From Chromobacterium violaceum ATCC 12472 (GTDB lineage: Bacteria; Pseudomonadota; Gammaproteobacteria; Burkholderiales; Chromobacteriaceae), in contig NC_005085.1 in NCBI RefSeq assembly GCF_000007705.1, forward strand, positions 1,931,752 to 1,995,751: DNA of 64,000 nt, in the 5' to 3' direction. Positions 1 through 64,000 of this stretch are shown piece by piece; the stretch's first letter is position 1, and every line of letters starts with the position of its first letter. The notes under the pieces are model-generated. The model searched no databases. It worked only from the letters and a program-made list of their open reading frames with translations, and was not told the DNA's origin. A program made the position numbers and the translations under genes.

Positions 1-372
1 CGGCACGCCGCGCCATTTGTGCAGCCGCGCCTGGGCGGCGCCGAAGGCCAGCGGGCCGGCGGCGGCGGACAGCCAGCGCTGGACGCGGGCTTCGCGGACG
101 GGATCGGACGGCAGCCAGTCGCCGTGGCCGTAGCGGCGCGCCAGGTAGACCAGGATGGCGTTGGAGTCGGCGATGACCTCGTCGCCATCGACCAGCACCG
201 GAATCTGGCCGAAACGGTTCAGCTTGAGGAAGGCCGGCTGTTTATGCTCGCCTTCGCGCAGATTGACCGGAACGGCTTCGTACTCCAGGTCCAGCAGCGA
301 CAGCATCAGCCGGGCGCGGTGGCTGTGGCCGGACAGGGCGAAATCGTACAGTTTGATGTCGGCGGGGGACAT
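1..372 (-). CDS. Glutathione S-transferase family protein (3' end outside window)
   Basis: The visible 124 residues are the N-terminal thioredoxin-like GST domain and the beginning of the helical domain. Seen: an SGHSHRARL segment at residues 14-22 (glutathione-contacting Ser region), QIPVL around 56-60 with the cis-proline, and [10 protein letters not shown] at 69-78 that binds the gamma-glutamyl part of glutathione. The start is the ATG at 372, preceded by AAGGAG six bases upstream. The reading frame stays open to base 1, so the C-terminal helical domain lies outside the window. It would conjugate or reduce substrates with glutathione in the cytosol; the substrate cannot be told. It lies downstream of the MarR gene on the same strand. 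Confidence 0.85.
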
Positions 373-452
373 GCTTTTCTCCTTGTGGCGGAAGCGGAAC
401 ACGGCCACGACTTTGCCTGATGGCGGTTAAAAGCTGAATCGCCGTCAAGGAC

Positions 453-468
453 AATGGATTATTCCATT
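453..468. promoter_or_regulatory. Inverted repeat upstream of the GST gene
   Basis: AATGGA-TTAT-TCCATT is a 6-bp inverted repeat in the 113-bp gap upstream of the GST start. It is a possible operator. No regulator can be assigned and the repeat is short. Confidence 0.3.
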
Positions 469-485
469 ATCTGAAATAAACCGGA

Positions 486-998
486 TCAGCCGCGCGGTGC
501 CTCCAACGCCGCCAGCAGTTCGGCCAGCCGTTTTTCCAGCGCGTCTACGCTGCGCGCCGGCAGCGCGGACAATATCGCGTGCTCGTTGACGACATGGCCT
601 TCCAGCGCGCGCTCCACCAAGGCGAAACCTTCCCCGCTCAATCTCACCAGCGTGCTGCGGGCGTCCTGGCTGCTGGCTTCGCGCACGATCCAGCCCTTGC
701 CTTCCAAAACTTTAAGCCTGTGGGTCATGGTGCCCGAAGTGACCATCAGCGACGAGAACAATTCTGTCGGCGCCAGCTGGTAGGGCGCGCCGGCGCGGCG
801 CAGTGTGGCCAGCACGTCGAACTCCCAGCCGCTGAGTCCGTATTCGGCGAACACCTCGTCCAGCCGTTGCGACAACAGCGCGGCGCAGCGGCTGAGCCGG
901 CCTATCACCCCCATCGGACTGACATCCAGGTCCGGCCGCTCGCGCGCCCACTGTTCGAGTATGCGGTCCACCGCGTCGCCGCCTCTGGCATCGCTCAT
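486..998 (-). CDS. MarR family transcriptional regulator
   Basis: A 170-residue MarR/SlyA-type winged-helix repressor. Seen: a central helix-turn-helix (LAPTELFSSLMVTSGTMTHRLKVLEGKGW) followed by the wing with the D-x-R signature (SSQDARSTLVRLS), and flanking dimerisation helices. The start at 998 is chosen because the mRNA reads AAGGAG seven bases before this ATG; an upstream ATG at 1022 has no such site and would sit inside an operator palindrome. It is divergent from the EamA transporter gene. Three copies of the same palindrome fill the shared promoter, so it very likely represses both itself and the transporter. The inducer is unknown. Confidence 0.88.
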   Translation of the reverse strand: MSDARGGDAVDRILEQWARERPDLDVSPMGVIGRLSRCAALLSQRLDEVFAEYGLSGWEFDVLATLRRAGAPYQLAPTELFSSLMVTSGTMTHRLKVLEGKGWIVREASSQDARSTLVRLSGEGFALVERALEGHVVNEHAILSALPARSVDALEKRLAELLAALEAPRG

Positions 999-1011
999 GC
1001 CGTCTCCTTGT

Positions 1012-1068
1012 CTTGAATTCAAGATTTATTTGCCTTGAATTCGAGATAAATGTTATCTTGAATTCAAG
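1012..1068. promoter_or_regulatory. Three tandem palindromic operators (probable MarR sites)
   Basis: CTTGAATTCAAG occurs exactly at 1012-1023 and 1057-1068, and as CTTGAATTCGAG at 1034-1045. The starts are 22 and 23 bp apart, about two helical turns, so all three face the same side of the DNA. They occupy the divergent promoter region between the MarR repressor and the EamA transporter. The dyad symmetry and spacing fit dimer binding by a MarR protein; the assignment to this regulator is inferred from position. Confidence 0.75.
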
Positions 1069-1111
1069 TTAACTGTGATCGGGATTATAAACCCCGAAGA
1101 GAGGATTGCCC

Positions 1112-1990
1112 ATGTCTGCGAAAACCGAAGCCGGACACTGGCGGGATGTGCTGCTCACCGCGCTCACCCCGGTGATCTGGGGCTCCACCTATATCGTCAC
1201 CACCCAATTGCTGCCGCCGGACCGTCCGTTCACCGCTGCCTTGCTGCGGGTGCTGCCGGCGGGCCTGCTGCTGGTGTGGATGGGCGGGTGGCGGCCGCGC
1301 GCATCGGAATGGGGCAGGCTGTTGATCCTGTCAGCGCTCAACATCGGCGCGTTCCAGGCCTTGCTGTTCGTCGCCGCCTACCGTTTGCCGGGCGGCCTGG
1401 CCGCCGTGGTGGGGGCCTGTCAGCCCTTGCTGGTGATGGCGCTGGCCTGGCGGCTGGACAGCAGGCGTCCGGCGGCGATGGCCTTGTGGGCCAGCCTGTC
1501 CGGCGTGGCCGGTATGGCGGCGCTGCTGCTGTCGCCGGGTTCGAGCTGGGACGGCCTGGGCATGCTGGCGGCTTTCGGCGGCGCGGTATCGATGGCTTGC
1601 GGCACTTATCTGACGCGGCGCTGGCGATTGTCGGCGCCGGTGACCGCGTTGACTGGCTGGCAACTGGCGCTGGGCGGCCTGATGCTGCTGCCGCTGGCGA
1701 TGGCCATCGATCCGCCGCTGCCCAGCCTGGGCTGGACGCAGGTGGCAGGCTATGCCTACCTGGCGCTGTTCGGCGCGCTGCTGGCCTACCTGTTGTGGTT
1801 CCGCGGCATCGCGCGGCTGTCGCCGGTGGCGGTGTCGTCGCTGGGCCTGCTCAGCCCGCTGACCGCGGTGATCCTGGGTTGGGCGTTGCTGGGGCAGGCG
1901 TTGTCCGCGCAATCGCTGCTGGGCATGGCGGTGGTGTTGGCCAGCGTGCTGGCGGTGCAGTGGGGCATGATGAATGCCGCGCCAAAGTAA
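1112..1990 (+). CDS. EamA/DMT-superfamily membrane transporter
   Basis: A 292-residue inner-membrane protein with about ten hydrophobic segments and the two tandem EamA repeats of the drug/metabolite transporter superfamily. Seen: the N-terminal TPVIWGSTYIVT segment and a second-half repeat ending in LSPLTAVILGWALLGQ, both typical of this family. The ATG at 1112 follows AGAGGA at a good distance; a TTG two codons upstream is less likely. Family members export amino acids, amines or drugs. It is the target of the divergent MarR gene through the triple operator, so expression is probably induced by its own substrate or a related compound. Confidence 0.85.
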   Translation: MSAKTEAGHWRDVLLTALTPVIWGSTYIVTTQLLPPDRPFTAALLRVLPAGLLLVWMGGWRPRASEWGRLLILSALNIGAFQALLFVAAYRLPGGLAAVVGACQPLLVMALAWRLDSRRPAAMALWASLSGVAGMAALLLSPGSSWDGLGMLAAFGGAVSMACGTYLTRRWRLSAPVTALTGWQLALGGLMLLPLAMAIDPPLPSLGWTQVAGYAYLALFGALLAYLLWFRGIARLSPVAVSSLGLLSPLTAVILGWALLGQALSAQSLLGMAVVLASVLAVQWGMMNAAPK

Positions 1991-2002
1991 GGGAGTTTGC
2001 GC

Positions 2003-2524
2003 TTAGCGTGGCTCATGCGGGCTTAGCCGCGCCATCATCAAGACATCTATGCGGCGGCCATCGATGCAGACGGCTTCCCGCTTGCGGCCCTCCAGCAGAA
2101 ATCCTTGCCGTTGGTATAGTTTGATTGCGTTGAGATTGTCCGCGTGAACGGTCAGCTCCAGGCGGCGGAAGCCGCGTTGCTCGGCTAACCGCACGGTGCT
2201 TTCCATCAGCCATCCGCCCAGGCCCATGCCGCGGTAGCGGGGAAGCAAGCCCATGCCCAATGTCCCGCCATGCTGATAAATGGGAAGACGATGAGGCGTG
2301 ACATCGCACCAGCCGACGACCTGTTTGCCATCCAGCAGCAACAGGTGCGGCGCTTGGCAGGCAAGCTGGCTGCGCGCGTATTCAGCCGAGGCCGCCTGCG
2401 GAATTTCCAGAAAAGCCAGGTAGCGCCGCTCTCTGGCCACGCTGTCAGTGACGCGCCAGAAATCCTCGACGCGTTCGTCGCTTAGGTGTTGCAGGGAAAA
2501 TGCGGTCGTGTAGGGGCTGGGCAT
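2003..2524 (-). CDS. GNAT family N-acetyltransferase
   Basis: A 173-residue single-domain acetyl-CoA-dependent acetyltransferase. Seen: the acetyl-CoA binding motif A (MGLLPRYRGMGLGGWLM) with its R-x-x-G-x-G core, and motif B (ADNLNAIKLYQRQGFLLEGRKRE), a pattern close to RimI-like and spermidine/amino-acid acetyltransferases. The start at 2524 follows GGAGG by eight bases; ATGs further upstream lack a site. The C-terminus converges on the EamA gene with 12 bases between. The substrate cannot be predicted. Confidence 0.85.
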   Translation of the reverse strand: MPSPYTTAFSLQHLSDERVEDFWRVTDSVARERRYLAFLEIPQAASAEYARSQLACQAPHLLLLDGKQVVGWCDVTPHRLPIYQHGGTLGMGLLPRYRGMGLGGWLMESTVRLAEQRGFRRLELTVHADNLNAIKLYQRQGFLLEGRKREAVCIDGRRIDVLMMARLSPHEPR

Positions 2525-2590
2525 GGCAATGACCTCCATAGAGAGGACCATTGTGCGGAATGGAAAATGCCATTGCAATATTGTTGCGGA

Positions 2591-2983
2591 TCAGGCGACG
2601 GAGCTTTGGCTATCAATCACGTCGCGGCAATGATTTTCCAGCGTAGCGATCTCATCCAGCACCGCGTCGATGTCGCGCCGCTGCGCTTCCAGCTGGCGGC
2701 GCCGCGCCAGCAGCAGGTCCAACAGCTTCTGCGACTGGCTGGCCTCGTCTCGGGCCAGCTGGTACATGTCTATGATTTCGCGGATCTCGGCCAGCGACAG
2801 GCCGATGCGCTTGCCGCGCAAGATCAGCTTCAGCCTGCCGCGGTCGCGGCGGGTGAACAGGCGTTGGCGGCCGTCGCGCTGAGGTTCGATCAGGCCTTGT
2901 TCTTCGTAGAAGCGTATGGTGCGCAGGGTGACGTCGAATTCGCGCGCGAGATCGGAGATGGTGAATAGTTCGGCTTGGCTCAT
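2591..2983 (-). CDS. liuR: MerR family regulator, LiuR-like (acyl-CoA/branched-chain catabolism)
   Basis: A 130-residue MerR-type activator/repressor. Seen: the N-terminal helix-turn-helix ([26 protein letters not shown]) and wing ([15 protein letters not shown]), then a long dimerisation helix rich in Arg/Glu. No C-terminal metal-binding cysteines are present, so it is not a metal sensor. The pattern and its position divergent from an acyl-CoA synthetase match LiuR, the MerR regulator of leucine and acyl-CoA degradation in proteobacteria, and the intergenic palindrome resembles LiuR sites. The start at 2983 has AAGGA upstream. The gene symbol is by resemblance, not by alignment. Confidence 0.7.
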
Positions 2984-3041
2984 ACAATTTCCTTCAGGCG
3001 CGATTGTAGCGTTTTTTCCACGAAGCTTGCTGAAAGCTTGA

Positions 3042-3056
3042 TTTACGTTTACGTAA
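3042..3056. promoter_or_regulatory. Probable LiuR operator
   Basis: TTTACGTTTACGTAA carries the inverted half-sites TTACGT and ACGTAA separated by two bases. It sits 39 bases before the acyl-CoA synthetase start and 59 bases from the divergent MerR start. The ACGT-containing dyad resembles LiuR sites known from beta- and gammaproteobacteria. That this regulator binds here is inferred. Confidence 0.65.
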
Positions 3057-3094
3057 TCGTCAATCTGTTCTTTCGCGATATGAGGGGAATTCCG

Positions 3095-4783
3095 ATGCCG
3101 AACGCCAGTTATGCGCAGGGCGCCTGCGATCAGCCGTTGCTGGAGCGTACGATAGGCAGCTTTTTCGACGCGGCTTGCGAACGGCATGGCGGCCGCCTGG
3201 CGCTGCGGGTCCGCCATCAGGACATTTCATGGAGTTACAGGGAGCTGCGCGACCTGGTGGATCGCGTGGCTTGCGGCTTGCTGAGGCTGGGCTTGCATGC
3301 CGGCGACCGGGTGGGCATCTGGTCGCAGAACCGCGCCGAATGGGTGCTGATGCAGTTCGCGGCGGCCAAAGCGGGCTTGGTGTTGGTCAACATCAATCCC
3401 GGCTACCGCCGCGCCGAGCTGGAGTACGCGCTGAACAAGGTGGGGTGCCGGGCGCTGGTGTTGTCTCCCAGCTTCAAGAGCAGCGATTACGTGGCAATGA
3501 TCCGCGATCTGGCGCCGGAGCTGGATGACTGCCGGCCGGGCGAGCTGCAGTCGGTGCGCTTGCCGGCATTGCGCTGGGTGCTGCGCATCGGTCAGCAACG
3601 CCTGCCCGGCATGCTGGCATTCTCCGAACTGCTGGCGGAGCCGTCCGCGGACGAGCTGGCGGCCTTGCAGGCGTTGGGCGCGGCGCTGCGGGCGGACGAG
3701 GCGGCCAATATCCAGTTCACCTCCGGCACCACCGGCCACCCCAAGGGCGCGACGCTGTCCCACCGCAACATCCTCAACAACGCCTGGTTCGTCGGCGCGG
3801 CGATGCGGCTGGAGGCGGACGACAGGCTGTGCATTCCGGTGCCGCTGTACCACTGTTTCGGCATGGTGATGGGCACCTTGTGCTGTCTGTGCCGCGGCGC
3901 GGCCATGGTGTTCCCGGGAGAGGGCTTCGACCCGCTTTCCGTGCTGGAGACGGTGCAGGAGGAGCGCTGCACCGCGCTGCATGGCGTGCCGACGATGTTC
4001 ATCGCCATGCTCGACCATCCGCGTTTCGCCGAATTCGATCTGTCCAGTCTGCGCACCGGCATCATGGCCGGCAGCCCGTGCCCGGTGGAGGTGATGCGGA
4101 GGGTGATAGACAGGATGCACATGGCCGAGGTGACCATCTGCTACGGCATGACCGAAACCAGTCCGGTCAGCCTGCAGAGCGCGACCGATACCCCGCTGGA
4201 GCAGAGGGTTTCCACCGTGGGCTCCGCGCATCCTCATGTGGAGCTCAAGATCGTCGATGCCGAAGGAGGCGTGGTGCCGCGGGGCCAGAGCGGCGAGCTG
4301 TGCGTGCGCGGCTATTCGGTGATGCTGGGATATTGGGAGGATGAGGCGATGACGCGCGCCGCCATCGACGCCGAAGGCTGGATGCATACCGGCGATCTGG
4401 CGTCGATGCGGGAGGATGGCTCGGTCAACATCGTCGGCCGGGTCAAGGACATGGTGATACGCGGCGGCGAGAACGTGTACCCGCGCGAGATTGAGGAGTT
4501 TCTGTACCGCCATCCCAAGATTCAGGATGTGCAGGTGATAGGCGTGCCGGACGCGCGTTATGGCGAGGAGCTGTGCGCCTGGATCCGGCTGCGCGACGGC
4601 GAATGCGCGACGGAGGAGGATATCCGTTCTTTTTGCCAGGGGCAGATCGCCCACTACAAGATTCCGCGGTACATCGAGTTCGTCGACAGCTTTCCGATGA
4701 CCGTCACCGGCAAGATACAGAAGTATCTGATGCGGCGGACGATGGTGGAGAAGCTGGGCCTGGACGACGCGCGAACCGCCTGA
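3095..4783 (+). CDS. AMP-binding acyl-CoA synthetase (fatty-acyl-CoA ligase)
   Basis: A 562-residue ANL-superfamily ligase that activates a carboxylic acid to its acyl-CoA through an acyl-AMP. Seen: the P-loop [16 protein letters not shown] near residues 209-224, the adenine motif [10 protein letters not shown] near 349, the TGDLAS hinge region near 431, and the C-terminal catalytic lysine in GKIQKYLMR near 540. The sequence is most like medium-chain acyl-CoA synthetases that travel with isovaleryl-CoA (liu) genes. The ATG at 3095 follows GAGGGGA and was preferred to an in-frame start 40 codons earlier that overlaps the operator. Divergent from the LiuR-like gene, and probably controlled by it. 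Confidence 0.88.
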
Positions 4784-4877
4784 TCGCGGACAAGTCCGAC
4801 AGTCAAAATGCGAGGCCGCCGCCGCGCTTTTGGCTTACAATGCCGCCAGACCAGATACACCCTTGAGGAATCACATC

Positions 4878-5558
4878 ATGACCGCAACCGTATTCAACGA
4901 TGCAGACCTGACCCGTCTCGAAACCCTGCTGACCCCGCTGTCGGCCAGCGGCAGCACCATGCGCCCGGACGAGGTGCAGGGCTTCTTCGCCGCCCTGGTC
5001 AGCGGTCCGGACGCGGTTGACGCCGATTTCTGGCTGCCGGAGGTGCTGGGCGACGCGCCGGCCTTCGAAAACCAGGCCGATGAAGCCGAGCTCAAGACCC
5101 TGCTCCAGAAACTGTTCGACTCCACCCGCGCCGCGCTGGCGGCGGGCGATGAGCTGGACCTGATCCTGTACGCGGAAGAGGACAGCGAGGAAGAGGGCGA
5201 GCCTGACTACTGGCCCTGGGCGAACGCCTATCTGTACGCGCTGGACCTGGTCGATACCGACTGGTTCGAAGTGGCGGAAGAGGACGAAGGCTTCGAAACC
5301 CTGATGATGCCGATGCTGGTGCTGGGCGGCGCCTTCGAGGACGAGGAAGGCGGCGAGGACCTGCTGACCTTCTCCGACGAGGAAGTGGACGGCTACAAGG
5401 AAGAGCTGAGCGACGCGCTGGCCGCGGTGTTCGGTTACTGGCGCGCCAAGGAGCTGGCTCCGACCACCGTCCGCCGCGAAGGCGACAAGGTGGGCCGCAA
5501 CGATGCGTGCCCGTGCGGCAGCGGCAAAAAGTACAAGGCCTGCTGCGGCGCCAACTGA
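4878..5558 (+). CDS. UPF0149/YecA family protein with C-terminal SEC-C zinc motif
   Basis: A 226-residue acidic protein. Residues 1-190 show the helical UPF0149 (YgfB/YecA) fold; the last 20 residues form a SEC-C motif with [13 protein letters not shown], the zinc site also seen at the end of SecA. Function is not established for the family; SEC-C motifs suggest protein or ribosome contact. The start follows GAGGA by eight bases. It is monocistronic, with 94 bases upstream and a clear terminator downstream. Confidence 0.85.
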
Positions 5559-5580
5559 GGCGGCGGCTCGGATCATGGAA

Positions 5581-5604
5581 AAGCGGACTTCGGTCCGCTT
5601 TTTT
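5581..5604 (+). terminator. Rho-independent terminator after the YecA-family gene
   Basis: Stem AAGCGGAC / GTCCGCTT with a TTCG tetraloop, followed by T's and preceded by A's. The tetraloop and U-tract make this a strong terminator 22 bases after the stop codon. Confidence 0.9.
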
Positions 5605-5779
5605 GTTGGCCGGGCGGGGCGCGCCGTCGTTGGATGCGCCTAGCCTGTCGCCGGGTCGGATGATAGAACGAATGATGGGGCCACGCCGAAGCTGGGGCCT
5701 GTCTCAGCGGCCGGCTGCGGTGGCTGGCAGCGCGGCGCAAGGATCTGGAGCAGGCTGTCAAAGCGGCGCGGGAGGGCGG

Positions 5780-6742
5780 ATGGACTGGAAGATGGGTTGT
5801 GCTTGCGCGGCCGTGCTGTGGGCCGCCGCCGCGCAGGCCGCGGATGTGGCGTCGGCGCAGTTGCGACGGCCCGAAGGCCTGCGCGGCTACCTGAGGGTGA
5901 CGCCCCAGCCCCTGCCGGCGGGCAAGCGGCCGTTGGTGATCCTGTTGCATGGGCATGGCGGTTCCGCCCGCCAGTTGCTCGGGCTGGGAAGCGGCGCGGC
6001 GCCGCTGTCGCAATGGATGGAGATAGCCGACCGCGAAGGCGTGCTGCTGGTCGCGCCCGACGGCGCGCGCGGCGGCGACGGCAAAGCGGGTTGGCACGAT
6101 TGCCGGCTTGATGCCGCCAGCAGTCCGCAGACCGACGACGTCGGCCTGATCGCCGCCATCATCCGGCGCGAGGTGGCCGAACGCGACGCGGATCCGGCCC
6201 GCGTCTACGCAATGGGCATGTCCAACGGCGGCATGATGGCGTTTCGCTTGGCCAGTGAACTGGGCGGCAGTCTGGCGGCTTTCGCCACCGTCGGCGCGTC
6301 GATGGCCCGCCGTAGCGGCTGCGCCGCGCCTAGCCATCCTTTGTCCGCGCTGATCGTCGCCGGCACCGCCGATCCGGTGGTGCCTTATGCGGGCGGTCCG
6401 GTCAGCCTGTTCGGCGGCAAGGGGCGGGGCGAGGTGATCGCGGTGGCGGACAGCGCGTCGTTCTGGCGCAGGCTGGACCAGTTGCCCGATATCCCGCATT
6501 CCAGCGCGCAGCTGCCTCATTCGAATGCCGACGATCCCACCCGAGCCACGCTGACGCAATGGGGGGAGGGCGGGGCCGCCCGGCGGGTGTTGCTGTTGAC
6601 CATCAGCGGCGGCGGCCATGTCGAGCCCAGCATTGCCCACCGGGTCGGTCCGCTCTACGTGCACTTGTTGGGCCATCAGAGCGCCGATGCGGAGTCGGCG
6701 GAGCTGGCCTGGAAGCTGTTTCGCGACCAGCGCAGGCCTTAA
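5780..6742 (+). CDS. Secreted PHB-depolymerase/LpqC-type esterase
   Basis: A 320-residue alpha/beta hydrolase of the polyhydroxybutyrate depolymerase (LpqC/feruloyl esterase-like) family with an N-terminal signal peptide (MDWKMGCACAAVLWAAAAQA). Seen: the oxyanion-hole loop ILLHGHGGSARQ, the nucleophile elbow GMSNGGMMAF with Ser near residue 148, the acid in AGTADPVVPY, and the histidine in SGGGHVEPS near 279, giving a complete catalytic triad. It would cleave short polyester or aromatic-ester bonds outside the cytoplasm. The ATG at 5780 follows GGAGG, though at a short spacing of four bases. A dispersed repeat follows the gene. Confidence 0.85.
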   Translation: MDWKMGCACAAVLWAAAAQAADVASAQLRRPEGLRGYLRVTPQPLPAGKRPLVILLHGHGGSARQLLGLGSGAAPLSQWMEIADREGVLLVAPDGARGGDGKAGWHDCRLDAASSPQTDDVGLIAAIIRREVAERDADPARVYAMGMSNGGMMAFRLASELGGSLAAFATVGASMARRSGCAAPSHPLSALIVAGTADPVVPYAGGPVSLFGGKGRGEVIAVADSASFWRRLDQLPDIPHSSAQLPHSNADDPTRATLTQWGEGGAARRVLLLTISGGGHVEPSIAHRVGPLYVHLLGHQSADAESAELAWKLFRDQRRP

Positions 6743-6768
6743 AGCGGCAGCAAAAATCAGTTTCACGG

Positions 6769-6850
6769 CTGAGGCAAGGCGCGCCGACGCAGGCAGTACT
6801 TGAGTACGACAAGTCGGCGCAGCGCCGCATCAGGGGGGGTGTTAGCCGCT
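6769..6850 (+). repeat. Dispersed intergenic repeat, copy 1
   Basis: Bases 6777-6796 are an exact 20-base match to the reverse strand of 49103-49122, with similarity extending to 6769-6800. The downstream part contains the palindrome GTACTTGAGTAC and more GC-rich sequence (GTCGGCGCAGCGCCGCATC). It lies in the gap between the esterase gene and a convergent gene. No transposase or target duplication is visible, so it looks like a short chromosomal interspersed repeat. Confidence 0.7.
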
Positions 6851-6935
6851 CTTAGCCGGCTGGCGGGGCGGGTCTCGGGATGACGCGCGCCGCGGCCCGT
6901 TGCATTCCCGGCTTGCGGGAAAGCGGGCGGGACGG

Positions 6936-7454
6936 TCAGGCGATCTGCAGCCGCTCCTCGAACAGCCGCTGGGTCAGCAGGAGCAGGCCTTGCAGCTGGC
7001 CGGCGACGGCGGGCGTGTAGACATTGAGCTGGCGCAGCACCTGGCAGGCTTCCTGGTAGCCGCGCTCCAGCCCGGCGCGCGCCAGCGGCGCGAACGCCTG
7101 CCGGATGGCCGGGGCGGTCCAGTCGGGATGCTGCTGGCGGTACAACTCCATCAGGATCTCCATGCCCAGCAACAGGTGCTGGCTGTGGCTGTCGCCGGTC
7201 AGCTCACTTTCGGGCAGACGCACTGGTTCGATGTCCAGCTCAGCCAGGCGGGAAATCTGATCCATGGCGGCGCTGAACAACAGCGCCGCGGCCTGCGCGC
7301 CCTGGCTGAGGCTGATGTCTGCGCTGTCCTCTCCATCCGGGCGTTTGCCATGCTGGCCGGCGCGGGAGGGGACGGCGAACGGCTCATGGCTGCCGGCCGG
7401 ACGCGGCTGCACGCCGCGTATCGGTTGCACGGTGATATCGTCGTCCATCACCAT
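6936..7454 (-). CDS. DUF5610-like protein, paralogue of the upstream gene
   Basis: A 172-residue soluble protein of unknown function. The first 45 residues are polar and low in predicted structure. The helical remainder contains LYRQQHPDWTAPAIRQAF..GLERGYQEACQVLRQLNV, which lines up with LYQQQHPELSADDQAKNF..GFEQGYGEATDILKSLKVF in the next upstream gene. The two genes are 17 bases apart on the same strand and probably arose by duplication and divergence. No signal peptide or membrane segment. An ATG at 7448 is an alternative start. Confidence 0.7.
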   Translation of the reverse strand: MVMDDDITVQPIRGVQPRPAGSHEPFAVPSRAGQHGKRPDGEDSADISLSQGAQAAALLFSAAMDQISRLAELDIEPVRLPESELTGDSHSQHLLLGMEILMELYRQQHPDWTAPAIRQAFAPLARAGLERGYQEACQVLRQLNVYTPAVAGQLQGLLLLTQRLFEERLQIA

Positions 7455-7471
7455 CGCCGCCTCCCCCGGGT

Positions 7472-8122
7472 TCAGCTAGCGCTGGCCTGGCTGTTTCCCG
7501 ATACGGCGGCGGACGGGGAGGCCTTCGCGCCGGCGGACAGCATGTTTTGCAGGAAGGCGTCCAGGCCTTTTTCCACCAGATCCTTGGTCTTTTCCACGCC
7601 GCTCTGCACGTCGCCGTTGAACACCTTGAGGCTCTTCAGGATGTCGGTGGCTTCGCCGTAGCCCTGCTCGAATCCCTGGCGGATCAGGTTGACGAAGTTT
7701 TTCGCCTGATCGTCGGCGCTGAGCTCCGGGTGTTGCTGCTGGTACAGCGCGAACATGCCGGTGGCGCCGTCCAGGATGCGCTTGGACGTGGCTTCCGGCG
7801 AGTTGTCGTCGGCTTGGCCGTCCTGCTGGATGGAGATGCTCAGCTGGGTGCTGCTGATCTGCAGCGATGCGCTGCCCTGATCCTGCTGCGAGCCGTTCTG
7901 GTTGGAGAAATCGGCGTTGAGGATCTGGGTGATGTTGGTGATCGACGCGTGGAACAGCAGCGTTTGCGATTGCTTGCCGCTGCTGATGGACACGTCCAGC
8001 GATTGCACCAGCACCGAGTTCAGCTGATTGCGGGCGTTCTGGGGGCTGTAGGCGGCGCTCTGGGTGGCGCGCGCGCTGCCGGCCTGCCCGGGCTGGTTGT
8101 TGTTCAGAGAGGATATCGACAT
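7472..8122 (-). CDS. DUF5610 domain-containing protein
   Basis: A 216-residue protein rich in Ser, Gln and Asn in its first 110 residues (for example SISSLNNNQPGQAG) and helical afterwards. The domain with ELSADDQAKNFVNLIRQGFEQGYGEA matches DUF5610, an uncharacterised family. The start at 8122 follows AGGAG by seven bases. There is no Sec signal. The Gln/Ser-rich N-terminus resembles secreted or flagellar-type export substrates, but that is speculation. It heads a two-gene unit with its smaller paralogue. Confidence 0.75.
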   Translation of the reverse strand: MSISSLNNNQPGQAGSARATQSAAYSPQNARNQLNSVLVQSLDVSISSGKQSQTLLFHASITNITQILNADFSNQNGSQQDQGSASLQISSTQLSISIQQDGQADDNSPEATSKRILDGATGMFALYQQQHPELSADDQAKNFVNLIRQGFEQGYGEATDILKSLKVFNGDVQSGVEKTKDLVEKGLDAFLQNMLSAGAKASPSAAVSGNSQASAS

Positions 8123-8269
8123 CACGGACTCCTGTCGCCGCGTCGTTATTCTGCAGGCGCACGCGCGTTGAGTTGAGGGAACGACTTCAGTATGCCCCCT
8201 TATCGGCAGCTTGGCCGAAAACTTGGGGCGGCCGCAGGCAAGTAAGTGATTTTGCTGATCAAAATGACA

Positions 8270-8293
8270 CAGGCCGCGCCTGGGCGCGGCCTG
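8270..8293 (-). terminator. Probable terminator of the acyl-CoA dehydrogenase gene
   Basis: A perfect 10-bp stem CAGGCCGCGC / GCGCGGCCTG with a four-base loop, 21 bases after the dehydrogenase stop. On the minus strand it is followed by TGTCATTTTG, a weak U-tract. Confidence 0.6.
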
Positions 8294-8313
8294 CGAGTGG
8301 AGGATGGCGCGGC

Positions 8314-10098
8314 TTAGAAGGCGAAGTGCGCTTCGTCCAGCGCCATCAGGGGCTTGGCGCCGGCCTTGATGCCGGCTTTCAGCGCTTCCGCTTCCGGCAG
8401 CAGCTTGGCGTAATAGAAGCGGGCGGTGGCGATCTTGGCGTGGTAGAACGCGTCGTCTCCCTGGCCGAGCTTGGCGAAGGACACCTCGGCCATGCGCGCC
8501 CACAGCCAGGCGTAGGTCAGGTGGCCGATCAGGCGCAGGTAGTCGGCGGCGGCCGCGCCGGCCTCGTCCTTGTCTTGCAGGCTGGCCATGCCCACGCCCA
8601 TGGTCAGTTCGCCCACTTCCTTCATCAGCTTGGCCAGCGGGGTGACGAACTCGCCCAGCTGCGGATGGCCTTCGTGCCGCTGGCAGAACGTGTGGATCAG
8701 CTTGGTGAACTTGCGCAGTTTGGCGCCTTGGTCCAGCAGCACCTTGCGGCCCAGCAGGTCGATGGCCTGGATGCCGTTGGTGCCTTCGTAGATCTGCGAG
8801 ATGCGGGCGTCGCGCACCAGCTGTTCCATGCCCCATTCGCGGATGTAGCCATGGCCGCCGAACACCTGCACGCCATGGTTGGCGGCGACGAAGCCGTTGT
8901 CGGTCATGAAGGCCTTGGCCACCGGGGTCAGCAGCGCCACCAGGTCGGCGGCGTCGGCGCGGACGGCGGCGTCCGGGTGCTTGTCCTCGATGTCCAGCTG
9001 CAGCGCCAGCAGGGCGGCCAGCGCGCGGCCGGCTTCGGTGTAGGCTTTCTGCGTCAGCAGCATGCGGCGTACGTCGGGATGGACGATGATGGGATCGGCC
9101 GCCTTGTCCGGGCACTTGGCGCCGTTCAGCGCGCGCATTTGCAGCCGCTCGCGGGCGTAGGCGAGCGCGCCCTGGAACGAAGCCTCGCCCAGGCCGAGGC
9201 CCTGCATGCCGCAGCCCAGTCGGGCGGCGTTCATCATGGTGAACATGCAGGACAGGCCCTTGTTGGCTTCGCCGATCAGCCAGCCCTTGGCGCCGTCCAG
9301 ATTGATCACCGCGGTGGCGTTGGCCTTGATGCCCATCTTGTGTTCCAGGCTGCCGCAGGCGACGGCGTTGCGGCTGCCGTCGGCCAGGTACTTGGGCACG
9401 ATGAACAGCGAGATGCCCTTCACGTCCTTGGGCGCGTCCGGCAGGCGGGCCAGCACCAGGTGGATGATGTTTTCCGACAGATCATGCTCGCCGGCGGAGA
9501 TGAAGATCTTGGTGCCGCTGATGCGGTAGCTGCCGTCTTCCTGCGGTTCCGCCTTGGATTTGAGCAGGCCCAGGTCGGTGCCGCAGTGCGGTTCGGTCAG
9601 GCACATGGTGCCGGTCCAGCTGCCGTCCACCAGTTTGGGCAGGTAGGCCGCTTTCTGCTCGTCGGTGCCGTGGGCGTGGATGGCGGAATAGGCGCCGTGG
9701 GACAAGCCGGGATACATCGACCACGCCACGTTGGCCGAGCACTGCATTTCCATGATGGGGAAGCCCAGGCTCTTGGGCAGGCCCTGGCCGCCATAAGCCG
9801 GGTCGCAGTCCAGCGCGGGGAAGCCCAGCTCGCAATACTGCTTGTAGGCTTCCTTGAATCCGGCCGGCGTGGTGACGGACTTGGTGGCGCTATCGTAGTG
9901 ACAGCCTTCCTCGTCGCCCTGGCGGTTGAGCGGGGCGAGCTCGGATTCGCAGAATTGGGCCGCCTGCTCCAGATAGGCGCTGAAGATGTCCTGAGTGGCT
10001 TCTTCATATCCCGGCAACGTGGGGATGATGTCCTGTACCTTGATCAGCTCGTTGAGAACGAAGTCAAAATCGCGCAGCGGGGCTTTGTAAGCAGGCAT
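8314..10098 (-). CDS. Acyl-CoA dehydrogenase, large (FadE/DmdC-like) type
   Basis: A 594-residue flavoprotein that oxidises an acyl-CoA to the 2-enoyl-CoA. It is longer than the usual 380-residue enzymes and carries the extra C-terminal domain of the DmdC/AcdA group. Seen: the FAD/substrate motif MCLTEPHCGTDLG near residues 166-178, FISAGEHDLSENIIH, and the catalytic glutamate in QIYEGTNGIQ (Glu438). It is transcribed alone, with a CAAACGTTTG palindrome 90 bases upstream that resembles fatty-acid-responsive PsrA-type sites. This suggests a role in fatty-acid beta-oxidation, an inference from family and operator. Confidence 0.92.
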   Translation of the reverse strand: MPAYKAPLRDFDFVLNELIKVQDIIPTLPGYEEATQDIFSAYLEQAAQFCESELAPLNRQGDEEGCHYDSATKSVTTPAGFKEAYKQYCELGFPALDCDPAYGGQGLPKSLGFPIMEMQCSANVAWSMYPGLSHGAYSAIHAHGTDEQKAAYLPKLVDGSWTGTMCLTEPHCGTDLGLLKSKAEPQEDGSYRISGTKIFISAGEHDLSENIIHLVLARLPDAPKDVKGISLFIVPKYLADGSRNAVACGSLEHKMGIKANATAVINLDGAKGWLIGEANKGLSCMFTMMNAARLGCGMQGLGLGEASFQGALAYARERLQMRALNGAKCPDKAADPIIVHPDVRRMLLTQKAYTEAGRALAALLALQLDIEDKHPDAAVRADAADLVALLTPVAKAFMTDNGFVAANHGVQVFGGHGYIREWGMEQLVRDARISQIYEGTNGIQAIDLLGRKVLLDQGAKLRKFTKLIHTFCQRHEGHPQLGEFVTPLAKLMKEVGELTMGVGMASLQDKDEAGAAAADYLRLIGHLTYAWLWARMAEVSFAKLGQGDDAFYHAKIATARFYYAKLLPEAEALKAGIKAGAKPLMALDEAHFAF

Positions 10099-10187
10099 TC
10101 GGTTTCTCCAGTTGGTTGGGCGCGGCCTGGTGCGTGCCAGGGCGATACGTTGTTATGATGGGTCCTGATCGGGCCATGATATTCGTT

Positions 10188-10197
10188 CAAACGTTTG
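10188..10197. promoter_or_regulatory. PsrA-like palindrome upstream of the acyl-CoA dehydrogenase
   Basis: CAAACGTTTG is a perfect dyad in the divergent gap between the dehydrogenase and the DUF2062 gene, flanked by TT and TTTAAA. PsrA-type TetR regulators of fatty-acid degradation bind GAAAC/GTTTC-like dyads. No such regulator is in this window. Confidence 0.5.
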
Positions 10198-10287
10198 TTT
10201 AAATTATTCCCGAGCTTTTGACAACTAAATCGCGTTTGCGTATCCACCCGAGTGTGGTTTAACGGCAACGCGACGGCATGAAATGAA

Positions 10288-10845
10288 ATGACCTGGCTCA
10301 AACGCAAAATGCGCCGCTTTTCCGCGGCCAGGCACAATTGGTTCGCGCGGCCTGGCATGCGCTTGCTGGCGCCGTACCTGGACCGACCCGCCTATTGGTC
10401 GTTCAATCGCCGCAAGGTGGCGATGGGCGTGGCGGTGGGCTTGTATTCCGGCGTGATGCCGGGTTTCACCCAGAAGGCGACCGCGCTGGCGCTGGCGCTG
10501 CTGCTGCGGGTCAATCTTCCGGCGGCGATGGTGGTGTCGCTGTACAGCAATCCGCTCACCGTATTGCCGCTGTACTATCTGGCCTATTGCTACGGCAGGT
10601 GGTTACTGGGTTCGGATGCGGCGGCTACAATGACGGCTCCTCCCGGCCTGTTCGTCTTGGGACCGGCTGCCTGGATGAGGCAGACTTTGAGCTGGCTGAT
10701 CGATCTTGGCTGGCCGCTGCTGGTGGGCATGCCGGCGCTGGGGCTGACCTTGGGCGCGGCCGGCTATCTGGCCACCCGGGTGCTGTGGCGCTGGGCGGTC
10801 GTCAGCGCGTGGAACGATAGAAAGGTGAAGTGTGGATCTCGTTGA
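10288..10845 (+). CDS. DUF2062 family inner-membrane protein
   Basis: A 185-residue protein with a basic N-terminus and three or four hydrophobic segments. The DUF2062 region (SFNRRKVAMGVAVGLYSGVMPGFTQKATALALAL...NLPAAMVVSLYSNPLTVLPLYYLAY) is clearly recognisable. The family has no established biochemical role; relatives sit beside glycosyltransferases or ComEC-like genes. Its last 14 bases overlap the start of the Nudix gene, so the two are translationally coupled. Confidence 0.8.
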   Translation: MTWLKRKMRRFSAARHNWFARPGMRLLAPYLDRPAYWSFNRRKVAMGVAVGLYSGVMPGFTQKATALALALLLRVNLPAAMVVSLYSNPLTVLPLYYLAYCYGRWLLGSDAAATMTAPPGLFVLGPAAWMRQTLSWLIDLGWPLLVGMPALGLTLGAAGYLATRVLWRWAVVSAWNDRKVKCGSR

Positions 10846-11389
10846 GAAGCAGTTGTCGTCGGAGCTGGTCTATCAGGGCGGTTTCATCAAGGTGCGCAAG
10901 GACAGGGTGGCCCTGCCGGACGGAAACGAATCCGCGCGCGAATACATCCTTCATCCCGGCGCGGTGGCGGTATTGGCGCTGACGCCGGAAGGCGAGCTGG
11001 TGCTGGAGCGGCAATACCGCTATCCGGCCGGCCGCGAGTTCATCGAGATTCCGGCCGGCAAGATCGATCCGGACGAGGCTCCGGAGCTGACAGCCAGGCG
11101 CGAGCTGCTGGAGGAGACCGGCTATCGGGCCGGGCGCTGGACTTATCTGGGCACCGCCCATCCTTGCATCGGCTATTCCAACGAAAAAATCAGCTATTAC
11201 CTCGCGCAAGATCTTATGCTTAGCGAAAGGCAACTGGACGCGGGCGAATTCCTGGAGGTGCTGACCCTGCCCCTGGATGCCGCGATGAACATGGCGCTGA
11301 CCGGCGAGATTTGCGACAGCAAGTCCATCGTCGGCCTGCACTGGCTGGCGGCCTACCTGGGCGGGAGGATGCGAGGTGTCGAGATTTGA
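10832..11389 (+). CDS. nudF: Nudix hydrolase, ADP-ribose pyrophosphatase (NudF type)
   Basis: A 185-residue enzyme that would cleave ADP-ribose to AMP and ribose 5-phosphate. Seen: an intact Nudix box GKIDPDE..ARRELLEETGY near residues 76-98, matching G-x5-E-x7-R-E-U-x-E-E-x-G-U, and the upstream RQYRYPAGREFIEIPAGK that defines the ADP-ribose subgroup. It starts with GTG inside the DUF2062 gene and ends 14 bases inside the PilZ gene. The whole three-gene run is compact and surely co-transcribed. Confidence 0.87.
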   Translation: MDLVEKQLSSELVYQGGFIKVRKDRVALPDGNESAREYILHPGAVAVLALTPEGELVLERQYRYPAGREFIEIPAGKIDPDEAPELTARRELLEETGYRAGRWTYLGTAHPCIGYSNEKISYYLAQDLMLSERQLDAGEFLEVLTLPLDAAMNMALTGEICDSKSIVGLHWLAAYLGGRMRGVEI

Positions 11390-11693
11390 CGCGTATTACG
11401 ACCGGCGGCGCGGCCGCCGGGTCAGCATGGGGTGCAAGGCCCGCATCAAGTCGCTGCTGAGCGGGCAAACGTTTTACGGCGAGTGCGTGGACCTGTCGGT
11501 GGACGGCATGGCCCTGCGTTCTGCCTTCGTGCCGCAGTATGGGGAAAAGCTCAATGTGATCGTGCTGGTGCCCGGCGTCGGCGCAGCCTCGGGCAAGCCT
11601 TTCGAGGCCGAGGTGGAGGTCAAGCGCTGCAATGAGGTGCAGCGCGGACTGATATATGAAATAGGTGTTCGAATTCTGGTGCGGAAAACCTGA
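11376..11693 (+). CDS. PilZ domain protein (c-di-GMP receptor)
   Basis: A 105-residue protein consisting of a single PilZ domain. Seen: the arginine-rich RRRGRR at residues 10-15 corresponding to R-x3-R, and DLSVDGMAL at about 39-47 corresponding to D-x-S-x-x-G; these are the two c-di-GMP contact motifs. It lacks effector domains, so it would act by protein-protein contact. The start is GTG (preceded by GGGAGG further upstream), overlapping the Nudix gene by 14 bases. Confidence 0.88.
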   Translation: MSRFDAYYDRRRGRRVSMGCKARIKSLLSGQTFYGECVDLSVDGMALRSAFVPQYGEKLNVIVLVPGVGAASGKPFEAEVEVKRCNEVQRGLIYEIGVRILVRKT

Positions 11694-11995
11694 GCGGACA
11701 ATATTCAACGGTTTTTTCGCATTAATTTCTGTAGGTATTACAAGAATTTACTAAGCTTCATCAATTGTTACAAAAATCAGAATTTAAAAAAATCCATTGA
11801 TTCAATAGCTTCCCTCGCACAATGTTCTCGGCGCTGCCTGACCCGGTTCGGACCGGCTTTTATCCGGTTGATTGGCGCTGCTATGCTATACCCAAAACAG
11901 AACCGGAGACACCGTCAGTACTCTAATTCAGCAAGGGGAAAGGCAGATTGCGAGTCGCAGCATGCCAAGCCCCTGCTACCAGCCAGGAGAGAGTC
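11694..11995. other. AT-rich gap upstream of prkA
   Basis: A 302-base non-coding stretch. Its first 130 bases are AT-rich with A and T runs (for instance around 11770-11795), unlike the surrounding sequence. At 11843-11856 a small stem CCGGT/ACCGG with TCGG loop is followed by CTTTT and could weakly end the DUF2062-Nudix-PilZ transcript. The prkA promoter must lie here; I see no convincing sigma-54 or sigma-70 consensus. Confidence 0.5.
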
Positions 11996-13924
11996 ATGCA
12001 CCCGGATATCTTCAGTCACTACGCAGTGCGATACGACAAGACCCGCGAGGAGGAGTACACGATCCAGGAGTACCTGGAGCTGTGCAAGAAAGATCCGGGC
12101 GCCTACGCCACGGCGGCGGAGCGCATGCTGACCGCCATCGGCGAGCCGGAACTGGTCGATACCCGTCACGATTCGCGGCTGTCCCGCATTTTCTCCAACA
12201 AAGTCATCAAGGTTTACCCGGCGTTCCGCGATTTCTACGGCACCGAAGAGGTGATCGAGCAGGTAGTCGCCTATTTCCGCCACGCGGCCCAGGGCCTGGA
12301 GGAGAAGAAGCAGATCCTCTATCTGCTGGGACCGGTCGGCGGCGGCAAGTCGTCGATCGCCGAGAAACTGAAGGAACTGATGGAGCTGGTGCCCTTCTAT
12401 TGCCTGAAGGGCAGCCCGGTCAACGAGTCGCCGCTGTCCCTGTTCAATTACGATGAAGACGGCCCCATCCTCGAAGAGCAATACGGCATTCCGCGCCGTT
12501 ACCTGAAAGGCATCCCCAGCCCGTGGGCGGTCAAGCGCCTGCACGAGTTCAACGGCGACATCGGCCAGTTCCGCGTGGTCAAGCGCTATCCGTCGGTGCT
12601 GCGCCAGGTGGCCGTGGCCAAGACCGAGCCGGGCGACGAGAACAACCAGGACATCAGCTCGCTGGTGGGCAAGGTGGACATCCGCAAGCTGGAAAAGTAC
12701 GCGCAGGACGATCCGGACGCCTACAGCTATTCCGGCGGCCTGTGCCTGGCGAACCAGGGCTTGCTCGAGTTCGTCGAAATGTTCAAGGCGCCGATCAAGG
12801 TGCTGCACCCCTTGCTGACGGCCACCCAGGAAGGCAACTTCAAGGGCACTGAAGGCTTCGGCGCGATACCCTTCGAAGGCATCATCCTCGCGCACTCCAA
12901 CGAGAGCGAGTGGAAGCAGTTCCGCAACAACAAGAACAACGAGGCCTTCCTCGACCGGATCTACATCGTCAAGGTGCCTTACTGCCTGCGCGTGGCCGAG
13001 GAAATCAAGATCTACGACAAGCTGATCCGCAACTCCTCGCTGGGCAAGGCGCCGTGCGCGCCGGGCACGCTGAAGATGATGGCCCAGTTCGCGGTGCTGT
13101 CGCGGCTGAAGGAACCGGAAAACTCCAGCCTGTACAGCAAGATGCAGGTGTATGACGGCGAGAACCTGAAAGACACCGATCCCAAGGCCAAGTCGCTGCA
13201 GGAATACCGCGACTACGCCGGCGTGGACGAAGGCATGTCGGGCTTGTCCACCCGTTTCGCCTACAAGATCCTGTCCAAGGTGTTCAACTTCGACCACAGC
13301 GAAGTGGCCGCCAACCCGGTGCATTTGCTGTACGTGATCGAGCAGCAGGTCGAGCGCGAACAGTTTCCAGCCGAAACGGAACAGAAATACCTGACTTTCC
13401 TGAAGGAATATCTGGCGCCGAAATACGTTGAATTCATCGGCAAGGAAATCCAGACCGCCTATCTGGAAAGTTATTCCGAATATGGCCAGAACATTTTCGA
13501 CCGTTATGTGACTTTCGCCGATTACTGGATTCAGGATCAGGAATATCGCGACCAAGATACCGGCGAAATATTCGACCGCACGTCGCTGAATGCGGAACTG
13601 GAAAAGATCGAGAAGCCGGCGGGAATCTCCAATCCCAAGGATTTCCGCAACGAGATCGTCAACTTCGTGTTGCGGGCCCGCGCCAACAACGGCGGCAAGA
13701 ATCCGACCTGGACCAGTTACGAGAAGCTGCGCACGGTGATCGAGAAGAAGATGTTCTCCAATACCGAGGAGCTGCTGCCGGTGATCTCCTTCAATGCCAA
13801 GGCCAGCGCCGAGGATGCCAAGAAGCACGAAGACTTCGTCAACCGCATGGTGGAAAAGGGTTACACCGCCAAGCAGGTGCGGCTGCTGTGCGAATGGTAT
13901 CTGCGCGTGCGCAAGTCCTCATAA
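11996..13924 (+). CDS. prkA: PrkA family serine protein kinase
   Basis: A 642-residue cytosolic protein homologous to E. coli YeaG and Bacillus PrkA. The N-terminal two-thirds is an AAA+ domain with Walker [10 protein letters not shown] near residues 111-119; the C-terminal part is the PrkA kinase-like domain. The family is linked to nutrient and stationary-phase stress. The ATG at 11996 follows AGGAGAG. It heads a prkA-yeaH-spoVR operon, an order conserved across proteobacteria, although 154 bases and a large hairpin separate it from yeaH. Confidence 0.93.
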
Positions 13925-13933
13925 GCCGCCCGC

Positions 13934-13962
13934 GCCGGCTTGGCTCCCCGAGCCAGGCCGGC
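13934..13962 (+). other. Large hairpin between prkA and yeaH
   Basis: GCCGGCTTGGCT pairs with AGCCAGGCCGGC (12 bp, one G-T wobble) around a CCCCG loop, ten bases after the prkA stop. There is no U-tract, so it is unlikely to terminate fully. It may set different mRNA levels for prkA and the two downstream genes by attenuation or by protecting a processed 3' end. Confidence 0.55.
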
Positions 13963-14078
13963 AGGAGGCGCCGACCCCAGATGGGGCGGCGACAAGGAGA
14001 CACAACCGCGCGCGGCGATCGGCCATCGGCTCCGGAGACGGAGCCGGCGGCCCCTCGCAGCGCGCCAGAGAGGTGGCT

Positions 14079-15359
14079 ATGTCCCACATCATAGACAGAC
14101 GCCTCAACGGCAAGAACAAGTCGGCGGTCAATCGCGAGCGCTTTCTTCGCCGTTTCAAGGCGCAAATCAAAGAAGCCGTCTCCAAGGCGATCAAGGGGCG
14201 GAGCATCACCGATATCGAAAGCGGGGAAAAGGTTTCCATCCCGGTGAAGGACATCTCCGAGCCTTCGTTCCATCATGGCAAAGGCGGGGTGTGGGAGAAC
14301 GTCCATCCCGGCAACGAGGAGTTCGTCAAGGGCGACCGTATTCCCCGGCCCCAGGGCGGCGCGGGCGGCGGCGGCAGCAAGGCCAGCCAGGACGGCGAGG
14401 GCGAGGATGATTTCGTGTTCCAGCTGTCGCGCGAGGAATTCATGAACGTATTCTTCGACGACCTGGCCCTGCCCAACCTGGTCAAGACCCAGCTGATGGG
14501 CATCGAGGAGATGAAGACGGTGCGCGCCGGCTATACCAACGACGGCACGCCGACCAACATCAACATCGTCCGCTCGCCACGCGGCGCGCTGGCGCGCCGC
14601 GTGGCGATGGCCGCGCCGACGCTCAGCAGCATAGACGAGGCTGAGGAGGAGCTCGATACGCTGATCGAGTCCGACGACGACAACGCGCTGGAAGTGCGGG
14701 ACCGGCGGCAGCGCATCCACCAGATGAAGGAGCGGCTGGCCAGCATCCCGTGGATAGACCCGTTCGACCTGCGCTACAACAACCGCGTCAAGCAGCCTAA
14801 ACCGACCAGCCAGGCGGTGATGTTCTGCATCATGGACGTGTCCGGCTCGATGGACGAGCAGAAGAAGGACATGGCCAAGCGCTTCTTCATTCTGCTGTAC
14901 ATGTTTCTGCAGCGCAATTACGAGAAGATCGAAGTCGTGTTCATCCGCCACCATACCAGCGCGGTGGAGGTCAACGAGCAGGATTTCTTCCACTCCCGCG
15001 AGAGCGGCGGCACCGTGGTGTCGTCGGCGTTGAACCTGATGAGCGACGTCATCCGCAAGCGCTACGCCAGCAGCGAGTGGAACATCTATGCCGCCCAGGC
15101 GTCTGACGGCGACAACTGGGACAGCGATTCGGCCAACTGCGGCCGCATCCTGGAGGAAAACCTGCTGCCGTACTGCCAGTATTTCGCTTATATCGAGATC
15201 ACCGAGGGCGAGCCGCAGAACCTGTGGTACGAGTACCTGAAGGTCAAGGCTCAGTGTCCGCAGTTCGCGATGCAGAAGATTCGTTCCGCATCCGACATTT
15301 ACCCGGTGTTCCGCGAACTGTTCAAGCGCCAGCCGGCGAACGGGAGGGTGTCGGCATGA
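14079..15359 (+). CDS. yeaH: YeaH/YhbH family protein with von Willebrand A domain
   Basis: A 426-residue DUF444 protein. Residues 1-80 are basic ([27 protein letters not shown]); a Gly/Lys-rich linker follows (GGAGGGGSK); the C-terminal half is a vWA domain with the metal-ion site DVSGSMDE near 253-260. The family partners with PrkA in stress responses, and its molecular role is not settled. The start follows GAGGTGG. The stop codon overlaps the spoVR start by four bases (ATGA), indicating translational coupling. Confidence 0.92.
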
Positions 15360-16897
15360 AACGGACGCGCAAGGGGGAAGGCTCGACGCCGATTTCCACG
15401 GGGTCGGAATGGACGTTCGATCTGGTGGGCGAATACGACCGCGCGATCCGCGAGATCGCGGTGGACGAATTCAAGCTGGACGTGTATCCCAACCAGCTGG
15501 AGATCATCACCGCCGAGCAGATGATGGACGCCTACGCCTCGGTGGGCATGCCGGTCAATTACCATCACTGGAGCTACGGCAAGCATTTCGTCTCCACCGA
15601 GAAGAGCTACAAGCGCGGCCAGATGGGGCTGGCCTATGAGATCGTGATCAATTCCAATCCCTGCATCGCCTATCTGATGGAAGAGAACTCGATGATGATG
15701 CAGGCGCTGGTGATCGCCCATGCCGCCTATGGCCACAACAGCTTCTTCAAGGGCAACTACCTGTTCCGCTCCTGGACCGACGCCTCGGCCATCATCGACT
15801 ATCTGGTGTTCGCCAAGAGCTACATCATGAAGTGCGAGGAGCGCTACGGCATCGATGAGGTGGAGGAGCTGCTGGATTCCTGCCACGCCTTGATGAATTA
15901 CGGCGTGGACCGCTACAAGCGGCCGCAGAAGCTGTCGCTGGCCAAGGAGCAGGCGCGCCAGGAAGAGCGCGAACACTATCTGCAGATGCAGGTGAACGAT
16001 CTGTGGCGCACGATACCCAAGCGCGACAAGGACGGCGGCGACAAGCTGCCGCCGCGTTTCCCGGCCGAGCCGCAGGAGAACATCCTGTACTTCATCGAGA
16101 AGTCGGCGCCTTTGCTGGAGCCGTGGCAACGCGAGGTGGTGCGCATCGTCCGGAAGGTGGCGCAGTATTTCTACCCGCAGCGGCAAACCCAGGTGATGAA
16201 CGAGGGCTGGGCGACATTCTGGCACTACACCATCATGAATCGGCTGTACGACAAGGGCCTGATCACCGATGGCTACATGCTGGAATTCCTGCAGAGCCAT
16301 ACCAATGTGGTGACGCAGCCGCCGGTCACCGCCCGCTGGTACAGCGGAATCAACCCCTACGCGCTGGGCTTCGCGATGTATCAGGACATCAAGCGGATCT
16401 GCGAGGAGCCGACCGACGAGGACAGGGCCTGGTTCCCCGACTTGGCCGGCAGCAACTGGCGGGAGTCGCTGGAGTTCGCGATGCGCAACTTCAAGGACGA
16501 GAGCTTCATCTCGCAATATCTGTCGCCCAAGCTGATCCGCGATTTCCGCTTCTTCTCGATTCGCGACGACGATCGCGATGACAAGCTGGAAATCTCCAGC
16601 ATCCACGACGAAGAAGGCTACCGCGACATCCGCGGCAAGCTGGCGGAGCAATACAATCTGGGGTCGCGGGAGCCCAACATCCAGGTCTGGTCGGTCAATA
16701 TGCGCGGCGACCGCAGCCTGACACTGCGCCATACCATGCATAACCGCCGGCCGCTGGAGGAGCAGAGTGCCCAGGAAGTGCTGAAGCATGTGTGCCGGCT
16801 GTGGGGTTTCGACGTCAGGCTGGAGAGCGTGGACAGCAACGGCGAGGTCAAGCAGGTGTACGAGGTGCAGGCGGTGCGGGAGACGGCGACGGCCTGA
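15356..16897 (+). CDS. spoVR: SpoVR family protein
   Basis: A 513-residue cytosolic protein of the SpoVR/YcgB family. Seen: typical conserved stretches [54 protein letters not shown] and NPYALGF. In Bacillus the name-giver is needed for spore cortex formation, but proteobacterial members belong with PrkA and YeaH and have no proven activity. It overlaps yeaH by four bases and ends the operon; a strong terminator follows. Confidence 0.93.
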
Positions 16898-16917
16898 GCC
16901 AGCCAGGGCGCGAGAGG

Positions 16918-16945
16918 CGGGCGGCGCGGAAGCGCCGTCCGTTTT
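16918..16945 (+). terminator. Rho-independent terminator of the prkA-yeaH-spoVR operon
   Basis: Stem CGGGCGGCGC / GCGCCGTCCG (10 bp, one wobble) with a GGAA loop and a TTTT tail, 20 bases after spoVR. Confidence 0.85.
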
Positions 16946-16975
16946 CATTTGCGCGGGGGCTTGAGCCGTTCGGGG

Positions 16976-17443
16976 TCAGGCGGTGCCGGCCACCGGCGAC
17001 AGCCGGCAGTGCGAACGGTCCTCGAAGCTGCCGCCAGGCTCGCCCCAGGCGTGGGCATACAGCAGCTGGCCGCTGGCTTCGATGCGGATGGTGATCTCCT
17101 GGCGGAAATGCTCGCTCAGGCTGCGGGGGCCGCTGGAGAACACCACCTCCAGCACGCCATGCCCGCCTTCCGCTTGGCGTATCGCCGGATGGGGCAGCAC
17201 GTAGGGCAACTCGTCCATCACCGGCCACAGGCAGAGCGTGCCGTCGGGCAAGTAACCGAGCAGGGTGGTCTCTCGATGCAGGATTTCGCCATCGGTGCCG
17301 TTGGCCGTGTAGTGCAGCAGCAGCGCGCGCTGGCCGGGCAGGGCTTGCCAATGCAGGCAGCCGGTGAAGGTCTGGTCCTCGTGGTTGATGCCTTCGCCAC
17401 AGAACTGGTTGGGAAGCGATTGCAGAGCGGCTAGCAGCGGCAT
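16976..17443 (-). CDS. Conserved hypothetical protein, possible beta-barrel (DUF1579-like)
   Basis: A 155-residue protein without signal peptide. The pattern of alternating hydrophobic strands (QFCGEGINHEDQTFTGCLHW, ALLLHYTANGTDGEILHRETTLLGYLPDG, HGVLEVVFSSG, QEITIRIEASGQLLYAHAWG) suggests a small lipocalin/nitrobindin-like barrel. No catalytic motif is recognised. It sits 70 bases downstream of the heme-type ABC ATPase on the same strand, so co-transcription is possible; a ligand-binding role with heme would fit the fold but is not shown by the sequence. Confidence 0.55.
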   Translation of the reverse strand: MPLLAALQSLPNQFCGEGINHEDQTFTGCLHWQALPGQRALLLHYTANGTDGEILHRETTLLGYLPDGTLCLWPVMDELPYVLPHPAIRQAEGGHGVLEVVFSSGPRSLSEHFRQEITIRIEASGQLLYAHAWGEPGGSFEDRSHCRLSPVAGTA

Positions 17444-17513
17444 GTCTTCTCTCTTCCGTTCGCGGATGCGAGAAGGTCAGGATCGCAGGTTTGCCCGGCT
17501 AATGCAATACAGG

Positions 17514-18314
17514 TCAGGGCTTGCCGGTCGCTTGGCCTGGCATGGGAATGAAGGCGCGCCATGGTTGTTCGGGGTGCGTCAGCTCCGCCAGCCGCACGCC
17601 GTAAATGGCCTCCAGCCGCTCGCGCTCCATCATCGCGGCATTGTCGCCGCAGCCGGCGACGCGGCCGTCGTTCAGCAGCAGCACCCGGTCGGCGTGGCGC
17701 AGGGCCAGGTTGAGGTCGTGCACCACGGCCAGCGCGCCGATGCCCAACTCATGGGCCAGTGTCCGGACCCGGGTCATCAGCGCGTCGGCCATCGCGAAGT
17801 CCTGCGCCGCGGTGGGCTCGTCCAGCAGCAGATAACGTTCGGGGCGCGGCGACAGCAGCAGCTGGCACAGCGCGCGCGCCAGTTGCAGGCGCTGCCGCTC
17901 GCCGCCGGACAGGTCGGCCAGGTGCCGGTCGGCGAGTCCGGCCGCATCGCATAGGCGCAAGGCTTCGTTCACGGCCGCGCAGACGCGCGGCCTGTCTGCG
18001 GATGGATACAGGTAACTGCCTGCGGCGACCAGTTCCGCGCCGCGCCAGCCCGACGGCGTCACCGGATGCTGTTCAACCACGGCCCGCCAGCCGGCGAGTT
18101 CGGCGCTGCGCATCCGCGCCGTAGGGCTGCCGGCGATCAGGATTTCGCCGGCATCCGGCTTCCACAGCCCCGACAATAGCTTGAGCAGGGTGCTTTTCCC
18201 CGCGCCGTTCGGCCCCAGCACGGTCAGCAATTCGCCGGGCTTCAGGGACAGGCCGGCATCGGTCAGCAGGGCTCGGCCGCCTTTGCGCAGCGACAGGCCG
18301 CGGGCTTCAAGCAT
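17514..18314 (-). CDS. hmuV: Heme-type ABC importer ATP-binding protein (HmuV-like)
   Basis: A 266-residue ATPase of the FecE/HmuV/BtuD family. Seen: Walker A GPNGAGKST at residues 34-42, signature LSGGERQRLQLAR, Walker B YLLLDEPT, and the H-loop VVHDLNLALRHADR. The D-loop reads AAQD where SALD is usual. Similarity to HmuV lies especially in the LSPRPERYLLLDEPT segment. It overlaps the permease gene by eight bases. No periplasmic binding protein or outer-membrane receptor lies in the window, so heme as substrate is likely but cobalamin or a siderophore cannot be excluded. Confidence 0.75.
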   Translation of the reverse strand: MLEARGLSLRKGGRALLTDAGLSLKPGELLTVLGPNGAGKSTLLKLLSGLWKPDAGEILIAGSPTARMRSAELAGWRAVVEQHPVTPSGWRGAELVAAGSYLYPSADRPRVCAAVNEALRLCDAAGLADRHLADLSGGERQRLQLARALCQLLLSPRPERYLLLDEPTAAQDFAMADALMTRVRTLAHELGIGALAVVHDLNLALRHADRVLLLNDGRVAGCGDNAAMMERERLEAIYGVRLAELTHPEQPWRAFIPMPGQATGKP

Positions 18315-19272
18315 GTCGGGCCTCCTGGCGGCGCAGCAGCCACAGGAAGAAGGGCGCGCCCAGCAGGCTGGTGATCACGCCGACCGGCAATTCCGCCGGC
18401 GCCAACAGCCCGCGGGCCAGCCAGTCTGAACTGACGGTCAGCCAGGCCCCCAGCAGCGGAGAAGCGGCGAGCAGGCGGCGCGAGTCGCTGCCGACCAGCT
18501 GGCGCGCCAGGTGCGGGGCCATCAGTCCGACGAAACCTATCATGCCGCACCCGGACACCACCAAGCCGGCGGCCAGCGCCGCCAGCAATACGATGCGCCA
18601 TTCCTGGCCGCGCACGGAAAAGCCCAGGTGGAAGGCGGCACTCTCGCCCAGCTGCAAGGCGTTCAGGAAGCGCCAGTGGCCGAAGAGCGCCAGCCAGATC
18701 AGCGGCGCGGCCACGGTCAGCGTCAGCGCCTGCGGCCATTCTGCGCCGGCGAAGCTGCCCATCAGCCAGAAGGTGACTACGCGCAGCGATCCGTCGGGCA
18801 GCATGGTGATCAGCAGGGTCAACAGGCTGCCGAGCAGGGTGCTGACCGCCAGTCCGCTCAATATCAGCCGGTTGCCGTCGTGGTCGCTTCCCAGCACTCT
18901 CACCAGCAGCAGCGCGCCCAGGCCGCCGGCGAAGCCGGCCGCCGCCACGCCATAAAGGCCGGCGCCCAGGCTCAGCGCCAGCGCCGCGGCCAGCGCCGCG
19001 CCGCTGTTGATGCCGATCAGGCCCGGCTCGGCCAGCGGGTTGCGGAAGCGCGCCTGCACCGCGCAGCCGGCGCTGGCGAGCAGCGCGCCGGCGGAGGCGG
19101 CGGCGAACAGTCGCGGCAGGCGCAACTCCAGCAGCAGCTGCCATTCCAGCGGCGGTTGCGGATCCAGCTTCAGCAGGCTGAGGGCTTGCAGCTGGCTGTG
19201 ATGGAGCAGGGAGGCGAGGGCGGTGAGGCCCAGCAGCGGAAGCAGGACGAGGATGAGGGAGCGAACGCGCAT
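18307..19272 (-). CDS. hmuU: FecCD-type ABC importer permease (HmuU-like)
   Basis: A 321-residue inner-membrane permease with about ten transmembrane helices. Seen: family hallmarks LRLPRLFAAASAGALLASAGCAVQARFRNPLAEPGLIGINSGAALAAAL cut by short loops, NRLILSGLAVSTL, and GMIGFVGLMAPHLARQLVGSDSR, which couples to the ATPase. It begins 38 bases after dapB and overlaps hmuV, so the pair may be read through from the bamE-dapB transcript. No Fur box is evident just upstream. Confidence 0.8.
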   Translation of the reverse strand: MRVRSLILVLLPLLGLTALASLLHHSQLQALSLLKLDPQPPLEWQLLLELRLPRLFAAASAGALLASAGCAVQARFRNPLAEPGLIGINSGAALAAALALSLGAGLYGVAAAGFAGGLGALLLVRVLGSDHDGNRLILSGLAVSTLLGSLLTLLITMLPDGSLRVVTFWLMGSFAGAEWPQALTLTVAAPLIWLALFGHWRFLNALQLGESAAFHLGFSVRGQEWRIVLLAALAAGLVVSGCGMIGFVGLMAPHLARQLVGSDSRRLLAASPLLGAWLTVSSDWLARGLLAPAELPVGVITSLLGAPFFLWLLRRQEARHA

Positions 19273-19310
19273 GGGATGGAAAGGGAGGGGCGGGCGCCCC
19301 TCCGCGGGCG

Positions 19311-20494
<1,184 letters not shown>

Positions 20495-20591
20495 GGTACT
20501 CCGATTGACTCAAACGTTTATGAGGCTGTAATTAGGCAAAGCCGTCAAAAGGCTTTATCATGATTCGAAAACCGAGACACTTTATATCACG

Positions 20592-21023
20592 ATGAGCAAA
20601 GCCAGTCACCTCAAAGATATCGGCCTCAAAGCCACCGGACCGCGTCTGAAAATCCTCGACCTGTTCGAGCAGGGCGACGCCGGCCATATGTCCGCCGAAG
20701 ACGTTTACCGCAAGCTTCTGGCGGAAAACATCGACATCGGGCTCGCCACCATTTACCGCGTGCTGACCCAGTTCGAACAGGCCGGCATCCTGGTGCGCCA
20801 CCATTTCGAGACCGGCAAGGCGGTGTACGAGCTGAACCAGGGCGGCCACCATGATCACATGGTCTGCGTCAGCTGCGGCAAGGTGGTGGAGTTCTTCGAT
20901 CCGGAAATCGAGGCGCTGCAGGACCGCATCGCCGAACAGCACGGCTTTCGCATCGTCGAACACGCGCTGTACATGTACGGCGAGTGCCCGGATTGCCTGG
21001 GCAAGAGCGGCCGCCGCGGATGA
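20592..21023 (+). CDS. fur: Ferric uptake regulator Fur
   Basis: A 143-residue iron-responsive repressor. Seen: winged-helix domain ([36 protein letters not shown] cut at the wing), the metal-site stretch [18 protein letters not shown] with its histidines and the first CxxC, and the second CxxC in GECPDCLG. It is of usual length. Its stop overlaps the aat start (ATGA), so fur is the first gene of a fur-aat-bpt transcription unit. The upstream gap is short and AT-rich; autoregulation is plausible but I see no strong 19-bp Fur box. Confidence 0.95.
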
Positions 21024-21721
21024 TTCCCTGGCTCGGTCCCGAGCCTGTCTTCCCGCCGGTGTCGCAGGCCCTGAGTCATCCCAACGGCCTGCTGGCCGCC
21101 GGCGGCGATCTGTCGTCCCGCCGCATTCTCACCGCTTACTCGGAAGGCATCTTCCCCTGGTTTTCCGACGGCGAGCCGATACTGTGGTGGTCCCCCGCGC
21201 CGCGCATGGTGATGTTTCCCGACGAGCTCAAGGTCAGCCGCTCGCTGGCCAAGACGTTGCGCAATCTCGATTATGAAATCCGCGTCGACAGCGCCTTCCC
21301 AGAAGTGATGCGCGCTTGCGCCGAGCCCAGGGCCGGGCAGGACGGCACCTGGATCGTGCCCGAGATGGTGGCCGCCTATTGCCGGCTGCACCAGATCGGC
21401 TACGCGCACAGTTTCGAAACCTGGATCGATGGCGAGCTGGCCGGAGGGCTGTACGGCGTGTCCATCGGCCGCATGTTCTACGGCGAGTCGATGTTTTCCC
21501 GCAGAAGGGACGCCTCCAAGCTCGCCTTCGTCCACATGGTCCGGCATCTGCAGGCGCAGGGCGTGACGATGATAGACTGCCAGATGCATACCGAGCATCT
21601 GGCCAGCCTCGGCGCGAGGCTGATATCGCGCGATGTTTTTCTTGCTACTCTGAAAGAGAATGTCCGGCATCCCCAGCCGGATCGGATGTGGGATTACCAT
21701 TACCGCCATGAGTCATCGTGA
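21020..21721 (+). CDS. aat: Leucyl/phenylalanyl-tRNA--protein transferase
   Basis: A 233-residue enzyme that moves Leu or Phe from aminoacyl-tRNA to proteins with N-terminal Lys or Arg, making N-degrons for ClpAPS. Seen: family signature [33 protein letters not shown], the [23 protein letters not shown] core and [16 protein letters not shown]. The start ATG overlaps the fur stop. The last 14 bases overlap bpt. Confidence 0.95.
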
Positions 21722-22436
21722 AGCCGGCCAGGTCGCGGCCATCCATTTCTACGCCACGGCGCCGTACCCGTGCAGCTATCTGTCCGGGCGGCAGGCGCGC
21801 TCCCAAGTCGCGATCCCGGCCGAGGCGATAGACGGCGGCGTCTACAGCCAGCTGGTCAGGCTGGGTTTTCGCCGCAGCGGCCTCTACACCTACCGGCCCT
21901 ATTGCGACTCATGCCAGGCCTGCATCCCGGTCAGGCTGCCCGTCGACCAGTTCCGGCCCAACCGTACCCAGCGGAAAGTGTGGCGGCGAGGCGCCGGGAT
22001 GAGCGCGCGCTGGCTGCCGCTCGCATTCGACGCGGAACATTACGCGCTGTACCGCTGGTATCAGCAGACCCGCCATGCCGGCGGCGGCATGTCGGACGAC
22101 GACGCGCAGCAGTATTCCGAGTTCATCCTGAAGAGCGGCGTGGACAGCCATCTGGCGGAATTCAGGCTGGATGGCGAGCTGAAGATGGTCAGCCTGGTGG
22201 ATAGGCTGGTGGATGGCTTGTCGGCGGTTTACACCTTTTACGATCCGGAAGACAGCCAGTCCAGCCTGGGCGTCTACAACGTGCTGTGGCAGGTGGAGCA
22301 GGCACGCATGCTGGGGCTGAGCTACGTCTATCTGGGCTACTGGATAGCAGACTGCCGCAAGATGGCGTACAAGTCCGGTTATCGGCCGCTGCAGATGCTG
22401 CATGGCGGCCGCTGGCAGACGATGCCGGAAGGCTAG
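21708..22436 (+). CDS. bpt: Aspartate/glutamate leucyltransferase
   Basis: A 242-residue homologue of eukaryotic arginyltransferase that attaches leucine to N-terminal Asp or Glu. Seen: N-terminal cysteine cluster [22 protein letters not shown]-region [14 protein letters not shown], and C-terminal [10 protein letters not shown]...[22 protein letters not shown], all family hallmarks. The ATG at 21708 lies within aat (14-base overlap). Together aat and bpt supply both branches of the bacterial Leu/N-degron pathway. The stop codon overlaps the stop of the convergent MFS gene. Confidence 0.92.
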
Positions 22437-23623
22437 ATGCCTCCTTGGCCGCCGGTTTGACGGCTAGGCTGCGGGCTGCCCATTCCCAGATGGAAAAACG
22501 TCGAGAGCACGCCTAGCGCGAATCCCGCGGCGGCTACGCCGTTCCAATTCAGCATTTGCCAGCAGAATCCCCCTATGGCCGAACCCAGCGCGCCCGCCAC
22601 AAATAATCCGGTCATGTAGACGGTGTTGATGCGGCTGCGGGCCGCGGGGTTCAGCGCGAAAATGATGGTCTGGTGCGAGACCATGGCGACTTGCACGCCC
22701 GCGTCCAGAAGAATCACGCCGACGACCAGTCCCATCAGGTTCGGCGCCACGCCGAAGACCAGAAACGACGCGACAACCAGCGCGATCCCCAGCTTGACGA
22801 TGCCGTGAGGTCCGCGCGCGTCTGCAAGCTTGCCAGCCTGTGGCGCAAGCAGGACGCCGACCAAGCCGATGATGCCAAACAGGCCCGCCTCGCGGCTGCC
22901 CATATGGAACTCCGGTTGTTGCAGCAGCAAGACCAAGGTGCTCCAAAAGGCGCTGAACGCGGCGAATAGCATGCCCTGGGTCAGGATGGCGTAGCGCAGT
23001 TCCCTTTCCTCTCGAGCCAGCTTGAACAGGGAGGCGAGCAGTGCCGGATAGCCGTGCTGCGCCGTCGGTTTGCTGCTCGGCAGAAAGGCCAGCAGCATCA
23101 AGCCCATGGCGATCGCCAGCGCCGCGCCCACCATGAACATCGCCCGCCAGCCCAGATAGGCGCCGGCGAAGCCGCTCAGCGTGCGCGCCAGCAGAATGCC
23201 GCTTAGCAGGCCGCTCATCACATGGCCGACCACCTTGCCGCGCTGTTCCGGTCCGGCAAGCTCCGCGGCGAACGGAATGATTTGCTGAGCGATGGTGGCG
23301 GTGGCGCCGACCAGGACCGAGGCCAGCAACAGCAACGGCGGCGTCGGGCTGGCGGCCATGCAGGCGAGGGAGGCGATCAGCGCCAGCGTCTGCGCCAGAA
23401 TCAGCCGCTTGCGGTCCATGGCATCGCCGAGCGGAACCAGCAGGATCAGGCCGAAGGCGAACCCCAGCTGCGTCATGGCGGGTATCAGGCCGATCAGCGG
23501 GGATGCGCCCCACTCGCGCTGCAGCAGGCCCAGCAGGGGCTGGTTGTAATAGATGTTGGCGATGGAAAAGCCGCAGGCGATGGCCATGACCAATATCAGC
23601 CTGAAGGGGAGTGCCTTGCTCAT
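22433..23623 (-). CDS. MFS transporter (DHA-type)
   Basis: A 396-residue inner-membrane protein with twelve predicted segments. Seen: FSIANIYYNQPLLGLL at the first helix, the loop-2 motif PLGDAMDRKRLI, and a second-half counterpart GKLADARGPHGIV. This is the YnfM/YbcL-like group of small-molecule exporters. The start at 23623 lacks a strong ribosome-binding site. It is 101 bases downstream of the EthD-like gene on the same strand and may be co-transcribed with it. Its stop (CTAG) shares bases with the bpt stop on the other strand. Confidence 0.82.
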   Translation of the reverse strand: MSKALPFRLILVMAIACGFSIANIYYNQPLLGLLQREWGASPLIGLIPAMTQLGFAFGLILLVPLGDAMDRKRLILAQTLALIASLACMAASPTPPLLLLASVLVGATATIAQQIIPFAAELAGPEQRGKVVGHVMSGLLSGILLARTLSGFAGAYLGWRAMFMVGAALAIAMGLMLLAFLPSSKPTAQHGYPALLASLFKLAREERELRYAILTQGMLFAAFSAFWSTLVLLLQQPEFHMGSREAGLFGIIGLVGVLLAPQAGKLADARGPHGIVKLGIALVVASFLVFGVAPNLMGLVVGVILLDAGVQVAMVSHQTIIFALNPAARSRINTVYMTGLFVAGALGSAIGGFCWQMLNWNGVAAAGFALGVLSTFFHLGMGSPQPSRQTGGQGGI

Positions 23624-23724
23624 TTTGTTCTCGTGATTGCCTGGTGCGTGAAGGGCGGGATGCGCCCGGCCTGCCGGCTCGGGCGCATCGCAGTCGGTTG
23701 TCCGCCGATGGCGGGACATCTGGC

Positions 23725-24870
23725 TTAGCGCGGGGTGGCGACTTCCTGTTGGATGCGGTTCACTACATTGATCCCCATCGCGGTCCAGAAGTCCGAGCGT
23801 TCCGCATCGGCGAAGCGCTGTTCGTCGCGTTCAATGGCCTGATAGTCTTCGCTCAACATGAAGTCCTCCAGATCGTTCAGGCTGGAAAAAGCCATCAAGG
23901 TCACGCCGTCTATCTTGCTGCTGGCGGGGTGCCAGAACGGTTGGCCTTCCTGTTCCGGGCCGATCGCGTGCAACTGGACGTAGCGGCGGACATAACGCGC
24001 GGTGGCGGGTGTGGTGCGAACCAGGTCGGCGTGCTCGGCCAGCCATTGATGCTGGAATTCCTGACGGCTCAAGCCGGCGCGGCGCTGGTGGGTTTTGACC
24101 AGCAGGATGGGGTCTCGCTGAGTCGCGCTGGGAATGATGATGTGCTGGCGGGACAAAACCGGGGCCAATTCGCGGAAGATGGCCTTGTCTTCCGGGATGA
24201 TGGTGGCGGCGAGGCTGGGTTGGGAGAAGACGGCGCCCATGTCGTCGGTGCTTTTGAATCCCAGGTAGGCGATGCCGTCCCAGTCTGGGCGACGGTATGC
24301 CGGCACGTGGTCTACCACCGTATGGAACAGCTCGCCGTCATTGTCGACGGGCGGGAGGTACGGCAGCGGGCTGCCCTTGCTCGGGCCGAAAGCGAGGCGG
24401 TGCACCTGATCGTAGCGCACCATGCGCTGGATGCCGCCATCCTGCGGTTTTTGAGCATACAGGAAGCGCGGGCCATGCACTTTTCGCCAATACTCACCCC
24501 ATTTTTCAAACGATACGTTGACCGGGCTATCGAAAGCGGGGCGTTGATCGTGGCCAGCCGGATCCTGGATGGATTGGCCGTCGCGGTCGATCAGAAAGCC
24601 GGGGTCGCGCCGTCGCTCGCTGAGCGGCGAGTTGTCGGCCCGGGCGAGCAGGGTGCACAAGACGATCAGAGGGTCGCTTGCTGTCTGCAGGTCTTGCAGG
24701 CGCGGCGGACGGTAGTCGTATTCGTTGCGGGACAGCTTCATGTTGGATCCTTGCGTGTTGGAGAAGGCTCGAGGCTTCATTCCTTCGGCCTGGGCCGCTT
24801 GCGAAGCGAAGGGGGCCAGCGCTGCATACAGCAGGCTATGTTCCAGAAACGCGCGTCGCGACAGGTTCAT
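23725..24870 (-). CDS. Tat-exported protein with tandem EthD-like domains
   Basis: A 381-residue protein. It begins with NLSRRAFLEHSLLYAALAPFASQAAQA, a twin-arginine signal with a hydrophobic core and an Ala-x-Ala cleavage site. The mature part shows two EthD-like dimeric alpha/beta-barrel halves: one around FEKWGEYWRKVHGPRFLY (about 120-137) and one around RQEFQHQWLAEHADLV (about 272-287), each with the conserved H-G/H-x-x-L pattern. EthD proteins are accessory or catalytic proteins in ether and polyketide chemistry. Tat export implies folding, perhaps with a cofactor, before transport. The substrate is unknown. It is divergent from the 25-37 kb operon. Confidence 0.7.
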   Translation of the reverse strand: MNLSRRAFLEHSLLYAALAPFASQAAQAEGMKPRAFSNTQGSNMKLSRNEYDYRPPRLQDLQTASDPLIVLCTLLARADNSPLSERRRDPGFLIDRDGQSIQDPAGHDQRPAFDSPVNVSFEKWGEYWRKVHGPRFLYAQKPQDGGIQRMVRYDQVHRLAFGPSKGSPLPYLPPVDNDGELFHTVVDHVPAYRRPDWDGIAYLGFKSTDDMGAVFSQPSLAATIIPEDKAIFRELAPVLSRQHIIIPSATQRDPILLVKTHQRRAGLSRQEFQHQWLAEHADLVRTTPATARYVRRYVQLHAIGPEQEGQPFWHPASSKIDGVTLMAFSSLNDLEDFMLSEDYQAIERDEQRFADAERSDFWTAMGINVVNRIQQEVATPR

Positions 24871-25274
24871 GCGCCATCCCCTCCGTTGGCCACCGAGTGG
24901 AGCGTGCCGGATGGGGTGAGGCGGTCATGCCAAAGGGTGTTTTCAGCCCGGTCTTTATGACCTTCAAATATGATCGCATGCGAGTAATAACTATAGAAAT
25001 AGTATTTGATTATTGAAGATTTGGCCATGATTTGCCTATTCAATTGACATGCCCGCTCAGGGCTGGATGATTTTCATGGATCAGGTGCAATTTGTTTTAT
25101 CTTTTTGAAAAATAAGAAAAAATATTTCTATGATGTTCTAGTTAAATTTTTCCATCTGCGCTATTTTGCTGAATAGAATATACCATAATGAATAATTATG
25201 CTTGATGGATATTTATTACTAATGTAAATTCCGCCGCGGTGAATGGCTTTGTCACTTTTCCGCGGGAGCAGGTC
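24871..25274. promoter_or_regulatory. AT-rich divergent promoter region of the 25-37 kb operon
   Basis: A 404-base gap without a gene, strikingly AT-rich from about 24950 to 25240 compared with its neighbours. It holds an inverted repeat ACTAT-AGAA-ATAGT at 24990-25003, a TTGACA at 25044-25049 that could be a -35 element, and several A/T tracts suited to nucleoid-protein binding. It must drive the flavin monooxygenase operon rightward and the EthD/MFS pair leftward. The base composition suggests xenogeneic silencing or acquisition, which is an inference. Confidence 0.55.
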
Positions 25275-26933
25275 ATGGTGGTGAAACGTCGTACTTTTGA
25301 ACGCACTAGATTTGATGGCAATTCATTGATTGAAAGGGGAATTGTCATCGCTGGTGCGGGGTTGGTGGGGCTGGTGCTGGCTCTGGATCTGGCTAGGCGG
25401 GGGGTGCGCACGCTGGTGGTCGATCAGGATGACAAGGTTTCTGATGGATCGCGTGCGATTGTTTTTGCCAAGCGCAGTCTGGAAATACTGGGACGGCTGG
25501 GTTTGGGCGAGCAACTGTTGGAAAAAGGCGTCAGTTGGCATCTGGGCAAGGTGTTGCACGGAGACCGGCAGTTGTTCGAGTTCAATTATCTGCCTGAGCC
25601 GGGGCACCAGTACCCGGCCTTCATCAATCTTCAGCAGTACTATCTGGAGGAGTGGTTGATCGATGCCTGCCTGGCATCGGGCTTGGTCGAATTCCGCTGG
25701 GGGCATCGCGTTGCAGGCGTTCAGCGCGAGCCGCGCCGCGCCATTGTCGATATCGCAACCGACCAGGGCGGCTATCAGATCCATTGCGACTGGCTGGTGG
25801 CGTGCGATGGTGTCCGATCCTTTGTGCGCCAGGCGCTACAGCTGCCTTTCGAGGGACGGACGTTCAATGACCGCTTCCTGATCGCCGATGTGCGCATGCC
25901 TGCCGCTTTGCCTGCGGAGCGCCGCTTTTGGTTCTCGCCATCCTTCCATGAGGGGCAGTCAGTCCTGATCCACAAACAGCCTGATGATGTCTGGCGCGTC
26001 GATTTCCAGCTGGGGCCGGATGCAGACCCAGTGCTGGAGCGCGAGCCGGAGCGCGTGGCGGCCAGGCTGCGCAGGATGTTCGGCGACGATATCGATTTCG
26101 AACTTGAATGGGTCAGCGTCTATACCTTCCGTTGCCGCCGGCTGGCTCGCTTCGTGCATGGACCGGTGGTGTTCGCCGGAGACAGCGCGCATGAGGTTAG
26201 CCCTTTCGGCGGCCGCGGCGGAAATGGCGGCATTCAGGACGCTGACAACTTGGGTTGGAAGCTGGCTGAAATCATTACAGGACGGGCGGGGCCGGCTTTG
26301 CTGGACAGTTACGGCGAGGAGCGTGGTCTGGCGGCTGACGAGAATATTCTCAACTCCAGCCGCAGCGCTGACTTCATTACGCCGCGTTCGGAGCGCGCCA
26401 GGCTGCTCAAGGAGGCTGTGCTGCTGTTGTCCGCCGAGCAGGAGGCCATCCGCCCCATGGTCAATTCCGGACGGTTGTCGCGGCCGGCGTCGCTGGCGGG
26501 TTGCAGCTTGCTGCAGCCTGCCGGACATCGGGAAGGACCGGGGCCGGGCGATGCCGCTCTGGACGCGCCGGTGTCGCTGGCGGGCCAACCCGCCTGGCTG
26601 CTGGAGCGCATCGGCAACCGCTTCACTTTGCTGTATTTCGTCGATGGCGAGTCCGACGTGGATGCCGCGTGGCATTTCTGCCGCCTGCACGGCGCGGCGC
26701 TGTTGACGGTGGGCCGTTCGGGAAGCGAAGGCGGCGATGGCCGCATTCATGTTGTCGATGACGCCGGGCTGGCCCATGAGCGTTACCGAGCGGCGCAACG
26801 CCGCGTTTATCTGATCCGCCCCGACCAGCATATCTGCTATGCCGCCGACCTGCTTGACCCGGTCGAGCTGGCCGCGGCTCTGCGGCTGGCTTTGGGCCAC
26901 TCCGTTTCCTCCACTTTCGAAAGGCGCGCCTGA
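25275..26933 (+). CDS. FAD-dependent aromatic-type monooxygenase (PheA/TfdB/MhpA-like)
   Basis: A 552-residue class A flavoprotein hydroxylase using NAD(P)H and O2. Seen: FAD GxGxxG in VIAGAGLVGLVLALDLARRG near residues 23-42, the DG motif VACDGVRSFVRQ, and the ribityl/pyrophosphate motif FAGDSAHEVSPFGGRGGNGGIQDADN (split for length) near 300; the C-terminal thioredoxin-like domain of the phenol hydroxylase group follows. The ATG at 25275 follows GGAG; an earlier in-frame ATG has no site. It is the first gene of an eight-gene run. An aromatic or 3-hydroxyaryl substrate is likely from the family but unproven. Confidence 0.85.
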   Translation: MVVKRRTFERTRFDGNSLIERGIVIAGAGLVGLVLALDLARRGVRTLVVDQDDKVSDGSRAIVFAKRSLEILGRLGLGEQLLEKGVSWHLGKVLHGDRQLFEFNYLPEPGHQYPAFINLQQYYLEEWLIDACLASGLVEFRWGHRVAGVQREPRRAIVDIATDQGGYQIHCDWLVACDGVRSFVRQALQLPFEGRTFNDRFLIADVRMPAALPAERRFWFSPSFHEGQSVLIHKQPDDVWRVDFQLGPDADPVLEREPERVAARLRRMFGDDIDFELEWVSVYTFRCRRLARFVHGPVVFAGDSAHEVSPFGGRGGNGGIQDADNLGWKLAEIITGRAGPALLDSYGEERGLAADENILNSSRSADFITPRSERARLLKEAVLLLSAEQEAIRPMVNSGRLSRPASLAGCSLLQPAGHREGPGPGDAALDAPVSLAGQPAWLLERIGNRFTLLYFVDGESDVDAAWHFCRLHGAALLTVGRSGSEGGDGRIHVVDDAGLAHERYRAAQRRVYLIRPDQHICYAADLLDPVELAAALRLALGHSVSSTFERRA

Positions 26934-27139
26934 TGTCCAGCAATGTGCAAGCCCCTATGCAGCCGTCTCCCGACGAGCTGTTTTCCATGCTGCTGGAGGC
27001 CGGGCAGGACTTGCCGGACGAGCAGGCCAGGCTGGTCGATGCGCAGTTGCTGGTATTGCTGGCCAGCCGGGTCAACGACAGGGCGGCAATCGCCGATGCG
27101 ATCGAAACCGCCAGGCGGTTGGCGCAGCGATCCGACTAG
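26933..27139 (+). CDS. DUF2783 family small protein
   Basis: A 68-residue acidic helical protein: DELFSMLLEAGQDLPDEQARLVDAQLLVLLASRVNDR and the following helix match the DUF2783 pattern. Such proteins are found next to flavin monooxygenase genes and may be a partner subunit. The ATG overlaps the monooxygenase stop by one base (TGATG), implying coupled synthesis. No metal-binding or catalytic motif. Confidence 0.7.
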   Translation: MSSNVQAPMQPSPDELFSMLLEAGQDLPDEQARLVDAQLLVLLASRVNDRAAIADAIETARRLAQRSD

Positions 27140-27168
27140 CGAGCAACCATAAAAGATGGAGATGCTTC

Positions 27169-30100
27169 ATGGAAATTGACAATGGTTTTAGCGGTGCAGA
27201 CCGCTATGAAATCGGAATTTCCCGCCCGGGCGGCCGCATCATGTTGTCGGGAACGCAAGCCATCGTGCGGATGATGCTGGCTCAGGCCGCGGCGGATCGC
27301 GAGGCGGGCCTGAATACCGCGGGTTTCGCCAGCGGCTACCGGGGTTCGCCCTTAGGCGCGGTGGACATGGAGATGTGGAAGGCGAAGAGGGTTCTCGAGC
27401 AGGCGGGCATCCGCTTTCTGCCGGCGATCAATGAAGAGCTGGCCGCAACCGCCGTGCTCGGCACGCAACGGGTGGGCAGCGATGCCGACCGCAAGGTGGA
27501 TGGCGTGTTTGGCCTCTGGTATGGCAAGGGGCCGGGAGTGGATCGCGCCGGCGACGCGTTGCATCACGGCAATGCCTATGGCTCATCCGAGATGGGAGGC
27601 GTGCTGGTCATCGTCGGCGACGACCACGGCTGCGTGTCGTCATCGATGTCCCATCAGTCGGATCAGACTTTGATCGCCTGGGGCATGCCGGTCATCCATC
27701 CGGCCTCGGTCGCCGATTACGAAGCATACGGTTTGTGGGGCTGGGCGGCGTCGCGGCATTCCGGCTTGTGGATCGGATTCAAGGCCATCAGCGAAACAGT
27801 GGAAAGCTCGGTCTCCTGCCGCTCGGTCGAACGCCGCTCTTTCTCGCTGCCGCCGGTAGATCCGGGCAACGACGGCTTGCACTGGCGCTGGCCCGATTTG
27901 CCGGGGCCGCAGATGGAGCAGCGGATGGCGTTCAAGCTGGAAGCCTTTTCCGCCTTCGCCCGAGCCAATCCGTTGGACAAGCTTACCTTCGGCCAGGCTG
28001 CGCCGCGCTTGCTGATCGCTGCAGTCGGCAAGGCGCACGGCGACGTGATGGAGGCCTTGCGCCAGCTGGGCGCGGGCGAGGCCGAGCTGGAGTCGGCCGG
28101 CATCGCTTTATTGCAGGTCGGGCTGGTGTGGCCATTGTCTCCGTTGCTTGCGGAGCTGGCGGAGACGGCGGAAGCGGTACTGGTGGTCGAGGAGAAGGCT
28201 GCTGTAGCGGAGGCGCTGCTGAAGCAGCATCTGTACAACGTGCCGGAGGCGCGGCGGCCGGTAGTCATCGGCAAGGAGGATGAAGAGGGCCGGCCCTTGT
28301 TGCCGGTGGCGGAAGAGCTGCGCCCGTCCCGCTTGGCGCCGTTGCTGCTGGCGCGCTTGCAGGCGCTGGGCGTCAGCGCCGGCCTGCCGGCCTGCTGGCA
28401 ACAGCCGGTCTTGGATCATCCCGCCGGCTTGTTGAAGCGGACGCCTTATTTTTGTTCCGGCTGCCCGCACAATCTGTCGACATTGGTGCCCGAGGGCAGC
28501 CGGGCGCAACTAGGGATAGGCTGCCATGCGATGGCAGCCCGGATTCCGGAACGCCATACCAGCGGCAGCGTGCAGATGGGGGGGGAGGGCGTGGACTGGC
28601 TCGGCGCCGAAGGCTTCGTCGACACCGGCCACATCTTCCAGAACATGGGGGATGGCACTTTCTTCCACTCCGGGCATCTGGCGATCCGCCAGGCGGTGGC
28701 AGCCGGCAGCAACATCACTTACAAGCTGCTTTACAACGATGCGGTGGCGATGACCGGGGGGCAGCCCATCGACGGCAAGCTGACAGTGCCGCAAATCGTC
28801 AGGCTGGCGCTGGCGGAGCGGGTGGCCAGGGTGGTGGTGGTGGCCGACGATCCCGGACGATATGTCGGCGACAATGCCTTGCCTGGCGACACCCGCGTCT
28901 ATCATCGCGACCGCATGGACGAGGTGCAGCGTGAGCTGAGGGAGCTTAACGGAGTTTCGCTGTTGATCTACGACCAAGTCTGCGCGACCGAGGCCAGGCG
29001 GCGCCGCAAGCGCAAGCAGGCGCCGGCGCTGAACCGCAGCGTGGTGATCAACGAACAGGTCTGCGAGGGGTGCGGCGATTGCCAGAAAGCCTCCAACTGC
29101 CTGTCGGTTGTGCCGCTGAAGACGGATCATGGCGTCAAGCGGCGCATAGACCAGCATTCCTGCAATACCGATATGTCGTGCCTGAAGGGCTTTTGCCCCA
29201 GCTTCGTGACGCTGCGGGGGCGGCCTCGCGTCAAGCGGTCGGATGCCGAGCTGCAAAGAGCCGTCGGACAGGCGGTGGCGCGCTTGCCCGAACCCGGCGC
29301 GGCGCTGGGCACGGCGCCGTACGAAATACTGCTGACCGGCATTGGCGGTACCGGCGTAGTGACGGTGTCGTCCATCGTGGCGACCGCCGCGCATTTGCAG
29401 CAGGCCGCGGTATCGGTGCTCGATTTCACCGGTTTCGCGCAGAAGGGCGGTTCGGTGCTGAGCCACATCCGGCTGGCGAGCGACCGCGCGCAGTTACATC
29501 AGAACCGCATAGACCGGGGCGGCGCCGATGCCCTGATCGCCGCCGATTTGGTGGTGGCCACGGAGCGCGAGGCGCTGGAGTGCATCCGCGCCGGGAGGAC
29601 GCGCATCGCCGCCAACCTGCATGAGACCCAGGTTGGCCTGATGCTGCGCGATCCGACGCTGCAGGTCGACAGCGACGGAATGCTGTCTCTGTTGGAGAAG
29701 CGCAGCGGCGCGCAGGCGCTGGCGCTGGATGCGAAGGCGTTGGCCGAGCGCTTCGCCACTCCGCTGCAAGCCAATGTCTTGTTGCTGGGCTTCGCCTGGC
29801 AGGCCGGCCTGGTGCCGCTGCGGCTGGATGCCGTACGGCAGGCGATACGGCTGCAGGGAGGCAGCGGCGACGACAATCTGGCGGCCTTCGATTGCGGCCG
29901 CCTGGCCGCCGGCGATCCGGACGCGCTGCGGCGGCTGGATGGCGGCGAGCGGACGCAGGATGAGTTCGACGATTATGAGCGGCTGAAGTTGAGCCGCATG
30001 CGCCTTCTGGCCGAATACCAGAATCCGGAGTACGCGGCCCGCTATCTGCGGCGGCTGGGCAAGGTGGAGCAGGCCACCCGCGACTGGCAGGGCGAAGACG

Positions 30101-30669
30101 CCGTCCAGGCGGAGGCGCTGCGGATCGCCGTCGCGCGCAATCTTTACAAGCTGATGGCTTGCAAGGACGAGTACGAGGTCGCGCGGCAACTGAGCGACAG
30201 GGGGTTTCTGCAGCGTTTGGCCGAGGAGCACGGCAGCCTTGATGGCTTGCGCTTCCATCTGGCGCCGGACGTATTCAACTTCTGGCGCCGACAGCCGCGC
30301 AAGGTGGCTGTCGGCCGCTGGATCCTGCCGTTGATGCGTGGTCTGGCCCGGTTGCGTTTCCTGAGGGGCTCGATGTTCGATCCTTTCGCCGGCCAGGAAG
30401 ACCGCCGGGCGGAACGGCAGTTGCTGGCCGACTACGAGTCCTTGCTGGACACCCTCTGCGCCGGCCTTGAGCGCGGCAAGCTGGCCATCGCGGTGAAGTT
30501 GGCCAGGTTGCCGGAGTCAGTGCGCGGTTACGGCCACGTCAAGCTGGCCGCCATTCCGGCGATGGGCAAAAGGAAGGCCGAATTGCTGCTGGCCTTCTCC
30601 GAACCGTCGACCGGACAGCCCCTGCCGGAGCAGGCGCAGCGACGGCATATCCCGATCGTGGCCAGATAA
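27169..30669 (+). CDS. Fused indolepyruvate-type 2-oxoacid:ferredoxin oxidoreductase
   Basis: A 1166-residue single-chain enzyme combining the alpha (IorA-like) and gamma (IorB-like) parts. It would oxidatively decarboxylate a 2-oxo acid to an acyl-CoA. Seen: the N-terminal pyrimidine-binding domain (TAGFASGYRGSPLG), the ThDP motif NMGDGTFFHSG...YNDAVAMTGG near residues 492-530, Cys clusters CEGCGDC near 632 and CNTDMSCLKGFCPS near 664 for Fe-S, and the gamma-domain LLTGIGGTGVVTV near 720. Best-known homologues act on aryl pyruvates in amino-acid breakdown. The start at 27169 follows GGAG. It is the longest gene of the operon and is intact. Confidence 0.88.
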   Translation: MEIDNGFSGADRYEIGISRPGGRIMLSGTQAIVRMMLAQAAADREAGLNTAGFASGYRGSPLGAVDMEMWKAKRVLEQAGIRFLPAINEELAATAVLGTQRVGSDADRKVDGVFGLWYGKGPGVDRAGDALHHGNAYGSSEMGGVLVIVGDDHGCVSSSMSHQSDQTLIAWGMPVIHPASVADYEAYGLWGWAASRHSGLWIGFKAISETVESSVSCRSVERRSFSLPPVDPGNDGLHWRWPDLPGPQMEQRMAFKLEAFSAFARANPLDKLTFGQAAPRLLIAAVGKAHGDVMEALRQLGAGEAELESAGIALLQVGLVWPLSPLLAELAETAEAVLVVEEKAAVAEALLKQHLYNVPEARRPVVIGKEDEEGRPLLPVAEELRPSRLAPLLLARLQALGVSAGLPACWQQPVLDHPAGLLKRTPYFCSGCPHNLSTLVPEGSRAQLGIGCHAMAARIPERHTSGSVQMGGEGVDWLGAEGFVDTGHIFQNMGDGTFFHSGHLAIRQAVAAGSNITYKLLYNDAVAMTGGQPIDGKLTVPQIVRLALAERVARVVVVADDPGRYVGDNALPGDTRVYHRDRMDEVQRELRELNGVSLLIYDQVCATEARRRRKRKQAPALNRSVVINEQVCEGCGDCQKASNCLSVVPLKTDHGVKRRIDQHSCNTDMSCLKGFCPSFVTLRGRPRVKRSDAELQRAVGQAVARLPEPGAALGTAPYEILLTGIGGTGVVTVSSIVATAAHLQQAAVSVLDFTGFAQKGGSVLSHIRLASDRAQLHQNRIDRGGADALIAADLVVATEREALECIRAGRTRIAANLHETQVGLMLRDPTLQVDSDGMLSLLEKRSGAQALALDAKALAERFATPLQANVLLLGFAWQAGLVPLRLDAVRQAIRLQGGSGDDNLAAFDCGRLAAGDPDALRRLDGGERTQDEFDDYERLKLSRMRLLAEYQNPEYAARYLRRLGKVEQATRDWQGEDAVQAEALRIAVARNLYKLMACKDEYEVARQLSDRGFLQRLAEEHGSLDGLRFHLAPDVFNFWRRQPRKVAVGRWILPLMRGLARLRFLRGSMFDPFAGQEDRRAERQLLADYESLLDTLCAGLERGKLAIAVKLARLPESVRGYGHVKLAAIPAMGKRKAELLLAFSEPSTGQPLPEQAQRRHIPIVAR

Positions 30670-30736
30670 CGCCGGCGGTTGCCGTGTTCCGGCCATGGAG
30701 TTGAACGATGATTGACAACAGAGAAGGCAAGCGACG

Positions 30737-32233
30737 ATGACGACGGTTCAGGCCTCTTTTTCCGCCACGGGCACGCCGCGGCGTGATTCCGCGGTATGGC
30801 AGGCCATAGAGTGGCTGGTCGATAGCGGCAGTTTTTACCAGCTGGACGCGCTGAGCGAGCATGATTGCCAGCACTTCGGCACCGCCGGCCGCAAGGTACC
30901 CGGCGATGGCCTGGTGACCGGGCATGGCCGGATCGACGGCCGGCCTGTGCTGGTTTACGCCCATGACCGCGATTTTCTCGGCGGCAGTTCCAGCCGGGTG
31001 CATGCGGTGCGGATAGGCAAGTTGCTGGACATGGCGCTGCAGCTTGGCCTGCCGGTGATAGGCCTCAACGATTCCTCCGGGATTCGGATACACGAAGGAG
31101 TCGACGCCGGCGCGCAATTCAGCGAGGTGTTCCACAAGACGGTCAAGGCTTCCGGCGTGGTGCCGCAGATCTCGGTGATCCTGGGCGACTGCGCCGGGGG
31201 CGCGGCCTATGCGCCGGCCTTGACCGACTTCATCGTCATGGCGGGCGCGGAGTCGACGATGTTCCTGACCGGGCCGTCGGTGATCCGTTCGGCGACGGGC
31301 GAAAGCGTCACCAAGGAGGAGATCGGCGGCGCGCAGCTGCATGCCGAAGTCACTGGCTTGGCTCATTTCAATTGTGATGGACGCGAGCAGGCGGTGGCGC
31401 TGGTGCGGGAGCTGCTCGGTTACCTGCCGCAGAACAACGCCAGTCCGACGCCGCGCGTCGATCGCGGGGATACCGGTCCCAGGCGCACCCCGCGCCTGGA
31501 GCGGCTGATTCCAGCCCATCAGAACGAACCCTACGATGTGCTGGATGTCGTCGCCGAAATCGCCGACAACAACGAATTCCTCGAAATCCAGGCCCAGTAC
31601 GCCCCAAACCTGGTGACCGGCTTCGCCCGCTTCGGCGGGCGCACTGTTGGCGTGCTGGCCAGCCAGCCGTTGCAGCGCGCAGGTTGTCTCGATGTCGACT
31701 CCTCGCTGAAGGGCGCTCGCTTCGTGCGCTTGTGCGACAGCTTCGATATCCCGCTGTTGACGCTGCTGGACGTGCCCGGCTACTTGCCCGGCCGCGAACA
31801 GGAGACGCGCGGCATCATCGGCGCCGGGGCCAAGCTGCTGCACGCCTATTGCGAGGCCAGCGTGCCCAAGCTGGCCATCGTGCTGCGCAAGGCTTACGGC
31901 GGCGCTTATCCGACGCTGGCCAATTGGTCCGCGACCGACTTCACCTTCGCATTGGAGCAGGCGGAAATCGCCGTGATGGGGCCGCAAGGGGCGGTCGACA
32001 TCATTTTCCGCAGAGAGCTGGCCGCCGCGGCGGATCCTGCGTCATTGAGGGAGAAGCTGCTGGACGACTACCGCGCAGCGCATGCCAATGCGTCGTATTC
32101 CGCCAAGAAAGGTTATGTGGATGGCTTGCTGGCTGCCGCTGAAGTGCGCAACGCCGTGCTGTCCCATCTGCAGCTGCTGGCGGACAAGGTGGGCGGCACC
32201 CCGGCCCGCCGCCATTCCAACATCCCGCTTTAG
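30737..32233 (+). CDS. Acyl-CoA carboxylase carboxyltransferase subunit (PccB-like)
   Basis: A 498-residue carboxyltransferase with both crotonase-fold halves. Seen: N-half oxyanion loops VIGLNDSSGIRIHEG and ILGDCAGGAAYAPALTDF, and C-half LTLLDVPGYLPGREQETRGIIGAGAKLL and IVLRKAYGGAY (split), as in propionyl-CoA and methylmalonyl-CoA type subunits. It transfers carboxyl from carboxybiotin to an acyl-CoA. The substrate (acetyl-, propionyl-, branched or aryl-acyl-CoA) cannot be told from these motifs. The biotin carboxylase and biotin carrier are separate genes further downstream. Confidence 0.87.
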   Translation: MTTVQASFSATGTPRRDSAVWQAIEWLVDSGSFYQLDALSEHDCQHFGTAGRKVPGDGLVTGHGRIDGRPVLVYAHDRDFLGGSSSRVHAVRIGKLLDMALQLGLPVIGLNDSSGIRIHEGVDAGAQFSEVFHKTVKASGVVPQISVILGDCAGGAAYAPALTDFIVMAGAESTMFLTGPSVIRSATGESVTKEEIGGAQLHAEVTGLAHFNCDGREQAVALVRELLGYLPQNNASPTPRVDRGDTGPRRTPRLERLIPAHQNEPYDVLDVVAEIADNNEFLEIQAQYAPNLVTGFARFGGRTVGVLASQPLQRAGCLDVDSSLKGARFVRLCDSFDIPLLTLLDVPGYLPGREQETRGIIGAGAKLLHAYCEASVPKLAIVLRKAYGGAYPTLANWSATDFTFALEQAEIAVMGPQGAVDIIFRRELAAAADPASLREKLLDDYRAAHANASYSAKKGYVDGLLAAAEVRNAVLSHLQLLADKVGGTPARRHSNIPL

Positions 32234-32248
32234 AAAGGTCTGTATCTC

Positions 32249-33466
32249 ATGAAGATTCCCCGTTCCAAGGAAGACGATTACAGCCAGGCAATCATCGCGC
32301 AACGCCACGGCTGGCTGGAGACGTTCACCGGGCAGCATTTTCCGTATTTGCAGGGACGGCCCTACGAGCCGGGCTCGGTGCTGGGCACTTGCGAGAACTA
32401 TGTCGGCACCGTCGGCGTGCCGGTCGGCCTGGCCGGGCCGCTCGCCATTCACGGCAGCCGGGCGCAGGGGGAGTTCGTCGTGCCGATGGCGACGACGGAG
32501 GGCGCGCTGGTGGCGTCCTTCTCGCGCGGCATGAGCATCATCACCGAAAGCGGAGGTTGCCATGTGCTGAGCCCGGGCAATGTCCTGCCGGGCGAGACCG
32601 GGCAGCCGTACCGCGTGCTGGGCGACGCGCTGACCAAGATCTCCGCCGTGGTGCTGCGGGACGCGGCCGAGGCCGGCCGGTTCGACGGCTGGTTGCGAGA
32701 ACACCTGCCGCAGATCGTCGCCGCAGCCAACGCCACCAGCCGATTCGCCAGGCTGCTGGAAGTCAGCCCGCTGTTCCATGGCGACTTGGTCGGCCTCGCC
32801 TTCACCTACTCCACAGACCAGGCGATGGGGCTGAATATGGCGACCAAGGCCAATGAAGCGGCTTGTCGCTATATCCTCGCCCACAGCGGCGGCTTGGCCA
32901 TCGACTATTTCAACACTTTGGGAGGGGACAAGCGCTTTGTGCCGGACCAGGCCAAGGGACGGTACGTGTCGGCCAGCGTCAGAATCCCGGCCCAGTTGCT
33001 GCAACAGCGGCTGCGCACCACGGCGCACAGGATGCGGCGCTTCCTCGGAGCCTGCAATATCCTGCTGGCTCAGCGCGGCGCCACGGCGCCCAATATCCAT
33101 ATCGCCAATGCGCTGACGGCCATGTTCATCGCCTGCGGCCAGGACCCGGCTTTCGTCACGGTGTCGTTCAAGAACGCCAGCACCATGTTCGAGCCGCAGA
33201 GCAACGGCGATCTGCTCGCCTCTGTGACGCTGCCCAATTTGTTGCTGGGCACGGTCGGCGGCGGAGTCAAGCTGCCGGGGCAGCAGGAATGCCTGCGGAT
33301 GCTGGGCTGCGAGGACGACGTGATCAAGCTGGCCGAGATCATCGCCGCCGTCGCGCTGGCCGGCGAAGTCTCGGTGGCGGGCGCCGTGACGGCGGGCGAG
33401 TTCACGCATGCGCACACCGTGCTGGGGCGCGGGCTGCACGGCGACAATGCGGAGCGCAAGGCATGA
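32249..33466 (+). CDS. Hydroxymethylglutaryl-CoA reductase homologue
   Basis: A 405-residue reductase. Seen: the substrate-binding ENYVGTVGVPVGLAGPL, VPMATTEGALVAS with catalytic Glu84, LNMATKANEA, catalytic Lys228 in GGDKRF, Asp299 in ACGQDPAF, LGTVGGGVKLPGQQECLRMLG and a C-terminal THAHTVLGRG with His389. All four catalytic residues are present. The C-terminal motif and the GTVGGG loop look more like class I (archaeal/eukaryotic) enzymes than the degradative class II enzyme of Pseudomonas mevalonii. No mevalonate kinase or HMG-CoA lyase is nearby, so the direction and true substrate are open. It sits between the carboxylase subunits and overlaps the biotin carboxylase by four bases. Confidence 0.85.
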   Translation: MKIPRSKEDDYSQAIIAQRHGWLETFTGQHFPYLQGRPYEPGSVLGTCENYVGTVGVPVGLAGPLAIHGSRAQGEFVVPMATTEGALVASFSRGMSIITESGGCHVLSPGNVLPGETGQPYRVLGDALTKISAVVLRDAAEAGRFDGWLREHLPQIVAAANATSRFARLLEVSPLFHGDLVGLAFTYSTDQAMGLNMATKANEAACRYILAHSGGLAIDYFNTLGGDKRFVPDQAKGRYVSASVRIPAQLLQQRLRTTAHRMRRFLGACNILLAQRGATAPNIHIANALTAMFIACGQDPAFVTVSFKNASTMFEPQSNGDLLASVTLPNLLLGTVGGGVKLPGQQECLRMLGCEDDVIKLAEIIAAVALAGEVSVAGAVTAGEFTHAHTVLGRGLHGDNAERKA

Positions 33467-34953
33467 TACGGCGGCTGCTGCTCTGTTGCCGCGGCGAGAT
33501 CGCGCTGCGCTTCATCCGCACTTGCCGCTTGATGGGTGTGGAAACCGTGGCGGCTTATCCGGCGGAGGATGACGGCCACCCCTACGTTCTGGCCGCCGAT
33601 CAGCGCTTTCCCATCGAGGCGGCCAGCGCCGGCAGCGCGATGGCTGAAGTGCTGCAAGTCGCCCGCTTGGCGCGGGTGGACGCGATCGCGCCGGGCTATG
33701 GCCCTCTGGCGGAAAACGCCGAATTCGCCGCGGCTTGCGCCGAGGCCGGTTTCATCTTCGTCGGTCCCAGGCCGGAGGCCATCCGGCAGTCCGGCGACAA
33801 GCTGCGCGCCCGCGAGGCCGCCTGCCTGGCCGGCGTGCCGGTGATCCCCGGCGGCCATCCTGGGGACGGGCTGGAGCAATCGCTGGATCTGGCGCGGGAA
33901 ATCGGCTTTCCGGTGCTGATCAAGGCGGTGATGGGAGGCGGCGGCCGCGGCATACGGGTGGTGGAGGCGCCGGAGGCCTTCGCCGGCGCGCTCGATGAAG
34001 TGAGGAGTGAGGCGCTTTCCGCATTCGGCTGCGGCGATGTCTATCTCGAGCGGTTCCTCGGCACCGCCATCCGCCATATCGAGGTGCAGGTGCTGGGCGA
34101 CAAGCACGGCAATGTGCTGCATCTGGGCGACCGCGGCTGCAGCGTCCAGCGTCGGCGGCAAAAACTGGTGGAGGAAGCGCCGGTGCCGGGACTGGACGCG
34201 GCGCTGAGGAACGAATTGCGGCTGGCGGCGCTGGCGATCGCGCGGCAGCTGGGCTACGACAGCGCCGGCACCGTCGAATTCCTGGTTGCCGGCGACGGGC
34301 GTTTCTACTTCATCGAAATGAACGCGCGCATCCAGGTGGAGCATCCGGTGACGGAGGCGATCACCGGGATCGATCTGGTCGAGCAGATGATTCATGTCGC
34401 CGGCGGCGGACGTTTGTCGCTGCGCCAGGATGACATCGAATTCCGCGGCCATGCGGTCGAATTCAGGCTCTGCGCCGAAGACCCGCGCAATCAGTTCTTT
34501 CCGGCTGCCGGACGGGTCGCCAGCTATGCCGTGCCGGAGGGCGAGGGCGTGCGGCTGGATTCGGGCGTGGCCAGCGGCGTCGCGCAGTCGCCGCGATTCG
34601 ACAGCTTGTGCGCCAAGCTCATCGTCCATCAGTCCAGCCGTGAACGCGCGCTGGCGCGCGCCTCGCATGCGCTGGGAGAGTTCCGCCTGTTCGGCTTTCC
34701 GACCAATGTCCCGTTCCATCACTGGTTGCTGGAGCAGCCGCAGTTCCGCGACGGCAGCTACGACTTGTCGTTGCTGGAGGATTTCGAGCTGCCGCCGGAG
34801 CGACTGCATGCCGTCGACCGAAGGGCGGTGTTTGCCGCGGCGCTGGCGACGGCGCTGGCTGGCGTGGCCGGGCGCAGGCCGGAGGGCTCGGCCGCGGTGT
34901 CGGGCTGGAAACTGCGCAACGATCCGCTGCTGGCGGCCGGCGCGCGAGGCTAG
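33463..34953 (+). CDS. Biotin carboxylase subunit of an acyl-CoA carboxylase
   Basis: A 496-residue ATP-grasp enzyme that carboxylates biotin with ATP and bicarbonate. Seen: glycine-rich ATP loop KAVMGGGGRGIRVV, RHIEVQVLGDKHGNVLHLGDRGCS (split), EEAPVPG, and FIEMNARIQVEHPVTE. Two N-terminal motifs deviate: the usual ANRGEIA reads CCRGEIA and HPGYGFLSEN reads APGYGPLAEN. It starts at the ATG that overlaps the HMG-CoA reductase stop (ATGA). It is shorter than fused carboxylase alpha chains because its carrier domain is encoded separately by the next gene. Confidence 0.87.
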   Translation: MIRRLLLCCRGEIALRFIRTCRLMGVETVAAYPAEDDGHPYVLAADQRFPIEAASAGSAMAEVLQVARLARVDAIAPGYGPLAENAEFAAACAEAGFIFVGPRPEAIRQSGDKLRAREAACLAGVPVIPGGHPGDGLEQSLDLAREIGFPVLIKAVMGGGGRGIRVVEAPEAFAGALDEVRSEALSAFGCGDVYLERFLGTAIRHIEVQVLGDKHGNVLHLGDRGCSVQRRRQKLVEEAPVPGLDAALRNELRLAALAIARQLGYDSAGTVEFLVAGDGRFYFIEMNARIQVEHPVTEAITGIDLVEQMIHVAGGGRLSLRQDDIEFRGHAVEFRLCAEDPRNQFFPAAGRVASYAVPEGEGVRLDSGVASGVAQSPRFDSLCAKLIVHQSSRERALARASHALGEFRLFGFPTNVPFHHWLLEQPQFRDGSYDLSLLEDFELPPERLHAVDRRAVFAAALATALAGVAGRRPEGSAAVSGWKLRNDPLLAAGARG

Positions 34954-34964
34954 GAGGGGAGTGG

Positions 34965-35537
34965 ATGAACGATAGAGTGGACAGAGAGGGCGGCGTGGCG
35001 TTGCGGTTGCACGCCGCTCTGCCCGCAGGCTGGAGCGGCGGGATCGAACTGCGCGGCGATGGCGAGGCGGGTTACCGGTTGAGCGCGGAAGGGCTGCCGC
35101 CGGTTGACGGCGAACTATTGTATTTCGACGCGGACTCGTTCCGGCAGGGCAAGGCCAGCCGTCTGCAATGCCGGCTGGACGGGATGCTGGTCGAGTGCTC
35201 GGTGATGGCTGGGCCTTCCGGCGCCGTCTGCGTACTGGCGGACGGGTTCTACAGCGAAGTCCGCTTGGCCGATCCGTCATCGTCGCGTTTTTCCTCGCGC
35301 CGCTCCGGGCGAGCATCGTCGGAGGAGGGCGTGTTGGTCGCGCCGATGCCGGCGACGGTCACCGAGCTGCTGGTGGCGCCGGGCCAGGCCGTGACGGCAG
35401 GCCAGCCGGTGGGGCGGATAGAAGCGATGAAAATGGTGATGACGCTGACCGCCCCGAGGGATGGCGTGGTGGGCGAAGTGGCGGTGGCGCCGCGGGATCC
35501 GGTTCTCGCCGGACAGCGGCTGATGGTGTTCGAGTAG
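34965..35537 (+). CDS. Biotin carboxyl carrier protein
   Basis: A 190-residue protein. Residues 115-190 form a biotinyl/lipoyl domain with EAMKM and the biotinylated Lys156, preceded by VLVAPMPATVTELLVAPGQAV. The first 100 residues form an uncharacterised beta-rich region (ELLYFDADSFRQGKASRLQCRLDGML) that may bridge the carboxylase and transferase subunits, as the BT domain does in fused acyl-CoA carboxylases. It lies 11 bases after the biotin carboxylase gene. Confidence 0.87.
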   Translation: MNDRVDREGGVALRLHAALPAGWSGGIELRGDGEAGYRLSAEGLPPVDGELLYFDADSFRQGKASRLQCRLDGMLVECSVMAGPSGAVCVLADGFYSEVRLADPSSSRFSSRRSGRASSEEGVLVAPMPATVTELLVAPGQAVTAGQPVGRIEAMKMVMTLTAPRDGVVGEVAVAPRDPVLAGQRLMVFE

Positions 35538-35581
35538 GCGGTCCCGCGGGGCCGAATCATTACGCTTGAGGAGAAACGATC

Positions 35582-36967
35582 TTGAGTCTTGAAGCAAGCA
35601 TTGCCCGTTACGCGGCGACGATCCAGTTTGAACAATTGACGCCAGGCGCGGTAGAGATCGCCTTGCAGGCCATCACCGACATCCTGGGGGTGACGATAGC
35701 GGGCGCGGAGGATCCGGACGTCGCCATCCTCGCCGGGGTGGTCGAGAGCTGGGGCGGCGCGCCCCAGGCTACCGTGCTGGGGCGACGGGCGCGGTTGCCT
35801 GCGCCGATGGCGGCGCTGCTCAATGGCGCGGCATCGCGCGTTCTGGATTTCGACGATGTGGCGGATCCGCTTGGCACGCATCCCAGCGTCGCGCTGTTTC
35901 CGGCATTGCTGGCCATCGCCGAACAGACCCCGGGTGTCAGCGGCCGGGAATTCATCACCGCCTTCGCCATTGGCCAAGACCTGTCGGTGCGCTTGGCGGA
36001 GGCGCGCCGGGAGACGCTGCTGCAAAGCGGCCGCTATGACTTGAGCAAGGTGATCGCCGCTACCGCGGCTGCGGGCCGGTTGCATCGGCTCAGCGAGGAA
36101 CAGTTGCGTCATGCGATGGGCATCGCCTATACCTCGGCGCTTGGAGAGGCGCAGTGCATGATAGACGGCGCGCCTACGGTGTCCTATCAGCAGGGGCTGG
36201 TCGCTTCCAATGCCGTCAAGGCGGTGCTGCTGGCCAAGGCGGGTTTCGGCGGCACGGTGAATTTCCTCACCGGGCGCTGGGGCTATTATTCCTCGTTCGA
36301 GCCGGGCTCCGATCTGTCCAGGGTCTCGGGCGGGCTGGGAGAGCGCTTCGCCGGCGAGGGCGGCGTGGCGTTCAAGCCTTATCCGACCTGCCGGCCCAAT
36401 ACCTCGGCAGCCGCTGTGACGCTGGCATTGACCGGCGGCCGTCCCTATCGGGCCGAAGAGATCGAAACCATCTCGATCCGGACCAACCGGCAGATATACG
36501 ATCTGGTCAGCGCGCCGGTGGAACAAAAACGCGAGCCGCAGACCATAGTCGATGCGCGCTTCAGCATCGCCTACAATGTCGCGGTGGCGTTGGCGACCGG
36601 AGACGTGTTCATCGACGATTTCACCGAGGAGGCGATACGGCGCCCGGACGTGATCGCGATCAGCCGTCTGGTCCATCCGGAAACTGCTGCTGAGTGTGAG
36701 ATTCCTGAGTTGGGCACCCACGGCCTGATCAAGGTGGAGATCCGGCTGCGCGACGGCTCTGTGTTGCAGGGCCAGATCGACTATCCGAAGGGCAATCCGC
36801 GGAATCCGATGAGCCGGGACGAAATCCAAGCCAAGTTCGTGAAATGCGTTTCACGCAGCGGACAGACCGCGCTGGCGGGCCGGGCTCAGGCCATATTGCG
36901 CGCGATAGACGGTCTGCCGGAACAGGATAGCCCGTTCAGCAGCGTGCTGGGCCTGCTGTGCGACTAA
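35582..36967 (+). CDS. MmgE/PrpD family protein
   Basis: A 461-residue member of the family of 2-methylcitrate dehydratase, cis-aconitate decarboxylase and iminodisuccinate epimerase. Seen: NGAASRVLDFDDVADPLGTHPSVALFPALLA with the family's DFDD and HPS pattern, and FKPYPTCRPNTSAA. The start is TTG at 35582, preceded by AGGAG at eight bases; no better ATG lies near. As last gene of the operon it could hydrate, dehydrate or decarboxylate the di- or tricarboxylic intermediate. The exact reaction is not predictable from sequence. Confidence 0.82.
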   Translation: MSLEASIARYAATIQFEQLTPGAVEIALQAITDILGVTIAGAEDPDVAILAGVVESWGGAPQATVLGRRARLPAPMAALLNGAASRVLDFDDVADPLGTHPSVALFPALLAIAEQTPGVSGREFITAFAIGQDLSVRLAEARRETLLQSGRYDLSKVIAATAAAGRLHRLSEEQLRHAMGIAYTSALGEAQCMIDGAPTVSYQQGLVASNAVKAVLLAKAGFGGTVNFLTGRWGYYSSFEPGSDLSRVSGGLGERFAGEGGVAFKPYPTCRPNTSAAAVTLALTGGRPYRAEEIETISIRTNRQIYDLVSAPVEQKREPQTIVDARFSIAYNVAVALATGDVFIDDFTEEAIRRPDVIAISRLVHPETAAECEIPELGTHGLIKVEIRLRDGSVLQGQIDYPKGNPRNPMSRDEIQAKFVKCVSRSGQTALAGRAQAILRAIDGLPEQDSPFSSVLGLLCD

Positions 36968-36995
36968 GCGCCGCTTGATGGGCCATCGAGTGGGC

Positions 36996-37020
36996 ATCCC
37001 GCGCGCGCCGCGGGATTTTT
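36996..37020. terminator. Bidirectional terminator between the operon and the MarR gene
   Basis: Stem ATCCCGCG / CGCGGGAT with a five-base loop and a TTTT tail, 28 bases after the MmgE/PrpD stop. The convergent MarR gene ends immediately beyond it. Confidence 0.8.
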
Positions 37021-37472
37021 CATTCCCTGATCCTGTCGGCGGCCCGGGAGATGGCGTCCAGCGTCAGATCCGTGATGTGCAGCGCCTCGGCGCTGACATC
37101 CTGCAGCAGCCGTTCGCGGATGTCGCGCACGACTTGATCGACTTGCGCCGCCATTGTCTTGCCTGCCTCGGTCAGCATCAGCACTTTGGCGCGGCGGTCG
37201 GTTGGGTCGTCGCGGCGCACGACCAGCCCGGAACTTTCCAAATGGTCGATCAGCCTGACGAGAGACTGGCCCTCGATGCCGAGATGTTCGGCGAGCGCGC
37301 GCTGGCGCAGTCCTTCTCCCAGCCGGCCAATCAGCCATAGCGGCGTCGTGGTAGCTTCGGACAGGCCGTACTTCTTCAGCTCTTCATCGGCGACTTGGCG
37401 CCATAGGCGGGCGGCGCGCTGCAATCGCAGGCAGAAACTGTCGTTGGCGACAGAGAGCAGGCTGATGGACAA
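37020..37472 (-). CDS. MarR family transcriptional regulator
   Basis: A 150-residue winged-helix protein. Seen: LRQRALAEHLGIEGQSLVRLIDHLESSGLVVRRDDPTDRRAKVLMLTEAG (recognition helix and DxR wing, split), flanked by dimerisation helices. It faces the end of the 25-37 kb operon, with its own promoter carrying a long inverted repeat. It may govern that operon, although no copy of the repeat is evident near 25.1 kb. Resemblance to SlyA-like regulators makes an aromatic acid ligand plausible. Confidence 0.85.
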   Translation of the reverse strand: MSISLLSVANDSFCLRLQRAARLWRQVADEELKKYGLSEATTTPLWLIGRLGEGLRQRALAEHLGIEGQSLVRLIDHLESSGLVVRRDDPTDRRAKVLMLTEAGKTMAAQVDQVVRDIRERLLQDVSAEALHITDLTLDAISRAADRIRE

Positions 37473-37511
37473 GAATTTCTCCCGTTGGCGGTGGCGCTTT
37501 CGCGAACCGGG

Positions 37512-37550
37512 TTGGCGTATCGCGGCAGATCATGCCATATGATACGCCAA
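37512..37550. promoter_or_regulatory. Long inverted repeat upstream of the MarR gene
   Basis: TTGGCGTATC at 37512-37521 is the exact reverse complement of GATACGCCAA at 37541-37550, with 19 bases between. It lies 40 bases upstream of the MarR start and is a candidate operator for autoregulation. Confidence 0.55.
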
Positions 37551-37590
37551 CATCGGCTCTGCGATGAAACGTCGCGTTCGGGGAGAAAGG

Positions 37591-38052
37591 TTAGTATGGC
37601 ACGACGCGGTCGTTGCCGCCGCCGCTCAGCACTTTGACGCGCTGGTTGACGACGAAGGGGATGTCGGCTTCCTGGACGATGGAAATGGTGCGGCCGGTAT
37701 CCAGCTTGACGGTGATTTCCAGCGCGTTCTTGGTCATCGCGCGTTGCGCGGCCTGGGTGCCGAAGCCGCCGGCCAGCGCACCGACGATGCCGCCGGCGAT
37801 CTGGCCCTTGCCGCCGCCGATGTTGCTGCCGGCCAGGCCGCCCAGCGCGGCGCCGCCGAGGGTCAGCAGCTCATTGTTCTGGCCTTCCATTTTCACGTTC
37901 TGCACCGACAGCACGGTGCCGAGCTGCACGGTCTGCGCCTGACGCATCTGACCCTTGGAGTAGACAGCTGCGGAGTCGGACGTCGAGCAGCCGGCGAGCA
38001 CGCCGACGCTCAGAAGGCTGATCAGGGTGATGCGGTTGAGGGAAGAAATCAT
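37591..38052 (-). CDS. Glycine-zipper outer-membrane lipoprotein (SlyB/Pcp-like)
   Basis: A 153-residue lipoprotein. Seen: signal peptide with lipobox LAGC (Cys22), a glycine-zipper hairpin rich in GGAALGGLAGSNIGG and GGIVGALAGGFG (about residues 67-100), and a C-terminal beta region ending VVNQRVKVLSGG. This is the SlyB/PCP architecture, which stabilises the outer membrane. It is monocistronic, 22 bases before pyrD's end. Confidence 0.85.
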   Translation of the reverse strand: MISSLNRITLISLLSVGVLAGCSTSDSAAVYSKGQMRQAQTVQLGTVLSVQNVKMEGQNNELLTLGGAALGGLAGSNIGGGKGQIAGGIVGALAGGFGTQAAQRAMTKNALEITVKLDTGRTISIVQEADIPFVVNQRVKVLSGGGNDRVVPY

Positions 38053-38074
38053 TTTTCCTGCTCCATTCTTAACT

Positions 38075-39109
38075 TTAGTTGCGAGCTTGTAGATATTGCG
38101 CCGTCGCCCGGGCGCATTCGCCGACCAGTTCAGGGCCGCGATAGATCAGGCCGCTGTACAGCTGCACCAGGCTGGCGCCGGCATCCAGTTTTTCCACGGC
38201 GTCATTGCCGGAAAGGATGCCGCCAACACCTATGATAGGCATGGCGCCGCCAAGTTCCTTGTGCAGTTTGCGTATGACTTCTGTGGATCGGGCGCGGACC
38301 GGCGCGCCGGACAAGCCGCCCGCCTCGCTTTCCAGCGGATGGCCGGCCACTTCGCGGCGCGACAGCGTGGTGTTGGTGGCGATGACGCCGTCTATGCCGT
38401 TGCCGGTCAGCAGGCGGGCGATTTCCGCGATCTGCTCGTCGTCCAGGTCCGGCGCGATCTTCACCGCCAGCGGCACGTAGCGGCCGTGCTGATCGGCCAG
38501 CGCCAGCTGGCGCTGTTTCAGCGCGGCCAGCAGCCGGCCCAATTCGTCGCCTTGCTGCAGTTGGCGCAGGTTCTTGGTGTTGGGCGAGGAGATGTTGACG
38601 GTGACGTAGCTGGCGGCGGCGTAGACCTGATCCAGGCAGGCCAGGTAGTCGTCCACCGCGTTTTCTATCGGCGTGATCGCGTTCTTGCCGATGTTGATGC
38701 CCAGCACGCCCTTGAATTTGCTGCGGCGGACGTTGTCCAGCAGCGCGGCCACGCCATGGTTGTTGAAACCCATCCGGTTGATGATGGCTTCGTGCTCAGG
38801 CAGGCGGAACAGCCGCGGCTTGGGATTACCGTCCTGAGGGCGGGGGGTGACGGTGCCGATTTCGATGAAGCCGAAGCCCAGCGCGGCCAGCGCGTCGATG
38901 TGGGCGCCGTTCTTGTCCAGGCCGGCGGCCAGTCCCACCGGGTTCGGGAAAGTCAGGCCCATCGCCTGGACCGGCTGGCGCGCGGCGGGAGAGGCGGCCA
39001 GCGGCGTCAGATGCAGCCGATGCGCGCGGTCGAGCATCTTCAGCGTGTGCTCGTGGGCGGTTTCCGCGTCGAACTTGAACAGCAGCGGGCGCAGCAGCGG
39101 GTACAGCAT
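38075..39109 (-). CDS. pyrD: Dihydroorotate dehydrogenase (quinone), class 2
   Basis: A 344-residue membrane-associated flavoenzyme of pyrimidine synthesis that passes electrons to ubiquinone. Seen: N-terminal amphipathic helices ([19 protein letters not shown]) typical of class 2, [19 protein letters not shown], the catalytic-serine loop [14 protein letters not shown], and FMN phosphate-binding [15 protein letters not shown] and [11 protein letters not shown]. Length and order are normal. Confidence 0.96.
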
Positions 39110-39128
39110 GGCATTCTCCGGGCAGACA

Positions 39129-39154
39129 AATGCCCGGCATTATAACCGGGCATT
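39129..39154 (-). promoter_or_regulatory. Hairpin with embedded -10 element between rutE-like gene and pyrD
   Basis: AATGCCCGG / CCGGGCATT is a 9-bp stem whose loop on the minus strand holds TATAAT, a perfect -10 box, 34 bases before pyrD. The element may both end the upstream transcript and start pyrD's. A consensus -35 is not seen at 17 bases. Confidence 0.5.
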
Positions 39155-39181
39155 GGGATCAGGCCAGCGGCAATCGTCTGT

Positions 39182-39772
39182 TTACAGGATCTGGCAGGCC
39201 TCGTCGAAGCCGAAGCGGGGCGAGCGCGGGAACAGCTTGTCGGCTTCGCCGTAGCCCAGGTTGATCAGGAAGTTGGACTTGACGCGCCCGTCCGGGAAGA
39301 AGGCGGCGTCCACGGCGGCGTTGTCGAAGCCGGACATCGGGCCGCAATCCAGGCCCAGCGAGCGCGCGGCCAGGATCAGGTAGGCGCCTTGCAGCGTGCC
39401 GTTGCGGAAGGCGGTGGTATCGATCAGCGGCTGGTTGCCCTCGAACCAGCTCTTGGCGTCCGCGTGCGGGAACAGCTGGGGCAGATGCTCGTAGAAGCGC
39501 GTGTCATGGGCGACGATCACGCAGACCGGCGCGGCCATGGTCTTGTCGACGTTGCCGGCGGCCAGGCAGGGTTTCAGCTTGGCCTTGGCCGCTTCGCTCT
39601 TGACGAACACGAAGCGGGCCGGCGAGCAGTTGGCGCTGGTGGGCGCCTGTTTCAGCAGCTCGTGCAGCTGGTGCAGCAGCTCGTCGCTCACCGGACGCGG
39701 TTGCCAGTGGCTGTGGGTGCGGGCGTTCAGGAACAGCTGTTCCAGCGTGGCGTGGGAGAGGGGAGTGCTCAT
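39182..39772 (-). CDS. Nitroreductase family protein, malonic semialdehyde reductase-like
   Basis: A 196-residue FMN enzyme of the RutE/HadB group. Seen: the N-terminal [35 protein letters not shown], with the PTSxNxxP flavin loop, and [23 protein letters not shown] with the typical SGFD sequence. RutE reduces malonic semialdehyde in uracil breakdown, but no other rut gene is near, so its substrate is uncertain. It is overlapped by four bases with motD upstream. Confidence 0.85.
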
Positions 39773-40602
39773 GGTCTTACCTCGGTTGGGGTGGGGGTAT
39801 GGTTGCCTGGCGCCTTGGCGGCAGGGGCGGCGTTTTCGGCGGCAGGTTCCTCGAAGGTATTCGCCTGGACGGAAATGGTGACGCGGCGATTGCGCGCGCG
39901 GCCGTCCGCGGTGGCGTTGTCTGCCACCGGCTGGTTGGCGCCGTGGCCGACGGCGACCAGGCGCTGGGGATCGACGCCGCTTTCCTGGAACAGGCGCACC
40001 ACGCCGCCGGCGCGGGCGGCGGACAGCTCCCAGTTGGATGGGAACACCGGCGTGCGGATCGGCGCGTCGTCGGTGAAGCCTTCCACCTTGATCGCGTTGT
40101 CGACGCCGGCCAGCAGTTTGGCCATATTGGACATCAGCGGCATCGACTGCTGGTTGGGGACGGCCTGTCCGACGGCGAACAGCGCGCTGTCGCGGATGTC
40201 GATATGGATGCCCTGGTTGCTTTGGGTGATGGTGACTTCGCCGCTCTGCACCAGCGGGCTCAGCGCCTTGGCCAGGTTCTGCGTCAGCTGGCCCAGCTTG
40301 GCCGCTTCCTCGGCTTTGCGGTTGCGGGCGGTGGACTTGGCGATCGGCTTGGTCTGCGGAATTTCTATCATGGTGTTGGCGCCGCCGGTGGGCGGCGTGG
40401 TCTGCACCGTGATCGTCGTGCCGCTGCGGAAGGCGTCCATGATGGCGGAAGACATCACCCGGTACTTGCCCTCGTTCAGCGACGAGATCGCGTACATCAC
40501 CACGAAGAAGGCGAACAGCAGCGTGATGAAGTCGGCGTAGGAAACCAGCCAGCGCTCGTGGTTCTCGTGCTCTTCTTCCTGCTTCCTGCGTCGCGATGCC
40601 AT
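39769..40602 (-). CDS. motD: Flagellar stator protein MotD (MotB family)
   Basis: A 277-residue stator B subunit. Seen: basic cytoplasmic start, one transmembrane helix [18 protein letters not shown] with the proton-carrying Asp24, then a periplasmic OmpA/MotB peptidoglycan-binding domain ([44 protein letters not shown]). The [18 protein letters not shown] start is that of MotD rather than MotB. No stator A subunit (motC/motA) is adjacent, which is unusual. It lies 15 bases downstream of the S49 peptidase gene. Confidence 0.87.
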
Positions 40603-40617
40603 GTCCGCCTCCGCGTG

Positions 40618-41556
40618 TCAGAACAGTTTGGCGTCGAACAGCGACTTCACGCCGCCGGCGAACTCCACGCCGATGCGGCGAGCCACTCGGCTGGAGAAGT
40701 CGTCCTGCTGGGTGAAGTCCACGGTCTTCTGGGCCTTGACCACGTCGCGGGCCACCGAGGCGACGGTGCCGTAGCCGTCGGCCAGTCCCAGCGGAATCGC
40801 TTTTTCGCCCAGCCAGACCATGCCGCTGAATGTCTGGGCGTCCTTCTTCAGCCGCTGGCCGCGGCCGGTCTCCACCGCCTGGATGAACTGATGGTGGATG
40901 TCGTCCAGCAATTGCTGGCGGATGGCGTCGTGTTTGGGATTGGGCGGGGAGAACGGGTCGCCCATCGCCTTGTTCTCGCCGGCGGTCTTCAAGCGGCGGT
41001 CTATGCCCAGTTTTTCCATCGCGCCGGTGAAGCCGAAACCGTCCGACAGCACGCCGATGGAGCCGACGATGCTGGCCTTGTCGACGAAAATCTTGTCGGC
41101 GGCGGCGGCGATGTAATAGCAGCCGGACGCGCAGACTTCGCTGACCACCACGTAGACGGGAATGTCGGCATGCAGCTTCTTCAGGCGCCGGATTTCATCG
41201 TAGACCATGCCGGACAGCACCGGGCTGCCGCCGGGGCTGTTGGCGTCGATGATCACGCCCTTGGTGCCCTTGTCGCGGAAGGCGTGGTCCAGCGCCGAGA
41301 TCATTTTCTTGCCGGTTTCGTTTTCGCTGCTGATGGCGCCGTCCAGCTCGATCACCGCGGTATGGCCGCCGCCGGTCAGGCTGGCGCCGCTTTTTTCCTC
41401 GCCGCGCATGAAGACGCTGGCGGCGATCAAGCCTATGACCAGCAGCCAGGCCAGCCGGAAGAAGATTTTCCATTGCCGGCTGCGGCGCTGTTCCACCAGG
41501 GAGGCGGAGGCGAGCTTTTCCAGCAGTTGTCGTTCCCAGTTTTGGGTGTCGCTCAT
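40618..41556 (-). CDS. S49 family signal peptide peptidase (SppA/SohB-like)
   Basis: A 312-residue membrane-bound serine protease. Seen: one transmembrane helix near residues 30-50 ([20 protein letters not shown]), then the S49 domain with [13 protein letters not shown] and the nucleophile region [19 protein letters not shown], and [10 protein letters not shown]. It is about half the length of the double-domain E. coli SppA, as in many bacteria. It digests released signal peptides in the membrane. It follows the Rieske gene by 43 bases. Confidence 0.9.
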
Positions 41557-41599
41557 TTTTCGGGCCTGCTCCAGGATAATCCCGTGAGTCTAGCAAAAT

Positions 41600-41959
41600 T
41601 CAGGCGGGCATGACATTCAGCCAGACTTGGCCGTTTTCCTCGAACACATCGAGCGCGGCCAGCGATTGCCCGCGGCAGGGGCCCCAGGTGCAATAGCCGG
41701 TGTCCGGCCGGTAGCGCGCGCCGTGCATGCCGCAGATCAGGTAGTGGCCGGACAGGTCGAACAGGTTGCCATCCTGCAGGTCCAGCTCCACCGGGATGTG
41801 GCAGCAGCGGTTCAGATAGCCGTAGGCTTGCCCGCGGTAGCGGATGACGAAGGCGGGCAGGCGGCCGCCATCGGTTTGCTCGATCTCGAAGCGGCGGCCG
41901 AGGCCGCCGTCTTCCAGTTCGGCGGAGCCGCAGATCAGCAGAGCCTGGGGAGCAGCCAT
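41600..41959 (-). CDS. Rieske [2Fe-2S] domain protein
   Basis: A 119-residue protein that is one Rieske domain. Seen: first ligand pair in LNRCCHIPVELD and second in YLICGMHGARY (C-x-H and C-x2-H), giving a complete [2Fe-2S] site. It has no membrane segment, so it would be a soluble ferredoxin-like electron carrier. The start at 41959 lies 25 bases inside the upstream HAD gene. The cluster rluC-HAD-Rieske-S49 beside rne is common in betaproteobacteria. Confidence 0.85.
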   Translation of the reverse strand: MAAPQALLICGSAELEDGGLGRRFEIEQTDGGRLPAFVIRYRGQAYGYLNRCCHIPVELDLQDGNLFDLSGHYLICGMHGARYRPDTGYCTWGPCRGQSLAALDVFEENGQVWLNVMPA

Positions 41960-42591
41960 GACGACAGCTCGGGCAGCGAGTGGACGATGGCGCGGGGCTG
42001 GCAGCGCGTCAGCTCCTCGCTGCCGTGGGCGCCGTGACTGATGCCGACGCCGTGGCTGCCCGCATTCAGCGCCATCAGCAGGTCGTGGCTGGTGTCTCCC
42101 ACCATCACCGCGCGGCGGCATTCGACGCCGAAATAAGCGGTCAGCTGCAACAGCATGTCCGGGTGCGGCTTGGAGTGGCATTCGTCCACGGTGCGGGTGG
42201 CGTCGAACAGCTCGCCTATGCCGGCCGCGGCCAATGCGCGGTCCAGGCCGGCGCGGCTGCTGCCGGTGGCGATGGCGACGAAGGCGCCGGCGTCGCGTAT
42301 CGCCTCCAGCGTGTCGCGGGCGGCGTCGAACAGCGTGACGCGGTCGAGATCGGCCTGGTAGCGGCGGCGAAAGGCGTCTACCAGGTCCGGCAGCCGCGTC
42401 GCCTGGTCCGGCGGGCAGAACTGTTGCATCGCCTCGGCCAGCCTGAGTCCGATCACGTGGCTGGCGGCCTCGCGGCCAGGCACCGGCAGGGCCAGATCGC
42501 GGCAGGCTTGCTGGATGGCGTTCACGATATGGGCGGTGGAGTCCATCAGCGTGCCGTCCCAGTCGAACACTACCAGATCATATTCACGCAT
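41935..42591 (-). CDS. HAD-family phosphatase (phosphoglycolate phosphatase-like)
   Basis: A 218-residue HAD subclass IA hydrolase. Seen: motif I VFDWDGTLMDS at residues 7-17, motif II ATGSS, the lysine of motif III (CHSKPHPDML) and motif IV VGDTSHDLLMA, all intact. Substrate is probably a small sugar or glycolate phosphate. The ATG shares a base with the rluC stop and the 3' end overlaps the Rieske gene. Confidence 0.87.
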   Translation of the reverse strand: MREYDLVVFDWDGTLMDSTAHIVNAIQQACRDLALPVPGREAASHVIGLRLAEAMQQFCPPDQATRLPDLVDAFRRRYQADLDRVTLFDAARDTLEAIRDAGAFVAIATGSSRAGLDRALAAAGIGELFDATRTVDECHSKPHPDMLLQLTAYFGVECRRAVMVGDTSHDLLMALNAGSHGVGISHGAHGSEELTRCQPRAIVHSLPELSSWLLPRLC

Positions 42592-43529
42592 CAGCGCGGC
42601 TCCAGGCTTTTCAGGAATTTCTGCAGCTCCGGCGGCAGCGGCGCCTCCAGTTTCAGCGTGGCGCCGGTCAGCGGATGCGGCAGGGTCAGGCTTTTCGCGT
42701 GCAGGAACATGCGCTTCAGTCCGCGCCGCGCCAGTTCCTTGTTGTAAGCGAAATCGCCGTATTTTTCGTCGCCGGCGATCGCGCAACCGTTGGCTTGCAT
42801 GTGCACCCGGATCTGGTGGGTGCGGCCGGTGCGCAGATGCGCTTCCACCAGCGTAAATTCAGTGTAGCGCTGCTGGATGGAGAAGTTGGTGTGCGCGTAT
42901 TGGCCGTCGTCGCCTTCGGCGATTTTCACGCGCCGCTCGCCGTCCGGCGTGTGGAATTTGTACAACGGCAGTTTCACCTGCTTGACGTTTTCCGGCCAGT
43001 GGCCGGTGGCCAGCGCCAGGTATCGCTTGTCCGGCACGTTGTCGCGCATCATGTCGTGCAGGCGGGTCAGCGCCGAGCGCTTCTTGGCCAGCATCAACAG
43101 GCCGGAGGTCTCGCGGTCCAGCCGGTGGACCAGCTCCAGATAGCGCCATTCCGGATGGGCGCGGCGCAGCTGCTCGATCACGCCGAAAGATACGCCGCTG
43201 CCGCCGTGCACCGCCACGCCGGCCGGCTTGTCGATCACCAGCAAGGCGTCGTCTTCGTAGACCACCGGGAAGGTGGCCGCGGGAACGGTCTTTTCCGCGC
43301 GTTCGGCGACGCGGATGGGCGGGATGCGCAGCATGTCGCCGGCGGCCACGCGGTAGCTGGCGTCGACGCGGCCCTTGTTCACCCGCACCTCGCCGGAGCG
43401 CAGGATGCGGTAGATGTGGCTCTTGGGCACTCCCTTCAGCAGGCGTTGCAGGTAGTTGTCCAGCCGTTGGCCGGCATCTTCTGCGTCCACTTCAAGGAAG
43501 GTTACGGAATCTTTGCGAATGTCTGTCAT
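42591..43529 (-). CDS. rluC: 23S rRNA pseudouridine synthase RluC
   Basis: A 312-residue RluA-family enzyme that isomerises U955, U2504 and U2580 in E. coli 23S rRNA. Seen: an N-terminal S4 RNA-binding domain (QRLDNYLQRLLKGVPKSHIYRILRSGEVRVNKGR, split), the catalytic Asp in VHRLDRETSGLLMLAK, and GRTHQIRVHMQANGCAIAGDEKYG (split). The ATG at 43529 was chosen over an upstream start because homologues begin near TDIRKDSV. It is divergent from rne, an arrangement also found in E. coli. Confidence 0.92.
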   Translation of the reverse strand: MTDIRKDSVTFLEVDAEDAGQRLDNYLQRLLKGVPKSHIYRILRSGEVRVNKGRVDASYRVAAGDMLRIPPIRVAERAEKTVPAATFPVVYEDDALLVIDKPAGVAVHGGSGVSFGVIEQLRRAHPEWRYLELVHRLDRETSGLLMLAKKRSALTRLHDMMRDNVPDKRYLALATGHWPENVKQVKLPLYKFHTPDGERRVKIAEGDDGQYAHTNFSIQQRYTEFTLVEAHLRTGRTHQIRVHMQANGCAIAGDEKYGDFAYNKELARRGLKRMFLHAKSLTLPHPLTGATLKLEAPLPPELQKFLKSLEPR

Positions 43530-44053
43530 ATTGCTTATACTTATGGCGCTGTCCGCGGTGCGCGGCACCCGAAGCGGGCAGCGGTCGGAAAGCCAAGGTC
43601 ACGGCCTGTTTCGCGTGATGCTGCTGCGGAAATCCGAAATGGCCGGCAGGGGCCAACTCCTGACCTGATGCCGTTTTCACAGCCGCAGCCAAGGTTAACT
43701 CGCTCACCGAAAAGTAGCGATGGTAATGCATTTATACGCATAACGCACTCACGAGTATTCCATCTCTCGATGCCAAGCCAGTCGGGAGATTTTGCAGCGA
43801 AGTTTGACCCGGCATGCCAGCCGTTCTGCAATGTTTGTCCCGCCAGGCAGGCGGGATCGGCGGCGACGCCGATGCGCCGGTTGCGCACAGAATCGCGGGG
43901 CTGCATGTGACCCAATCAGGAAGTCGGCTTTCATAGCAAACCTGTTTTTCTCGATCTTTACCTCGACACTTCTTTCGGAAAGCGCCCATTTATAGTCACT
44001 GGGCCGTCAAATACTGGCTGCATCCTTGCGTGAGTGCTGCGCAAGGAATGTAA
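43530..44053. other. Divergent rluC-rne promoter and long rne leader
   Basis: A 524-base gap. Near 43725-43750 an AT-rich stretch (GCATTTATACGCATAA) could be part of the rne promoter, which leaves some 300 bases of leader. The rne mRNA of other proteobacteria has a long structured 5' leader through which RNase E controls its own level; the length here fits, but I did not resolve specific stem-loops. Short frames inside show no protein features. Confidence 0.5.
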
Positions 44054-46999
44054 ATGAAACGTATGTTGTTCAACGCGACGCAGGCCGAAGAGCTGCGCGT
44101 CGCGATTGTCGACGGGCAGAAGCTCGTCGATCTCGATATCGAGACCGTAGGCAAGGAACAGCGCAAGGGCAATATCTACAAGGGTGTGATCACCCGGATC
44201 GAGCCTTCGCTGGAAGCCTGCTTCGTCGATTACGGCACCGAGCGCCACGGCTTCCTGCCGTTCAAGGAAGTATCCCGCTCCTATTTCCAGGGCTATGACG
44301 GCGGCCGTCCGCGCATTCAGGACGTGCTGCGCGAAGGCATGGAGGTGGTGGTGCAGGTGGAGAAGGACGAGCGCGGCAACAAGGGCGCGGCGCTGACCAC
44401 TTACATCAGCCTGGCCGGCCGTTATCTGGTGCTGATGCCGAACAACCCGCGCGGCGGCGGCGTGTCTCGCCGCATCGAGGGCGAGGAGCGCCAGGAGCTG
44501 AAGGATCTGCTGTCGCAGCTGGAAGTGCCGCACGGCATGAGCCTGATCGCCCGCACTGCCGGCATCGGCCGCAATCTGGAAGAGCTGCAGTGGGACCTCG
44601 GTTACCTGATGCAGCTGTGGCGCGCCATCGAAGGCGCCGCCGGCGCCCAGTCCGCGCCGTTCCTGATCCTGCAGGAAGGCAGCCTGGTGATCCGCGCGAT
44701 CCGCGACTATTTCCACCCGGACATCGGCGAGGTGCTGATCGACACCGAGGAAATCCACGACCAGGCCCGCCAGTTCATGAGCCATGTGATGCCGAACATG
44801 CTGTCGCGTGTGAAGCTGTACAAGGACCATGTGCCGCTGTTCTCCCGCTTCCAGATCGAGCACCAGATCGAAACCGCCTTCTCGCGCAGCGTGCAGCTGC
44901 CGTCCGGCGGCGCCATCGTGATCGACCACACCGAAGCGCTGGTGTCCATCGACGTGAACTCGGCCCGCGCCACCAAGGGCGCCGACATCGAGGAAACCGC
45001 GGTCAAGACCAACCTGGAAGCGGCGGAAGAAATCGCCCGCCAGCTGCGCCTGCGCGACCTGGGCGGCCTGGTGGTGATCGACTTCATCGACATGGAAAAC
45101 CCGAAGAACCAGCGCGACGTGGAAAATCGCCTGCGCGACGTTCTGAAGCATGACCGCGCCCGCGTGCAGATGGGCAAGCTGTCCCGTTTCGGCCTGTTGG
45201 AGTTGTCCCGCCAGCGTCTGCAGCCGTCTCTGGGCGAAACCAGCCACGAGCCATGTCCGCGCTGCCACGGCATCGGCTTCATCCGCGGCACCGAATCGTC
45301 GGCGCTGCACATCCTGCGCATCATCCAGGAAGAGGCGATGAAGGAAAACACCGGCGCGGTGCACGCGCAGGTGCCGGTCGACGTGGCCACCTTCCTGCTG
45401 AACGAGAAGCGCGCCGAGATCCATTCGATCGAGGAGCGTCTGGACGTGGATGTGGTGCTGATCCCCAACATCCATCTGGAAACCCCGCATTACAAGATCG
45501 TGCGCGTGCGCCACGACGACGTGGCCGAGCTGGGCGAGGCGCCGAGCTATACCCGCGTCGAGGTGCAGGAAGAGGACGTGATCACCAATTTTGGCCAGGA
45601 AAAGCCGAAGGTGGAGCGCCAGGAAGCCGCGGTCAAGGGCATCACTCCGCAGCAGCCGGCGCCCAGCGCCAGCGTCAGCGCCGCGGCCAAACCGGTCGAG
45701 CAGGGCGGCCTGTTCGCAGGCATCGCCGCCTGGTTCAAGGGCCTGTTCGCCGAGCCTGAAAAGGCGCCGGTCCAGGATGCCAAGAAGAAGCCGGTCCAGT
45801 CTTCCTCGCGCGGCAACGAGCAGCGCGGCAACCGCCAGCGTCCGCATGAGCGCCGCACCGGCGGCCAGGCGCGCCGCGAGCACGAGCAGCGCCGCAACGG
45901 CCAGCAGGACGAAGGCAAGTCCCGTCGTCCGGACGAGCGCAAGGATGCGGAACGCGCCGAGCGCGCTGACCGTCCCGAACGCAAGGAGGCGCCGAGCCGC
46001 GACCGCGAAGAGCGCAACGAGCAGCCGCGCGAGCGCGGCAGCCGTCGCCGCGAGCGCGAAGGCCGCGAGCCGCGCGAGCCCAAGGAAGTCCGCGAACAGG
46101 CGCCGCGCGAGGAGCGCGTGAGCGAGAAGGCCGAAAAGCAGGACAAGCCGCAGCAGGAGCCGCGTCGCCGCCAAGCGCCGGCAGCCGCTCCGGCCGAGGC
46201 CGTCGAGAAGCCGCTGCACGAAGAGCTGCGTCTGGATGCCGAAGGCGAGCAGGCCGAGCAGGAGCGCGGCGAGCGCCGCCGCCGCCGCAGCCGCCGCGAC
46301 CGTCAGCGCGATACCTCGAAAGCGCAGCAGGACGGCGCCGTTGAAGGCGTTTCCGAGTCCCCGGCCGAAGTCCCGGTGGCAGAAGCGGCGGGCGCTGCTG
46401 TGGCTGTAGCCGTGGCCGCGGTAGCGGTGGAGGCTGCCGTCGAGGCCAAACCGCAAGCGGAAGCCCTGCTGGAAGCCGAAGCCAAACCGGTAGCGCCGGC
46501 GGTAGAGCCGGTACGGACCGAAGTTGTGGCTGAAGCCGTCGCCGTCGAACCGGAAGCTCCGGTTGTCGTGGCGGTGGTCGAACCGCAACCCGAGGCCGTA
46601 GTGGTTGCGCCGGCCGTGGTCGTCGAGGCAGAGCAGGCGCCGGTTGCCGCCGAGCCGGCGGTTGTCGCCGAGCCCGTGGTCGAAACGCTGGCCGCCCAAG
46701 CCGTTGTCGAAGCCGCTCCGGTTGCGGAGGCGCCTGCCGCGGTGGATGCTCCGGTTGCCGATGAGCAGCTTGCCGAGCCGGTTGTTGTCCAAGCCGAGTC
46801 CAAGCCGGCGGCGGTGGAAGCCAAGCCGCTGGATCTGGGCGGCCTGGTCATGGTGGCGACCAAGCCGGCGACCGAGCAGGCCGCGGCCGCGTCCGAGCCG
46901 GAGCTGCCGCAAGGCCCGCGCCGCCGCGACGTCGTCGTCGCCGAGGCGGCGGCCGTGGAGCCGGCCCAACTGGTGCAGGTGGAGACCCGCAACGGTTGA
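44054..46999 (+). CDS. rne: Ribonuclease E
   Basis: A 981-residue endoribonuclease, the scaffold of the RNA degradosome. Residues 1-510 are the catalytic half: S1 domain ([23 protein letters not shown], split), DNase I-like region with Asp residues in [12 protein letters not shown] (about 302) and [12 protein letters not shown] (about 345), and the Zn-link CPRCHG near 403. The tail is low-complexity: about 560-760 is Arg/Glu/Lys/Gln-rich (RNA binding), then 780-950 is an Ala/Val/Glu/Pro-rich stretch. It is divergent from rluC. Confidence 0.96.
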
Positions 47000-47048
47000 G
47001 CGTGAAGCCGCGCGGGGAGGGGCGACCCCTCTCCGCCGGTTTCAGGTA

Positions 47049-47077
47049 TTGACAGGCATCCTTGTCTAGGTTAATAT
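47049..47077 (+). promoter_or_regulatory. Consensus sigma-70 promoter of the tRNA-Asn gene
   Basis: TTGACA at 47049-47054 and TAATAT at 47072-47077, separated by 17 bases. The tRNA begins 16 bases after the -10 box. Confidence 0.85.
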
Positions 47078-47092
47078 CGCTTTCTCTGATGT

Positions 47093-47168
47093 TCCCTGAT
47101 AGCTCAGTCGGTAGAGCGACGGACTGTTAATCCGCAGGTCGCAGGTTCGAGCCCTGCTCGGGGAGCCA
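47093..47168 (+). tRNA. tRNA-Asn (GTT)
   Basis: A 76-base tRNA. The acceptor stem pairs TCCCTGA with TCGGGGA (one G-T), with D-arm AGCTCAGTCGGTAGAGC, anticodon loop CTGTTAA giving anticodon GTT, T-arm GCAGGTTCGAGCCCTGC, and an encoded CCA end at 47166-47168. It has its own promoter and terminator. Confidence 0.97.
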
Positions 47169-47182
47169 GGAATTCAAAAAAA

Positions 47183-47209
47183 GCCCATGCGTTCGCGCAT
47201 GGGCTTTTT
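47183..47209 (+). terminator. Terminator of the tRNA-Asn gene
   Basis: Stem GCCCATGCG / CGCATGGGC with TTCG loop, flanked by A's upstream and TTTTT downstream. It may also serve the convergent gene ending at 47235. Confidence 0.93.
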
Positions 47210-47234
47210 GCATTCCGGGATCGCGCCGGGAGAA

Positions 47235-48203
47235 TCAAGCCGTTGCCGCCGTCTGGCGGCTAAAGCAGAGCCCAAGCGGCGGGCAAGGCGCATGCCCGTC
47301 CGGCGCGACGCTGACGGCCGGATTCATCAGGCCCGCGGCCAGCAGTTTGAGGTCGAAGATCAGATCCATCGCTTGGGCCATGGCCACAGGGCTCCCGCCG
47401 AAGGCGGCGTCCAGGCCGCGCAGAAAGTCGGCATAGCATGCCGCGTAGCGTTCCAGCAGCGAGCGTTCGGGACTGCCGGGGGCGTGGTCGTCGATGCGGG
47501 CATTGGCGGGCATCGCCCATACGCCATCCGGCGCGAAGCCGGTTGGCGAGTCGGATGCGGCGAAGGCCGCCAATCCATTGCGCAGCGGCGTGTCGTGGGA
47601 AGCCAATTCGTCAAGCGCGGCCAGGGCGCTGTCCGTGTCGCGGATGACTGGCAACGGCGCGCCGGGAACGTGTTCCAGCAGCTGTCGCCTTGCAGTGTCG
47701 AAACCGCGCTGCCGATCGAGCGGTTCGAACTCGCGGCGCATGGCGAGATAGAAGCCGGCGATTCCGGCGTCGCCGGCTGACCCGAGGGCGATCTGGGGCA
47801 GCAGCGTGTCGCGCAGCAGGCGGGGGCTGAACCGTTCTATCCCCATCGGGGGCGAATGCGGCGGCATCAGCGGCGGCGTTGCGGGATAGGCTGGCACGAA
47901 GCCTGGCAGTGCCGCGCGCGGTCGCCCGCCGATGGCGATCTGCAGATTGGCGGCCAGCGCCATGCGCCGCAGCTGCGACGCGATCGCCTCCTGGAGCAGG
48001 CCGGCCAGCGCACGATTGGCGGCGGGTTTCAGCGACAGCCATGCGGCGAGAAGCGGCGGGATCAGGCTGTGCTCGCGCCGCAGCGCCTGTTGCAGCAGGA
48101 GAGGGAGCCTTGCCGCGCGATCCGCGTCTTCCGGCCGCCATGGCGCCGGAGAATGGGTGTCCTGCGTCATCTGCTGCAGTGACTTGCGATGCGAAACGCT
48201 CAT
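47235..48203 (-). CDS. Degenerate ferritin-like protein (VioB/iminophenyl-pyruvate dimer synthase-like)
   Basis: A 322-residue protein whose residues 30-130 match the ferritin-like fold shared with VioB: LPLLLQQALRREHSLIPPLLAAWLSL, then the helix ending MALAANLQIAIGGRP and PAYPATPPLMPP. The first helix keeps the Glu (REHS), but where the family has E-x-x-H (usually EEMLHM) this protein has SQLRRM, so two metal ligands are gone. It would therefore not bind iron like its relatives. The start at 48203 follows GGGAG. Function unknown. Other violacein genes are not in the window. Confidence 0.65.
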   Translation of the reverse strand: MSVSHRKSLQQMTQDTHSPAPWRPEDADRAARLPLLLQQALRREHSLIPPLLAAWLSLKPAANRALAGLLQEAIASQLRRMALAANLQIAIGGRPRAALPGFVPAYPATPPLMPPHSPPMGIERFSPRLLRDTLLPQIALGSAGDAGIAGFYLAMRREFEPLDRQRGFDTARRQLLEHVPGAPLPVIRDTDSALAALDELASHDTPLRNGLAAFAASDSPTGFAPDGVWAMPANARIDDHAPGSPERSLLERYAACYADFLRGLDAAFGGSPVAMAQAMDLIFDLKLLAAGLMNPAVSVAPDGHAPCPPLGLCFSRQTAATA

Positions 48204-48443
48204 GCCGGATTCTCCCTCGGAAAAGGCGCGCCGTGTTGGCGCCGACAACGATGGAAGCATGGACGGGCCGCCGCTACGGCGCGTACTGTTCTTTGGTGTA
48301 GACGGCAGTGCCGCCGGCGCGGATGAATGGGAATGTCGTTGGTATTTTTAAGGCCGAGGGAACCAAACCGCCGCCATTCGCCCTAATATGTCGTTTTTAT
48401 TACTGGTCTTCGCGCCCGTGCGGCCGCGTTTCACTGCTAGCCG

Positions 48444-49046
48444 ATGTCTCAAGTCGAAATCCTGAATCAATCGTTGTTCCTGCTGATCAACGCCACGCCG
48501 GAAACCTCTCCGTTTACCATCAAGCTGGCCGTTTTCATCGCCCAGGACATCATGCGGCTGTTGCCGCTGTGGCTGGCCGCGCTGTGGCTGTGGGGCCGTC
48601 CGGCCCTGCGCGACACCATTTTGAAATCGGTGGCGCTGACCGCCGTCGCCTTGATGGGCAACGGGTTGATCGGCCTGGCCTGGCCGCATCCGCGTCCCTT
48701 CGCTGTGCCGCTGGGCCACACCTTCCTGCTGCACGACGCCACGCCGTCCTTTCCCAGCAATCACGGCACCATCTTCGCCATGATGGCTTTGTGCTGGTGC
48801 TTCAGTCCGGCGCGAGGCTGGGGCTGGCTGCTGGCGATTGCCGGCGCGGCCGTCGCCTGGTCCCGGGTGTTTCTCGGCGTGCATTTCCCGCTGGACATGC
48901 TGGGCGCCTTGCTGGTATCCGTCTTCTGGTACGCTAGCCTGTCGCCGCTGTGGTCCCGCAAGGGAGGGGCCCTGACGGCGGCGCTGGAGTCGCTGTACCG
49001 CCAGTTATTGGCCAAACCGATCGCCTCCGGGTTGATCAGGCGCTGA
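48444..49046 (+). CDS. PAP2 family phosphatase (undecaprenyl-diphosphatase-like)
   Basis: A 200-residue inner-membrane phosphatase with five or six helices. Seen: the three PAP2 motifs as WPHPRPFAVP (KxxxxxxRP-like, lysine not evident), PSFPSNHGT and SRVFLGVHFPLDMLG, with the catalytic histidines present. Members such as BcrC and PgpB recycle undecaprenyl pyrophosphate or dephosphorylate lipids. The ATG has no strong ribosome site. A dispersed repeat follows. Confidence 0.82.
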   Translation: MSQVEILNQSLFLLINATPETSPFTIKLAVFIAQDIMRLLPLWLAALWLWGRPALRDTILKSVALTAVALMGNGLIGLAWPHPRPFAVPLGHTFLLHDATPSFPSNHGTIFAMMALCWCFSPARGWGWLLAIAGAAVAWSRVFLGVHFPLDMLGALLVSVFWYASLSPLWSRKGGALTAALESLYRQLLAKPIASGLIRR

Positions 49047-49099
49047 GCGTCGCTGGCAAAACTCCGAGTCCTGTGTTGCGCCTCCTTGCCGTACGGCTT

Positions 49100-49129
49100 G
49101 TGCTGCCTGCGTCGGCGCGCCTGGCTCAG
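49100..49129 (-). repeat. Dispersed intergenic repeat, copy 2
   Basis: In reverse orientation to copy 1 at 6769-6850: bases 49103-49122 match 6777-6796 exactly, and the CTGAG and CAC flanks match apart from one indel and few changes. It fills the gap between the PAP2 gene and the next transporter. Confidence 0.7.
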
Positions 49130-49153
49130 GTGTTTTGTCGTCAGCTGCGCTAA

Positions 49154-50407
49154 ATGTGCTTGAAGCTCCCGGCGGCGGACATGCCGCTGGGAGCCTTCGT
49201 GCCGCCGTCCTCCACTCCGTTTTCCGTCTCTGCCCGCGCCGCGATGCCGCGCGGGGTCTGGGTTTTGGGCCTTGTCAGCCTGCTGATGGACGTCTCGTCC
49301 GAGCTGGCGCATAGCCTGCTGCCGCTGTTTCTGGCCGGCACGCTGGGGGTGCCGATGCTGGCCATCGGCCTGATCGAAGGCGTGGCCGAGGCCACCGCGC
49401 TGATCTGCAAGGTATTTTCCGGCGCGATCAGCGACTGGCTGGGCAGGCGCAAGCCGCTGCTGCTGTTCGGCTATGGCTTGGCCGCCGCTTCCAAGCCCCT
49501 GTTTCCCCTCGCGCATTCCGCCTCCACCGTGCTGCTCGCGCGGTTCGTCGACCGTGTGGGCAAGGGCGTGCGCGGCGCGCCGCGCGACGCGCTGATCGCC
49601 GACATCACGCCGCCGGCCATCCGCGGCGCGGCTTTCGGCCTGCGCCAGAGCATGGACACCGTCGGCGCGGTGCTGGGCCCGCTGCTGGCCATTGGGCTGA
49701 TGTTTCTTTACCGCGACGACATCCGCAGCGCGCTGTGGTGGTCGTTGCCGCCTGCGCTATTGGCGGTGGCCGCCATCTGGCTGTGGGTGCGGGAGCCGGC
49801 CGGACATGGGGAGAAAAGGGAGCGAGCGCCCTTGTTCAGCCCTAGGGTTTTTGCCCAATTTTCAACAAGCTTCTGGGGCGTGGCCGGGCTGGGCGCGGTG
49901 TTCACGCTGGCGCGCTTCAGCGAGGCCTTTCTGGTGCTGCGCGGCGCGCAGCTGGGGCTGCCGCTGGCCTGGGCGCCATTGACGATGGTGGCGATGTCGG
50001 CCAGCTACGCGCTCAGCGCCTACCCGCTGGGCTGGCTGTCCGACCATGTCAGCCGCGCGCGCTTGCTGCAGTTGTCCTTGTTGCTGTTGATCGCCGCCGA
50101 TCTGGCGCTGGCAGCCGGAACCGGTCCGGCGATGCTGCTGGCCGGCGCGCTGTTGTGGGGCCTGCATCTGGGCTGCAGCCAGGGACTGCTGTCGGCGCTG
50201 GTGGCGCAGACTGCGCCGGCGGGCCTGGCGGGATCGGCATTCGGACTGTTCAACTTGATTTGCGGCTTGGCGACGCTGTTGGCGAGCGTGGTGGCCGGCG
50301 CGCTGTGGCAGGAGTGGGGCGCGGCGGCGACGTTCCATGGCGGCGCGGGGTTCGCGGCGGCGGCGCTGCTGCTCGGCCTGGTTTTGCGTCCGCTGCGACA
50401 GTTCTGA
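49154..50407 (+). CDS. MFS transporter
   Basis: A 417-residue protein (as called from 49154) with twelve predicted transmembrane helices. Seen: the loop-2 motif GAISDWLGRRKPLLLFGYGLAA and the conserved stretch VDRVGKGVRGAPRDALIADITP, which defines a subgroup of sugar/drug MFS proteins in proteobacteria. The N-terminal 25 residues are poorly conserved in character; a later ATG (49181 or 49244) could be the true start, since no ribosome-binding site is clear. The substrate is unknown. Confidence 0.8.
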   Translation: MCLKLPAADMPLGAFVPPSSTPFSVSARAAMPRGVWVLGLVSLLMDVSSELAHSLLPLFLAGTLGVPMLAIGLIEGVAEATALICKVFSGAISDWLGRRKPLLLFGYGLAAASKPLFPLAHSASTVLLARFVDRVGKGVRGAPRDALIADITPPAIRGAAFGLRQSMDTVGAVLGPLLAIGLMFLYRDDIRSALWWSLPPALLAVAAIWLWVREPAGHGEKRERAPLFSPRVFAQFSTSFWGVAGLGAVFTLARFSEAFLVLRGAQLGLPLAWAPLTMVAMSASYALSAYPLGWLSDHVSRARLLQLSLLLLIAADLALAAGTGPAMLLAGALLWGLHLGCSQGLLSALVAQTAPAGLAGSAFGLFNLICGLATLLASVVAGALWQEWGAAATFHGGAGFAAAALLLGLVLRPLRQF

Positions 50408-50530
50408 CGGCTAGTGTCTTGACTGTGCGCATATCGCCTGTTTTTTAGGCGCACAAGGCGGTGAGTTGATGGTAAAGTAAATGTAAAGTTATTTGCTTAT
50501 ATCAATTTGTTCTGTGTCGGCGGAGTGAGC

Positions 50531-51823
50531 ATGTCTGAACGTGAAGTTAGGTTGTGGCCGGAGTTCGTCAAGGCCCTGAAACAGGAAGTGGTGCCGGCCT
50601 TGGGATGTACCGAGCCGATTTCGCTGGCGCTGGCCGCCGCGCTGGCGGCGCGCGAACTGGGCAAGGCGCCGGAGCGCATCGACGCCTGGGTGTCGGCCAA
50701 CCTGATGAAGAACGGCATGGGCGTGACCGTGCCGGGCACCGGCACCGTCGGCTTGCCCATCGCGGCAGCGGTCGGCGCGCTGGGCGGCGACCCGGACGCC
50801 AAGCTGGAAGTGCTGAAAAACCTGACGGTCGAGCAGGTGGCCGCGGGCAAGCAGATGCTGGCCGATGGCAAGGTGAAGCTGGGCGTGGCCGCGGTGCCCA
50901 ACATCCTGTACGCCGAGGCCTGCGTCTGGCACGGCGACGAGTGCGCGCGCGTCGCCATCGCCGACGCCCACACCAATGTGATCAAGATCGAGCTCAACGG
51001 CGAGGTGAAGCTGAAGCGCGAGGCCGCCGACGCCAAACCGGTGGAAACTTACGACTTGGGCGACGCCACCGCGCGCGACGTCTACGATTTCGCGATGCGC
51101 GCGCCGCTGGACAGCATCGCCTTCATCCATGACGCGGCGGTGCTGAACAGCGCGCTGGCCGACGAGGGCATGAGCGGCAAGTACGGCCTGCACATCGGCG
51201 CCACGCTGCAGCGGCAGATCGAGGCCGGCCTGCTGTCCGAGGGCTTGCTGTCCAACATCCTCACCCGCACCACCGCCGCGTCCGACGCGCGGATGGGCGG
51301 CGCCACGCTGCCGGCGATGAGCAATTCCGGCTCCGGCAACCAGGGCATCGCCGCGACCATGCCGGTGGTGGCGGTGGCCGAGCACGTCAAGGCGGACCGG
51401 GAAACCCTGATCCGCGCGCTGGCGCTGTCCCACCTGATCGCGGTTTACATCCATACCCGCTTGCCCAAGCTGTCGGCGCTGTGCGCGGTGACCACCGCGT
51501 CGATGGGCGCGGCGGCCGGCATGGCCCAACTGCTGAACGGCGGCTACCCGGCGGTCAGCATGGCGATCTCCAGCATGATCGGCGACCTGGCCGGCATGAT
51601 CTGCGACGGCGCGTCCAATAGCTGCGCGATGAAGGTGTCCACGTCGGCCGGCTCCGGCTACAAGGCGGTGCTGATGGCGCTGGACGGCACCCGCGTCACC
51701 GGCAACGAAGGCATCGTCGCCCACGATGTGGACGTATCGATCGCCAACCTGGGCAAGCTGGCCACCCAGGGCATGGCGCAGACCGACACCCAGATCCTGC
51801 AGATCATGATGGACAAGCGCTGA
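50531..51823 (+). CDS. cyuA: UPF0597 family L-cysteine desulfidase-like protein
   Basis: A 430-residue cytosolic protein of the UPF0597/YhaM (CyuA) family, related to the beta subunit of Fe-S L-serine dehydratases. Seen: [15 protein letters not shown] near residue 25, [17 protein letters not shown], and [21 protein letters not shown], whose cysteines with the first one suit a [4Fe-4S] cluster. It would break cysteine to pyruvate, ammonia and sulfide. The ATG at 50531 is preferred over a start eight codons earlier. It has an AT-rich promoter gap upstream and a strong terminator after. Confidence 0.87.
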
Positions 51824-51847
51824 GCGCGGCCTTTCATCATTCCACAA

Positions 51848-51870
51848 GCCCGGCGAAGCCGGGCTTTTTT
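51848..51870. terminator. Bidirectional terminator of cyuA and the AraC gene
   Basis: Stem GCCCGGC / GCCGGGC with GAA loop and a T6 tail on the plus strand; on the minus strand AAGCCC is followed by GTGGA, so it acts mainly for the plus strand. Confidence 0.85.
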
Positions 51871-52681
51871 ATGGCTCGCCGCCGCGCGCGCTCAGGTATT
51901 GCGCCGGCGGCGCGCCCAGCGCGCGCCGGAACATGGCGATGAAGTTGCTGGGCGAGGCGTAGCCCAGCGCGTCCGACACTTGGGCGACGGTTCGGCCGGA
52001 GGCCAGCCGCTCCATCGCCCAGACCAGTTGCGCCTGCTGCCGCCAGCGCGAGAAGCTCATGCCGGTGTCAGTCTGGATCAGCCGACGCAGGCTGCGACCG
52101 GACAACGCGCCCAGCGCCGCCCATTCGTCGGCCGAACGATCCGCGGCCGGATCGGCCAGCATCGCACCGGCGATACGCTGCAGCCGGGGATCGGATGGCA
52201 TGGGCAGGTGCAGCGCCTCTCGCGGCGCCAGCCGGATTTCGTCGAGGATGACGGCGGCGATGCGTTGCTGCTCCGGACCATGCGGCGCGTCGGGCCGCCA
52301 GGAGGCCGCCCGTCGCACCAGCTCCTGCAGCAGCGGCGTGATGGCCAGCACGCAGGGCTGGGCGGGCAGCAAGCCGCAGCGGGCGGGCAGCAGGTAAACG
52401 CTCCAGCCGCTCAGCGCGCCGCTGACGCGCACCCGGTGCGGCGTGTCCGGCGGGACATAGCCGGCGCGGTGCGGCGGCAGCAGCCAGGAGCCGCGGGGCG
52501 TCTGGACATGGATCAGCCCGTTGCCGACGCAGAACAGCTGCGCGCGCGCGTGCCGGTGCCAGTCGTATTCCCGGGTGCCCAACCGGTATTCGCGGTCAGC
52601 TTCATCTCCGCCGCTTAGCGCGATCAGCTCGGGGCCTTCCAGCCATTCGCTGAAGTCAGTGGTCGATTCCATGATGGCCAT
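51869..52681 (-). CDS. AraC family transcriptional regulator
   Basis: A 270-residue regulator. Seen: an N-terminal cupin-like sensor (YDWHRHARAQLFCVGNGLIHVQT, split; the histidines could hold a ligand) and a C-terminal double HTH (SGRSLRRLIQTDTGMSFSRWRQQAQLVWAMERLASGRTVAQVSDALGYASPSNFIAMFRRALG, split). It is divergent from a flavin monooxygenase with about 110 bases between and probably controls it. The start could also be the ATG at 52672. Confidence 0.85.
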   Translation of the reverse strand: MAIMESTTDFSEWLEGPELIALSGGDEADREYRLGTREYDWHRHARAQLFCVGNGLIHVQTPRGSWLLPPHRAGYVPPDTPHRVRVSGALSGWSVYLLPARCGLLPAQPCVLAITPLLQELVRRAASWRPDAPHGPEQQRIAAVILDEIRLAPREALHLPMPSDPRLQRIAGAMLADPAADRSADEWAALGALSGRSLRRLIQTDTGMSFSRWRQQAQLVWAMERLASGRTVAQVSDALGYASPSNFIAMFRRALGAPPAQYLSARGGEP

Positions 52682-52791
52682 TATTCACTATTTATCGTCC
52701 AGATGGCGTTATTGAGCCAGGACGGGTCGCGCGGACAATGGCTGGCACGCGGCCGGCGCGGCCGCGGCATCCATTGGAAGGGAGTGTCATC

Positions 52792-53946
52792 ATGAAGAGC
52801 GTGATCATTGTCGGCGCCGGCATCGGCGGTTTGTGCCTGGCGCAGGGATTGGCGAAAGCCGGCATCGAATTCGAGGTGTGGGAAGCAGACGCCGGGCCGC
52901 AGGTGCGTGGTCAGGGGTATCGGTTGAGGATAGACGCGATGGGGCAGCGGGCGCTGCGGCAATGCCTGCCGCCAGACTTGTTCGAACTGTTCCGCGCCAG
53001 CTGCGCGGTCAGCGGGCCGGCGCGCTTCGTCGATCCTCAGTTGAATCCGCTGCCGGGACGCCGGCCGGAAAACTGGCGGGAAAACGCCGACGCGGGGGAG
53101 GCCGGTGGCGATCTGAGCGCGGACCGGCAAGTGCTGAGGGACATCCTGAGCCATGGGCTGGCGCCACAGATCCGCTGGGGACGGCGGGCGCGGGGATTCG
53201 AGCGCGGCGGCGATGGCATCGTCGTGCATTGCGCCGACGGTTCCGAGCATGGGGCGGCGCTGGTCGTCGCCGCCGACGGCTTGCATTCGCCGCTGCGCCG
53301 GCAATGGCTGCCGCAGGCGGAGCCGGAGGCGATCGGCGCGCTGAACCTGTATGGCAAGACGCCGCTGGATGGTATCGACCCGGCCTTGCTGGCCGGTCCG
53401 ACCATCGTCTTCGCCGACGGCTGGACGCTGGTGGTCGAGCCGATGCGTTTTCGCGCGGCGATGAGCGGGCTGGCGGCGCGCCACGCGCCGGATTGCCGCT
53501 TGAGCCCGACGGACGATTACGTCTACTGGGCGATGTTCGGCAGGGAGGCCTGCCTGGGCGGGAGCCTGTCCGGGGAGGAGGACGCCGCCGGATGGCGGCG
53601 GCGGATCGAGGCGGCGTCTGGCGGCCTGCATCCCGGCTTGTCCGACTTGCTGCGCCGCACCGCGCCGGAGGCCGTCATGGGTAGGGCGGTGAGAATGGCC
53701 GCCGGCGTTCCGTCATGGCCGCCGGGACGCTTGACCGTGCTGGGCGACGCCATCCACGCGATGAGCCCGGCCGGCGGAGTCGGCGCCAACACCGCGCTGG
53801 CCGACGCCGCGATGCTGGCGGTCTGCCTCGCGGATGGCGATGTCGACCGGGCCGTCGCCCGCTACGAGGCCGACATGCGCGGCCGGGCCGAGCGGGCGCT
53901 GGTGGCGACGCGCGCCGGCACCGAACGCCTGCTCAGGCGGCTTTGA
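52792..53946 (+). CDS. FAD-dependent monooxygenase (TetX/PHBH-type)
   Basis: A 384-residue flavoprotein hydroxylase. Seen: FAD motif IIVGAGIGGLCLAQGLAKAG near the N-terminus, the Arg-containing loop GQGYRLRIDAMGQRAL, the DG motif VAADGLHSPLRRQW, and GDAIHAMSPAGGVGANTALADA near 316. Its two-domain shape and the short length match monooxygenases that modify aromatic or tetracycline-like compounds. The start follows GGGAG at eight bases. It is divergent from an AraC regulator. The substrate is unknown. Confidence 0.83.
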   Translation: MKSVIIVGAGIGGLCLAQGLAKAGIEFEVWEADAGPQVRGQGYRLRIDAMGQRALRQCLPPDLFELFRASCAVSGPARFVDPQLNPLPGRRPENWRENADAGEAGGDLSADRQVLRDILSHGLAPQIRWGRRARGFERGGDGIVVHCADGSEHGAALVVAADGLHSPLRRQWLPQAEPEAIGALNLYGKTPLDGIDPALLAGPTIVFADGWTLVVEPMRFRAAMSGLAARHAPDCRLSPTDDYVYWAMFGREACLGGSLSGEEDAAGWRRRIEAASGGLHPGLSDLLRRTAPEAVMGRAVRMAAGVPSWPPGRLTVLGDAIHAMSPAGGVGANTALADAAMLAVCLADGDVDRAVARYEADMRGRAERALVATRAGTERLLRRL

Positions 53947-53953
53947 TCGCGGC

Positions 53954-54883
53954 CTATTCCTGCAGCGCCGGGCTGAGCGCCTGGCGCACGCTCTGCTCGT
54001 TCAGCGCCGGCGCGCACAGCTCGATGAAGCGGTAGGCGTAGCTGCGCAGGTAATGGCCGCGGCGTATCGCGATGCGGCTGGTCTGCTGGCCGAACAGCGG
54101 CGGGCCTTCCACCACCTTGACGCCGGCGTCGCGGCGCGGATCCACCGCCATCGAGGCGACGATGCCGACGCCCAGCTCCAGCTCGACATAGGTCTTGATC
54201 ACATCGGCGTCCAGCGCCGCCATCACGATGTCGGGCGCCAGGCCGGCCTCGGCGAAGGTGTTGTCTATCTTGGCCCGGCCGGTGAAACCGTGGTGGTAGG
54301 TGACGATCGGGTGCTCGGCCAGCGCCTCCAGCGTCAGCGGCTCGCGGTGCAGCGGGTGCTCGGGCGGGGCGATCACGCAGTGGTGCCAGCTGTAGTAGGG
54401 GAAGGACACCAGTTCCGGCACTTCGGTCACCGCCTCGGTGGCGATGCCGATATCGGCGTCGCCGGCCAGCAACAGCCGCACCAGCTCCTCCGGGCTGGCC
54501 TGGTGCAGCACCAGGTGCACGCGTGGGAAGGCGCGCTTGAACTCGGTCACCACCTGCGGCAGCGCGTAGCGCGCCTGGGTGTGGGTGGTGGCGATGGTCA
54601 GCTGGCCCTCGTCGCGCAGGCTGAACTGCTGCGCCAGGCGCTTGATGTTGCCGGCGTCCAGCAGCATGCGCTCGACGATGATCAGCAGTTCCTTGCCGGG
54701 ATCGGTCAAGCCGAGGAAGCGTTTGCCCTTGCGGATGAACAGCTCCACGCCCAGCTCGTCCTCCAGGTCCTTGATGTGCTTGCTGACGCCGGACTGCGAG
54801 GTGAACAGCGCGTTGGCCACCTCGGTCAGGTTGAAACCCTGGCGCACGGTTTCGCGGATGATGCGCAGCTGCTGGAAGTTCAT
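53954..54883 (-). CDS. cysB: LysR-type regulator CysB
   Basis: A 309-residue activator of sulfur assimilation. Seen: [45 protein letters not shown] (HTH, split) and the ligand-domain markers [31 protein letters not shown] and TYHHGFTGR, all typical of CysB. It binds O-acetylserine or N-acetylserine and represses or activates in response to sulfide. It overlaps cysA by four bases as the last gene of cysTWA-cysB, so it is made from the operon it likely controls. Confidence 0.93.
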
Positions 54884-55956
54884 GCTTCGCCTCCTTGCGG
54901 ATCGGCGGCGAACACGCGCGCGGCGCGCGCCTGCAGCCGCACAGCCTGCCCGACGGCGAGCTCGGCCAGCAGCGGCGCGTCGGCCGGCAGTTCGGCGTCG
55001 AAGGATTGGCCGGCCAGTTCGTCGCGGCCCTCCAGTTCGATGCGGGACAGGCCGCCCAGGGTCAGCACCCGCTGCACCCGCGCCGGCAGGCCGGCGCCGT
55101 GTTCCGGCAGAATGGCCAGCTCGTGCGGGCGGATGAAGGCTTCCACCGGCTGGCCGTGCGGCAGCTGGTGGTCGGCGGCCAGAGTCTGGCCGCCGACGGC
55201 CACCGCGCCGGTCGCGCTGACGCCGCGGATGCGGTTGGCGCTGCCGAGGAAACCGTAGACGAAGGCGCTGGCCGGCTGGGAATACACCTCGGCCGGCGAG
55301 CCGATCTGCTCCACCTTACCGTGGTTCATCAGCACCACCCGGTCCGCCACTTCCAGCGCCTCTTCCTGGTCGTGGGTGACGAAGAGGGAGGTGATGTGCA
55401 GCTCGTCGTGCAATTTGCGCAGCCAGCGGCGCAGCTCCTTGCGCACCTTGGCGTCCAGCGCGCCGAACGGCTCGTCCAGCAGTAGCACGCGCGGCTCCAC
55501 CGCCAGCGCGCGGGCCAGGGCGATGCGTTGGCGCTGGCCGCCGGACAGCTGGGCCGGCAGGCGGTCGGCCAGCCAGTCCAGCTGCACCAGGTCGAGCAGC
55601 GCGTGCACCTTGCGCGCGATCTCGGCCTCGGATGGGCGCTCGCGGCGCGGCTTCATCCTGAGGCCGAAGGCGACGTTGTCGAACACCGTCATGTGGCGGA
55701 ACAGCGCGTAGTGCTGGAACACGAAGCCCACCTGGCGTTCGCGCACGTGGGTGGCGGAGGCGTCCTGGCCGTCCAGCAGCACGCGGCCGGCGTCGGCCTG
55801 CTCCAGGCCGGCGATGATGCGCAGCAGTGTGGTTTTCCCGCACCCGGACGGGCCCAGCAGCGCCACCAGCTCGCCGCCGGGGAAGTTGAGGCTGATGTCG
55901 TTCAGCGCGACGAAGTCGCCGAAGGCCTTGCGGATGTTTTCTACTTGTATGCTCAT
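54880..55956 (-). CDS. cysA: Sulfate/thiosulfate ABC transporter ATP-binding protein CysA
   Basis: A 358-residue ATPase. Seen: Walker [12 protein letters not shown] at about 35-45, signature [19 protein letters not shown], Walker [14 protein letters not shown]-loop [14 protein letters not shown], and a C-terminal TOBE-like regulatory domain ([13 protein letters not shown]). The order cysT-cysW-cysA is standard. It ends with a four-base overlap to cysB and starts one base after cysW's stop. Confidence 0.95.
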
Positions 55957-55957
55957 C

Positions 55958-56836
55958 TCAGTTTTCCTTGACGCTGCGCCATTCCACCCAGCTCTTCAGC
56001 GCCAGCGTGACCAGGGCCAGCAAGGCCAGCAGGGACGCCACGGCGAAGGCCGCGGCGAAATTGTACTCGTTGTAGAGGATTTCCACGTGCAAAGGCAGGG
56101 TATTGGTTTCGCCGCGGATGTGGCCGGACACCACCGACACCGCGCCGAACTCGCCCATCGCCCGCGCGTTGCTGAGGATCACGCCGTACAGCAGCGCCCA
56201 GCGCACATTCGGCAGGGTCACGTGCCACAGCACCTGCCAGCCGCGCGCGCCCAGCACCACCGCGGCTTCCTCCTCCTCGCGGCCCTGGGCCTCCATCAGC
56301 GGGATCAGCTCGCGGGCGACGAAGGGCACGGTGATGAACAAGGTGGCCAGCACGATGCCGGGCACCGAGAAAATGATCTTGATGCCGTACTCAGCCAGCC
56401 GCGGCCCCAGCCAGCCTTGCTGGCCGAACACCAGCACGAAGATCAGGCCGGCGACCACCGGCGACACCGAGAACGGCAGGTCGATCAGCGTGATCAGCAG
56501 CTGCTTGCCGCGGAAGTCGAAACGGGTGACCGCCCAGGCGGCGGCGATGCCGAAGGCCAGGTTCAGCGGCACCGACACCGCCGCCGCCAGCAGCGTCAGC
56601 CTCACCGCCGCCAGCGCGTCGGGCTCGGACAGCGCGGTCAGATAGGTGCTCCAGCCCTTGGCCAGCGCCTCGGCGAACACGACGAACAGCGGCAGCAGCA
56701 GGAACACGGCGAAAAAGCCCAGCGACAGCGCCAGGATGGTCCACTTGACGGCGCGCGACTCGCGGGTGGCGGCGCGGGATTCCAGTTGCGCGGCCTTGTC
56801 TGTCGCCGGGCGCGGATGGGTGATGGCGGCGCTCAT
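55958..56836 (-). CDS. cysW: Sulfate ABC transporter permease CysW
   Basis: A 292-residue inner-membrane permease with six transmembrane helices. Seen: the EAA-type loop [32 protein letters not shown] (split) which contacts CysA, and [27 protein letters not shown], characteristic of CysW. It overlaps cysT by four bases. Confidence 0.95.
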
Positions 56837-57693
56837 CGGGCGCCTCCCGCGCGGCCGTGTCGGCGCGCGCTCCAGAACTGCAGGCCGTTGATCGCCAGCA
56901 ACAGCAGGAAGGACGCGGCCAGCATCACGCTGGCGATGGCGGCGGCGCCGGCGTAGTCGAACTGCTCCAGCTTGCTGATGATCATCAGCGGGGTGATCTC
57001 CGACACCATGGGCACGTTGCCGGCGATGAAGATCACCGAGCCGTACTCGCCGACCGCGCGGGCGAAGGCCAGCGCGAAGCCGGTCAGCAGCGCCGGCTGC
57101 AGCGTGGGCAGGATCACGTGGCGGAAAATCTGCCAGCGGCGCGCGCCCAGGCAGGCCGCGGCCTCCTCCAGCTCGGACTCCAGATCTTCCAGCACCGGCT
57201 GCACCGTGCGCACCACGAAGGGCAGGCCGATGAAGATCAGCGCCACCAGCACGCCCAGCGGGCCAAAAGCCACCTTGACGCCCAGCGGCTCCAGGTATCG
57301 GCCCAGCCAGCCGTTGCCGGCGTACAGCGCGGTCAGCGCGATACCGGCCACCGCTGTCGGCAGCGCGAACGGCAGGTCCACCAGCGCGTCCACCAGCCGC
57401 TTGCCGGGAAAGCGGTAGCGGGTCAGCGACCAGGCCAGCAGCAGGCCGAACACGCTGTTGATGGCGGCCGCCGCCAGCGCCATGCCGAAGCTGAGCCGGT
57501 AGGACGCCAGCACCCGCGGCGAAGCGGCGGCCTGCCAGAAGCTTTCCAGCGGCTGGCCGGCGGCGCGCAAGGCCACCGCGGCCAGCGGAATCAGCACCAG
57601 CAGCGACAGATAGCTGACGGTGAAGCCCAGCGACAGGCTGAAGCCGGGCAGGACGCGGGGCGGGCGGGGTGGCGGAGCGAGTGTCGCTGACAT
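56833..57693 (-). CDS. cysT: Sulfate ABC transporter permease CysT (CysU)
   Basis: A 286-residue permease pairing with CysW. Seen: LDLPFALPTAVAGIALT-like segment (VDLPFALPTAVAGIALTALY), the EAA loop EEAAACLGARRWQIFRHVILP, and GSVIFIAGNVPMVSEITPL, diagnostic for CysT. The ATG at 57693 is chosen; a TTG four codons upstream is possible. It is the first gene of the cysTWA-cysB operon. The substrate-binding gene sbp lies about 550 bases upstream on the same strand, past the unusual structured gap. Confidence 0.93.
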   Translation of the reverse strand: MSATLAPPPRPPRVLPGFSLSLGFTVSYLSLLVLIPLAAVALRAAGQPLESFWQAAASPRVLASYRLSFGMALAAAAINSVFGLLLAWSLTRYRFPGKRLVDALVDLPFALPTAVAGIALTALYAGNGWLGRYLEPLGVKVAFGPLGVLVALIFIGLPFVVRTVQPVLEDLESELEEAAACLGARRWQIFRHVILPTLQPALLTGFALAFARAVGEYGSVIFIAGNVPMVSEITPLMIISKLEQFDYAGAAAIASVMLAASFLLLLAINGLQFWSARRHGRAGGAR

Positions 57694-57740
57694 CGTGGAT
57701 TCCAATTCATATAACCGAATAAACGATATCCGTGAGGGTC

Positions 57741-57776
57741 TTATTCTGAAAATAAGTATTTCTTCAATGCTTATTC
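57741..57776 (-). promoter_or_regulatory. Possible CysB binding region upstream of cysT
   Basis: An AT-rich patch with TTATTC at 57741-57746 and 57771-57776 and an oppositely oriented AATAAG at 57751-57756. CysB sites in other bacteria have similar TTATTC-type repeats. A promoter for cysT should lie here. No binding data. Confidence 0.4.
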
Positions 57777-57899
57777 GATATTATGCAAAGTGGGCGACGG
57801 ACGAAACAAAACCGTCCGGCGGAGGGGGCGGTTGGAGAGTATTGGACGTCCAGGTGTTTGTTTACGATCTGACTGGTTTTGAATCCGCTGCGCGGATGA

Positions 57900-58235
57900 T
57901 GGTTGTGATTGCCGGGGCTGCCCGGTGGGCAGGGAGGGGATATTTGCTTGGCGGTACGGCCTAAGCAGATATCCCGGCCACCCTCAAGCCTGGCCTTCGG
58001 CTTCCCGCCGGGTCCCGTCAGGTCCGAGGCGCGGCTGAACTCTCTGCGTGCGAATCCATCACTGGGCGAGGCAAGACCTCGCACGTAGGGATTCGCTCAG
58101 CGATGCGCGCTAACGTCGCGGGGCTCAAACATGCAGCCGCTTAAGACCTCGGGCCTGCCACCCGTCGGCAGGCTAGAAGGGACCTGGGCGCGTCGGATGC
58201 GTGGCTGCTTTTCTCAAGCCCGGAAGTTACTGTCA
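57900..58235. other. Unidentified region rich in inverted repeats (candidate structured RNA or element remnant)
   Basis: No protein gene. Seen: stem CTGCCC/GGGCAG (57918-57932); a 39-base imperfect hairpin from GGGATAT (57937-57943) to ATATCCC (57969-57975) with the inner TGCTTGGC/GCCTAAGCA pairing; nested stems GCGAATCC (58050-58057)/GGATTCGC (58089-58096) around GCGAGG (58066-58071)/CCTCGC (58077-58082); and GCCTGCC (58153-58159)/GGCAGGC (58167-58173). AAGACCTCG occurs twice and CTCAAGCC flanks both ends. It does not match RNase P, tmRNA, 6S or a riboswitch that I recognise. It separates sbp from cysT. Confidence 0.55.
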
Positions 58236-58239
58236 TGCC

Positions 58240-59235
58240 TCAGCGCGCGACGATCTGGTCGAACACGCCGCCGTCGGCGAAGTGAGTCTTCTGCGCCTTC
58301 TGCCAGCCGCCGAAAGTCTGGTCGATGGTGAACAGCTTCACCTTGCTGAACTGGCCGGCGTATTTGGCCGCCACCTGCGGATCGCGCGGGCGGTAGTAGT
58401 GCTTGGCCGCCAGGGCCTGGCCCTCCGGGCTGTACAGGTATCTCAGGTAGGCTTCGGCCACCTTGCGGGTGCCGCGCTTGTCCGCCACCTTGTCGACCAC
58501 GCTAACCGGCGGTTCGGCCAGGATGGAGACGGACGGCGTGACGATGTCGAACTTGTCCGGCCCCAGCTCCTTGGTTGCCAGGAAGGCTTCGTTCTCCCAG
58601 GACAGCAGCACGTCGCCGATGCCGCGCTGGGTGAAGGTGATCAGCGAGCCGCGCGCGCCCGAGTCCAGCACCTTGACGTTGCCGTACAATTTCTTGACGA
58701 AGTCCTTGGCCTTGGCGTCGTTGCCGCCGGGCTGCTTCAGCGCGTAGCCCCAGGCCGCCAGGTAGTTCCAGCGCGCGCCGCCGCCGGTTTTCGGGTTCGG
58801 CGTCACCACCTCCACGCCGGATTTGACCAGGTCGTTCCAGTCCTTGATGTGCTTGGGGTTGCCCTTGCGTACCAGGAACACGATGGTGGACGAGTACGGC
58901 GACGCGTTATTGGGCAGCCGCTGTTGCCAGTTGGGCGCGATGGTCTTGGCCTGGCTGGCGATCTCGTCGATGTCGTAGGCCAGCGCCAGCGTCACCACAT
59001 CGGCCTCCAGCCCGTCTATCACCGAGCGCGCCTGCTTGCCGGAACCGCCGTGCGATTGCTTGACGGCGACGGTCTCGCCGGTCTTGGCCTTCCAGTATTT
59101 GGCGAAGGCGGCGTTGTAGTCCTGGTAGAGCTCGCGCGTCGGGTCGTAGGAGACGTTGAGCAGGGTGACCTCGGCGAAGGCGGAGGCGCTGCCGGCGAGC
59201 AACAGGGCGATGGCGAGGCGGTGCAGGGGGCGCAT
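58240..59235 (-). CDS. sbp: Periplasmic sulfate-binding protein
   Basis: A 331-residue exported protein. Seen: signal peptide [20 protein letters not shown], then [49 protein letters not shown] (split) and [20 protein letters not shown], diagnostic of the Sbp/CysP family. It delivers sulfate or thiosulfate to CysTWA. The ATG at 59235 is placed just before the signal peptide; a longer in-frame start would add 39 untypical residues. It is transcribed toward cysT. Confidence 0.94.
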
Positions 59236-59446
59236 GGTCTTGTTTCCCGTGATGGTGAATGTTTCGATAGAGGGCACTGTAGGCGGGGCCGGATGGCGGC
59301 GGGAAACAAGAAAATCTGCAATCGATATCGAAAATACGGCAAAGGCCGGCATTCCGGAAAAACAGATAGGCTTATCGGCAAATCGTATATGACCTTGTCA
59401 CGGCCGGGACTATAGTTGCGCCAATTCCACTACCCGGGGTCCGGTC

Positions 59447-60322
59447 ATGAAACGATTCAAGCCCGCCAAAACCCTGCCGGCCGGCTTCACGCCCGCGATG
59501 CTGGCCGCCTGTCAGCAGTTGCTGCAGCAGGAAGGCGTGCAGGTGAAGCTGCAGTGGAACGAACAGGAAATCTTCGCCAGCTTCGACGGCTGGTGGCTGT
59601 GCAGCAGCTTCATTCCGCAGGCTCGTGTGCGAGACGGCCGCTGCCAGTTGCTGCAATACGCGGCGCGGCTGCGCATCTTCGGCCAGTTCGGCCAGGCGCT
59701 GCCGGCCAATTGGCTGTTCGCGATGAATTACGGCGAAACCAAGGCGGTGGCGCTGCTCAAGCTGATCCGCGTGCTGCACGTGCTCAACCACCTGGGGCGC
59801 AATGGCCGCCACCTGCCGCTGCGGATAGACGTCGACCCGCGCATCTGCCACGCCTACAGCGACCGCATCGTCGATTTCACCGCCCGCCTGCTGGAAACGC
59901 TGGAGTTTCCGGCCAACCAGGCGCAGATGCTGCTGTTCCTGGACGAGCGCACCAGCGATCTGGGCTTGTCGTTGCTGCGGCGCTACCGCCAGCACGGCCA
60001 TCGGCTGGGGTTGGGCGATTTCGGCGCCGGAGGGCAGGACTTGCTGAGGCTATGGCGGCTGGAGCCGGACGGCCTGGCGCTGGCGCCGCGCTTCATGAGC
60101 CGCGCGGTGATGTATCCCCGCGTGCGCGACCAGTTGCTGTTGCTGGCGCCGCAGCTGGTGGAGCAGGGCTTCGCGCTGGCGGTGGAGGACATCGTCTGCC
60201 AGAACATGCTGGGCCTGGCGCAGCGGATGGGCGCGGAGCACTGTTCGGGGCCGCTGCTGTCGGAACGGTTGAAGCGGCAGCGAGCGGCGCGGGAAGTGGA
60301 TTTGTCCAATATCGCCTGTTAG
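59447..60322 (+). CDS. Degenerate EAL-domain-like protein
   Basis: A 291-residue cytosolic protein. The C-terminal two-thirds is EAL-like in pattern: LRIDVDPRICHAYSDRIVDF, then HGHRLGLGDFGAGGQDLLRLWRLEPDGLALAPRF (split), matching the DDFGxGxxSLxxL..xxxxKID segment of c-di-GMP phosphodiesterases. The EAL motif itself, the second Asp of DD and the KID lysine are missing, so it should lack phosphodiesterase activity. It may bind a ligand or protein partner. The ATG at 59447 has no strong site (GGTCC). Alone in its transcript, divergent from sbp. Confidence 0.6.
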   Translation: MKRFKPAKTLPAGFTPAMLAACQQLLQQEGVQVKLQWNEQEIFASFDGWWLCSSFIPQARVRDGRCQLLQYAARLRIFGQFGQALPANWLFAMNYGETKAVALLKLIRVLHVLNHLGRNGRHLPLRIDVDPRICHAYSDRIVDFTARLLETLEFPANQAQMLLFLDERTSDLGLSLLRRYRQHGHRLGLGDFGAGGQDLLRLWRLEPDGLALAPRFMSRAVMYPRVRDQLLLLAPQLVEQGFALAVEDIVCQNMLGLAQRMGAEHCSGPLLSERLKRQRAAREVDLSNIAC

Positions 60323-60374
60323 GATATTGGCATTTTCGATCGTTCGGTCGAGTGCGTATCCAAAAGGGTGAACA

Positions 60375-60572
60375 ATGAAACAACTGGCATTGGCGACGAT
60401 GTGCGCATTGGGTTTGTCCGCCTGCGTGATCGGCAACACCGACGGCTACCGCGACGCGGCCCAGCTGCAGCGGATGACCGACCAGGCGCTGAAGACTTGC
60501 GGCCAGGGCAAGGTCAAGTCGGTCAGCTACAGCAGCTTCACCTGCGCAAACGGCGACGTGGCGGCGAAGTAG
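60375..60572 (+). CDS. Small lipoprotein of unknown function
   Basis: A 65-residue precursor. The signal MKQLALATMCALGLSAC ends with the lipobox LSAC (Cys17); the mature part of about 48 residues has two further cysteines (TCGQGK, FTCANG) that could form a disulfide. The reading frame ends one base before the start of the GNAT gene, so it is likely co-transcribed. No family recognised. Confidence 0.7.
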   Translation: MKQLALATMCALGLSACVIGNTDGYRDAAQLQRMTDQALKTCGQGKVKSVSYSSFTCANGDVAAK

Positions 60573-60573
60573 C

Positions 60574-61551
60574 ATGGCGCTTGCTGCGGTGAACGGCGGG
60601 CTGTCGATCCGTCTGTTGAGCGCCGCCGACGCCGATGCCTACCAGGCGATCCGCGTCGCGGCGGCCAGCCACGATCCGGCGTCCATCCACGCCGATGCCG
60701 CCGAAATCGCCGCGCTGAGCCGGGAGGCCGTCCAGAGTCAGATCGAGCCAGGCGACGCGCAGCGGACGCTGGGGGCTTTCAGCGGCGGGGAACTGGTCGG
60801 CGTCGCCGCGCTGCGGCGCGATGTCCGGGCCAGAGTCCGCCATCGCGCGACGGTGCAGGGCGTGTTCACCCGGCCGGAGTGCCGCGGCAAGGGGGTGGCG
60901 CGCGGCCTGATGCAGGCGCTGCTGGACCAGGCCGCCAAGCTGCCCGGGCTGGTGTCGCTGGAGTTGGCGGTGCATGCGGACAACGCGCCGGCCAAGGCGA
61001 TGTACCAGTCGTTCGGCTTCCGCCGCGTGGGCCTGATACCCGGCGCGGTCATGCTGGATGGCCGCAGCCTGGACGAAGTGTTGATGCAGCGTCCATTATT
61101 CTTCTCATCTCCCGCCGTCCTTCCCGGCCCGACCTCAGGCGGCGGCGATTACGCCTTGATCGAAGCGACGCCGGATGTCGACACCTACCGCCGCTTGCGG
61201 GCCGAGTCCGGCCTCAGCCCCAAGACCGAGGAGGCCGCCCGCCGCGGGCTGGCCGGCACGCTGTTCGCGGTGCAGCTGCGCCATGCCGGAGAAACCGTCG
61301 GCATGGGCCGCTTGATCGGCGACGGCGGCAGTTTCTACCAGGTGGTCGATATCGCCGTGTTGCCGGCGCATCAGGGCCGGGGGCTGGGCAAGCGCATCAT
61401 GGCGGCCATTCGCGGCCACATCGACCGCGAGCTGCCGGTTAGCGCCTACGTCAGCTTGATCGCCGACGGCGACGCCAAACATTTGTACGCCCAGTTCGGT
61501 TTCGAGCCGACCGCGCCGCGGTCGGAAGGCATGGCGCTGTTCAAGCGCTGA
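60574..61551 (+). CDS. Tandem GNAT acetyltransferase (two fused domains)
   Basis: A 325-residue protein with two GNAT domains. Domain 1 (about 10-165) has VQGVFTRPECRGKGVARGLM and AVHADNAPAKAMYQSFGFRRVG. Domain 2 (about 190-325) has VVDIAVLPAHQGRGLGKRIM and LYAQFGFEPT. Both keep the R/Q-x-x-G-x-G/A acetyl-CoA loop, so both could be active. Either the substrates differ or one domain is regulatory; unknown. It begins one base after the lipoprotein stop. Confidence 0.82.
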   Translation: MALAAVNGGLSIRLLSAADADAYQAIRVAAASHDPASIHADAAEIAALSREAVQSQIEPGDAQRTLGAFSGGELVGVAALRRDVRARVRHRATVQGVFTRPECRGKGVARGLMQALLDQAAKLPGLVSLELAVHADNAPAKAMYQSFGFRRVGLIPGAVMLDGRSLDEVLMQRPLFFSSPAVLPGPTSGGGDYALIEATPDVDTYRRLRAESGLSPKTEEAARRGLAGTLFAVQLRHAGETVGMGRLIGDGGSFYQVVDIAVLPAHQGRGLGKRIMAAIRGHIDRELPVSAYVSLIADGDAKHLYAQFGFEPTAPRSEGMALFKR

Positions 61552-61658
61552 CCCCGCCGTCTGCGGGCGCGGCAGCGCAATGCCGCGCGCGGCGATACCT
61601 TCTCCTTCGAGGCGACGCCGGCGATGTTCGGCGCGATGGCGGCAGCGATCGCCACCGG

Positions 61659-62321
61659 CTAGCTTGCCGGGCGCATTCCCTCGTAGCACAGGCGCGCGGC
61701 GGCCCGGACGCGGGCGCGCAGGGCGGCGTCGACGCCGGGGGCGGCCAGGCCTAGCGCCATCTGCCGCAATGGTTCGGCGATGGCCATCGCCAGCAGCAAC
61801 TCGGCGCAGGTGGCCGGATCGTCCATCCTCAGCAGGCCGCGGCGCTGCCGCTCGGCCAGCCAGTTCGCCAGCAGCGACGCGCTGTGGCGGACGCCGTGTC
61901 CGGCATAGGTCGCCAAGGCCTGCTCGCGGCCGGGAAAGTCGTTGATCAGCAGCTTGAACATGCCCACCGCCTCCGCCGACAGCACCCGTTCGGCGAGTGC
62001 CAGCAGCAGCGCTTCCAGCGCTTGCGGCAAATCCTGCCCCTCGTCCTGCGGCATGGCCACCGCGCCGGCCAGCCCCGCCGTCCAGTCGTCTACGATGGCC
62101 GCCAGCAGCCGTTCCCGATTGTCGGCGAAACGATACACCGTCTTCTTGGCCACGCCGGCGCGCTTGGCCACCGCTTCTATGCTCAGGGCCCGGTAGCCAT
62201 CTTCCAGCAGCAGCTCGGTCGCGGCTTGCAACACCTGGCGGCGCAAGTCCTGTTCCGGAACGGCCGGGCGGCCGCGCGGCCGGGAAAGGGGGATGGGTGA
62301 AAGATCAGATGCGCTTGACAT
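61659..62321 (-). CDS. TetR family transcriptional regulator
   Basis: A 220-residue repressor. Seen: N-terminal HTH LEDGYRALSIEAVAKRAGVAKKTVYRFADNRERLLAAIV (split), then a helical ligand domain. A disordered 20-residue start (SSASDLSPIPLSRPRGRP) precedes it. It is divergent from the PhlG-like hydrolase gene and shares a 95-base promoter holding a palindrome. In Pseudomonas, phlG is likewise controlled by adjacent TetR regulators (PhlF, PhlH). The ligand is unknown. Confidence 0.85.
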   Translation of the reverse strand: MSSASDLSPIPLSRPRGRPAVPEQDLRRQVLQAATELLLEDGYRALSIEAVAKRAGVAKKTVYRFADNRERLLAAIVDDWTAGLAGAVAMPQDEGQDLPQALEALLLALAERVLSAEAVGMFKLLINDFPGREQALATYAGHGVRHSASLLANWLAERQRRGLLRMDDPATCAELLLAMAIAEPLRQMALGLAAPGVDAALRARVRAAARLCYEGMRPAS

Positions 62322-62345
62322 GGCTTCTCATGTTGCTTGAATATG

Positions 62346-62362
62346 GAAACGTATATCGTTTC
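62346..62362. promoter_or_regulatory. Probable TetR operator
   Basis: GAAACG-TATAT-CGTTTC, a 6-bp dyad around a five-base AT core, in the divergent TetR/PhlG-like promoter, 24 bases upstream of the TetR start and 53 bases before the hydrolase start. Confidence 0.7.
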
Positions 62363-62415
62363 TTAAATTGCGCGCCTAGGGTCGGACCAGGCGCTCCAAC
62401 GACAAGGAGTTTACT

Positions 62416-63087
62416 GTGAACGCTCAGAATCGGATATCCAGCCATGACGAGCTGCTGTCGCCGCGCCCGCTGCCGCTGGAAACCGGCATCCGCCGGCTGG
62501 ACGACGGCCGCCTGCTGGTGGCGGTGAGAACCGAGCTGCCAGGCTGCGCCGGCAGGATGCTGGAGTGGTGGTTCAAATTTTTCGAGACCACCCAGCACAT
62601 CCGCTGGTGGCATCCGCACGACCATCACCGGATGCATGGCTGGGATAAGCAATGGCGGCGAGGCGAGAGCTATGTCGGCGCTTGCGTGCGCGCGGAGGAG
62701 TCGCTGGGCGACTTTCCGCCGGTGACGGCGGCGCTGAAGTTTCACGAGCCGGCAGATTTTTTCTCGGCCGACGCGCTGGCGCAGGCAAGACGCCAGCAGG
62801 CGGTGTCCGGGCTGGTGTGCGCCCGGATCGCTTTCGGCGACGAGCCGCGCTTGGCGGCCGACGGCGATCCGCAGGATGGCGAAATGATCCACCTGGTGCG
62901 CGACAAGCCGCAAGGCGCGGTGCTGCGCAGCCGCTTTGTGCTGGGCGGGGAGTCGCCGGTGCCGAACGAGTTGGGTTTAGGGCTGATGCAGCATTGTTAC
63001 AACGAGTTCAGCAGCCTGGCGCGCTTCTTGCCGTCCTTGTATTACGGCGAGCACGCCAACGGCGAGAAGGGGCCGCTGGCATGGTGA
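62416..63087 (+). CDS. PhlG-like C-C bond hydrolase (DAPG hydrolase family)
   Basis: A 223-residue protein resembling 2,4-diacetylphloroglucinol hydrolase, a zinc enzyme that cleaves an acyl group from the aromatic ring. Seen: MLEWWFKFFETTQHIRWWHPHDHHRM (split) and GLMQHCYNEFSSLARFLP, where H-x3-E supplies the last two zinc ligands of PhlG. It begins with GTG after AAGGAG. It is shorter than Pseudomonas PhlG (about 290 residues) and no DAPG synthesis genes are in the window, so it may be for detoxification. Divergent TetR gene likely controls it. Family assignment by motif only. Confidence 0.7.
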   Translation: MNAQNRISSHDELLSPRPLPLETGIRRLDDGRLLVAVRTELPGCAGRMLEWWFKFFETTQHIRWWHPHDHHRMHGWDKQWRRGESYVGACVRAEESLGDFPPVTAALKFHEPADFFSADALAQARRQQAVSGLVCARIAFGDEPRLAADGDPQDGEMIHLVRDKPQGAVLRSRFVLGGESPVPNELGLGLMQHCYNEFSSLARFLPSLYYGEHANGEKGPLAW

Positions 63088-63091
63088 GGCT

Positions 63092-63664
63092 TCAAGCGGG
63101 CCAAGCGGCGGGACGCTGGCTGCCCAGGTGCGCCGCCATCAGCGGCCACACCCAATCGGCCGCGTCCAGGCTCCAGCCGCCGTCTTTGGCCGCCTCGTCC
63201 AGCCTCCTCAGCGCCAGGATGTCGGCCAGGTCCGGCAGCCGCGAGAACGCGTCGGCCTCGTCCGCGCGCATCGGTCCGCCCTGGTAGCCCAGCGTGGCGG
63301 CGCTGGCCGGCGACAGCGCCGCCAGATACGCCGGATCGACCGAGCACAGGTAGCGCTTGGCTTCGACGTGCATGCCGACCAGCCGCGCCAGCCGGGGCGA
63401 GAAACCCTGCTGCAGCAAGTAATCCCGCGCCAGCTTGTCGTGGGCCATCACGCCGTAGCCGCCCATGGCCTGAGCGCCGTCGTGCTCCAGCAGGTGGCCG
63501 ACGTCGTGCAGGAAGGCGGCCAGCGTCAGTTCATCGTCGCAGCCGGCGTCGCGCGCCAGCGTGGCGGCCTGGATCGCGTGGTCGAACTGGCTGACGGCCT
63601 CGCCGTAATGGCGCGCGCCGTGCTCGCGGTACAGTTGTTGCAACGTGGCGATCGCTTGTCGCAT
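63092..63664 (-). CDS. Phosphonate-degradation HD-domain oxygenase (PhnZ-like)
   Basis: A 190-residue HD-domain protein. Seen: QFDHAIQAATLARDAG, FLHDVGHLL (metal-binding HD), and MAHDKLARDYLLQQGFSPRLARLVGMHVEAKRYL, the pattern of the HD proteins that accompany phosphonate operons. PhnZ itself is a di-iron oxygenase that cleaves 2-amino-1-hydroxyethylphosphonate. Adjacent to PhnM (start and stop share a base), which supports a phosphonate role, but which substrate is unclear. Confidence 0.8.
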   Translation of the reverse strand: MRQAIATLQQLYREHGARHYGEAVSQFDHAIQAATLARDAGCDDELTLAAFLHDVGHLLEHDGAQAMGGYGVMAHDKLARDYLLQQGFSPRLARLVGMHVEAKRYLCSVDPAYLAALSPASAATLGYQGGPMRADEADAFSRLPDLADILALRRLDEAAKDGGWSLDAADWVWPLMAAHLGSQRPAAWPA

Positions 63665-64000
63665 CAGAATACCCTCCTGCCGCTGTTCCAGACTTGCCGC
63701 ACCAGCGGCACGTCGCCATGAACGATCATGGCCACCAGATCGGCGCGCTGGCCGACGGCGATGTCGCCGCGATCGGCCAGGCCCACCGAGTGCGCCGGGT
63801 TCAGGCTGACGGCGGCGACGGCGCGCGGCAGGCTCCAGCCCGCCTGCGCGTGCAGCAGCCAGGCGCCGTGCAGCAGGCTGGCGGGCACGTAGTCGGACGA
63901 CAGGATGTCCAGCAAGTCATGGCGAGCCAGCTCCAGCGCCGCCACATTGCCGGAGTGGGAGCCGCCGCGCACCACATTGGGTGCGCCCATCACGGTGGCG
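63664..64000 (-). CDS. phnM: PhnM-like phosphonate hydrolase (5' end outside window)
   Basis: The C-terminal 111 residues of alpha-D-ribose 1-methylphosphonate 5-triphosphate diphosphatase, an amidohydrolase of the C-P lyase pathway. Seen: TVMGAPNVVRGGSHSGNVAALE near the metal site, ILSSDYVPASLLHGAW with an active-site Asp, and IAVGQRADLVAMI at the end of the fold. The gene enters the window already open, so more phn genes probably lie to the right. Confidence 0.88.
   Translation of the reverse strand, partial: ATVMGAPNVVRGGSHSGNVAALELARHDLLDILSSDYVPASLLHGAWLLHAQAGWSLPRAVAAVSLNPAHSVGLADRGDIAVGQRADLVAMIVHGDVPLVRQVWNSGRRVF

What the first reader, a model, noticed from the sequence alone, without database searches (positions are those of the whole stretch)
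25275..37472. Uncharacterised catabolic or biosynthetic operon: monooxygenase, 2-oxoacid oxidoreductase, acyl-CoA carboxylase, HMG-CoA reductase and MmgE/PrpD
Eight same-strand genes with tight spacing combine a flavin hydroxylase and DUF2783, a fused indolepyruvate-type oxidoreductase (2-oxo acid to acyl-CoA), a complete three-gene biotin carboxylase, an HMG-CoA reductase and an MmgE/PrpD protein. I know of no described pathway that uses all of these. A logical reading: an aryl or branched 2-oxo acid becomes acyl-CoA, is carboxylated to a dicarboxyl-CoA, converted by MmgE/PrpD and reduced (or oxidised) by the HMG-CoA reductase homologue. No thiolase, lyase, mevalonate kinase or polyketide gene is present, so known mevalonate and leucine routes do not fit. 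This is the best candidate for a new system in the window.
Basis: partly seen in the sequence, partly recalled or inferred. Interest (0 to 1): 0.88.

Follow-up and report, generated by a model that had tools for sequence, protein, structure and literature searches.

The report
Mobile reductive-carboxylation gene cassette
A block of genes in this bacterium, also found in insect-killing Photorhabdus and in plasmids of root-nodule bacteria, looks like one uncharacterised pathway that carboxylates and then reduces an acyl-CoA, and the HMG-CoA-reductase-like enzyme at its centre belongs to an unusual branch of its family.

Summary
Eight same-strand genes (window 25275-36967) are closely spaced: flavin hydroxylase, DUF2783, fused 2-oxoacid oxidoreductase (IOR), carboxyltransferase, HMGR-like protein, biotin carboxylase, biotin carrier, MmgE/PrpD. 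They sit in a ~15.2-kb island (about 22431-37592) with an EthD-domain protein, an MFS transporter and a MarR regulator. HMGR and EthD are absent from 18 of 18 other species genomes of the genus; the site lacks the island in 5 of 5 relatives read.

Chance adjacency does not explain it. The five-gene core recurs in the same order in three Photorhabdus and two Sinorhizobium plasmids opened, each with an IOR. The four core enzymes put in trees form cassette clades. The carboxyltransferase is propionyl-CoA-carboxylase type. The HMGR has a shorter substrate loop and swapped basic residues. The hydroxylase plus DUF2783 resembles MhaAB, which makes homogentisate.

Most likely mechanism (inferred): 2-oxo acid -> acyl-CoA (IOR) -> alpha-carboxy-acyl-CoA (carboxylase) -> 2-hydroxymethyl acid (HMGR-like) -> 2-methylene acid (MmgE/PrpD), with hydroxylation as tailoring. 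Substrate and product are unproven. I rate it a new variant of a known kind of pathway, fairly interesting.

The parts
22433..23719 (-). MFS transporter (likely exporter), outer gene of the island
   Evidence: Pfam MFS_1; lies inside the stretch missing from 5 of 5 relatives read
23725..24741 (-). EthD-domain protein with two EthD stretches, divergent from FMO; start placed at 24741 because two Photorhabdus homologues lack the longer N-terminus (open frame reaches 24870)
   Evidence: Pfam EthD; 44-45% identical homologues beside the FMO genes of two Photorhabdus genomes; absent from 18 of 18 other genus genomes
24871..25274 (.). Low-GC (41%) divergent promoter region with two + strand sigma-70-like sites (25044-25071, 25105-25134)
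   Evidence: consensus matches only
25275..26933 (+). FAD-dependent aromatic hydroxylase (PRK08132 subfamily, MhaA-like)
   Evidence: NCBIfam NF006002 681.6 bits, cut-off 416; a relative beside HmgA and FAH genes in L163
26933..27139 (+). DUF2783, putative coupling protein (MhaB-like by size and position)
   Evidence: Pfam PF10932; 60-aa MhaB coupling protein described in PMC3053370 (passages)
27169..30669 (+). Fused 2-oxoacid:acceptor (indolepyruvate-type) oxidoreductase
   Evidence: NCBIfam NF009588 1816 bits, cut-off 952; cassette IORs form one clade, 100/100
30737..32233 (+). Acyl-CoA carboxylase carboxyltransferase (beta), PCC/YCC type with altered acyl pocket
   Evidence: Pfam; PDB relatives; pocket alignment
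32249..33466 (+). HMG-CoA reductase homologue, diverged class I subfamily
   Evidence: Pfam 275.7 bits; PDB class I relatives; residue analysis; tree
33463..34953 (+). Biotin carboxylase
   Evidence: Pfam Biotin_carb_N, CPSase_L_D2, Biotin_carb_C
34965..35537 (+). Biotin carboxyl carrier protein (EAMKM motif at the expected biotinylation site)
   Evidence: Pfam Biotin_lipoyl; alignment
35582..36967 (+). MmgE/PrpD protein (TTG start), own subfamily
   Evidence: Pfam PF03972 and PF19305; tree; active-site differences
36996..37016 (+). Terminator-like hairpin after the operon
   Evidence: 8 pairs, 6 GC
37020..37472 (-). SlyA-like MarR regulator inside the island
   Evidence: Pfam and NCBIfam (SlyA model below its cut-off); 64-65% identical homologue upstream of the carboxyltransferase in 3 of 3 Photorhabdus loci, none found in the two Sinorhizobium stretches

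Best explanation
The island is a horizontally acquired biosynthetic cassette. Shown: the gene set, its boundaries, its recurrence in three genera, and cassette clades for the four core enzymes put in trees. Inferred chemistry, in gene order: IOR oxidatively decarboxylates an amino-acid-derived 2-oxo acid to an acyl-CoA. The three-part biotin carboxylase carboxylates its alpha carbon, giving a substituted malonyl-type CoA half-thioester. The diverged HMGR reduces the thioester to the primary alcohol (a 2-hydroxymethyl acid) or stops at the aldehyde. The MmgE/PrpD protein then eliminates water, or otherwise acts beside the carboxylate, to give a 2-methylene (2-substituted acrylic) acid. In the window and in Photorhabdus an MhaAB-like hydroxylase, and in Sinorhizobium perhaps a P450-like protein, tailors the molecule. 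EthD works on a product, MFS exports it and MarR controls expression (roles of these three are guesses from family names).
For: The core order carboxyltransferase-HMGR-BC-BCCP-MmgE is identical in the window, 3 Photorhabdus loci and the 2 Sinorhizobium plasmids opened of 9 hit. IOR lies directly upstream in Sinorhizobium. IOR with FMO and DUF2783 lies beside MmgE in L035 and elsewhere in the genome in G387 (another contig) and G388 (same contig, some 35 kb off). Cassette clades: HMGR SH-aLRT 100; IOR 100/100, carboxyltransferase 100/100, MmgE 99/100, FMO 93/90, the last under the tool's 95 mark. The carboxyltransferase scores 436-512 bits in the 24 best rows, PCC/ACC/YCC-type chains, and 188-206 against the methylcrotonyl/geranyl-CoA chains, so alpha-carboxylation is expected. 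HMGR keeps Glu, Lys and His in 6 of 6 cassette sequences. The residues that align with human Arg590 and Lys692 (numbering and roles recalled) are Lys and Arg in 6 of 6, so positive charge for a substrate carboxylate is kept. The loop segment has 13 residues in 6 of 6 against 16 in 116 of 116 other sequences. ATP-driven carboxylation plus reduction favours biosynthesis. The two closest non-cassette IORs in the tree sit beside Lrp/AsnC regulators, fitting amino-acid-derived 2-oxo acids.
Against: No substrate, product, expression or enzyme datum was found in any call. In the window HMGR the class I catalytic Asp is Gln, and in Sinorhizobium Asn, while the three Photorhabdus keep Asp, so reductase activity of this copy is not certain. 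MmgE/PrpD lacks the His of the WH/FH site (present in 8 of 11 generic rows) and the K-x-x-H site (7 of 11), so its reaction may not be dehydration. The carboxyltransferase keeps, in 6 of 6, the Phe reported for enzymes acting on acyl-CoAs of four carbons or less (rule from passages of PMC5187497; my residue mapping), which speaks against bulky acyl groups. FMO, DUF2783, EthD and MarR are missing from the two Sinorhizobium stretches read, and in Photorhabdus the set is not one operon. A relative of FMO+DUF2783 lies in a catabolic homogentisate locus (L163). BC and BCCP were not put in trees, and BCCP is only 24-32% identical.
Confidence: 0.38

Rival explanations
1. A catabolic operon for a hydroxyaryl acid: MhaAB-like FMO+DUF2783 makes a homogentisate-type hydroquinone, IOR handles an arylpyruvate, and the other enzymes break down the side chain, under MarR control with MFS as an uptake system.
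For: FMO and DUF2783 lie side by side in 5 of 5 generic loci read; in one of them (L163) homogentisate dioxygenase and fumarylacetoacetase genes follow. MhaAB of P. putida U is described as a 3-hydroxyphenylacetate 6-hydroxylase, and its LB400 homologues lie by hmg genes (passages of PMC3053370). MarR and MFS fit catabolism too.
Against: No ring-cleaving dioxygenase family among the island genes scanned. Carboxylation costs ATP and HMGR consumes reductant, which breakdown rarely needs. Sinorhizobium carries the core without the hydroxylase pair in the stretches read.
Confidence: 0.2
2. A leucine/isovalerate-to-mevalonate route: IOR makes isovaleryl-CoA, the carboxylase acts on 3-methylcrotonyl-CoA, MmgE/PrpD hydrates to HMG-CoA and HMGR makes mevalonate (or the reverse).
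For: Gene names fit in outline: IOR types can use branched 2-oxo acids (recalled), and HMGR is a genuine class I relative with Glu, Lys and His kept.
Against: The carboxyltransferase is PCC-type, not MCC-type. No acyl-CoA dehydrogenase or enoyl-CoA hydratase among the island genes scanned. The substrate loop is shortened and re-patterned. Eighteen of 18 other genus genomes lack the gene, so isoprenoids of the genus do not depend on it.
Confidence: 0.06
3. The same core makes itaconate or a close relative: 2-oxoglutarate to succinyl-CoA, carboxylation, reduction to 2-hydroxymethylsuccinate and dehydration by an MmgE/PrpD protein related to cis-aconitate decarboxylase.
For: Solved relatives of the MmgE/PrpD protein rank B. 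subtilis IRG1 (119-124 bits), IDS-epimerase (102), cis-aconitate decarboxylases (82-93), then PrpD (34-38); the kept Phe in the carboxyltransferase suits a small acyl group; HMGR keeps basic residues for a distal carboxylate.
Against: The aromatic hydroxylase pair has no role. The MmgE/PrpD protein lacks sites typical of the decarboxylase group. The IOR family name points to arylpyruvates.
Confidence: 0.08
4. Separate functions brought together by chance within one acquired island.
For: Photorhabdus splits the set in two stretches, and FMO of the window is about as similar to generic FMOs (45-51% in L158, L162-L164; 38% in L161) as to the Photorhabdus ones (50-51%).
Against: Five-gene core order identical in three genera and clade support for four core enzymes; overlapping or short gaps.
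Confidence: 0.03

Closest known systems
3-hydroxypropionate cycle segment: acetyl-CoA carboxylase plus malonyl-CoA reductase (recalled)
   Same: Biotin carboxylation of an acyl-CoA followed by two-step reduction of the half-thioester to a 3-hydroxy acid and later loss of water
   Different: Here the reductase is an HMGR homologue, the acyl source is an IOR, the dehydratase candidate is MmgE/PrpD, and the genes form a mobile cluster with tailoring genes
YCC-based alkylmalonyl-CoA supply (MccB, stambomycin; PMC5187497, passages read)
   Same: Secondary-metabolism alpha-carboxylase of the PccB type with altered specificity position 421
   Different: No polyketide synthase family among the island genes scanned; position 421 is Pro, the Phe at the MccB Gly161 position is kept, and the product seems to be reduced
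MhaAB 3-hydroxyphenylacetate 6-hydroxylase (PMC3053370, passages read)
   Same: FAD hydroxylase of about 550-566 aa followed by a 60-70 aa partner protein
   Different: No homogentisate dioxygenase in the island; linked to a carboxylase/HMGR module
Degradative and biosynthetic HMG-CoA reductases (classes II and I)
   Same: Class I sequence family; catalytic Glu, Lys and His positions kept
   Different: Own long-stemmed clade, loop three residues shorter, Arg/Lys swap, Asp position Gln/Asn/Asp; no mevalonate genes in the island
MmgE/PrpD enzymes: cis-aconitate decarboxylase, PrpD, iminodisuccinate epimerase
   Same: Both MmgE/PrpD domains and the HPS motif
   Different: Separate clade; lacks the WH/FH and K-x-x-H sites of most generic rows

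Membership tests
Class I HMG-CoA reductase | Sequence family match above curated Pfam cut-off | tested here: met
   275.7 bits against 27; but TIGR00533 equivalog only 237.1 of 441.8 bits
Class I HMG-CoA reductase | Catalytic Glu, Lys, Asp, His quartet (roles recalled) | tested here: not met
   Window copy has Glu, Lys, His but Gln at the Asp position; Sinorhizobium Asn; the three Photorhabdus copies have all four
Class I HMG-CoA reductase | Canonical substrate cis-loop | tested here: not met
   13 residues in 6 of 6 cassette sequences against 16 in 116 of 116 others
Class I HMG-CoA reductase | Reduces HMG-CoA to mevalonate | not testable with these tools
   needs enzyme assay
Methylcrotonyl-CoA carboxylase (leucine route) | MCC-type carboxyltransferase | tested here: not met
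   206 bits or less to MCC chains against 512 to a PCC beta chain
Propionyl-CoA/acyl-CoA alpha-carboxylase (YCC) | PccB-type carboxyltransferase plus biotin carboxylase and carrier | tested here: met
Propionyl-CoA carboxylase | Asp at PccB position 421 | tested here: not met
   Pro in 6 of 6 cassette sequences, Asp in 7 of 9 generic ones (position from passages of PMC5187497)
MhaAB two-component hydroxylase | MhaA-like flavoprotein followed by small partner | tested here: met
   FMO then DUF2783, overlapping by 1 bp
MhaAB two-component hydroxylase | Sequence identity of FMO and DUF2783 to MhaA and MhaB | not tested
   MhaA/MhaB sequences not in hand; sizes and order agree
MhaAB two-component hydroxylase | 3-hydroxyphenylacetate as substrate | not testable with these tools
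   needs assay
cis-Aconitate decarboxylase / PrpD (MmgE/PrpD) | MmgE_PrpD N and C domains | tested here: met
cis-Aconitate decarboxylase | Active-site His and Lys/His sites beyond the HPS motif (roles recalled) | tested here: not met
   RYDL and TVxYQQ replace the WH/FH and K-x-x-H sites
Indolepyruvate-type 2-oxoacid oxidoreductase | PRK13029 family over cut-off | tested here: met
   1816.4 bits, cut-off 952

The most novel reading that the evidence does not exclude
A previously undescribed four-step pathway converts amino-acid-derived 2-oxo acids (possibly arylpyruvates) to 2-hydroxymethyl and 2-methylene acids, tropate/atropate-like or itaconate-like electrophiles. It uses an alpha-carboxylase and an HMG-CoA reductase re-purposed as a substituted-malonyl-CoA reductase, and is spread by horizontal transfer among insect, plant and environmental bacteria.
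Probability: 0.27. Interest if true: 0.8.

Novelty: new variant of a known kind. Interest (0 to 1): 0.62.

Why it matters
If the core chemistry is right, it adds a new use of the HMG-CoA reductase fold (reducing malonyl-type thioesters) and a genetically compact route from amino acids to branched hydroxy acids or reactive 2-methylene acids. The cassette also gives a concrete handle for finding an unknown small molecule shared by Photorhabdus, the window's bacterium and Sinorhizobium from nodulating plants. The core enzymes can be assayed in vitro, so the question is directly testable.

Tried and rejected
Rejected: mevalonate or leucine route (PCC-type carboxyltransferase, altered HMGR loop, gene absent from the rest of the genus). 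Rejected: loss of the catalytic Asp as a hallmark of the whole subfamily. I first read it so, but the Photorhabdus copies keep Asp. Rejected as core: the NRPS, PhzF and deaminase genes upstream of MarR in Photorhabdus; no such families among the island genes scanned, and the NRPS stretch is in pieces in L035. Rejected: a functional link between the HMGR and DUF2783 hits 20 kb apart in G084; that HMGR lies outside the cassette clade and its neighbours look, by eye, like another cluster type.

Led nowhere: the EthD structure model had mean pLDDT 33.7 and was not used. There was no PDB sequence match for EthD or IOR at E 0.001, no Rfam match at gathering score in 22000-38100, and no inverted repeat of 18 or more within 60 bp. 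Ten literature searches were counted. Judged by title and start of abstract, none listed a paper on this gene set; (MmgE PrpD + HMG-CoA reductase + acyl-CoA carboxylase) returned none at all. One candidate, solanimycin PMC9765074, proved unrelated in the passages seen. The library holds only open-licence papers, so this does not show that nothing is in print.

Tree cautions printed by the tool: the HMGR tree is the quick method; long branches are flagged in all five trees; the carboxyltransferase note names the window copy meeting the Photorhabdus ones. A flaw (one cassette sequence, L167, counted among the others) was put right; the counts given are.
Full report
1. What is there. The genome is one contig of 4,751,080 bases with one HMGR gene. 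I recall this length as that of Chromobacterium violaceum ATCC 12472; no call names it. Gaps between the eight genes run from -4 to 67 bp. A terminator-like hairpin (8 pairs, 6 GC) follows MmgE/PrpD at 36996. The 41% GC stretch before FMO holds two + strand sigma-70-like sites. Such sites are not clearly more frequent in the region than in shuffles (promoter-like 4 found, mean 2.5, sd 1.5; terminator-like 11 found, mean 11.7).

2. Boundaries. HMGR is found in 1 of 19 genomes of the genus (the window's own), and so is the EthD-domain gene at 23725. The pyrD flank was present in 19 of 19. I read five of the 18 relatives at that site. In 5 of 5 the arginyl-transferase gene and the glycine-zipper gene flank the place without the island, 72-75 bp apart in four and about 1.6 kb apart in the fifth. 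DNA similarity stops at 22426-22436 on the left and resumes at 37591-37593 on the right. The acquired unit is therefore about 15.2 kb: MFS, EthD, the eight-gene operon and MarR. Its GC (0.646) does not stand out from the rest of the window (0.658).

3. Recurrence. A scan of genome contigs kept 80 loci of 190 confirmed. Three Photorhabdus species match HMGR at 67-68%, the other 77 at 42% or less. In plasmids, 36 records match; 9 do so at 60-80%, all listed as Sinorhizobium at 66%. I opened two of the nine. The order carboxyltransferase-HMGR-biotin carboxylase-BCCP-MmgE is the same in all five loci. MarR (64-65%) lies upstream of the carboxyltransferase in the three Photorhabdus and was not found in the two Sinorhizobium stretches. 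IOR lies directly upstream in Sinorhizobium. In Photorhabdus heterorhabditis, FMO-DUF2783-IOR lies convergent beside MmgE. In two other Photorhabdus genomes, EthD, FMO, DUF2783 and IOR form a separate stretch, beside MFS, SDR and OYE-type genes (Pfam in G388; same by eye in G387). The genome of L035 was not held. The cassette is rare in the samples searched. Apart from the window, no genome passed 46% identity for HMGR among 369 class members, or 42% among those of 398 phylum members that passed E 1e-60. Of 119 family members of G387 only two matched at all: G387 with the cassette (and a second HMGR), and G391 with the second type.

4. Co-inheritance. Identities to the window: HMGR 66-68%; carboxyltransferase 59-62%, MmgE 53-54%, IOR 52-56%, biotin carboxylase 52-54%, FMO 50-51%, EthD 44-45%, DUF2783 29-31%, BCCP 24-32%. 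Cassette sequences form one clade in the five trees made: HMGR 6 rows of 121, SH-aLRT 100, stem 1.81 (quick method); IOR 6 of 25, 100/100; carboxyltransferase 6 of 15, 100/100; MmgE 6 of 17, 99/100; FMO 4 of 9, 93/90, below the tool's mark of 95. BC, BCCP, DUF2783, EthD and MarR were not put in trees. The generic rows came from samples of 114-143 genomes and from five DUF2783 loci. The tool flags long branches in all five trees. In the IOR tree Sinorhizobium branches first and the window pairs with Photorhabdus (100/100).

5. HMGR. The nearest solved relatives are class I enzymes. Across 122 distinct sequences Glu and Lys are invariant, His is kept in 121 (one gap, outside the cassette) and Asp in 115. 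The seven exceptions are the window (Gln), the two Sinorhizobium (Asn), L019 (Asn), L168 and L169 (Ala) and L027 (Glu). The three Photorhabdus cassette copies keep Asp. In the window and Sinorhizobium an Asp stands one residue earlier (TDQ, TDN). Fourteen columns shared by at least 80% of the 116 other sequences differ in all six cassette sequences. Two of these are an Arg-to-Lys and a Lys-to-Arg change at positions aligning with human Arg590 and Lys692 (numbering and role in binding the HMG carboxylate recalled). The loop segment starting GGDKR has 13 residues in 6 of 6 against 16 in 116 of 116. I infer a substrate that still carries a carboxylate but is not HMG-CoA.

6. Carboxylase. The beta subunit belongs with propionyl-/acetyl-CoA carboxylases. 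PMC5187497 (passages read) reports Asp421 of PccB and Gly161 of MccB (Phe in all enzymes known for acyl groups of four carbons or less) as specificity positions. In the cassette Asp421 is replaced by Pro inside a motif PTLAN followed by a one-residue deletion, in 6 of 6. The Phe is kept in 6 of 6 by my mapping. The first points to a changed acyl group, the second against a bulky one, so the substrate is open.

7. MmgE/PrpD. Solved relatives rank B. subtilis IRG1 (119-124 bits), IDS-epimerase (102), cis-aconitate decarboxylases (82-93) and PrpD (34-38). The HPS motif is kept. The WH/FH-type His (8 of 11 generic rows) and the K-x-x-H site (7 of 11; two of the rows are identical) are RYDL and TVxYQQ here. 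Elimination of water beside a carboxylate is the reaction the family suggests, but the altered sites make this the weakest step of the model.

8. FMO plus DUF2783. DUF2783 was found in 7 of 185 class genomes, the window's included. I read five of the other six, and in 5 of 5 an FMO of 38-51% identity lies next to it. In one of them, L163, the run is MarR, MBL-fold, FMO, then homogentisate dioxygenase and fumarylacetoacetase (families confirmed). In L158 a GST-family gene is near; I confirmed no homogentisate gene in the other loci. PMC3053370 (passages read) describes MhaAB as a two-component 3-hydroxyphenylacetate 6-hydroxylase, with a 566-aa flavoprotein and a 60-aa coupling protein. That DUF2783 is the MhaB family is my inference from size and place.

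9. Reading. In gene order the four enzyme types spell a short path from a 2-oxo acid to a 2-hydroxymethyl and then 2-methylene acid. The pair of costs, ATP for carboxylation and reductant for HMGR, suggests synthesis rather than breakdown. The aryl version fits FMO and the IOR family name; the small-acyl or succinyl version fits the kept Phe and the MmgE relatives. I cannot choose between them from sequence. The confidence of 0.38 is for the chemistry. That the set is one functional, horizontally moved module I hold at about 0.9.

Noticed in passing
L180 (G387:C15:11000-29000), L181 (G391:C30:101000-119000), L157 (G084:C5:93000-112500): A second HMGR-containing cluster type: a UbiA gene, an HMGR domain (inside ORFs of about 850 and 790 aa in L180 and L181, Ala at the class I Asp position), a PPDK_N/PEP-utilizers protein, an AMP-binding enzyme and, by eye, CDP-alcohol phosphotransferase-like genes. 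Families were scanned in L180 only; L181 and L157 look similar by eye. I know of no description of it and did not search for one.
   Followed up: partly
L034 58-5925, L036 1-7183, L035 1-7232: Two-module NRPS (L034) with PhzF-like and, in L035 and L036, deaminase genes divergent from MarR next to the Photorhabdus cassette; in L035 the NRPS stretch is in pieces.
   Followed up: partly
L036 15293-21034 and L034 15168-21092: Very large open reading frame beside the Photorhabdus cassette; the L036 copy matches toxin-type Pfam domains (Tox-PLDMTX, glycosyltransferase). Not studied further.
   Followed up: no
L146 1-2092, L147 173-2914: Small gene trio upstream of the Photorhabdus MFS-SDR-OYE genes that looks by eye like lasso-peptide maturation genes; the one member scanned had no Pfam match.
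   Followed up: no
L032 8231-8992: Weak P450 match (E 0.0035, below Pfam's cut-off, 253 aa) directly upstream of IOR on the Sinorhizobium plasmid, where the window has FMO and DUF2783; possibly truncated.
   Followed up: partly
G000:C1:305051-308482 (L118): The window's genome has a second fused IOR, 46% identical, outside the cassette clade.
   Followed up: no
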